Assembly: GCA_017609085.1 (NCBI GenBank)
Contig: JAFCEO010000003.1
Span: forward strand, 1-35,031
Source of the DNA: Candidatus Pacearchaeota archaeon
GTDB lineage: Archaea > Nanobdellota > Nanobdellia > Pacearchaeales > GW2011-AR1
DNA: 35,031 nucleotides
Direction of reading: 5' to 3'
In this document: in pieces, positions 1 to 35,031 of the stretch
Layout of the letters: the number at the start of each line of letters is the position of its first letter
Numbering within the stretch: the stretch's first letter is position 1
Position numbers and translations under genes: made by a program
Notes under the pieces: generated by a model
Database searches by the model: none
What the model saw: only the letters and a program-made list of their open reading frames with translations
What the model was told of the DNA's origin: nothing

Positions 1-1635
1 TGTAATCTTAACAGAAGTTATACTTGGTATAACTGTGACAACTGTCCCAAAGTTCAAGAGGGGGATATTGTTATTTTTAGAAATGGAAGTTATGGAGAGT
101 TTAAGGAAAGTACCAATGTAAATCCTGGTGAAATCTATCTTTTCTACAGAAACAACTGGATAACTTACAAAGCAGATGCAGGGCATACTCCTATTTTGAA
201 TAATGTTTATATTAGAAATCAAGATAAATGGGGTGGCAATGGAAGTGGAAGGTCATATTTAATAATCGACGGATTCAAGATTTTAGATGGGATAAACATA
301 CAATACACTTCTTATGTTCAAATAAATAATTGCGAAATAATGAGGAAAGCAACATCTTATGAAGGCTTTTATGCTCCTTATTTTCTAGGCCATGCTAATG
401 GAATAAATGCAGTTAATGTAAATCACGGAATAATAGAAGGCAACGAAATACATCATGTATATAGGGGAATAACTGTTTCAGGAAAAAGTAGCGACTGGAT
501 TATTAGAAATAATGAAATTCATTATCTTGCAGAAGATGGTATGAGTGTTTCTCCTGATAACCTTTTAATTGAAAATAATTATATATATGATTCAATAAAT
601 TTTAGAACTGTAGTTAGGTTGGTTGGCTATATTTCATATAATAATGGTCAAGGATTCATTGAAGGAGAAACAGTAATTCAGGAAAAAACTGGTGCAAGAG
701 GAATAGTTTATAATGATGAAGGCGAAGGCATTCATGATCTTAATGTGTGGCAAATAACCGAAACCAGATTTAAGGACTCTCCTACTTTTAAAGTGGTGTC
801 TATTGATAATATCGCCAATTCTTTCAGTTTAAATGGAGATTACTCTTCCAATTTTACTGTAGGAGAGCCTATACTTTTAAGAGGTTCAAGTTCATCTGAT
901 GGAAGATATACTGTTAAAAATGCTGTTTACGATGTCGGCAGTGGTAGGACAATAATTTATGTAAATGAAAATATTCCAAGTTCAGATTCTCCTTATGGCT
1001 ATTTAAGAGATTCTGATTATAAGATTATTGGACAAACCAGCGGAGCAGTAGAAGAATTTGTGATAGATGAAGACCCAACACACAGAGACGGTATTCAGAT
1101 TCATGCCAATGGTGTTAAGAATATAATAATCAGAAACAACATTATACACGATACAGGACAGGGAATGAAACTTAGCCATTATGGTATATCACTTGAAAAT
1201 GTCACTCTTGTTGGGAATCTAATTAAAACGAATGGTTGGAATCTGTTAATCCATGGTGTCAACGGCCTCAACATAATAAACAATACCTTGATAGGCAACA
1301 GACTCGGGCTTAGAACAAGAAGAAATCCTAATATCTTTGTAATAAACAATATGCATAACAACATTATTGGACGTTTAGCTATGGCAAAAGCAACCACTCC
1401 TGAAAGTGAAATTAAAATTCTTAGTCATGACAACAATATTTTTGGACAAAATCCTGAAGGTCAGGGAGGACCAAATTATATATTTCACGTTAGTGAAAAT
1501 GAACATATTGCAGATATTAACAGTCTATTTGTGGACCCTGATAATTATGACTTCAGACCAAAAATGGACAGTATTGCCTGTAACGGAACTATCAATTCTC
1601 CAGGAGTCGCAGTAGGAGCATTACCCTGCATATAA
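1..1635 (+). CDS. Secreted right-handed parallel beta-helix protein (pectate-lyase/NosD-like fold), 5'-truncated by the window edge
   Basis: Frame 1 is open from base 1 (CNLNRSYTWYNCDNCPKVQEGDIVIFRNGSYGEFKE...) through the listed TTG at 196, so the true start is upstream of the window. Beta-helix repeat motifs include IIEGNEIHHVYRGITVSGKSSDWIIRNNEIHYLAEDGM and NIIIRNNIIHDTGQGMKLS. The C-terminus (FRPKMDSIACNGTINSPGVAVGALPCI) resembles the end of beta-helix lyases. Confidence 0.75.
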   Translation, partial: CNLNRSYTWYNCDNCPKVQEGDIVIFRNGSYGEFKESTNVNPGEIYLFYRNNWITYKADAGHTPILNNVYIRNQDKWGGNGSGRSYLIIDGFKILDGINIQYTSYVQINNCEIMRKATSYEGFYAPYFLGHANGINAVNVNHGIIEGNEIHHVYRGITVSGKSSDWIIRNNEIHYLAEDGMSVSPDNLLIENNYIYDSINFRTVVRLVGYISYNNGQGFIEGETVIQEKTGARGIVYNDEGEGIHDLNVWQITETRFKDSPTFKVVSIDNIANSFSLNGDYSSNFTVGEPILLRGSSSSDGRYTVKNAVYDVGSGRTIIYVNENIPSSDSPYGYLRDSDYKIIGQTSGAVEEFVIDEDPTHRDGIQIHANGVKNIIIRNNIIHDTGQGMKLSHYGISLENVTLVGNLIKTNGWNLLIHGVNGLNIINNTLIGNRLGLRTRRNPNIFVINNMHNNIIGRLAMAKATTPESEIKILSHDNNIFGQNPEGQGGPNYIFHVSENEHIADINSLFVDPDNYDFRPKMDSIACNGTINSPGVAVGALPCI

Positions 1636-1698
1636 AATAAAAATATTTATACAATTATAAAAATATATTTATACTCTTTCTTCTTTTATCAACAGAAA

Positions 1699-4600
1699 AT
1701 GGAAATTTTAAAAAAATTAATTTTAATATTAATAATATTCATATTTTTGTTAGGTCTGGGAAAATGTTCAGAAAATTATAATTTTTCCTCTGAAGATTCT
1801 TGTGAAGGACTTTGTATTTATAATATTAAGGGAAATATTTCTCTTGTAAGAGAAGTTCAAAAAGAAGGCGAGAAAATAAAAGAAAGAATAGGGCATATTT
1901 TATTAGAAAAAGATAAAAATATAGAAAAGATAAATTTCGAGTTGAATAAAAGAATTAAAAATAGTCAAGAAATTTTAGAGAGTGTAGAGAATTCAGTTCA
2001 AAAATTATATAGCTCTTCTTTCACTTCACAGCATTCAAATGAATGTGGCTCTGTTCCTACCGATGGTTGTACGATTACAAAAGATACTGTTTTTAGAAGA
2101 GGGAATTACTATCTTCCAAACGGAATAGAAATAATATCTGACGGCATTACTCTTGATTGTAATGGTTCCACTTTAACAGGAAATTTTGATTCTTTCGGAA
2201 TTAATATTTTTAATAGAACAGACATTACAGTAAAAAATTGCGTTATTACTAATTTTATGATAGGAATTTCTCTTGTCTATAGTTCTGAAAATACAATAAA
2301 AGAGAATATAATAAACTCAAATTATTATGCGGGAATATTGATGTATTCAGGTTCAGATTTTAACACTATAGAAAGCAATACTCTAAATTCAGATTATTTA
2401 GGGATTTACGGAGAGTTAAGTTCAAATAACAAAATAAGGAATAACACATTAAAAAATAACGAATATGGGATGTGGATTTATTCAAATTTTAACGATTTAA
2501 TAGAGGGTAATAGGGGCGAGTTTAATAGCGTCGGTATTTATCTTAATAAGAGTTCAAATGTTCTTATATCATCTAACAAAATTGCAAACTCAAAATTTTG
2601 CGGTTTTTACTTGTTTTCCAATTCGAATAATAATATAAGAAACAATATGGTGAATAATTCCTTAGCAGGATTTTATCTCGATTCGAGTTCTAAGAATAAT
2701 CTTAAGAATAATACAGCATTTTCTAATAAATGGGGGATATTTTTATTTTCAAGTTTTAGCAACGAATTAAAATTTAATACTCTAGATTTGAATGAAGATG
2801 GAATTGTTTTGGACTCATCTAACAATAATTTTTTAGATAAAAATTTTCTGGGTTTAAATACTAAATCAGGAATTTATTTAAGTTATTCTGATGACAACAC
2901 TATTAAACACAACACTGCAGAATCAGATGCAATAGGAATTTATTTTTTTAATTCTCACGACAATATTATTAAAGAGAATATAGTAAAAAATAGCAGTGAA
3001 ATTGGTTTAGGTTTTTCTTTCTCAAATGGAAATCTTTTGTCCGATAATGATGTAACTAAGAATTTTGAAGAAGGAATTTTGTTGGCTCATTCGCGAAAAA
3101 ATATTCTTTTAAATAACAAGATACTCGACAACGGAGGAGTAGGGATATTTCTTCTTAATTCGAGTGAGAATACCATAAATAATAGCAATATAAAACATAA
3201 TGAAAAAGGGATACATTTTTTTGAGTCAGACGACAACAACTTATATATGAACAGGTTATGTTATAATACTCAGGATTTTTCTTTTTCTAGACCTTCTACA
3301 AATTACGGCGATGATAATATTTGCGATAGTCCTGGCACATGGATTCTTTGGAAAGATAAAGATACTGTTGGTTGCTCCTACTCTTGCTCTAAAGAACGTT
3401 GCGATAAATTTGAGTTAGGTTCAGCAAAAGGATTTAGTTTGCTTAATTTTGAAAATAATGATTGTGTGGTTGATTTGATTGATTGGTTTAAGGATTCTAA
3501 ACATTCTTCATATGAAGATTTTCTTAACCTTTCATGCGATTCTGTAATTGAATTTGAATTAGATGTTCCTAAAGAAGCGAAGATGTTAAGGATAGCTTAT
3601 AATTTCTTTTTATTTAATTCAGAGAATAAAGAAAATTCTCAAAACCTATTACAAGAAATTTATATTTATAATTTTGATGAAAATGTCTGGGAAAATGTTT
3701 ATTTTGAAGAAAGCATCCCCTCCGATTTTGAAGAAAGTATAATAAATATTCCAATTACAGAGGAGAGGCGATATAACAATAAGATAAAATTGAAAGCAAG
3801 ATTAAATAATTTAGATAATAATCCTGATTTTTCTTATGCGTGTCAAATTTATGAAGATTCTGTAGACTGTAGGCAATTTAGTTTAGACAGGTTTGTTTAT
3901 CAATTTTGTCAGAACCCTTTTTCTCTTTTTATTAGTCCTTCAGTTTCTTACGATATAGAGTCCAGCAGGTTAAATATTCAGGTTTATGCATATGATATTG
4001 AGAATGGGGAAGAGGTTAAATCAGGCCATTCTTCTTATAGGATAATTAAGTCTAACCGAACTATTACTGGAGGAAAATTAGAGTATGACGGATTGTGGAA
4101 AACAACTAAGACAATAAACCTTTCTTCAGGCGAGTATTTGATTGAGTTAAATATTAATGGTTTTGTTGAAAGCACAAATTTTTATACAGGAAAAAAGGAA
4201 TCTAAAATTTATGGTTCGGTTAAAGACAGTTCAGGATTAGTAGAAGCTACCATTAATCTTTATAAGGCATTAGAGTATCCTAACAGAGTATTATATTCTA
4301 TTGTAAATGATAGCTATTCCTTTATTGTAGAGCCAGGTTCTTATGTTGTAGAAGCGGCTAAAGATGGCGAAATTTTTACAACCCTTGCTTTTTCAATAGA
4401 TGGAGGAGAAGAGATTAAAAGAGATTTATTTTTAGGTGAGAAAAAAGGAAGTTTAAAATGGTTCTTATATGAGCTAAAAAAAGAATTGGAGAATAAACTC
4501 AGTGAAGAAACTACAAAAATTTCTGATTTAACAGAAATGGTTAGTAACGATTTAAGTAGTGACGATGCTATGGCTTTAGCTAATGCCATTAGCGATGGTG

Positions 4601-6849
4601 TTACAGACAATAATATTCCTACAATATCTTTTATTGCTGCTATTTTGGAAAAAACTGTACCCACTTTTACTTCGCGAATAGCTTATGGGAGAACTATAAA
4701 TTATCTCATAAACAATACTCGTGAATTAATTATTTCATACAGAAATGGGGATGGAGGAATAGAAGTTTTCTCGTGGTTAATGGATAGCGAAGGAGGATTT
4801 AAAAAAAGAACTGTGCAAGAAATAAAGGATAAAGAAATATATAAAAAAAGTTTACAACTGATAAATCAATCCTATAATGATTTATCTTTTCACGTTAATG
4901 ACAATTTTGATTTTTTAAAAGCAAAAAAAATTATTGGAGACCAACTGACTCAGTTAAAAGGGATTTCTGCTCATGAAGAGCTTTTATTACTTCCCGACCC
5001 TTCTACAGAACCTATTGTTTGGAATTTTGAAAACTACTATAACTCTTATTTAGAGAATCATAGGACAATGAAATATGCAAAACTAGGAAAAAAAATCGCC
5101 CTCTCTTTGCAGGCAGTTATAGGAATTGTTGTAAGTATTATTGCTTCCCCTGTTGCAGGGTTGACAACTTTTGTCACTTTAAATAAAATTTCTACTCCTT
5201 TTTATATCGCTTTAAATCTAGCACAATTCTCAACTCAAATTTTAGCAGTTCAAAATTATGCTTTTACTTCAGCAGAATGGATTATTGATACAGCCAAAAT
5301 ACCTTTCATATACAATAAAACAATAGTTTTTATTCAAAGAGAAACAGAAGAACCTTACTATTTAAACAAAAATAAATTTTTTGATTCTGAATTGGAAATT
5401 AATTTGAATCCAGATAAAGTCATAAACGGGAAAAATTTTGTTTTCCCATCCTCTTCTTTAGGACTTACTGTAAGAAATGTTACAGTTAGAGTAAAAAATT
5501 TGCTCGACCCTTCCTTAACCAGGGTTTTAGCAGGATCTGTGTCTGAAATTGAGAAGAATAAAGAAAAGACAACATCTCTTTTAGGTTATGATTATCTTTC
5601 TGTAAATCTTAGTTCGAATCAAGAAATTGAAAAAAATCTGTCTTACTTTGGCTTAGACCAAAGTCAAACCGGCTCTATATTTGACCCCCACATTTTGGTA
5701 GTTCAGATTTTTTCTGGACCTTTTCAGACCACGATCGATACTGTTCATTATTTTGTTCTTTCTCTTTTGAAAATTAATCAAATAACTTATCAATCTTCTT
5801 ATAAAACAGAGAACTTTCGACTGCGAAATGTGGATAGGGAAATTTTAAATTGGGAAAAAATCAAGGAGGCAGAGTTGCCTATGAGAAGTATAGAGAAACA
5901 ATTTACAGTAGAAGATTTTGTTAGATTTACTCCTTTAGTGTATTCCATAAATGCCGAAAATTCTAATAATTTGGAGAAAACATATTCAACAAATTTTAAC
6001 GGGAAAGGAGATAACAAGATTAATTTGAATTCGAATCGTCCAGAATTTAGTTTTAACTATACTGTTGGAAACAGTTACGGCGTCGAATTTCAATTGTTCC
6101 ATCCTTTAGGAGCAGATGTAGATTTAGATGTTTATTATGGTGGTCACCATGTCGGTTTCAATCCTTTTAGCGGGAAAGATGAAATCGGTTTTCCTGGAAC
6201 TTATTCTGGAAAATATAAAAATCCAGAAATCATTTATATTCCAAATGCGGCAAATAAGACTTACGAAGTTAGAGCAAGATTAATTAAAGAAAATACAAAT
6301 TTATCAGTTCCTATAAAATTGAATATTTTAGAAATTCCATTTAGGCCTGCTGTTTTGATGGTTTTCCCAGATGAATTAAATCAAGAAATATTATTGGGAG
6401 AAAATTTTTCCCTATATTTTACAATCGGAGAAGTAGGAAAACAAAAACCTATTCACAATGTTACTGTCAATATAGATTTAGGTTTGGCTAATCTTTCTAA
6501 AAAAGACTATCACTTTTCCAAAATCGATGCCAGTTCTTTGAAAGAAATAAACTTTTCTTTTCAGGCTACAGAAACAGGAAATTTTTCAGGTAAACTTAAA
6601 GTAAATAGCTCTATTGGAGAGATTATAGCTAATATCGAAATTTTTGTTAGTCAAGTTCAAGAAAAACTGCCGGGTGATGTGAATGGTGATTGTAAAGTTA
6701 ATATTTTCGATTTAGCCGCCATTGGTTTGGCTTATGGAAGTGAGCGTGGAGAGAGCCATTGGAATGAAAATGCAGATTTGAATAATGATGGCAAAATTAA
6801 TATTTTCGATTTAGCGATAGTGGGTCTAAATTACGGAAAAGTGTGTTAA
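1699..6849 (+). CDS. Large secreted protein: signal peptide, NosD-like beta-helix repeats, helical/hydrophobic middle region, Ig-like C-terminal part, C-terminal dockerin
   Basis: N-terminal hydrophobic signal (MEILKKLILILIIFIFLLGLGKC). Many repeats of the type SSNNxIxxNxxxxNxxGIxL. Ends with a duplicated Ca-loop dockerin (GDVNGDCKVNIFDLAAIGLAYG...ADLNNDGKINIFDLAIVGLNYGKVC). Confidence 0.85.
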   Translation: MEILKKLILILIIFIFLLGLGKCSENYNFSSEDSCEGLCIYNIKGNISLVREVQKEGEKIKERIGHILLEKDKNIEKINFELNKRIKNSQEILESVENSVQKLYSSSFTSQHSNECGSVPTDGCTITKDTVFRRGNYYLPNGIEIISDGITLDCNGSTLTGNFDSFGINIFNRTDITVKNCVITNFMIGISLVYSSENTIKENIINSNYYAGILMYSGSDFNTIESNTLNSDYLGIYGELSSNNKIRNNTLKNNEYGMWIYSNFNDLIEGNRGEFNSVGIYLNKSSNVLISSNKIANSKFCGFYLFSNSNNNIRNNMVNNSLAGFYLDSSSKNNLKNNTAFSNKWGIFLFSSFSNELKFNTLDLNEDGIVLDSSNNNFLDKNFLGLNTKSGIYLSYSDDNTIKHNTAESDAIGIYFFNSHDNIIKENIVKNSSEIGLGFSFSNGNLLSDNDVTKNFEEGILLAHSRKNILLNNKILDNGGVGIFLLNSSENTINNSNIKHNEKGIHFFESDDNNLYMNRLCYNTQDFSFSRPSTNYGDDNICDSPGTWILWKDKDTVGCSYSCSKERCDKFELGSAKGFSLLNFENNDCVVDLIDWFKDSKHSSYEDFLNLSCDSVIEFELDVPKEAKMLRIAYNFFLFNSENKENSQNLLQEIYIYNFDENVWENVYFEESIPSDFEESIINIPITEERRYNNKIKLKARLNNLDNNPDFSYACQIYEDSVDCRQFSLDRFVYQFCQNPFSLFISPSVSYDIESSRLNIQVYAYDIENGEEVKSGHSSYRIIKSNRTITGGKLEYDGLWKTTKTINLSSGEYLIELNINGFVESTNFYTGKKESKIYGSVKDSSGLVEATINLYKALEYPNRVLYSIVNDSYSFIVEPGSYVVEAAKDGEIFTTLAFSIDGGEEIKRDLFLGEKKGSLKWFLYELKKELENKLSEETTKISDLTEMVSNDLSSDDAMALANAISDGVTDNNIPTISFIAAILEKTVPTFTSRIAYGRTINYLINNTRELIISYRNGDGGIEVFSWLMDSEGGFKKRTVQEIKDKEIYKKSLQLINQSYNDLSFHVNDNFDFLKAKKIIGDQLTQLKGISAHEELLLLPDPSTEPIVWNFENYYNSYLENHRTMKYAKLGKKIALSLQAVIGIVVSIIASPVAGLTTFVTLNKISTPFYIALNLAQFSTQILAVQNYAFTSAEWIIDTAKIPFIYNKTIVFIQRETEEPYYLNKNKFFDSELEINLNPDKVINGKNFVFPSSSLGLTVRNVTVRVKNLLDPSLTRVLAGSVSEIEKNKEKTTSLLGYDYLSVNLSSNQEIEKNLSYFGLDQSQTGSIFDPHILVVQIFSGPFQTTIDTVHYFVLSLLKINQITYQSSYKTENFRLRNVDREILNWEKIKEAELPMRSIEKQFTVEDFVRFTPLVYSINAENSNNLEKTYSTNFNGKGDNKINLNSNRPEFSFNYTVGNSYGVEFQLFHPLGADVDLDVYYGGHHVGFNPFSGKDEIGFPGTYSGKYKNPEIIYIPNAANKTYEVRARLIKENTNLSVPIKLNILEIPFRPAVLMVFPDELNQEILLGENFSLYFTIGEVGKQKPIHNVTVNIDLGLANLSKKDYHFSKIDASSLKEINFSFQATETGNFSGKLKVNSSIGEIIANIEIFVSQVQEKLPGDVNGDCKVNIFDLAAIGLAYGSERGESHWNENADLNNDGKINIFDLAIVGLNYGKVC
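6673..6849 (+). other. Dockerin type I-like region
   Basis: Two DxNxDxxx[ND]xxD loops: DVNGDCKVNIFD and DLNNDGKINIFD, each followed by LAxxGLxYG. Confidence 0.87.
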
Positions 6850-6929
6850 GAGATTTATTAATTATATTTTACAGAAACATAATTTATTTATATTAGGAAT
6901 TACTTTAATCTTTATTAAGGGAAAGAAGA

Positions 6930-9665
6930 ATGAAAAAAAAGTTGATTTTGCTATCACTTGCGATCTTGTTAATTAATTTTGTAGGTGTAGTTAGTTCCGA
7001 AGATTTTAATTCTAGTCCTTTTACAGAGCTAATAGAATCAGACAATAGTACAAAGATATTTTCAGATTTTGGAAGTAGGGAAGAATATACGATAAATAGT
7101 AAAAACTATTCTTTATCTTCTACTACTTATTATATTAGGTTCGAGCCTTCTTTACCCTCAAGCGTTTGTGAGAATGAAAAAATAGACATAACTGTTAGAG
7201 GAAAAGCAAGATTTTATCCAGATAGTAAAGATTTATTTGATTGTGCGTGGCAGGATTACACTATAGTACACTGGTGTTTAAATTTAATGGAAGATGATTT
7301 TTTGTCTCGAGATGATGAAATAAAAAGTATTTGCCAATCAAGCAAAAGTTATGATTGTTCTAGTTTTTATTTTGAATATACATTCAGGGATGTGGACTTG
7401 AGCTCTGAATTTGGAGGGGTAGAAGATCAGGGTACTATAGAAGTTTATGCTGAGATTTACGATTTTGATAATAAAGTAGGGAGAAAATCTACTACAGTTT
7501 ATGATGTTGGTAAAGTAGAATGTAACTGCCTTTCCGGAGCATGTTGCGATACTTCTTCAAGACCTTATAACTTCAAACCTTATGGGAGCCAGCCAAAGGG
7601 TTATACAGACGAATATATTTGTTCAGGAAAAAATACTCCTGAAGGAACTAACTGGGTGTATAAAATAGACTATTACTGTAATGGACAGAGCTCTTCTGTA
7701 AAATCTACAAATATACAAGTAGATACTTGTGGAACTTGTGAGTATTGTACAACCGGAGATTCTACTTGTAATTATTATAGTTCTTCAACAACCTGCGGAA
7801 CAAAAGATTGTGATTATCTTGATACATCTTGCAGAGATTACCATGATATAGATAAAAAATGTGTTAGCGGAGGCAGATGTGAAGCAACAACCAGTTGTTA
7901 TAGTTCATATACAAATAAACCGAAACATACTTCTTGCGGAACAGGAAAAGAATGTGATGGAAAGGGAAATTGTATAACTTGCACGTCCCATTTTTACACA
8001 TCTTGTTACGATAATGATGTTTATTGGTATGATAAGTGTAATAATAGACAAGAAAAGAAAGAGGAATGTGGGGAAGATTTTTGTGATGCGTGGTTTACAG
8101 ATACATGCCATGGAAATGATGTTTATGAAACTAGAACATGTTATAGGAGGGGATGTAGAGCGGGAGACCAAGGACCTCATTGTTATAAAGATGCTTATGA
8201 AGAGGAAAGATATGTAAAAACATGTCAATGGGGGTGCACAAATGGGCGTTGTAATCCAAATCCAAATGTAAAATGTTACAAAGATTCAGATTGTCCACGC
8301 GTCTATAGCAACCCTTCTTGTTATGGAGACGATGTAAAAAAAGATTATACAGATTATAAATGTGAAAATCCGGGAACAGAACAATCTTATTGTAAAGAGA
8401 TTTATAATAGTAGTGCATATTATGATTGTGGTGAAGATGAGTATGGCAGTAATTATTGTTATGACGGCGATGTATATAGAGATTTTATCGACAGGGGTTG
8501 TTCTAATGGAAATTGTTTTGAAACTACAATTAAACAAAAAGTTGAAGAATGTGGTCTTGGAGGTTGCGAAAATGGACAATGTAAAAGTGAACCAGAATGT
8601 TCAGAAACAGATACTTCGTGCGGAATTTATCCAAATTGTGTGAACTGCAATTTACAAGATGGTTGTGAGGGTGATTATTATAAAGATTATTATTGTGTTA
8701 ATAATAGTAAGGGATGCAGTTACGACTCAGATGATTGTTCTGATTGTTCTTGTTCATGCGGGGGTTATAATGTGGAGGAATCGATAGCAAATGACAATTG
8801 CAATGATGGTAAAGATAACGATTGTGATGGTCAAATAGATTTAGAAGATGCTGGATGCCCCAGCGACTGTCAAAATGAATGTGTTTTTGGCAGTATAAAA
8901 TGTGTCGATAATGTTGAGATGTTTTGCGGAGATTTTGATAATGATGATTGTACAGAATGGGGGGGAAAGATTATATGCGAGTATGGTTGCAGTAATAACA
9001 AATGTAGTCCTTGCGTAGACGAATGTGTGCCAGGAGATACTAGATGCGTAGGAAACATGAAACAAGCTTGTGGCTATCCTGAGTGGGATTATTCGCGCTG
9101 TGCTAAGTGGCTCGATTTAGTAGAATGTCCAAATGGTTGTTCTGATGGCAAGTGTATAGGAGCCTCTTGCACCGATGAATGTGTTTACTTGTCTAAAAAA
9201 TGTTCTTCAAAATTTGATTATGTTATCGAAAATAACTGTATAGATTCGGACAAAGATACCTGTACAGAATGGTGCAATTGTGGATTGGTATGCGGTGAAG
9301 AATGTAGTGATGGTGTATGTGGGGGGTTTAAAGGATGTGAAGATAAGTGCAATTTTGGAGATATGAGGTGTTTATATAATAAAATACAAATTTGCGCAGA
9401 TTATAATTTTGACGGGTGTTATGAATGGGGGGGAAATACCTACTGTGACTTGGGTTGCGAGAATGGAGAATGCCTGTCCATATATGTTTTAGAAGGTGAC
9501 GTCAATAAAGATTGCAAAGTCGATATTTTTGACTTGGCAAAAGTAGGTTTGTGTTATAATCAGCAAGCTAAAGGAGATTGCAAGAATGCCGATTTAAACA
9601 ACGACGGTACAGTCAATATATTCGACCTAGCAATTATTGGCTTAAATTATGGAAAGACTTGCTAA
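6930..9665 (+). CDS. Secreted cysteine-rich protein with a C-terminal dockerin
   Basis: Signal peptide MKKKLILLSLAILLINFVGVVSS. Very high Cys content. Tandem Cys-rich modules. Ends with GDVNKDCKVDIFDLAKVGLCYN...ADLNNDGTVNIFDLAIIGLNYGKTC. Confidence 0.85.
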   Translation: MKKKLILLSLAILLINFVGVVSSEDFNSSPFTELIESDNSTKIFSDFGSREEYTINSKNYSLSSTTYYIRFEPSLPSSVCENEKIDITVRGKARFYPDSKDLFDCAWQDYTIVHWCLNLMEDDFLSRDDEIKSICQSSKSYDCSSFYFEYTFRDVDLSSEFGGVEDQGTIEVYAEIYDFDNKVGRKSTTVYDVGKVECNCLSGACCDTSSRPYNFKPYGSQPKGYTDEYICSGKNTPEGTNWVYKIDYYCNGQSSSVKSTNIQVDTCGTCEYCTTGDSTCNYYSSSTTCGTKDCDYLDTSCRDYHDIDKKCVSGGRCEATTSCYSSYTNKPKHTSCGTGKECDGKGNCITCTSHFYTSCYDNDVYWYDKCNNRQEKKEECGEDFCDAWFTDTCHGNDVYETRTCYRRGCRAGDQGPHCYKDAYEEERYVKTCQWGCTNGRCNPNPNVKCYKDSDCPRVYSNPSCYGDDVKKDYTDYKCENPGTEQSYCKEIYNSSAYYDCGEDEYGSNYCYDGDVYRDFIDRGCSNGNCFETTIKQKVEECGLGGCENGQCKSEPECSETDTSCGIYPNCVNCNLQDGCEGDYYKDYYCVNNSKGCSYDSDDCSDCSCSCGGYNVEESIANDNCNDGKDNDCDGQIDLEDAGCPSDCQNECVFGSIKCVDNVEMFCGDFDNDDCTEWGGKIICEYGCSNNKCSPCVDECVPGDTRCVGNMKQACGYPEWDYSRCAKWLDLVECPNGCSDGKCIGASCTDECVYLSKKCSSKFDYVIENNCIDSDKDTCTEWCNCGLVCGEECSDGVCGGFKGCEDKCNFGDMRCLYNKIQICADYNFDGCYEWGGNTYCDLGCENGECLSIYVLEGDVNKDCKVDIFDLAKVGLCYNQQAKGDCKNADLNNDGTVNIFDLAIIGLNYGKTC
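8866..9480 (+). repeat. Four tandem ~48-aa Cys-rich protein modules
   Basis: CQNECVFGSIKCVDNVEMFCGDFDNDDCTEWGGKIICEYGCSNNKC / CVDECVPGDTRCVGNMKQACGYPEWDYSRCAKWLDLVECPNGCSDGKC / CTDECVYLSKKC...CTEWCNCGLVCGEECSDGVC / CEDKCNFGDMRCLYNKIQICADYNFDGCYEWGGNTYCDLGCENGEC. Confidence 0.8.
9495..9665 (+). other. Dockerin type I-like region
   Basis: DVNKDCKVDIFD and DLNNDGTVNIFD loops at the C-terminus of the Cys-rich protein. Confidence 0.87.
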
Positions 9666-9750
9666 AATTAACAAAAAGCAAATTAATGATAATCAAATAT
9701 AACTTTTAAATAATAACAATTTTTAAAAACATTAATTGATTTTTAAAAAA

Positions 9751-11265
9751 ATGCCAAAAAAAAGTTACGGAGTAGGAATTTTGATTTTTGTATTGTTTCT
9801 AAGTATTTCAATTGTTTCTGCTACAACAACAGTTTATGTCGATCCTTCTAATAGTATAATTAAGGCTGGGGAAAATGTTGTTATTAGTGTAGGAATTAAT
9901 ACTGATGAAAATATTTATGCGATGAGTTTCGATTTATTTTTTAATAACAGTGTTTTAGAGGCGATTAGTTCTAGCGAGGGAGGATTTTTAGGGAAAGATG
10001 GAAAAAATGTTTTAGTTGCTGTAAATAATATAGATAACACTGCAGGGAAATTTTCTTTTGCTGCAACAAGAAGCGGACAGGTTGGTGGTGTGATTGGAAG
10101 CGGGGCTGTTGCTAATATAACTTTTAAGGCCATCTCTAATTTGGGACAATCAAATTTAGTAATTAATAATGTTCAAATTTCAGGACCTAATCTAAATCCA
10201 ATTTCCTCTAATATTGTTAATGGCGTGATTACTATAAATAACCCACCAACAGCAAGTAATTTACAATTAATTCCATCACAACCAAAAACAACCGATAATC
10301 TGCAATCTACTTATAATTATTTTGATGCTGATGGGCACGCAGAATCTGGAACAGAAATAAAATGGTATAAAAATGGTGTTTTACAGTCAGCTTATGATAA
10401 TCTGAAAACTTTGCCAAGTTCTGCTACAAATAAGGGAGAAAAATGGTATTTCACTATTAGACCAAAAGATGGCATAAGTTTCGGAAGCTTACAGACCTCT
10501 CCAACAGTTACGATACAAAATTCCGCTCCTGTCTTACAATCTATTGGAAATAAAAATATAAATGAAGGACAACTTTTGCAATTTACAGTTTCTGCATCAG
10601 ATTCTGATAACGATGTCTTAACTTATACAGTTGACGGTCTGCCTCCAGGAGCATCTTTTGTCGGACAGCAGTTTTCATGGACTCCGACTTTTGATCAAGC
10701 AGGAGTTTATCAAGTTACATTTAATGTTAATGATGGCGAAGAAATTGATTCTGAAACAATAACAATAACTGTAAAAAATGTTGATAGAGCTCCTACAATA
10801 GATTGGTTTTCACCTTCTAGTTTGGTTTTATCTTTAAGAGAAGGTTTTTCATTATTGTTTAATCATACATCAAGCGATCTTGATGGAGATACATTAGATT
10901 ATTCTTGGAAACTTAACACTGTAGAAAAAGCAACGACTCAAGACTGGATATTTACTCCAAATGAGAATCAATGCGGCCAACACGAAGTAAAATTAGAGGT
11001 TAGTGATGGGCAACTTTTGGTATCTCAACTTTGGAGCGTTACAGTTAATTTAAGAGGTGATGTGGATTTGGATGGAGATGCTGATATTTTCGATCTAGCA
11101 TCTGTCGGTTTATCGTATAGGACACAAGAAGGAGATGAGGGGTGGAATGTTCAAGCAGATATCTTTCCAGGTCCAACGATGAATGGTGAGCCAGAAGGCG
11201 ACGGAAAAGTAGATATTTTTGATCTAGCAATGGTTGGTTTAAATTATGGAAGAAGTTGTTTTTGA
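9751..11265 (+). CDS. Secreted scaffold-like protein: N-terminal cohesin, Ig-like domains, C-terminal dockerin
   Basis: Start moved from the listed TTG (9736) to ATG 9751 (MPKKSYGVGILIFVLFLSISIVSA). Cohesin-like TVYVDPSNSIIKAGENVVISVGINTDENIYAMSFDLFFNNSVLEAISS...GSGAVANITFKAI. Ig/PKD-like repeats (GNKNINEGQLLQFTVSASDSDNDVLTYTVDGLPPGASF). C-terminal dockerin. Confidence 0.85.
   Translation: MPKKSYGVGILIFVLFLSISIVSATTTVYVDPSNSIIKAGENVVISVGINTDENIYAMSFDLFFNNSVLEAISSSEGGFLGKDGKNVLVAVNNIDNTAGKFSFAATRSGQVGGVIGSGAVANITFKAISNLGQSNLVINNVQISGPNLNPISSNIVNGVITINNPPTASNLQLIPSQPKTTDNLQSTYNYFDADGHAESGTEIKWYKNGVLQSAYDNLKTLPSSATNKGEKWYFTIRPKDGISFGSLQTSPTVTIQNSAPVLQSIGNKNINEGQLLQFTVSASDSDNDVLTYTVDGLPPGASFVGQQFSWTPTFDQAGVYQVTFNVNDGEEIDSETITITVKNVDRAPTIDWFSPSSLVLSLREGFSLLFNHTSSDLDGDTLDYSWKLNTVEKATTQDWIFTPNENQCGQHEVKLEVSDGQLLVSQLWSVTVNLRGDVDLDGDADIFDLASVGLSYRTQEGDEGWNVQADIFPGPTMNGEPEGDGKVDIFDLAMVGLNYGRSCF
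9826..10239 (+). other. Cohesin-like domain 1
   Basis: Typical cohesin layout: xxGxxVxIxVxIxxxxxxYAxxFDLxFNxxVLEAxS...GxFxFAxTRxGxxGGVxGxGxxAxIxFKAI. Confidence 0.82.
11056..11265 (+). other. Dockerin type I-like region
   Basis: GDVDLDGDADIFDLASVGLSY...EPEGDGKVDIFDLAMVGLNYGRSCF. Confidence 0.82.
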
Positions 11266-11288
11266 TTAATTAAATTTGAATTTTAAAT

Positions 11289-12047
11289 ATGGAAAATAAA
11301 ATTTTAGCTTTACTAATTTTAATAGCAATAATTTTTATATCTACGAGTGGCTTAATTATTTGGCAGACAGGTTTTACAATTAAAGACTCTAATGAAGGAT
11401 ATAAAAATAATCTTAGGTTAGTCGGTCAAGAAGATAATAACCAAATCGCAATTGGCGATTTAAAAGACGACACAAAGATTACTGGAAATGCAATTAAAAT
11501 TAGTACAGACAGTAAAACATCCTTTATCTCTAGAAGTTCGGGAGGTGGTGGCGGTTCAAGCGGAGGAAGTAGTAGTTCAGATAGAGAGAAAGAAAATAAC
11601 GCAGCTTCAGAAGGAGAACAACAAGAAACATATCTTGTAGATATTTCAATCGATTCGTATTCTGGAAAGAAGGATGAGGAATTTATAATTAATGTTTATA
11701 TCAATACAGACAAGAAACTTTATGCTGTTGAGTTTGAATTAGACTATAATTCATCTATTTTAGAAACGTCTAAAGATAATATAACTAAAGGAGATTTTCT
11801 TAATAAAGATGGAACTGATACTTATGAAATTATAAAAACTGAAGAAGGAAAAATAATTTTTGCATCTACACGACTTGGTCAAACAGGAGGAGTTTCAGGA
11901 GAAGGTATTTTAGCTCAAATTAAATTTAAGGCAATTTCTGAAGGAGTCAGTCCTCTATCTTTAACTAATGTTAAAATAACTGATACAAGTTTAGAAGTCG
12001 ATAAATTTAAGGTCAATGTAGAAAATGGCAAAGTAACAATCTTTTAA
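11289..12047 (+). CDS. Membrane-anchored single-cohesin protein (candidate anchoring scaffoldin)
   Basis: N-terminal TM/signal-anchor (ILALLILIAIIFISTSGLIIWQTGF), Gly/Ser-rich linker (SSGGGGGSSGGSSSSD), C-terminal cohesin, no dockerin. Confidence 0.8.
   Translation: MENKILALLILIAIIFISTSGLIIWQTGFTIKDSNEGYKNNLRLVGQEDNNQIAIGDLKDDTKITGNAIKISTDSKTSFISRSSGGGGGSSGGSSSSDREKENNAASEGEQQETYLVDISIDSYSGKKDEEFIINVYINTDKKLYAVEFELDYNSSILETSKDNITKGDFLNKDGTDTYEIIKTEEGKIIFASTRLGQTGGVSGEGILAQIKFKAISEGVSPLSLTNVKITDTSLEVDKFKVNVENGKVTIF
11626..12044 (+). other. Cohesin-like domain 2
   Basis: TYLVDISIDSYSGKKDEEFIINVYINTDKKLYAVEFELDYNSSILETS...EGKIIFASTRLGQTGGVSGEGILAQIKFKAI. Confidence 0.82.
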
Positions 12048-12088
12048 TAAAATATCTTTTGAATTAAAATAATCTTTAAATATGGTAA

Positions 12089-15000
12089 ATGATAAGTAAA
12101 AAAATGAAAAAAAAGATGAAGAGTTTAAGCTTCGCGATATTTTTGATATTAATCTCTCTATTGTTTCTCAATTTAACTTTGGCAATAAATTCTAAAGAGC
12201 TTGCTTTGAAATTGAACAGACTCGAGTTGATAGATGGGGATGTAAATGCTGACGGTAAAGTCGATATTTTTGACCTAGCCGCAATAGGATTATATTATAA
12301 TACAGATGAGAACAACGAAAATTGGAATTGGAAAGTAGATATAGCCAACACTGTTGGAGAAATAGATATTTTTGATTTAGCTGAAGTTGGCTTAAATTAT
12401 GGGAAAATTTATGCTCAGACTATTGAGGACCCTGTTTTTGTTTCTCCTTCAATTAAGAATGTAACAAAGGGCAAGGAGTTTTTAATTAATATTAATATAT
12501 CAACCCCTGCTGATGTTTATGCTGTTGATTTTATTTTAAGTTTTAATAACGAAATAATTACAGCTTTAAATGTAACAGAAGGCAGCTTCTTAAAAAAAGA
12601 TGGTGTTGCAACCTATCCTGTCATTAATATAGATAATTCAGCTGGAAGAATAGAATTTGCAAACACAAGACTTGGAACAACCAACCCTGTTTCAGGAGAA
12701 GGAATCTTAGCTCAGATTAAGTTTAGATCCACTAATCTAGGAGCGAGTGATTTGGATTTTGTTGAACTTACTTTAGTTGATCCTAATTTAAATGATATTT
12801 TGAATGTTTCCACAATAGATGGAGAGATAAATGTAATTCCAGGAGAATCTCCTTCGATTGTAAGTTATGGTGTTGACAATCTTTATATATCTCCAAATGG
12901 CGATGGTATTAAGGATAGTGTAACTTTTAATTTGAAATTTTCAGAAAAAGTGAATTATAAAATCGAGATTATTAATGCAGATGGAGACACAGTTAAAGAG
13001 TGGACGGGTTACGGGGTAGATTCTGGACAGAAAACCTGGAATGGTATGGTTGAAGGAACTGCTGTAGAGGGAATTTATACAATAAAAGTAACATTAAAAG
13101 ATGAAGACGGAAACGAAGTTATAGACGAATCAAAGACAATTATAGTTGATGTTACTTCTCCAATTATAAGCGATATATCTAAAGTTCCAGAACCTTCTTA
13201 TAATAACAATGATGTAATTTTAAGTGCTAATGTTGTAGATAAAAATATAGATAAAGTATGGCTTGAAAGCGATTTTGAAAAAGCAGGTATTTTGAAAAAT
13301 TATACATTAACTTCAAGTAGCAAATACAGCTATTTAATCTCAGCTGAATATTTAAAAAATCAACAAATTGTTTCTTACAAATTTCACGCTCTAGATTTAG
13401 CTGGCAATGATGTAGAAAGTAATATGCTTTCTTTTAAAGTTCAGAATAGGAAACCTTCTTTGTCCATTCCTAATCAAGAAACAGACGAGGACGTCAAACC
13501 TTCCTTAATCGATTTAAACACTTATTCCGGCGATGAAGATAATGATGAGCTAACTTTTGAGATTTTGAGTCAATCAAATCCAACTTTAATTTCTTGTTCA
13601 ATTTATAGTCATTATATCGATTGCTCAACTCCTGCTTCAAATCAACATGGTATTTCAGAAATTATGGTAAAGGTTTCTGATGGAATAGAAAGTGTAACTG
13701 ATAGTTTTTTTATGGTCGTTAATTCTATAAATGATTTGCCAATAGCAAATGACGATTCTGCTATAACAAATGAAGATACATCTGTTATAATAGATGTTTT
13801 AGCTAATGATTATGATGTTGAAGGTCCAGTCAGCTTAGATGCAATCACAATTCAACCAGCTCATGGGACAGCAGTAATTAATGATGACAAGATAGATTAT
13901 ACTCCTGACCAAAATTATAACGGTCAAGATAGTTTTGAGTATAAGATTAGAGATTTTAGTGATGCAACAGCTACAGCTACTGTTACAATAACAGTAAATC
14001 CAGTAAATGACGCTCCTGTCGCTAATGACGACTCTGTTACAATAGACGAAGATAATTCAGTTTTAGTAAACGTTTTAGCTAATGATTATGATGTCGAAAA
14101 AGATAGTTTAACAATAAGAATAATTGGCGAACCAAGCCATGGTTTAGCTAACATACAAAATAATAATATACATTATACTCCTAATTTAAATTATTTTGGA
14201 GCAGATGTGGTAGAATATGAAGTTAGTGATGGTCAACTTACAGCTACAGCTACTGTTACAATAACAGTAAATCCAATAAACGACGCTCCTGTAATTGATG
14301 ATTATTTCCCATTAGAGAATCCAACTATTCAAGAAAAACAAAGTCAGAAATTTAATATCGCAGTTTCAGATGTAGATGACACTGATTTAGAAATTAAATG
14401 GTATCTCGATGGGAAAGAGATTAAGACTGGAAATAGTTACGAATTTTTGAGCGATTGTAATTCTCAAGGAACATATGAGGTTAAAGCGGTAGTTAATGAC
14501 GGGAAACTTACTGACGAGCATATTTGGCAGTTAACAGTAGAAGATGTTTGCTCCAGAATTTATTTAAAATCCGGAAATAATATCTTCTCATTGCCAAGAA
14601 ATGAGCAGAAAAGCTTTAACGAGTTGAATACAGATTGTAATGTTGTTGTAGAAAATGGAAGGGCAGACTTAGCTTATTATAAACCAAGCGGGGCAAATAT
14701 TAGCACAATTAATTACAATTTCGTTGGTTTAGATGAAACCTTATATCCTGGACAAGGTTATTTTATTAAAGTGGAGAATGACTGCTATGTTGAAATGTTT
14801 GGAGAGAAAATTGAAACGAAGGACTTAGGTTATCTTGGAACAAAAGAACTAAAAGAAGGATGGAATCTTGTGGGGGCACCTACAGATTTAACAGTTTTCA
14901 GCAGAGGAAATTGTATTTTATTTAACAATGTTGGAATACTTAAATATGGGTATGATGTTGCCAGTTGTAATGAAGTTGAAGGATACAATGGAGGATATTC

Positions 15001-15109
15001 AAATTGCACTATTAAAAACGGAATAAGTAGGTGCAGATGTGAGGTAGATAATTTTGAACCTGGTTTTGGTTATTGGATAAGGACTGCTAACGATTGTGTT
15101 TTAGGTTAA
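12089..15109 (+). CDS. Secreted protein with N-terminal dockerin, cohesin, FlgD-like/Ig domains, tandem cadherin/VCBS-like domains and a C-terminal domain
   Basis: Signal peptide, then GDVNADGKVDIFDLAAIGLYY...GEIDIFDLAEVGLNYGK, then a cohesin (VSGEGILAQIKFRS), then LYISPNGDGIKDSVTFNL (FlgD-like), then two PVANDDSxTxxEDxSVxxxVLANDYDVE domains. Confidence 0.85.
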   Translation: MISKKMKKKMKSLSFAIFLILISLLFLNLTLAINSKELALKLNRLELIDGDVNADGKVDIFDLAAIGLYYNTDENNENWNWKVDIANTVGEIDIFDLAEVGLNYGKIYAQTIEDPVFVSPSIKNVTKGKEFLININISTPADVYAVDFILSFNNEIITALNVTEGSFLKKDGVATYPVINIDNSAGRIEFANTRLGTTNPVSGEGILAQIKFRSTNLGASDLDFVELTLVDPNLNDILNVSTIDGEINVIPGESPSIVSYGVDNLYISPNGDGIKDSVTFNLKFSEKVNYKIEIINADGDTVKEWTGYGVDSGQKTWNGMVEGTAVEGIYTIKVTLKDEDGNEVIDESKTIIVDVTSPIISDISKVPEPSYNNNDVILSANVVDKNIDKVWLESDFEKAGILKNYTLTSSSKYSYLISAEYLKNQQIVSYKFHALDLAGNDVESNMLSFKVQNRKPSLSIPNQETDEDVKPSLIDLNTYSGDEDNDELTFEILSQSNPTLISCSIYSHYIDCSTPASNQHGISEIMVKVSDGIESVTDSFFMVVNSINDLPIANDDSAITNEDTSVIIDVLANDYDVEGPVSLDAITIQPAHGTAVINDDKIDYTPDQNYNGQDSFEYKIRDFSDATATATVTITVNPVNDAPVANDDSVTIDEDNSVLVNVLANDYDVEKDSLTIRIIGEPSHGLANIQNNNIHYTPNLNYFGADVVEYEVSDGQLTATATVTITVNPINDAPVIDDYFPLENPTIQEKQSQKFNIAVSDVDDTDLEIKWYLDGKEIKTGNSYEFLSDCNSQGTYEVKAVVNDGKLTDEHIWQLTVEDVCSRIYLKSGNNIFSLPRNEQKSFNELNTDCNVVVENGRADLAYYKPSGANISTINYNFVGLDETLYPGQGYFIKVENDCYVEMFGEKIETKDLGYLGTKELKEGWNLVGAPTDLTVFSRGNCILFNNVGILKYGYDVASCNEVEGYNGGYSNCTIKNGISRCRCEVDNFEPGFGYWIRTANDCVLG
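12236..12406 (+). other. Dockerin-like region with a degenerate second Ca loop
   Basis: Loop 1 is canonical (DVNADGKVDIFD). Loop 2 region (VDIANTVGEIDIFD) lacks the regular 1/3/5 acidic spacing. Confidence 0.78.
12434..12838 (+). other. Cohesin-like domain 3
   Basis: VFVSPSIKNVTKGKEFLININISTPADVYAVDFILSFNNEIITALNV...GRIEFANTRLGTTNPVSGEGILAQIKFRST. Confidence 0.8.
13967..14002 (+). repeat. 36-bp exact direct repeat, copy 1 (in cadherin-like domain)
   Basis: acagctacagctactgttacaataacagtaaatcca, matching 14240-14275 exactly; similarity continues into the next ~17 bp with two mismatches. Confidence 0.9.
14240..14275 (+). repeat. 36-bp exact direct repeat, copy 2
   Basis: Same 36-mer, 273 bp (91 codons) downstream of copy 1. 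Confidence 0.9.
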
Positions 15110-15187
15110 AGATTAATTTTATATAATAAAGAATACAAATCTTTATAAAGTGTTGTTATTTTAGAATTACTACAATACTCTATTAAA

Positions 15188-15793
15188 ATGGTAAAAGGAA
15201 AGAAAGCAAGTTTATTTCAGAGAGTATTTATGGGAATTGGGAGATATGTCGCTCTTGGAAGTGTAATGGGAGCATCTACAAATTTGACAGGATGTTTTTG
15301 TCCAAATTATAAACCTATTCCAGAAGATATTACAAAACAGAAATACTTATATGAAGGACCTTTTAATTATGCAGCTGAACTTGATTGTAAATGTAGGGAA
15401 TACAGCAAGCAAGGAAAAATTCTTGAAGATCTTTTAACAAGGGGTGCATGGACCTTAGCTGTTTTAAACGGAGCCGGAAAAGCTGTTACTTCAGGAGGAT
15501 TAGAGGTTGTTGCAGGTGAAAATGGAAAGAATTTTGCTTTATATGTTTTTGATGGAACTTATGGAGGAAGAACATTTAACGAAGTAATTGATAAATTTCT
15601 TCAAGGAGAGTTTGGAGAAGGAGTAGAGAGCGCGTATAATGAAGAAGATAGTGCATTTGGAGGATATGGAAAAATTATCTTAGTAGGAGGTTCAATTGCT
15701 ATGCCTTTAGTTTTATCTGTAGGAGGGCACGGCCACCACCATCACGGAGCAGCTTCGATAGGTCCAGGTCCGACTCCTGCTGACCCATTTTAA
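15188..15793 (+). CDS. Putative lipoprotein of unknown function with a His-rich C-terminus
   Basis: Hydrophobic N-terminus with an LTGC lipobox-like motif; C-terminal GGHGHHHHGAASIGPGPTPADPF. Confidence 0.65.
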   Translation: MVKGKKASLFQRVFMGIGRYVALGSVMGASTNLTGCFCPNYKPIPEDITKQKYLYEGPFNYAAELDCKCREYSKQGKILEDLLTRGAWTLAVLNGAGKAVTSGGLEVVAGENGKNFALYVFDGTYGGRTFNEVIDKFLQGEFGEGVESAYNEEDSAFGGYGKIILVGGSIAMPLVLSVGGHGHHHHGAASIGPGPTPADPF

Positions 15794-15857
15794 TTTAAAT
15801 TAAAAATGAATGTTTGTTAAGAAAAACCTTTTTATATTCTCTGCTCTTTAATTTTTC

Positions 15858-17135
15858 ATGAAAAAGTTAAAAGCAGGAGTAGGTGATGAAGTTCTTGTAG
15901 AAACACATACAAAACAAGAGAGAGGAATCTTGCTTAAGAGTTACGAACAAGGAATTATTTTATTAAAGTTAAAATCAGGTTATAATATTGGAATAAGGAA
16001 GAGGGATGTTAAATTTATTAAAGTTTTGAAGAAAGTAAAAGAAAAGAAAGAAGACAACAAAATAAAGATGAGTGGGAAACCTATTATAAAATTTATTTTA
16101 ACAGGAGGTACAATTTCTTCATCCTTGGATGTTGGGACCGGAGCTGTAAAATGGTTGACTTCTCCTTCTCAATTATTTAGATTTTACCCTAAAATGTTTG
16201 ATAAGGTCGATGTAAAACTTGATAATCCTTTTATGAAAGCCAGTGAGAATATGGATGGAAAAGACTGGATTAGATTAGCAAAAATGACGGCCAAAGCCTT
16301 AGTTGATAATAATATTAAAGGAGTTATAATAAGTCATGGAACTGATTTTTTGCATTATACAAGTGCAGCTCTATCGTTTATGCTTAGAAATTTAAACAAA
16401 CCTGTTATTCTAACTTACTCGCAGAGGAGCACAGATAGGGGCTCTTCAGACGCGCAGCTTAACTTACAATGTTCCTCACAAGTGGCTTTATCAGATATAG
16501 CTGAAGTTATGTTAGTAGGTCATGCGAATATGAATGATAATTTTTGTTTTGCGCTGAGAGGAACAAAATGTAGGAAAATGCATACATCAAGAAGAGATAC
16601 TTTTAGGCCAATAAATTGTAGACCTATAGCTAAAGTTTGGCCCGATAAACTTAAAATTATTTCCGAGTTCAATAAGAGAAATAAAAACAGAGTACAATTA
16701 GACGCTGTTTTTGAAGATAAAGTCGCTTTAATAAAATTCTATCCTGGTCAGGATCCAAAAATACTTGATTTTTATTTAAAGCAAGGATATAAAGGGTTGG
16801 TTATAGAAATGTCTGGGCTTGGGCATGTTATTACCGAAGGAAAAAATAATTGGATTCCAAAACTAAAAGAATTGATAAACAAGGGAGTGGTTGTTTGCGC
16901 TGCTCCTCAAACTCTTTATGGCAGATTAGACCCTTATGTCTATTCTCCAGGAAGAGAATTAGAAAAAATAGGAATTATTTATTTGGAAGATATATTGCCA
17001 GAAACCGCTTTTGTTAAACTAGGATGGGTTTTGGGACACAAGTCTTGGAGAACACAAGATAAAATTAAAGAAGTGATGTTAAAGAACATTGCTGGAGAAT
17101 TTAATAAGAGATTAGGAAGAGAATTTTTAAATTAA
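15858..17135 (+). CDS. gatD: Glutamyl-tRNA(Gln) amidotransferase subunit D (asparaginase family)
   Basis: N-terminal GatD-type small beta domain, then FILTGGTISSSLD, GVIISHGTDFLHYTSAALSFML, GLGHV; length 425 aa. Confidence 0.93.
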   Translation: MKKLKAGVGDEVLVETHTKQERGILLKSYEQGIILLKLKSGYNIGIRKRDVKFIKVLKKVKEKKEDNKIKMSGKPIIKFILTGGTISSSLDVGTGAVKWLTSPSQLFRFYPKMFDKVDVKLDNPFMKASENMDGKDWIRLAKMTAKALVDNNIKGVIISHGTDFLHYTSAALSFMLRNLNKPVILTYSQRSTDRGSSDAQLNLQCSSQVALSDIAEVMLVGHANMNDNFCFALRGTKCRKMHTSRRDTFRPINCRPIAKVWPDKLKIISEFNKRNKNRVQLDAVFEDKVALIKFYPGQDPKILDFYLKQGYKGLVIEMSGLGHVITEGKNNWIPKLKELINKGVVVCAAPQTLYGRLDPYVYSPGRELEKIGIIYLEDILPETAFVKLGWVLGHKSWRTQDKIKEVMLKNIAGEFNKRLGREFLN

Positions 17136-17165
17136 GGGATATTTAGTTTATTTTTATAAAACTTT

Positions 17166-17571
17166 GTAAGCAGGGATAGGCCACCTTCTGTCAATCTTCG
17201 TCTTTTTGAAGACGAACAGATTGTGCTAACATTCTACTACGCGGCTTTTTAGTTAGTTTTAGCCTTGCATCAGCCAAGATGCCGATGTCTATGTGTTTTT
17301 AGACATCCCGAATTCATGTTATGAATTCGGCGTTTCATCAAATCTTCTGCTTCAAAGTTCTTCGCATGATTCATTACTCAGCAGAAGCTGTGTCGTTTCT
17401 GTGGCAGAGCTTTGCCTCACGGCAATCATCTTTCGATGATGGCCCAACCATAAAGGTTGATAAGGTTATATCCCTTATGATGGATGGACCTTCCTCAGAA
17501 CTCGATGTTGATTCATTTACAACATCTTGCCATTTTATGGCTGAGTTCCGAAAGTTAGCCACCCTGCTTAC
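17166..17571 (-). ncRNA. rnpB: RNase P RNA, archaeal type
   Basis: Minus-strand ends form a perfect 10-bp P1 (GTAAGCAGGG / CCCTGCTTAC). Contains CR-I-like GAGGAAGGTCC, CR-II/III-like CCACAGAAACGACACAGC and CR-V-like GACAGAAGGTGGCCTA. Multiple strong hairpins (for example CCGAATTCATAACATGAATTCGG). Confidence 0.9.
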
Positions 17572-17592
17572 AATAACAAAAAGAAATAAAGA

Positions 17593-17600
17593 TTTTTAAA
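17593..17600 (-). promoter_or_regulatory. Candidate TATA box for rnpB
   Basis: Minus-strand GAGGAAAATTTAAAAATC lies ~25 bp upstream of the predicted 5' end of RNase P RNA. Confidence 0.5.
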
Positions 17601-17638
17601 TTTTCCTCTTCTCCTTTATAATTTTAAGTTTCATTTTC

Positions 17639-20620
17639 CTAACCACAACCGCCAGAATCCCCACAATTAATGCATTTTCTGCAATTCGCTCCACTTGGAA
17701 CTGTTTTGTGACCACATTTTTTACAATAAATGTCAAATATTGGAATTTCCCCCTTCTTTAATTCATCTTCGTATAATGGGAATACTTCTGTTAATTTTCC
17801 CTCCTCCATTGCAGTTTCAATAAAATCTATTCTTGATTGATAATGCCTTAATCTTCTCAGTCGAGCAAGGACATTACATCTTAATTCTTTCATCTGTTTT
17901 TCACTTGGTTTTACATCACAAACCGAGAGATCTCCAAGGTATTCTAATTGAATTATTTTTGCGAACATATCTTCAATTGAAGAGCACGTTCTAATAAAAG
18001 GATGGTCTGTCATACCATGTATAGTACCACTCGCTCCTTTATTGTGCTTAATAAATTCTTCAATTGTTCCACCTTTCTGTCTTCCTCTTGAAGCTTCTTT
18101 TCCCCAACTTGAATAAGAAGCTGCTAAAGGAGAACCCGAGCTACCAAATAAAACAAAAAAATCAGCAGGAGCATCTTTGGGAGGGCGGTCTTCGTATTCA
18201 CCAACAATAAAATGGACTCCTACCCCATTTATTGTAACATTCCAACCAGCCCTATTGATATGTCCTCCTTTTAAAACAGGATTTTCTGGTTTAATTCTGT
18301 CTCCCCATTTAAGTTCTTTTGATTCTTGTTTTGATTTTATATTTACTGGTTGTATGCCTTTTGCTCCATCTATGTACAGACTTATAGATTTTAAACCAAG
18401 TTTCCAACCTTTGATATAAACATCTCTAACGTCTTGTATTGTTGAACCTTTCGGAAGGTTAACCGTCTTTGAAATGGCTCCAGACAAAAATGGTTGGACA
18501 GCAGCCATCATTTTTAAATGTCCATCAACAGAAATTGCATTATCTCCGAAAGCAGTCGCAAATACTTTATAATGTTCTTTTTTCAACCCTGGTGCATTAA
18601 TAACACTACCATTTTCTGTTATGTATTCTATTATTTTTTCTAATCTTCCTCCTTCATAGCCTAATGATTTCAATCCTTTAATTACACAAGAAGCAAGAGG
18701 TCTTTTGAGTTCTCCTCCTCCTGATAAACTTTTAGTAGAGATTAATCCAATCATAGGCTCAATTCCAGTACAATCAACATCCATCATAAAACCAATAGTT
18801 CCTGTTGGTGCAAGTAAGGTTACTTGAGCATTTCTAAATCCATATTTTTCTCCTCTGAATATAACTTCATCCCAAACTTTTTCAGCTTCATCGATAAGTT
18901 TCTCTAAACCATTAACTTTATTTATTCTTTTAATTTTTTTTGTCGCCTCTTGATGCATTCTCATAACTTGTAGCATTGGCTCTTTATTTTTTTCGAATTC
19001 TTTAAAAGGACCCAATTTTTCAGCGAGTTCAGAAGAGGTTAAATAAGCGTAACCAGTCATTAAAGAAGTTACTGCAGAAGCAATTGCTCTGCCTTCTTCA
19101 GAGTCATAAGCTATCCCTCTTTCCATTAATAACGCGCCTAAATCTGCATAACCCAATCCTAAAGCTCTAAATAAGTGAGAATTTTTAGCTATCTCTTTAG
19201 AAGGATATGAAGCATAATCTACTAAAATTTCTTGAGCTATGATTGAATTTCTGACAGCTGTCTTAAATGCTTCCAAATTAATGATTTCACCATCCTTGGC
19301 TCTTTCTGAAAATTTAGTTAAACGTAATGAAGCCAGATTGCAAGCAGAATCATCTAAAAACATATATTCTGAACAAGGATTTGAGGCATTTATTCTTCCT
19401 GAGTTCGGACATGTATTCCATTTGTTAATAGTAGTATCGTATTGTAAAGCAGGGTCGCCTGTAACTGCTGCAGCTCTTGCTATATGTTCTAAAGCTTCAG
19501 CAGCATTAATTACTTTTCTCTTATTTGTTAATCTTTTAATAAATCTTTTATCTGGGAGATATCTATCATCTTCATACTTTTCTAAAGGTATTTCAATTTC
19601 TTCTTTAAATCTATTTGCAGTTCTGAACCATAAATTCCAATCATCTCCAGCCAACGCAGCATTCATAAATTCGTCTGTTACTCTTATGCTATTATTTCCA
19701 TTCTGGCCAGAAACTGTCCTATAAGCTTCGCTCTCTAAATCTCCCGCGTTTTTTGGAGCCCATTTGGGATTGATAGATAACCATAAAGCTTTTTTCTCTT
19801 CATTAACTTTCCAATAAATAAATCTGTATAAATCCGGATGGTCGCATGGTTCTATCACCATTTTAGCAGCTCTTCTTGTTTTCCCTCCAGATTGAACACT
19901 TCCTGCAATTTTATCAAAAATTTCATTAAAAGACTGCTGTCCTGATGCTTTTCCTCCTCCACTTAAAGGTTCGCCCACTCCTCTGATAGGGCCATAATTA
20001 GTACCAGTACCAGAACCGTACTTGAATAACATTGCTTCTTTCTTCGCATGTTCAAAAATACTTCTCATATCATCTTTTATTGATTGAATAAAGCAGGCAG
20101 AAACTTGAGGTCTTTTATAAGTATCTATTTTATTTGTAAAGTTTCCTTTTTTAGTAACAGCCCAGTGAGAGTAAGATTTAGATGTCTCACGAACCCCGTA
20201 TGCCTCGCTTAATCCTAAATTAAACCAGACAGGAGAATTAAATGAATGTAACTGATTAAAGTGCATATAAGATAATTCGTTTCTAAATATTTTCGCTTCT
20301 TCTTTAGAAAAGATTCCTTGTCTAACTGCTTCTTTTGCCATAGTTTCATTAACCCTCTTAACTAAACTTTTAAGGCTGCTCTCTATAGGTTTTTTCCCAT
20401 CACCTTCATAGAAATATTTATTTGCAACAACTTTAGAGGCTAAATCACTCCAATTGGTGGGAAATTCTAAATCTCTTCTTTCATAAACTATTTTTCCGTC
20501 AGCGTCTTTTATCCGAACATCTCTTTTGCCCCATTCAACAGATTGTTCAGGAATAGAGTAACTTTTTGTGAAATATGGTTGTATTGACAATTTCCCCTCT
20601 CTTTTTGTTTTGTATTTCAT
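17639..20620 (-). CDS. nrdJ: Adenosylcobalamin-dependent (class II) ribonucleotide reductase
   Basis: SACFIQS, NPCSEYMFLDDSACNLASLRL (NPCxE catalytic Cys), VTLLAPTGTIGFMMDVDCTGIEP, TSCPD-like C-terminal region and zinc-ribbon tail CKKCGHKTVPSGANCRKCINCGDSGGCG. Confidence 0.95.
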   Translation of the reverse strand: MKYKTKREGKLSIQPYFTKSYSIPEQSVEWGKRDVRIKDADGKIVYERRDLEFPTNWSDLASKVVANKYFYEGDGKKPIESSLKSLVKRVNETMAKEAVRQGIFSKEEAKIFRNELSYMHFNQLHSFNSPVWFNLGLSEAYGVRETSKSYSHWAVTKKGNFTNKIDTYKRPQVSACFIQSIKDDMRSIFEHAKKEAMLFKYGSGTGTNYGPIRGVGEPLSGGGKASGQQSFNEIFDKIAGSVQSGGKTRRAAKMVIEPCDHPDLYRFIYWKVNEEKKALWLSINPKWAPKNAGDLESEAYRTVSGQNGNNSIRVTDEFMNAALAGDDWNLWFRTANRFKEEIEIPLEKYEDDRYLPDKRFIKRLTNKRKVINAAEALEHIARAAAVTGDPALQYDTTINKWNTCPNSGRINASNPCSEYMFLDDSACNLASLRLTKFSERAKDGEIINLEAFKTAVRNSIIAQEILVDYASYPSKEIAKNSHLFRALGLGYADLGALLMERGIAYDSEEGRAIASAVTSLMTGYAYLTSSELAEKLGPFKEFEKNKEPMLQVMRMHQEATKKIKRINKVNGLEKLIDEAEKVWDEVIFRGEKYGFRNAQVTLLAPTGTIGFMMDVDCTGIEPMIGLISTKSLSGGGELKRPLASCVIKGLKSLGYEGGRLEKIIEYITENGSVINAPGLKKEHYKVFATAFGDNAISVDGHLKMMAAVQPFLSGAISKTVNLPKGSTIQDVRDVYIKGWKLGLKSISLYIDGAKGIQPVNIKSKQESKELKWGDRIKPENPVLKGGHINRAGWNVTINGVGVHFIVGEYEDRPPKDAPADFFVLFGSSGSPLAASYSSWGKEASRGRQKGGTIEEFIKHNKGASGTIHGMTDHPFIRTCSSIEDMFAKIIQLEYLGDLSVCDVKPSEKQMKELRCNVLARLRRLRHYQSRIDFIETAMEEGKLTEVFPLYEDELKKGEIPIFDIYCKKCGHKTVPSGANCRKCINCGDSGGCG

Positions 20621-20621
20621 T

Positions 20622-21062
20622 TTATTTTACTTCTTTCATTGCTTTTTTAAAATCAGCTACATCTTGGAAATCACGATATACAGATGCAAAACGGATGTAT
20701 GCAACTTTATCTAATTTCTTTAAAGCTTTCATGACCTCTTCTCCTATGATTTTGCTTTCTATTTCTTTCCCCTTAATTTTATTTCTTATTTTTGTTTCTA
20801 TTTCACTAATAAGCTTATCAATTTTTTCAGTTTCTATGGGTCTTTTTTCGCATGCTTTTTCTATTCCAGCTCTTAACTTCTCTCTTGAAAAAGGCTCTCT
20901 TGTTTTATCTTTTTTAATTACAATAAAATTAGGTTCTTCAACTCTTTCATAAGTTGTGAATCTTTTTTTGCATTTTAAACATTCTCTTCTTCTCCTTGTT
21001 TCAGAGCCAGAGTCTCTTTTATCTGTAACTTTCGTCTCCCCACCACAAAAAATACATTTCAT
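20622..21062 (-). CDS. nrdR: Transcriptional regulator NrdR (zinc ribbon + ATP-cone)
   Basis: MKCIFCGGETKVTDKRDSGSETRRRRECLKCKKRFTTYERVEEPNFIVIKKDKTREPFSREKLRAGI. Confidence 0.95.
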   Translation of the reverse strand: MKCIFCGGETKVTDKRDSGSETRRRRECLKCKKRFTTYERVEEPNFIVIKKDKTREPFSREKLRAGIEKACEKRPIETEKIDKLISEIETKIRNKIKGKEIESKIIGEEVMKALKKLDKVAYIRFASVYRDFQDVADFKKAMKEVK

Positions 21063-21097
21063 TATATTTATTTTGTATATTTATAACTTATAAGTAA

Positions 21098-21113
21098 ATA
21101 CAATATATTGTAT
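21098..21113. promoter_or_regulatory. NrdR-box-like 16-bp perfect palindrome (proximal to nrdR)
   Basis: ATACAATATATTGTAT, a perfect inverted repeat close to the NrdR box consensus ACACWATATWTWGTGT. Confidence 0.8.
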
Positions 21114-21129
21114 ATCTCTTTTTCTTTTA

Positions 21130-21145
21130 ATACAATATACAGTGT
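21130..21145. promoter_or_regulatory. NrdR-box-like site (distal), 32 bp from the first
   Basis: ATACAATATACAGTGT; start-to-start spacing is 32 bp, about three helical turns, as is typical of paired NrdR boxes. Confidence 0.78.
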
Positions 21146-21254
21146 TCTAACATCTTTCTCTTTATAAATATTTCTATAATGCAAAATATAATTTTAAATG
21201 AGATTTCAGAATAATCTCAAAAAACTTATAAACGTCTGCAATTATAAATATGTT

Positions 21255-21743
21255 ATGGAACTAAAAGGGACAAATAACTTCAATTACTCTTTGTTAGTTA
21301 TTATTTTAATAACATTATTCGTGTTTGTAATTTCTTTTACTGCTTTTTATACAAAAGAGAACTTTTCTTCTGTTTGCGGTTGTAAATTGCCAATTTGGGT
21401 GATAATTATTTCAATCGCTTCTTTTGGAATGTTTACAGGTTCTGTAATCTATTACTTATTAAGCAAAAGCATTTCACAAGAAAAGAAGAGTATCAAAAAA
21501 TCAATCTTAAAAGTTTTAAATTTTTTAGAGAATAATGAAGAAAAGGTATTAGAATTTATTATAAATAATTCTGGAGAAACTTATCAAAGCAAAATTTCAA
21601 AAGAACTAAATATAGATAAAGTGAAACTATCAAGGATTATAAATCAACTTGAAAAAAAAGGAATTATTAAAAAAGAAAAAAGAGGTATGACCAACTTGCT
21701 TATTTTAGACGAAGATTTAAAACATTTATTTGTTGAAAATTAA
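21255..21743 (+). CDS. Membrane-anchored winged-HTH (MarR-like) regulator
   Basis: Two TM segments (YSLLVIILITLFVFVISFTAFY; IWVIIISIASFGMFTGSVIYYLL) then wHTH YQSKISKELNIDKVKLSRIINQLEKKGIIKKEKRGMTNLL. The track start at 21198 is possible, but ATG 21255 has a TATA-like cttataaacg ~25-30 bp upstream. Confidence 0.75.
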   Translation: MELKGTNNFNYSLLVIILITLFVFVISFTAFYTKENFSSVCGCKLPIWVIIISIASFGMFTGSVIYYLLSKSISQEKKSIKKSILKVLNFLENNEEKVLEFIINNSGETYQSKISKELNIDKVKLSRIINQLEKKGIIKKEKRGMTNLLILDEDLKHLFVEN

Positions 21744-21797
21744 TAGTTTCATATTTTGAAACCAATATTTATAAAGGGTTTCGATCATAAATTTAGT

Positions 21798-22925
21798 ATG
21801 GGAATGAAAAATTTGAAGAAAATAGAAGTGGGTATTTTGATATTTTTAATTATATTCGTAAATTTAATTTTAGATGTTTCTGCTTTAAATAACAATAAAA
21901 ATCAAAAAAGTGTTTATTTTTTCTGGGGTGTTGGATGCCCTCATTGTAAAAATGTTAAGGATTCAGGAATTTTAGAAGAAGTTGCCAAACTAGAGAATGT
22001 TAATGTTTATTATTTAGAGGTTTATTATAATCAATCAAACAGAAAGAAATATATGGAATTTGCAGATAAATTCGGAATAAATCAATATCAGAGAGGAGTC
22101 CCTTTTGTCGTTATAGAGTGTGAAAAAGGTTATTCTTATTTTATAGGAGATATTCCAATAATTAGCAATCTTAAAAATGCAGTAATTGACTGCAATCCTA
22201 CAAAAGAAATTGAATCTGGAAGGGTTTCCTCTGATAATCCTAACTCTCAAAAAATAACAATAGGAAGCATTATTGTTGCTTCTTTAATTGACTCTATAAA
22301 TCCTTGTGCATTTGGAGTTTTAATTTTTTTACTTGCAACAATGCTTTCAATGGCGTCTTCAAAAAGGGCTCTAAAATACGGTTTAATTTATGTTTTCATA
22401 ATATTTTTAGTTTATTTTTCTGCAGGTTTGGGGATTGTTAAAATTTTAGCTGAGTTTTCAGAAATTATGAATCATGTAATTATAATTGCAGGAATTTTAG
22501 TTTTTGTCGGAGGATTAATAGAAATAAAAGATTTCTTTTGGTATGGTAAGGGAATTTCTTTAAGGATTCCTGTTAGTGCGAAACCTTTATTAGAGAAGAT
22601 AACTCAAAAAGGAACTCTTGGAGCAATCATCTTATTAGGGATAGTTGTTGCATTAGTTGAATTGCCTTGTACAGGGGGAATTTATCTTGCGATACTTAGT
22701 TTAATGCAGATTAACAAAACTTTCGGAATTCCTTATTTATTACTCTATAATTTAATTTTTGTATTGCCTTTAATTGTAATGATTTTGAGTGCTTATTATG
22801 GGACAAAGACAGACAAGATACAGAAGTGGGTAGAAACAAATAAAAAATGGATGAGATTAATAGCAGGAGTTGTAATGGTAGGGTTAGCTTTTTATTTATT
22901 GAATTCTGTTTATAATTGGGTGTAA
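21798..22925 (+). CDS. Thioredoxin-like domain fused to a CcdA/DsbD-type transmembrane domain
   Basis: GVGCPHCKNV (CxxC), then TM region with INPCAFGVLIFLLATML and ELPCTGGIYLAILSLM. Start moved from TTG 21756 to ATG 21798, which follows TATA-like tttataaag (21768-21776). Confidence 0.87.
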   Translation: MGMKNLKKIEVGILIFLIIFVNLILDVSALNNNKNQKSVYFFWGVGCPHCKNVKDSGILEEVAKLENVNVYYLEVYYNQSNRKKYMEFADKFGINQYQRGVPFVVIECEKGYSYFIGDIPIISNLKNAVIDCNPTKEIESGRVSSDNPNSQKITIGSIIVASLIDSINPCAFGVLIFLLATMLSMASSKRALKYGLIYVFIIFLVYFSAGLGIVKILAEFSEIMNHVIIIAGILVFVGGLIEIKDFFWYGKGISLRIPVSAKPLLEKITQKGTLGAIILLGIVVALVELPCTGGIYLAILSLMQINKTFGIPYLLLYNLIFVLPLIVMILSAYYGTKTDKIQKWVETNKKWMRLIAGVVMVGLAFYLLNSVYNWV

Positions 22926-22926
22926 A

Positions 22927-23652
22927 ATGGGAATACTAAACTTATTTGGTGGAAACACGCTATATTATCCTGGATGCTTGACAAAGTTTGTAGCTAAAGA
23001 CTTAGGAGAGAATTATAAAAGAATCCTAGATAAAATCGGAATAGATTTTATCGTGTTAAGAGATTTAGAAGTTTGTTGTGGTAATCCCGTTTTAAATGCA
23101 GGTCACGAGAAAGAAGCAAGAGAGCTGGCTAAAAAAAATTTTAAACTATTTAAGGAAAGAGGAGTTAAAAAAATTATAACTTCCTGTCCTGCTTGTTTTC
23201 ATATGTTTAATAAAAATTATCCTCAATTAATTAAAAAATGGGATATAAAAGTTGAACATATAACTCAAACGATTGCAAGAGCAATAAAAAAGGGCAAAAT
23301 TAATACAAAAAAATTAAACACAGAGATAACTTACCACGATCCCTGTCATTTAGGGAGATACGAAGGAATTTATGAAGAACCAAGAGAAATAATTAAGAAA
23401 GCTGGAAATTTAAAAGAAATGAAACTTGCAAGAAATTATTCTTTTTGTTGTGGCGGTGGTTCAGGAGTTAAGTCAAATCAACCAAATCTTGCAGACTCAA
23501 TTGCGAAAGAAAGAGTCAATATGGCAAAAGAAACAAATGCCAAAGTTTTATGCACTTCTTGTCCTATGTGTTATCTTCATTTAAAAGAAAATTCTGGCGG
23601 TTTAGAAGTAAAAGAAATAAGTCAATTGTTTGAAGATAGGAAAGAAAAATGA
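22927..23652 (+). CDS. (Fe-S)-binding protein with two CCG domains (HdrB/LutA/GlpC-like)
   Basis: YYPGCLTKF...EVCCGNPV...TSCPACFHMF and YHDPCHLGRYEGIYEEPREII...FCCGGGSG...CTSCPMCYLHL. Confidence 0.88.
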   Translation: MGILNLFGGNTLYYPGCLTKFVAKDLGENYKRILDKIGIDFIVLRDLEVCCGNPVLNAGHEKEARELAKKNFKLFKERGVKKIITSCPACFHMFNKNYPQLIKKWDIKVEHITQTIARAIKKGKINTKKLNTEITYHDPCHLGRYEGIYEEPREIIKKAGNLKEMKLARNYSFCCGGGSGVKSNQPNLADSIAKERVNMAKETNAKVLCTSCPMCYLHLKENSGGLEVKEISQLFEDRKEK

Positions 23653-24920
23653 AACCACTTAATCTAACAAAGGAAATTGAAAAAAACGAGAAAACTAAAA
23701 AAGAAATATTGCCAATCATGTATTCTTATAAAGAGAGAAGAGATAAAATTTTAAATGAAGAAGAAAAAGAAAAATTTAGAGAAGAGTTAAGAAGAATAAA
23801 GGAAAAGGCGATCGATGGTATTGGGGAATTAAAGAAAAGAACAATTAGGAATTTAGAAAAAAATGGAATTAAAGTTATAGAGGCAAAAGATTCAAAAGAT
23901 GCTAATAAAAAAATCAAAGAGATTATTGGAAAAGAGAAATTAGTTATTAAATCAAAATCAAATACTATAAATGAGATTAATTTGAATGAGGCCTTGAAAG
24001 ATAAGGAATTAATTGAAACAGATTTAGGCGATTTTATTGTTCAAATATTTGAAGGTAAAGAGATACATCCTGTTCTTCCTTCTGCAGATTTGACGCCTAA
24101 AGAGATTTCTAAAAAAATAAAAGAAAAATTTGGAAAAGATGTTCAGGCAGATCCAGAAGAAATTGTTAGATTCATTAGAGGATATTTAAGAGAAAAAATG
24201 TACGAAGCTAAAATAGGAATAACAGGAGCCAATGTAATAAGTTCAGATGGAAGTATCTTTATCTTGGAAAATGAAGGAAATATCTCTTTGACTTCGAGAA
24301 TTCCAGACAAACATATAATTTTAACAAGTTTTGATAAAATTGTCTCTTCAAGAGAAGATGCCTTGAAGATTGTAAAAGCAGGAGCAATTTTTGGAACCGG
24401 ACAGGATTATCCTGTTTATGTAAACATTATTTCAGGACCAAGTAAGACAGCAGACATACAAGACAAACTAATTACAGGAGCACAAGGAGCAAGAGAGGTT
24501 TATTTAATTTTATTAGATAATAAAAGAAGCAAGATTTTAAATTCAGAATTTAAAGAATTGTTATACTGTATAAACTGTGGGGCTTGTTTAAATTTTTGCC
24601 CAGTTTATCATCAAATTTTTAGAAGATACGGTTCAGATTTTCCAGGAGTTAAAGGAGTCATAATTTCTTATTTTAAAGATTCTGGAAAAAATGCTTATAA
24701 AAATGGGGCTTTTTTTTGCACAACCTGTAAACAATGTGGGGAAAATTGTCCTATGAAAATTGATTTATCAGAATTAATTAGAAAATTAAGAAAACAGTTA
24801 TCAGATAAAAAAATAGCGCCAGATACAGTTATTGAAATGGTAAAAAATGTAAGGCAGTATGGAAACCCTTTTGGAAAACTAGAAGAGGGCAAAGTTCCTA
24901 AGAAGTTGTATTGTTGTTGA
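23649..24920 (+). CDS. LutB-like iron-sulfur protein (LUD domain + two 4Fe-4S motifs)
   Basis: LUD-like region (IGITGANVISSDGSIFILENEGN), then CINCGACLNFCPVYHQI and CTTCKQCGENCPMKIDL. Overlaps the preceding gene by 4 bp (ATGA). Confidence 0.87.
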   Translation: MKPLNLTKEIEKNEKTKKEILPIMYSYKERRDKILNEEEKEKFREELRRIKEKAIDGIGELKKRTIRNLEKNGIKVIEAKDSKDANKKIKEIIGKEKLVIKSKSNTINEINLNEALKDKELIETDLGDFIVQIFEGKEIHPVLPSADLTPKEISKKIKEKFGKDVQADPEEIVRFIRGYLREKMYEAKIGITGANVISSDGSIFILENEGNISLTSRIPDKHIILTSFDKIVSSREDALKIVKAGAIFGTGQDYPVYVNIISGPSKTADIQDKLITGAQGAREVYLILLDNKRSKILNSEFKELLYCINCGACLNFCPVYHQIFRRYGSDFPGVKGVIISYFKDSGKNAYKNGAFFCTTCKQCGENCPMKIDLSELIRKLRKQLSDKKIAPDTVIEMVKNVRQYGNPFGKLEEGKVPKKLYCC

Positions 24921-25022
24921 AGTTTAACTTAAAACATCTTGTTAGTTATAAAAATTTGCAAACTGCTTAAATTTAAAAACATTTAAAAACCTTCTTGTTT
25001 TTATTTGAAAAAGGAGGTAAAA

Positions 25023-25316
25023 ATGAATGATTTGAACAGTTTACTTGATATCGGTCTGGGAGGTATGGGACTTGGAAGTTTAACAATAGGTCTTTTAGCT
25101 TTAGTTATTTTAGTGACAGTCTGGAAACTTGTTTGGTATGGAATAGCTTTGTATAAAACAATAGAGAGGAAACAATTAGTGTGGTTCGTTGTTTTATTTA
25201 TTGCAACGTTTTTACTTAGTGATTTGGGTATTTTGGCTATAGTTTATTTATTGATATACAGAAAGAAATCGTCAATACAACTTCGAAGACCAACCAAATC
25301 TTCTAAAAGAAGGTAG
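25023..25316 (+). CDS. Small integral membrane protein (DUF5652-like)
   Basis: Two TM segments, WKLVWYGIALYKTIERKQLVWFVVLFIATFLLSDLGILAIVYLLIYRKK. SD-like aggaggt a few bp upstream of ATG 25023 (track start TTG 25005). Confidence 0.65.
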   Translation: MNDLNSLLDIGLGGMGLGSLTIGLLALVILVTVWKLVWYGIALYKTIERKQLVWFVVLFIATFLLSDLGILAIVYLLIYRKKSSIQLRRPTKSSKRR

Positions 25317-25373
25317 GTATTCTCCCCTCATTTTTGATAAAAATAAAAAAGTTGACCCTTGACTCAAATTATT

Positions 25374-27260
25374 TTATTTTATTCTAATTGTTTCCAAGTT
25401 TCGTGGAGCAGAAGTTTCAATTCTATTTAATTTATAAATAGTAGAAGCTAAATCAACGCATTTAGATGCTTCGCCGTGACAGACTATGACTTTTTTAGGT
25501 TTTGGTTGGCTTCTATTAATAAACGCTAAAAGTTGATTTCTTCCAGAATGGGCAGTTAAACCATCTATAGTATGGACCTCTAAATTTATTTTTACAATTT
25601 CTTCTTTACTCTCATTCGTCATCTTTACTTCTTTCAAACCTTCTTGAACTTGTCTACCTAAAGAGCCCACACCCTGATAACAAACAAAAATTATGCTATT
25701 TTTCTTATTGTCAGCCAATTCTCTAAAATACTCTACTGAGGCTCCTCCTACCAACATACCAGAGGTAGCTAAAATAATGCAAGGACCTCCTTCAATGACT
25801 TTTTTTCTTTCTGCCGCTGAACCTACTCTTTTAAATATTTCAGATGCAAATGGATTCTTATCTTGGAAAACCTGGTTTCTAATATTTGAAGATAAGAAGT
25901 CAGGATATGCTGTATGTATTCCATTAATATCCCAAATCATCCCATCTATGTAGACTGGAACCTTTGGAAGTAAATTTTGTTTAAAAGCGTCTTCAATTAT
26001 TAACATTGTTTCTTGCGCACGACCAAGACCAAGTTCTGGAATTAAAACTTTCCCTTTTCTTTCAATTGTTTTTTTTATTGCTTCAAGCAGGATTGTTTCT
26101 GCATCTTTCCTTGAAGGCAGAACATCATTCTTGCTTCCGTATGTAGACTCAATAATTGTTGTTTCTAATCTTGGAAAATTCACAACAGAAGCGTTTAAAA
26201 GCCTCGTTTTACCAAATTTCATATCTCCTGTATAAAGCAAATTATGCAATCCGTTTCCAATATTCAAATGAATCATTGCTGAACCAAGGGCATGGCCTGC
26301 GTTGTAAAATGTCAATCTTATATCTGGGGTGATGTCGGTAACTTCATTATAATTTAAACAAATACTATGTTTAACCATTTCTTTAATATCCTTTGAAGAG
26401 TATAAAGGTTGGGTAGCTTTTTTGTAAGCTACTCCAATAAAATCCAAAGCTAACAAAGCAGCTATGTCTCTTGTAGGAGGAGTCATATAAACAGGCCCTC
26501 TGTATCCCATTTTAAATAAATATGGAACTAAACCAACATGGTCAAGATGTGCGTGACTTACAATTATCGCATCTATTTCTTTGATGTTAAATTCAGAAAC
26601 ATCAAGATAAGGAAATTTTTCTCTGTTTTGGGCTGCCACATCAATTCCACAATCTAGGAGTATCTTAGATATGGGCGTATGCAATAATAAACAACTTCTT
26701 CCAACTTGTCTCGCACCCCCTAAAAAAGTTAGTCTAACCCATTCGTCCATCTTTTCGGGGCTCCACTCTCTGTAAATTTTTTTACCGATAGAATTCAAGA
26801 ATTTTTTTCTATAACTATTGTTCTCGTACAAAACTTCTCTAATATTTTCTGTTATCTTGCTTTGTATCGAAGGGCTTCTTTGTACTTGGGGTGTCCAAAA
26901 TGTTCTTTGTTTTATTTCATGTAAAACAGAACCAGCCTTGCCTATAACCATGCCGGGCTTTTTCGCTTCAATAATAACAATACTTCTTTGTATATCGAAG
27001 ATTATATTTGTTATTTCTGCTTCTTTTGAAATTATTTTTCTAATTTCTTTTTCAGCTTCTTCTTTGTCCATCAAAATTTTGTTGTCAGCCCTAAGTTCGA
27101 TTCTTTTTTTAATTTTATTTACAACTTCTTTAATCTTATTTTCACCTTTTTTAAAGAACTCTGCATCATCTGTATAAAGAACTATATTGGCCCCTTCAAA
27201 ATTAGCAGAGCTTATACATTTTGGCAAGTTTTCCTGAATGCTTTTTAGAATGTCAGTCAT
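25374..27260 (-). CDS. Archaeal CPSF1-type beta-CASP ribonuclease with N-terminal KH domains
   Basis: KH GXXG motif (GMVIGKAGSVLHEI), metallo-beta-lactamase motifs VSHAHLDHVG and GDMKFG, beta-CASP motifs incl. ATSGMLVGG and TIDGLTAHSGRNQL. Confidence 0.95.
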   Translation of the reverse strand: MTDILKSIQENLPKCISSANFEGANIVLYTDDAEFFKKGENKIKEVVNKIKKRIELRADNKILMDKEEAEKEIRKIISKEAEITNIIFDIQRSIVIIEAKKPGMVIGKAGSVLHEIKQRTFWTPQVQRSPSIQSKITENIREVLYENNSYRKKFLNSIGKKIYREWSPEKMDEWVRLTFLGGARQVGRSCLLLHTPISKILLDCGIDVAAQNREKFPYLDVSEFNIKEIDAIIVSHAHLDHVGLVPYLFKMGYRGPVYMTPPTRDIAALLALDFIGVAYKKATQPLYSSKDIKEMVKHSICLNYNEVTDITPDIRLTFYNAGHALGSAMIHLNIGNGLHNLLYTGDMKFGKTRLLNASVVNFPRLETTIIESTYGSKNDVLPSRKDAETILLEAIKKTIERKGKVLIPELGLGRAQETMLIIEDAFKQNLLPKVPVYIDGMIWDINGIHTAYPDFLSSNIRNQVFQDKNPFASEIFKRVGSAAERKKVIEGGPCIILATSGMLVGGASVEYFRELADNKKNSIIFVCYQGVGSLGRQVQEGLKEVKMTNESKEEIVKINLEVHTIDGLTAHSGRNQLLAFINRSQPKPKKVIVCHGEASKCVDLASTIYKLNRIETSAPRNLETIRIK

Positions 27261-27319
27261 TTTACTTTTTATTCTCTTGAAAGATTTTTCAATTTAGAAT
27301 TTAACTCGTCTATAAATTT

Positions 27320-27979
27320 TCAATTTCCCACATAGACTGTTTTAATTTCTTGTTCAACAACCTGTTTTATCCCATCTTTTGTTACGGTGAAAACATCAAT
27401 CCCAAATCCAGAACCAATATCTCTTTGCGTCGATGCTTTTATACATTCCGCAGCTAGTTCTATCCCCTCTTTAACTGACATATTCTTCCGGTATTTTCTT
27501 TCTAAAAGCCCAAGAATAAAAGGCATTCCTGAGGATATATTAGCGTCATAATCTTCAATTTTAGTAACTGTTCCCGCAGGTTCTATACTATACAATTCAA
27601 AAGAGCCATCTTCATTATATCCTGCAACAAGTGTTCCTGCAACAAACGGCAACATCGACATCTGTCTAATATTTTGATAAGCAATCATACCAATAAGATT
27701 TGCTCCTTCTTTAACTGTCGGCCTTTGTTTACTTTTTAATTCCTTTAATCTTAGTTCTGCCCTAACGAGTTTTTTTATCATTTCAACGTCAGAGGCCATT
27801 CCTGTACCTGAAAAGACAAGATAATCATTTATTTTAACAATTTTCTTCGTGTTTTTATTAATTGTTATGTTTCCTACCGTAGTTTGCCTATCTGCGGCTA
27901 ATACTATCCCTTCCTTACATACAATACCTACTATACTCGTTCCTGTCTTAAGAACAGACTTTTTTAAATCTTCTTCCAT
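27320..27979 (-). CDS. psmB: 20S proteasome beta subunit
   Basis: Propeptide then TGTSIVGIVCKEGIVLAADRQTTVG (catalytic N-terminal Thr). Start placed at Met of MEEDLKK; the track extends to 27997. Confidence 0.94.
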   Translation of the reverse strand: MEEDLKKSVLKTGTSIVGIVCKEGIVLAADRQTTVGNITINKNTKKIVKINDYLVFSGTGMASDVEMIKKLVRAELRLKELKSKQRPTVKEGANLIGMIAYQNIRQMSMLPFVAGTLVAGYNEDGSFELYSIEPAGTVTKIEDYDANISSGMPFILGLLERKYRKNMSVKEGIELAAECIKASTQRDIGSGFGIDVFTVTKDGIKQVVEQEIKTVYVGN

Positions 27980-28070
27980 TTTTAAGAAAGCTCTCAAATC
28001 TTTAGAATTTACATCAATAAATAGTAAATAACCTTTTTAAATCTTTTGGAGAATACTTTAATGAATTTAA

Positions 28071-29234
28071 TTATTCTATAAGTTTCTCAATCTCTATTAT
28101 TCTATTTAACTTAACTTCTCTTACTTCTCCAAAAATTCCTGTTTTTATGAAATCAGCTTTCCATGCTATAGAAAGGTCGGCTATTGTATTATCGAAAGTT
28201 TCTCCGCTCCTGTGAGAAAAAACTATTGCAATACCTTTATTTTTACAATAATCGCATATCTCTTTAACTTTCAAAAGAGAGCCATTCTGATTAGGTTTAA
28301 CTATCAGGGCAGAAATACACTTATTCTGAAAAGCTTTTTTTAATCTTATTAAATTTGTCACAGTTAAATCATCTCCGACTATTAAACTTCTTGTTTTGTT
28401 TTTTAACTCGGAGAAACCATAAAAATCTTCTTGTTCAAGAGGGTCTTCAATATATCCTATATTATAATCTTCCGCCAATCTAGAAATGTAATTAATTTGT
28501 TCTTTTCTGTTTAATTTTTGAGGTTTGTTTTTGTAGTTGTAAAATTCTCCATTAAAAAACGTAGAAGCTGCTACATCAACTCCTATTTCAATTTCTTCTC
28601 CAATTCTTTCCTCAACTTTGCACCTTACTTCATCCATTATTTTTAAAATTTTTTCATTATCTAAAGAGGTTTGCCACGCTCCTTCGTCATTTACTGTTTT
28701 AGCTTTAATTATCTTCCCAGCAAGTTTATAAGCTTGTTTGTTGATAAAAACTCTATCAAAAAATTTTCTTGACTTGGATATAAATAAAAATTCCTGGAAA
28801 TCTGGTTTCTTGTTAGAAGAATGCAATCCTCCACCAATAGCATTCCCGATTGGGAAGGGAAATTTTTTTGGTTTTCCTTTCGATAAAAATTGCCAGAGCT
28901 CTTGTCCCTGTTCAGCTGCAAGAGCTTTTAGGATACTTGCTTCAAGCGCAAATAAACTATTGGCCCCTATTTTTTTGTTTATAATTCCTTCTACTTCTTT
29001 CAAATCTTTAAACTTCTCTATTCTTAATTTTTTAAATTCAGTTTCTAAGCCGTTTAAAAACGAAATATCTTCTTTAAGGCTTTTTGCATACGGTTTAGCC
29101 TCAAATCTTCCTCTACTTTTTCCACTTGGCGCACTTGAAACAAAATTACCTTTTTCAGTTTTCACAGAGATTTCTATTGTTGGTTCTTTTCTAGAATCTA
29201 AAATCCTTCTCGCACCAATTTTTTTTATTTTCAT
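28071..29234 (-). CDS. eno: Enolase (divergent archaeal form)
   Basis: ARRILDSRKEPTIEISV, APSGKSRGRFEA, GGGLHSSN, DVAASTFF, YIEDPLEQED, VGDDLTVTN, VKPNQNGSL, SHRSGET, FIKTG. Confidence 0.92.
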   Translation of the reverse strand: MKIKKIGARRILDSRKEPTIEISVKTEKGNFVSSAPSGKSRGRFEAKPYAKSLKEDISFLNGLETEFKKLRIEKFKDLKEVEGIINKKIGANSLFALEASILKALAAEQGQELWQFLSKGKPKKFPFPIGNAIGGGLHSSNKKPDFQEFLFISKSRKFFDRVFINKQAYKLAGKIIKAKTVNDEGAWQTSLDNEKILKIMDEVRCKVEERIGEEIEIGVDVAASTFFNGEFYNYKNKPQKLNRKEQINYISRLAEDYNIGYIEDPLEQEDFYGFSELKNKTRSLIVGDDLTVTNLIRLKKAFQNKCISALIVKPNQNGSLLKVKEICDYCKNKGIAIVFSHRSGETFDNTIADLSIAWKADFIKTGIFGEVREVKLNRIIEIEKLIE

Positions 29235-29358
29235 AAATAAAAAAAAGATATCAAGATATAAAAAGGTTTGTTAAAATTATTTTAAGTTTCTAATATTTGA
29301 GAAGATGTCAAAAAATAAATTTTTGGATTTAAAACTAACCGTAGACTTTTTGTTTTTC

Positions 29359-29775
29359 TTAAATTTCTTCTTCTTGTTCTATTGTTTCTTCTTCTATTTC
29401 GTCTTTCGGTCTTGCTAATTCCATAATTTCCCCTTCCTCTTCTATTTCTTTCTCTTCTTTTCTTTCTCTTCTTTCTTCCTCTCTGTCGTCTTCTTCCTCT
29501 TTTTCACTGCTTTTCTCTATTTTCTCTATTTCTTTTTTACTCAATTTTTTGATTTTTTCTTCTGCTTTTTTAGGAAGAGGTCTTTTGACTGTTATAGGAA
29601 GAACACTCTCTTGTAATTCGAGTTCTGCTATTTTTAAAACATCATAATTTATTTCTTCTAATTTTTCTTTATCTATTTTCAACAAAACAGGAGCGTCCAT
29701 CGCGAGTTGCAAGGCTCTCGCTCCTAAAATTCTTGCAATTTCATACTTTGTGAACTCTTCCATTTTCTCTACCAT
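29359..29775 (-). CDS. rpoK: DNA-directed RNA polymerase subunit K (Rpo6) with a charged C-terminal extension
   Basis: FTKYEIARILGARALQLAMDAPVL...AELELQESVLPITVKRPLP core, followed by ~65 aa of Glu/Lys/Arg-rich low complexity. Confidence 0.9.
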   Translation of the reverse strand: MVEKMEEFTKYEIARILGARALQLAMDAPVLLKIDKEKLEEINYDVLKIAELELQESVLPITVKRPLPKKAEEKIKKLSKKEIEKIEKSSEKEEEDDREEERRERKEEKEIEEEGEIMELARPKDEIEEETIEQEEEI

Positions 29776-29785
29776 TTTAATTTTA

Positions 29786-30616
29786 TTATTTGTTTTCTTT
29801 TAAATTTTTCTCTATTTTGTTTATTATTTCTTCCTTTACTTCTTTATATTTCTTTTCAGCCAGTTCTATGATTTTGAGAATTTCAGCTTCACTAAATACT
29901 TCTTCGTTTCCTTTTTGCATAGCATTAATAACCACTTCTTTTTTGTTAGATGAAAGTGCTATACTTAATCTTGCTTCACTGCTTTCTTCTTCTTCTTTTG
30001 AAGGGTCTAAAATAATGCTTTTTCCTATTTTGTGGAATGTAAATGTTAAAGGAACATTTTTTGTTAGAGGTATCTTCTTAGAAGTTAACTCATTATAACA
30101 AACTTTTTCTTTTTTTTCGTCATATTTCGGCATTTTTGCCGTTAATAAAGCTGAAACAGTTGCAAGACAGGCTGCATCTAACAAATTGCCATCGTCATTT
30201 ATGGAGTAAATATCAATAAAAATGGTCCAGACCTGTTTTCCCTTTTTAATACACAATTTTTTAAAATCTATAAAGCCACTCTCTCTAATTCCTCTGTCAA
30301 CTATCCTTGCCATCTCTATGGCATTTATTCTTGGAGGACCATAATCAAATTCTTCTGAACTTAGAGGCAAAAGCTCCACTGTAGTGACCATCGTTCCTTC
30401 GTCTTCGTGATCTGTGTAAGGTTCTGAAATATCCATTTTTACTCCTGCAACCACTTCTGTATTTCCCAATCTTACACGAGCAGAACCTTCTGCGTTTTTA
30501 GATACGTTAGTTTCTATTTCTATATTTCTATAATCAAGCAACTTTCTGTTATCAAATCTGTTTCCAGATTCTAGATAATCTTTTATTCTTTTTTTTGTGA
30601 GATTAGATATTTCCAT
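29786..30616 (-). CDS. rrp42: Archaeal exosome subunit Rrp42
   Basis: RNase PH fold: GSARVRLGNTEVVAGVKMDI...GPPRINAIEMARIVDRGIRES...IDIYSINDDGNLLDAACLATVSAL. Confidence 0.95.
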   Translation of the reverse strand: MEISNLTKKRIKDYLESGNRFDNRKLLDYRNIEIETNVSKNAEGSARVRLGNTEVVAGVKMDISEPYTDHEDEGTMVTTVELLPLSSEEFDYGPPRINAIEMARIVDRGIRESGFIDFKKLCIKKGKQVWTIFIDIYSINDDGNLLDAACLATVSALLTAKMPKYDEKKEKVCYNELTSKKIPLTKNVPLTFTFHKIGKSIILDPSKEEEESSEARLSIALSSNKKEVVINAMQKGNEEVFSEAEILKIIELAEKKYKEVKEEIINKIEKNLKENK

Positions 30617-30618
30617 TT

Positions 30619-31317
30619 TTATTCCTCCCTTATTTCCTTCAGTGTTTTTTTCTGCAGCTCATAGATTTTTTTACAGGCTTTTTTCCCGGCTTCAATAGCT
30701 TCTTTTAACTTTTTAGAGGAGATTTTTCCATCTAATTGCAATAAACTTATTTTTCCACTTTCACTTAAAAAAGCCATAGGTATATCCGTAGATCCTTCCC
30801 CCTCTTTGTGGTCTTCTTCTTCTTTAATTAAGTCAACAACTATTTTATCATCTATCTTTCCAATAGAAACTGCTGAAACTAATTCAGTCATAGGAACTCC
30901 TGCATGCGCCAGAGCCAAAGAAGCTGCATTTATTCCCGCGCATCTTGTTGAAGCGTTTGCTTGCAAAACCGCTATATGAACATCAACTACTGTATTTTGA
31001 AAATTTTTTATTTGTAAAGCTGGAAGTAAAGCCCACTCTGTAACTTTGCTAATTTCTTGACTTCTTCTTGTTGGTCCGGGCTTTTTTCTTTCAGGAACAG
31101 AAAAAGAGAGCATATCATAATTCACTCTTAAAACTCCTTTTTCCGGGTTTTGTAAATGTTGAGGATGCAATGGTCTGGGTCCGTAAACTGAGGCAATAGC
31201 TATAGTATCTCCAAAAGCAAATAATGCCGAGCCATTGGCTCTAGGTACAACTCCTACTTTTGCTTTCATCTCTCTTATTTCATCAAATTTTCTTCCGTCG
31301 GGTCTTTTCGTATACAT
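30619..31317 (-). CDS. rrp41: Archaeal exosome catalytic subunit Rrp41
   Basis: RPDGRKFDEIREMKAKVGVVPRANGSALFAFGDTIAIASVYGPRPLHP...RRSQEISKVTEWAL...DVHIAVLQANASTRCAGINAASLALAHAGVPM. Confidence 0.96.
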   Translation of the reverse strand: MYTKRPDGRKFDEIREMKAKVGVVPRANGSALFAFGDTIAIASVYGPRPLHPQHLQNPEKGVLRVNYDMLSFSVPERKKPGPTRRSQEISKVTEWALLPALQIKNFQNTVVDVHIAVLQANASTRCAGINAASLALAHAGVPMTELVSAVSIGKIDDKIVVDLIKEEEDHKEGEGSTDIPMAFLSESGKISLLQLDGKISSKKLKEAIEAGKKACKKIYELQKKTLKEIREE

Positions 31318-31319
31318 TT

Positions 31320-32057
31320 TTACTCCTCCTTATTCTTTTTTTCAATTTTATTTTTTGATTTCTCAAACCATTCTTTTGTTTTTTCAGTGAGTCCTTCTAT
31401 ATAAGATTTTTCTGTCACAAATAAAATTGCTTTTTGTGCAAAAAGTTCATTTTCTACTTTAGGACCCTTTATCCAAATTACTCCATTTTGACCTACAATT
31501 ATTTCACAGTCCGATTCTTTTTTTATTAAATTAATCATGCTTCCTTCTTTTCCGATAACTCTTGGAACTTTATTGCTATTGATTTGTATAACCATTCCTT
31601 CTTCTAACTTTCCCAAATTTCTACCTTTGGTAGTTAAATCAATTCCTTTTCTTTTTACATTTAAAACTTTTGCAACAATGGTATCTCCAATATCATAGCA
31701 TTCTGAAAGGTCATTTTTGTTTACAAACTTCGAGCATTCTGTAATTGGTAAAAAAGCTTGGTAAGGAGAGTCTATGTCAATAATCCATCCGTTAAAAGTT
31801 ATGTCTATTACTCTTCCTATAACAATGTTTCCTTTTCGAGGCATATAAATTCCTGAAAGGGGAATTATTTTAACAAGTCTTCCAGATTTATCTGCCAAAC
31901 CGAATCTTAAAGCGATTATGCTATTGCCTTCTTTTTTTGTCCATTCTCCCGGTAAATAATCTTCTTCAGAAGCAATTTTTTCCCCCGGAACAACAATTTC
32001 TCTTTTTTCTTTTTGTGCTTTTTTCGTTTCTGTTTTGTTTTGCGATTTTGCCATCAT
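31320..32057 (-). CDS. rrp4: Archaeal exosome RNA-binding subunit Rrp4 (S1 + KH)
   Basis: KEKREIVVPGEKIASEEDYLPGEWTKKEGNSIIALRFGL, S1 region, KH IQINSNKVPRVIGKEGSMINLIKKESDCEIIVGQNGVIWIKG. Confidence 0.95.
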   Translation of the reverse strand: MMAKSQNKTETKKAQKEKREIVVPGEKIASEEDYLPGEWTKKEGNSIIALRFGLADKSGRLVKIIPLSGIYMPRKGNIVIGRVIDITFNGWIIDIDSPYQAFLPITECSKFVNKNDLSECYDIGDTIVAKVLNVKRKGIDLTTKGRNLGKLEEGMVIQINSNKVPRVIGKEGSMINLIKKESDCEIIVGQNGVIWIKGPKVENELFAQKAILFVTEKSYIEGLTEKTKEWFEKSKNKIEKKNKEE

Positions 32058-32058
32058 T

Positions 32059-32748
32059 TTATTTTTCTTCCTCTTCTTTTATCTCCTGACTTATAACAGA
32101 GCCATGAGTGACGGAATTCAATTTATCATAAAAATCCTCTTGGAGACCAAGAGGGATATTAACCACACATTCTAAATCTCCGTTTGAAAGCCAATTTTCA
32201 CTTTCTTTATAATCTGTGAGCAGACCATAGACTCTACCACTATGTTCTGAAGGAATCCTTAATTTAAGTTTTTTAGTTTTTATTTTTATTGGCAACACTT
32301 CCTTGACTTTCTCTATTATTTTTGAAATCTGTTGTTCTACAGGCCTGTTATCTATATTTACTCCTGCTTCAGCCAAAGCAGAAGAGATTCTTTCTGCTGT
32401 ATGGGGAGTATCTGTCCTTGGGTCAACAGAATATTTTGCTAAAAAATCAACTATTTGTTTTTTCTTGTTTTCTCTTTCTTTATCTCTATACTCTTTAGGA
32501 ACAAGAATTTCTCCTTCTTTTATTATTTTCTTTGCAACTTCTCTTATGTCAGACGTTCCAAACGCTTCTTCTAAGTCAGAAGAAGAAGCCTGCAGACCTT
32601 TTTTAGAATCATAAAATATTCTTTCTACAACTATCACTTCATCTATATTTATTGATTCTTCTTTTTTCAATTGTAATGCTTTGTCAACATTCACAAGGGT
32701 TTCATAGTTTTTTCCTTTAATCTTTATTCTCGCTATAACTTCTACCAT
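32059..32748 (-). CDS. SBDS/Sdo1 ribosome maturation protein
   Basis: ARIKIKGKNYETLVNVDKALQLKKEESINIDEVIVVERIFYDSKKGLQASSSDLEEAFGTSDIREVAKKIIKEGEILV...PHTAERISSALAEAG. Confidence 0.95.
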   Translation of the reverse strand: MVEVIARIKIKGKNYETLVNVDKALQLKKEESINIDEVIVVERIFYDSKKGLQASSSDLEEAFGTSDIREVAKKIIKEGEILVPKEYRDKERENKKKQIVDFLAKYSVDPRTDTPHTAERISSALAEAGVNIDNRPVEQQISKIIEKVKEVLPIKIKTKKLKLRIPSEHSGRVYGLLTDYKESENWLSNGDLECVVNIPLGLQEDFYDKLNSVTHGSVISQEIKEEEEK

Positions 32749-32770
32749 CTTAATAATGAAGAATTTCTTC

Positions 32771-33493
32771 TTATCTTAAATATTTTTTTAATTTATCCCC
32801 CGAAATTCTGTTTAATTTCTTATTCATATCAACAAACCCTACATCAAACCTTTCTATATTAAATTTTTTTCCTAAAACTTCTTTAAAAATTTTTAGAGAA
32901 AGCTTAATTGCTTCTTCTATCGTTATATCTTCTTTATATTTTTTTCTGAGATGCTCTTTAATTTTTTCATCGTTTTCTCCTATGGCCATTGACTTGTAAG
33001 CTACATAATTCCCTGTAACATCGCTGACAAACAATTTTTTCTCTCTATTGACTCCTCCTATCATTATCGAAACTCCAAACGGTCTTGTTCCAGGATACTG
33101 GGTGAAGGCTTGCATTATATTTGCTATCTCTTTAATAACAGATTCTACATCTATGGGGGAATCGTAAGTTACTCTATGCTGTTGACTTATTAATTGAGCC
33201 TTTTCTATTAAAATTCTAGCATCTGATAAAATGCCTGCTGCACTAGCAATTATATGCTCGTCAATTTCATAAACTTTATTTGCAGATTCCGGGACCATGA
33301 GTTTATCTGTAATTCTTCTGTCTGCAACTATAACTACTCCATCTTTGCATACCATTCCTATGCTGGCGCTTCCTAATCTTACAGTTTTTTCTGCATATTC
33401 TACTTGCAAAATGTGTCCGTCTGGAGAAAACATAGTAGCGGCTCTGTCATAACCCATCACTTGATGTTGCATATCTACAGGAATTTCTACCAT
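32771..33493 (-). CDS. psmA: 20S proteasome alpha subunit
   Basis: GYDRAATMFSPDGHILQVEYAEKTVRLGSASIGMVCKDGVVIVADRRITDKLM. Confidence 0.96.
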   Translation of the reverse strand: MVEIPVDMQHQVMGYDRAATMFSPDGHILQVEYAEKTVRLGSASIGMVCKDGVVIVADRRITDKLMVPESANKVYEIDEHIIASAAGILSDARILIEKAQLISQQHRVTYDSPIDVESVIKEIANIMQAFTQYPGTRPFGVSIMIGGVNREKKLFVSDVTGNYVAYKSMAIGENDEKIKEHLRKKYKEDITIEEAIKLSLKIFKEVLGKKFNIERFDVGFVDMNKKLNRISGDKLKKYLR

Positions 33494-33578
33494 TTTATAT
33501 AAAGAAACTGAATAATCAGTCCAACTCTATCCTCCTTACCTAAAAATCAGGAAAAGTATGTTTAAAAAGGTTACTATT

Positions 33579-33824
33579 TCAATTCAAAATCTTTATTCCT
33601 CCCTTCAACATAAAAGCAGCTCTTACTTTATCAAGTTCTTTTCTATTTATCGATAAAATAATTCTTCTATTATTTTGTTTTACAATTCTTGGGCTAGCTT
33701 TTGCATATCCTAGAACACCAACATAATTAAGTATGGCTTCCTCTATGCTCTCTTTATCAGCATTTTTCCCTTCTATCAAAAGATATCTTTTTCTTTCCTT
33801 GTGACTTGGCTTTAAAGATCTCAT
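33579..33824 (-). CDS. rnp2: Ribonuclease P protein component 2 (Pop5)
   Basis: MRSLKPSHKERKRYLLIEGKNADKESIEEAILNYVGVLGYAKASPRIV...RKELDKVRAAFMLKGGI; located at the head of the exosome/proteasome block as in other archaea. Confidence 0.85.
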   Translation of the reverse strand: MRSLKPSHKERKRYLLIEGKNADKESIEEAILNYVGVLGYAKASPRIVKQNNRRIILSINRKELDKVRAAFMLKGGIKILN

Positions 33825-33855
33825 TTTAGTTATTTTAATTTTATTAATACAATAA

Positions 33856-35031
33856 TCAAGATCTTTTTATATTTATCTTGAAAAAGTTAAATTTTTGTTT
33901 TCTCTTTTTTCCTCTTTTAAAATTTTTCTTTCTCTTTATTTGTTTTTTAAATTTCTTTTTACGTCTTATTATTTTTTCTTTTACTATTTCTTTAATTAAT
34001 AACATCAAAATAACAATAATTATTACTAGAACAGCTATTACAATTTCGAGATTCTTCATTACTTCTGCTTTTTCTTCCTTCTTCTTGTTTTTTTCATTTA
34101 TCTTTTCTTCTGCCTTTTTCTCTTCGACCACTTGTCCTATTGTTATGCTCTGTTTAAGAATCTTTTCGTGAATTGTTTGTATTGTGATTTCTACTTTGTT
34201 TTGGAGAATAGAATTTAACTTAATGTATAGGTCATAATAATCTGCACTTGTTAGATTCAATTTTATACTTTGTCCTATTCCTAATGTTAAATTTATCGAT
34301 GTACTTGAAATTGTTAATTTAACATAATTTTTTCCTATTTCATTTATAGTTAGTGTATGTTCTTCGGATTTTTCGTCAAAAAATGTAAATTTAATTTTAT
34401 CGTTTTTATTCAATATTTTTGTATAGCCCTCTGAAGCTTGTTGAGGAGTAATTGTATAAACTTTATAAGTTGTTATTTTTCCTCCTCCGCCACCTCCACT
34501 ACTGCCCGAAAATGTTGTCTGGACTGGTGCGGTTATTGTAAAACTTTTTTGACTACTATTTTTTTGATTTCCGGCTTTATCTGTGCAATTTATTTGCCAA
34601 GTATAAGTTGCAGGAGAAAATGTTTGTGTAAAACTTTGTGTTGAGGACTGATTTATAGAAGAGTTTGTTAAATTAATAACATTATTAATTATTAGGGAGC
34701 AGTTTGCAAGATTGGAGTCTGAAACGTTATAATAAAATGTTTTTGAGGCAGAGTTTGATGTTTCATCAGAGGGGAAAGGCTCTATTAAAGTTATATTTGG
34801 CATAGTGGAATCATAACTTATCGTATAATTTGTATCGGCCATTATAGATTTAGATTCGTTGTTAAAAGCTAAGCAATTCCAGGAATAACTTCCCTCTAAA
34901 GTAAAATTATAATTAAAAATTGTCGAATTAAAGGTTCCAGAGATATTTTTAGTTAAATTATAAATTAAATCAGAAGTAGAGTTCCATAAATAGAATGTTA
35001 TATTGTCTAAATCAAAAATAGCCGCTGTCTG
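33856..35031 (-). CDS. Ig-like surface protein with C-terminal TM helix and basic tail, 5'-truncated by the window edge
   Basis: Frame stays open beyond the listed ATG (34842) to base 35031 (QTAAIFDLDNITFYLWNSTSDLIYNLTKN...CLAFNNESKSIM-ADTNYTISYDSTMPNITLIEP). Gly-rich linker SGSSGGGGGG, TM VIAVLVIIIVILMLLI, Lys/Arg-rich C-terminus. Confidence 0.8.
   Translation of the reverse strand, partial: QTAAIFDLDNITFYLWNSTSDLIYNLTKNISGTFNSTIFNYNFTLEGSYSWNCLAFNNESKSIMADTNYTISYDSTMPNITLIEPFPSDETSNSASKTFYYNVSDSNLANCSLIINNVINLTNSSINQSSTQSFTQTFSPATYTWQINCTDKAGNQKNSSQKSFTITAPVQTTFSGSSGGGGGGKITTYKVYTITPQQASEGYTKILNKNDKIKFTFFDEKSEEHTLTINEIGKNYVKLTISSTSINLTLGIGQSIKLNLTSADYYDLYIKLNSILQNKVEITIQTIHEKILKQSITIGQVVEEKKAEEKINEKNKKKEEKAEVMKNLEIVIAVLVIIIVILMLLIKEIVKEKIIRRKKKFKKQIKRKKNFKRGKKRKQKFNFFKINIKRS

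Follow-up and report, generated by a model that had tools for sequence, protein, structure and literature searches.

A conserved archaeal cohesin–dockerin gene cluster as a candidate surface assembly in Pacearchaeota and Aenigmatarchaeota

The window analysed in this work (35,031 nucleotides) is one entire contig, JAFCEO010000003.1, of the assembly GCA_017609085.1, an 88% complete MAG of 583 kb in 27 contigs from a Pacearchaeota-type DPANN archaeon. Its GC content is 0.316. In the right half of the contig are archaeal core genes for the proteasome, the exosome, SBDS and FttA, and a GatD gene lies just past the cluster described here, which consists of five successive ORFs on the plus strand at 1699–15109, separated by intergenic gaps of 23–85 bp (Table 1). 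In the following, ORFs are named by their first position. The coordinates, order and domain architectures of the five ORFs agree with a preliminary description of this locus. However, the range treated there as the whole locus leaves out a sixth linked gene (15188–15793), whose product has no Pfam match.

Table 1. Genes and domains of the cluster; positions refer to the window unless residues are given.
Feature	Position	Strand	Evidence or remark
Secreted dockerin-only (Doc-only) effector, 1716 aa: signal peptide, NosD-like beta-helix, long middle part without assignment, C-terminal dockerin	1699..6849	+	
Internal hydrophobic segment in 1699 ORF product	residues 1137-1155		
C-terminal dockerin of 1699 ORF, end ...GLNYGKVC-stop	6664..6846	+	PF00404 36.7 bits, over cut-off
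Secreted Doc-only effector, 911 aa: Cys-rich repeats, C-terminal dockerin	6930..9665	+	
C-terminal dockerin of 6930 ORF	9486..9662	+	PF00404 31.2 bits, over cut-off
Cohesin...dockerin (Coh...Doc) link: signal peptide, cohesin, Ig/PKD-like domains, C-terminal dockerin	9751..11265	+	ATG 9751; TTG 9736 is an alternative start
Cohesin 1 (9751 ORF)	9826..10239	+	PF00963 43.2 bits, E 5.9e-11
C-terminal dockerin of 9751 ORF, insert between halves	11047..11259	+	Family-specific profile; missed by Pfam
Membrane anchor (TM-Coh): N-terminal TM/signal anchor, low-complexity Gly/Ser linker, C-terminal cohesin, without dockerin	11289..12047	+	
Predicted TM segment of anchor, residues 5-23, QTGF shortly after	11301..11357	+	Hydropathy 2.85
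Cohesin 2 (anchor cohesin, 11289 ORF)	11631..12041	+	PF00963 45.0 bits, E 1.6e-11
Dockerin-cohesin (Doc-Coh) link, 1006 aa: signal peptide, dockerin, cohesin, Ig/cadherin-like repeats, C-terminal GWNLVG...GYWI domain	12089..15109	+	
N-terminal dockerin of 12089 ORF; Ca loop 1 canonical, loop 2 degenerate (INVDD)	12227..12412	+	
Cohesin 3 (12089 ORF), directly after dockerin	12428..12838	+	PF00963 31.2 bits, E 2.8e-7
Sixth linked gene (P0006), 201 aa lipoprotein-like protein	15188..15793	+	Lipobox-like LTGC (by eye), C-terminal hydrophobic segment

By hydropathy, each of the five proteins begins with a signal or anchor segment. Signal peptides and membrane anchors were told apart by eye on the hydropathy profiles, and on this reading only the 11289 protein, among the five, appears to be an anchor. 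The repeats of the 12089 product, previously called VCBS, score instead as Big_9 and Cadherin_4/5.

The three cohesin-like domains proposed earlier (ORFs 9751, 11289 and 12089) all exceed the curated cut-off of the Pfam cohesin profile PF00963 (24.1 bits), and a cohesin profile built from relatives detects exactly three cohesins in the whole assembly, all of them at the locus. In an AlphaFold2 model of the Doc-Coh segment of the 12089 product, cohesin 3 has a pLDDT of ~90, and the top matches of the modelled domain in a Foldseek search against the PDB are cohesins, the best being 2xdh from Archaeoglobus fulgidus (E 3.7e-12, TM 0.85 on target, ~20% sequence identity). As modelled, cohesin 3 has the cohesin beta-sandwich fold, in line with its original assignment. 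The dockerin part of the same model is predicted as helices with a confidence below 50.

For the four proposed dockerins, the Pfam profile PF00404 (cut-off 22.9 bits) gives a divided result: those of ORFs 1699 and 6930 are over the cut-off, that of 12089 is below it (15.5 bits in the per-protein search and 21.2 in the genome search), and that of 9751 is missed. The latter two are legible by eye in the sequence (GDVNADGKVDIFDLA...IDIFDLAEVGLNYG and GDVDLDGDADIFDLA...EGDGKVDIFDLAMVGLNYG), and their weak or absent scores are attributable to the degenerate second loop or the insert. A profile of 15 related dockerins recovers all four at 98–115 bits, a result that is partly circular since all four are contained in the profile, and a search of the whole assembly with a relative-built dockerin profile yields exactly four dockerins, all at the locus. 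When acidic residues or Asn are required at loop positions 1, 3, 5, 9 and 12, seven of the eight half-repeats qualify as calcium loops, the exception being the 12089 dockerin's second half, where positions 1 and 5 are degenerate. In addition, a Cys occurs within the last two residues of 17 of 18 C-terminal dockerins. This terminal Cys is perhaps part of a disulfide clasp, though not every dockerin has a clear partner Cys in its first loop.

The preliminary description had referred to type I cohesins. The structural neighbours do not single out type I: the nearest solved structures to the cohesin sequence profile are the clostridial scaffoldin cohesins 2vn5 and 1g1k, and CipA's type II dockerin (2b59) is the closest solved relative of the dockerin profile, and we therefore leave the type I/II label open.

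The seven modules of the assembly all lie within one 13.4 kb stretch. Under uniform placement over the 583 kb assembly, such clustering would arise by chance with a probability of ~1e-10 (a rough estimate); together with the Pfam scores, it rules out a chance or low-complexity origin of the modules. Searches with Pfam and the relative-built profiles found no additional cohesins or dockerins in the 583 kb, 88% complete assembly. The locus had been called self-contained, which holds in that no other module was found in the assembly; the term must nevertheless be used with caution, given the completeness of the MAG and the many dockerin-bearing relatives that lack a recognisable cohesin (see below). 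In short, the locus is, as read from its domains, an archaeal non-cellulosomal cohesin–dockerin system, with both modules on predicted secreted or surface proteins of one archaeon.

The same kit is present in four further genomes: two other Pacearchaeota of the same family, JACPLT (G022; loci L048/L079) and JAFCEE (G012; L049/L081), and two Aenigmatarchaeota, VGIZ (L080/L082) and JAUWZW, or CSMAG (L083/L085). In all five genomes, including that of the window, the gene for the TM-anchored cohesin is adjacent to and followed by the Doc-Coh gene. JACPLT, from groundwater, has Coh...Doc, TM-Coh and Doc-Coh genes in the same order as the window; JAFCEE has a subtilase-Doc gene followed by TM-Coh and Doc-Coh; VGIZ has Doc-only, TM-Coh and Doc-Coh genes, with Coh...Doc on a separate contig (L082); and JAUWZW has a run of Doc-only genes, of which one encodes a subtilase and another a beta-helix protein, plus cohesin-only, Ig-Doc, TM-Coh and Doc-Coh genes. 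The Ig-Doc protein resembles the second half of the 9751 protein. The anchor cohesins of all five genomes have a single N-terminal TM segment, then TGF or TGM. Between the window and G022 the cohesins are orthologous by position, with identities of 54–55% for the Coh...Doc, 43–44% for the Doc-Coh and 44–45% for the anchor counterparts, as against 29–43% for non-counterparts. Four genomes have three cohesin genes and one has two, no ORF in the five genomes contains two cohesins, and the number of dockerin proteins per genome ranges from 3 to ~12. Note that two of the genes are broken: the Coh...Doc frame of JACPLT contains a TAA within the second dockerin half, and the Doc-Coh gene of JAFCEE is frameshifted. 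These breaks may mean that the links are dispensable there, or they may be assembly errors.

The proteins that carry dockerins are of several kinds. According to Pfam, the cargo in the window comprises a NosD-like beta-helix protein (1699) and a Cys-rich protein (6930). In relatives, two dockerin-bearing proteins are subtilases (L049 8091–12161 and L085 377–4492; E 1.2e-35 and 1.5e-42), and others contain a beta-helix or a MopE-like metal-binding motif; a dockerin protein of locus L087 is AAT acyltransferase-like, and one of L055 contains an HEFGH motif and matches M64 metallopeptidases weakly. Judged from these matches, the cargo is exchangeable between lineages and includes beta-helix, Cys-rich, subtilase and possible metallopeptidase proteins. 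No glycoside hydrolase catalytic domain scored over the cut-off in the dockerin-bearing proteins scanned with Pfam, which agrees with the earlier suggestion of a small archaeon without classical cellulases, and no CBM did so in the three cohesin proteins of the window. Since two of the dockerin proteins in relatives are subtilases, proteolysis or enzyme display is at least as likely a use as the polysaccharide use suggested at first.

The occurrence of the kit in two phyla fits either transfer between DPANN phyla or unusual constraint. Compared with the window, the surface modules of both CSMAG and G022 are ~35–55% identical, but for the proteasome alpha subunit the identity is 36% with CSMAG and 69% with G022. 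The sixth gene has a 51% identical counterpart directly after the Doc-Coh gene in L083 and none in the remaining kit genomes. Because this value exceeds the 36% of the proteasome subunit, transfer is favoured over strict vertical inheritance since the phyla split, an argument that consists of a single comparison and not of a tree. Mis-binned Pacearchaeota contigs are an unlikely source of the Aenigmatarchaeota matches, since the GC contents of the cassette contigs (0.42–0.45 and 0.54–0.56) are close to those of the proteasome contigs of the same MAGs (0.455 and 0.559, respectively) and far from that of the window.

We propose, with a probability of roughly two in three, that the locus encodes a surface assembly joined by cohesin–dockerin contacts, consisting of a membrane hook, links with both modules and Doc-only caps. 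The arrangement of anchor, adaptors and effectors put forward in the preliminary description is partly supported, by the anatomy of the proteins, by the gene order in five genomes of two phyla and by the co-occurrence of the modules; we infer the binding itself, as well as its calcium dependence, the chain order and the role. In this scheme, the N-terminal helix of the 11289 protein would lie in the cytoplasmic membrane and hold its single cohesin outward on a flexible linker. The 9751 and 12089 proteins would be secreted two-ended links, each inserting its dockerin into a free cohesin and offering its own cohesin to the next protein, which would allow the chain to lengthen or repeat; the 12089 link would also bear a long Ig/cadherin-like side arm. 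The Doc-only 1699 and 6930 proteins would fill the last cohesin and would therefore be both displayed and terminating cargo. Since each protein has at most one cohesin and one dockerin, it can be deduced that only an unbranched chain or a ring would be possible, and not a branched scaffold. The assembly might display proteins with adhesive, carbohydrate-binding or proteolytic activity, facing a host cell or matrix. The conserved architecture probably functions as a surface assembly, the binding scheme and the purpose being the more conjectural parts of the proposal.

The dockerins differ by position in the kit. The insert of the 9751 dockerin is kept in L082 and, as far as the stop of that frame, in L048, and the degenerate second loop of the 12089 dockerin is kept among relatives. 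Such position-specific subtypes might reflect several distinct specificities instead of a code common to all.

An unlikely alternative is an ordered, layered assembly of fixed length, without polymerisation, in which each cohesin has its own dockerin (for example, the anchor binding only Doc-Coh and the links binding only effectors), like the type I and type II pairs of cellulosomes. The retention of the insert in Coh...Doc and of the degenerate loop 2 in Doc-Coh is in its favour, and so is the cohesin tree in part, in which each of the window's cohesins pairs with its positional counterpart in G022 (Coh...Doc pair 100/99; the other two pairs weaker). In contrast, the three cohesins of CSMAG group by genome (98/96), as would be expected if they drew on one set of partners. 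This tree is small, with many weak forks. The grouping by position would fit retained roles, and that by genome would fit a shared pool of partners. Against separate codes is also the residue pair at loop positions 10–11, which sets specificity in clostridial dockerins: each of the eight half-dockerins in the window has Ile-Phe there, as do most half-dockerins of a wider set (44 IF among the motifs counted).

Another possibility, which we consider quite improbable, is that the modules act as independent adhesins and mainly bind another organism, such as the S-layer or dockerin proteins of a host. DPANN archaea have frequently been described as host-associated, and 27 of the 33 dockerin-positive relatives lack a recognisable cohesin, so dockerins can serve other uses; dockerin repeats have been suggested as adhesins in Omnitrophota (PMC10066038). 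This reading does not account well for the close clustering of the two modules, their presence together and the conservation of their gene order. Among 140 relatives, dockerins occur in all five genomes with an over-cut-off cohesin and in 28 of the 135 others (p = 0.0006), and the Fisher p-value of this co-occurrence ranges from 0.0006 to 0.002. Moreover, the kit-type dockerin co-occurs with the cohesin kit: it scores at least ~83 bits in 3 of 180 same-order genomes, which are exactly the three with the kit (the next best score being 51), although this effect is inflated because the profile was trained on those same genomes.

It is very improbable that each link folds back so that its dockerin occupies its own cohesin, leaving only the anchor and the Doc-only proteins to pair between molecules: each link does have one cohesin and one dockerin, with a long Ig-like linker in the 9751 protein, but the few residues between the modules of 12089 probably give too little reach, and closure is unsupported by the AlphaFold2 models (pLDDT 39 for the full-length 9751 link, in which intramolecular docking was sought; below 50 for the Doc-Coh dockerin).

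Returning to the proposed surface assembly, a bolder version is possible but doubtful. Here the kit would be horizontally exchanged among DPANN and would build a self-extending linear filament, with a membrane cohesin as seed, Coh/Doc proteins as monomers, Doc-only enzymes as caps and interchangeable protease or beta-helix cargo; it would be a non-covalent, calcium-dependent alternative to pili for host contact, common to Pacearchaeota and Aenigmatarchaeota.

Several known systems are related to this locus. A. fulgidus, whose cohesin tops the structure matches of cohesin 3, is likewise archaeal and non-cellulosomal; we know of no report of an operon there that combines a membrane anchor with two-ended links and multiple cargo proteins. 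Clostridial and ruminococcal cellulosomes use the same module families in the same roles (anchoring cohesin, adaptor with both modules and dockerin-bearing cargo), but no multi-cohesin scaffoldin, carbohydrate-binding scaffoldin or glycoside hydrolase on dockerin proteins was found here. The domain content rules out identity as a cellulosome: no ORF of the five genomes has more than one cohesin, the dockerin proteins scanned contain no glycoside hydrolase catalytic domain over the cut-off, and the three cohesin proteins of the window contain no CBM over it.

Archaeal cohesin–dockerin binding has been described as verified, and in ANME surface assemblies without cellulose degradation were inferred from these domains (Chadwick et al. 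2022, PMC9012536). As in the window, some ANME proteins have both modules; however, a dockerin may there be combined with up to five cohesins in one protein, giving branched assemblies, S-layer-dockerin proteins occur, and the cargo includes ABC-transporter binding proteins (PMC9012536). The window differs in its DPANN origin, its TM-cohesin anchor and its single cohesin per protein, and the kit in its protease, beta-helix and Cys-rich cargo. For the corrosive Methanococcus maripaludis Mic1c10, it has been proposed that cohesins retain extracellular enzymes on the cell surface, and glycan contacts are suggested; the word dockerin is absent from the main text (PMC11452385). A literature search, which covers few subscription journals, found no literature on such loci in Woesearchaeota or Pacearchaeota, and dockerins in Aenigmarchaeota or Nanoarchaeota did not appear among the matches listed. 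Within this coverage, cohesin, dockerin and Woesearchaeota never occur in one paper, and the single paper that mentions dockerin as well as Pacearchaeota draws no connection between the two.

DPANN archaea have tiny genomes and are often attached to other cells, and their means of attachment are poorly known. A compact kit conserved in two DPANN phyla is a concrete candidate for organising surface enzymes or adhesins. Since the modules are small, the central claim is open to work with recombinant proteins even though the organism is uncultured. If the claim is true, cohesin–dockerin assembly would be a general principle of surface building beyond cellulose degradation, here in an unbranched form.

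The cohesin-dockerin gene set ("kit") has a sixth linked gene, encoding a lipoprotein-like family, in the window and in the Aenigmatarchaeota locus L083; it was not found in the remaining kit genomes. The two products are 51% identical across two phyla, and the family has a lipobox-like Cys, a hydrophobic segment at the C-terminal side and the terminus GPG.TP.DPF. A role in assembling or anchoring the complex is conceivable for this family. In addition, TGF or TGM lies shortly behind the TM helix in all five anchor cohesins, and is possibly a processing or sorting signal.

Features of the window and of related loci
Feature	Position	Remarks
Lipoprotein-like family	window 15188-15793; L083 13023-13679	directly downstream of Doc-Coh; no Pfam match
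Post-TM motif of anchor cohesins	window 11364-11378; L048, L049 (Pacearchaeota); L080, L083 (Aenigmatarchaeota)	QTGF, QTGM, LTGF, ITGF, ITGF
Hydrophobic segment of Doc-only protein	window 5107-5163	residues 1137-1155
Further beta-helix protein	window 1-1635	same strand as cluster, just upstream; truncated by contig edge
Class II ribonucleotide reductase, B12-dependent	window 17639-21062	NrdR-type repressor adjoining
Coh..Doc of G022	L048 4697-5587	TAA within second dockerin half
Doc-Coh of G012, adjoining anchor	L049 6409-7128 and 7210-8031	frameshifted; shared ACPVINNTKGTIKFANTRLGTTTGINGNGSLAEIKF

The secreted beta-helix Doc-only protein contains a strongly hydrophobic segment, a possible membrane or pore-like element; the further beta-helix protein carries no dockerin in its incomplete ORF. 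Since the ribonucleotide reductase has weak matches or none in five compared genomes, it was perhaps acquired.

Two link genes of Pacearchaeota relatives appear broken. In G022, the TAA ends the Coh..Doc frame, an intact-looking half-repeat lies beyond it, and either real decay or a sequence error would account for this. In G012, Doc-Coh and the adjoining anchor share an identical cohesin segment, which together with the frameshift reflects either gene conversion or an assembly error.

G007, a genome from the window's own family, has 17 Pfam dockerin matches and two cohesin proteins, with the hydrophobic segment N-terminal in one and C-terminal in the other; no link protein combining both modules was seen in L050, L051 or further contigs of this genome. 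Its cohesin/dockerin set is different from the window's kit.
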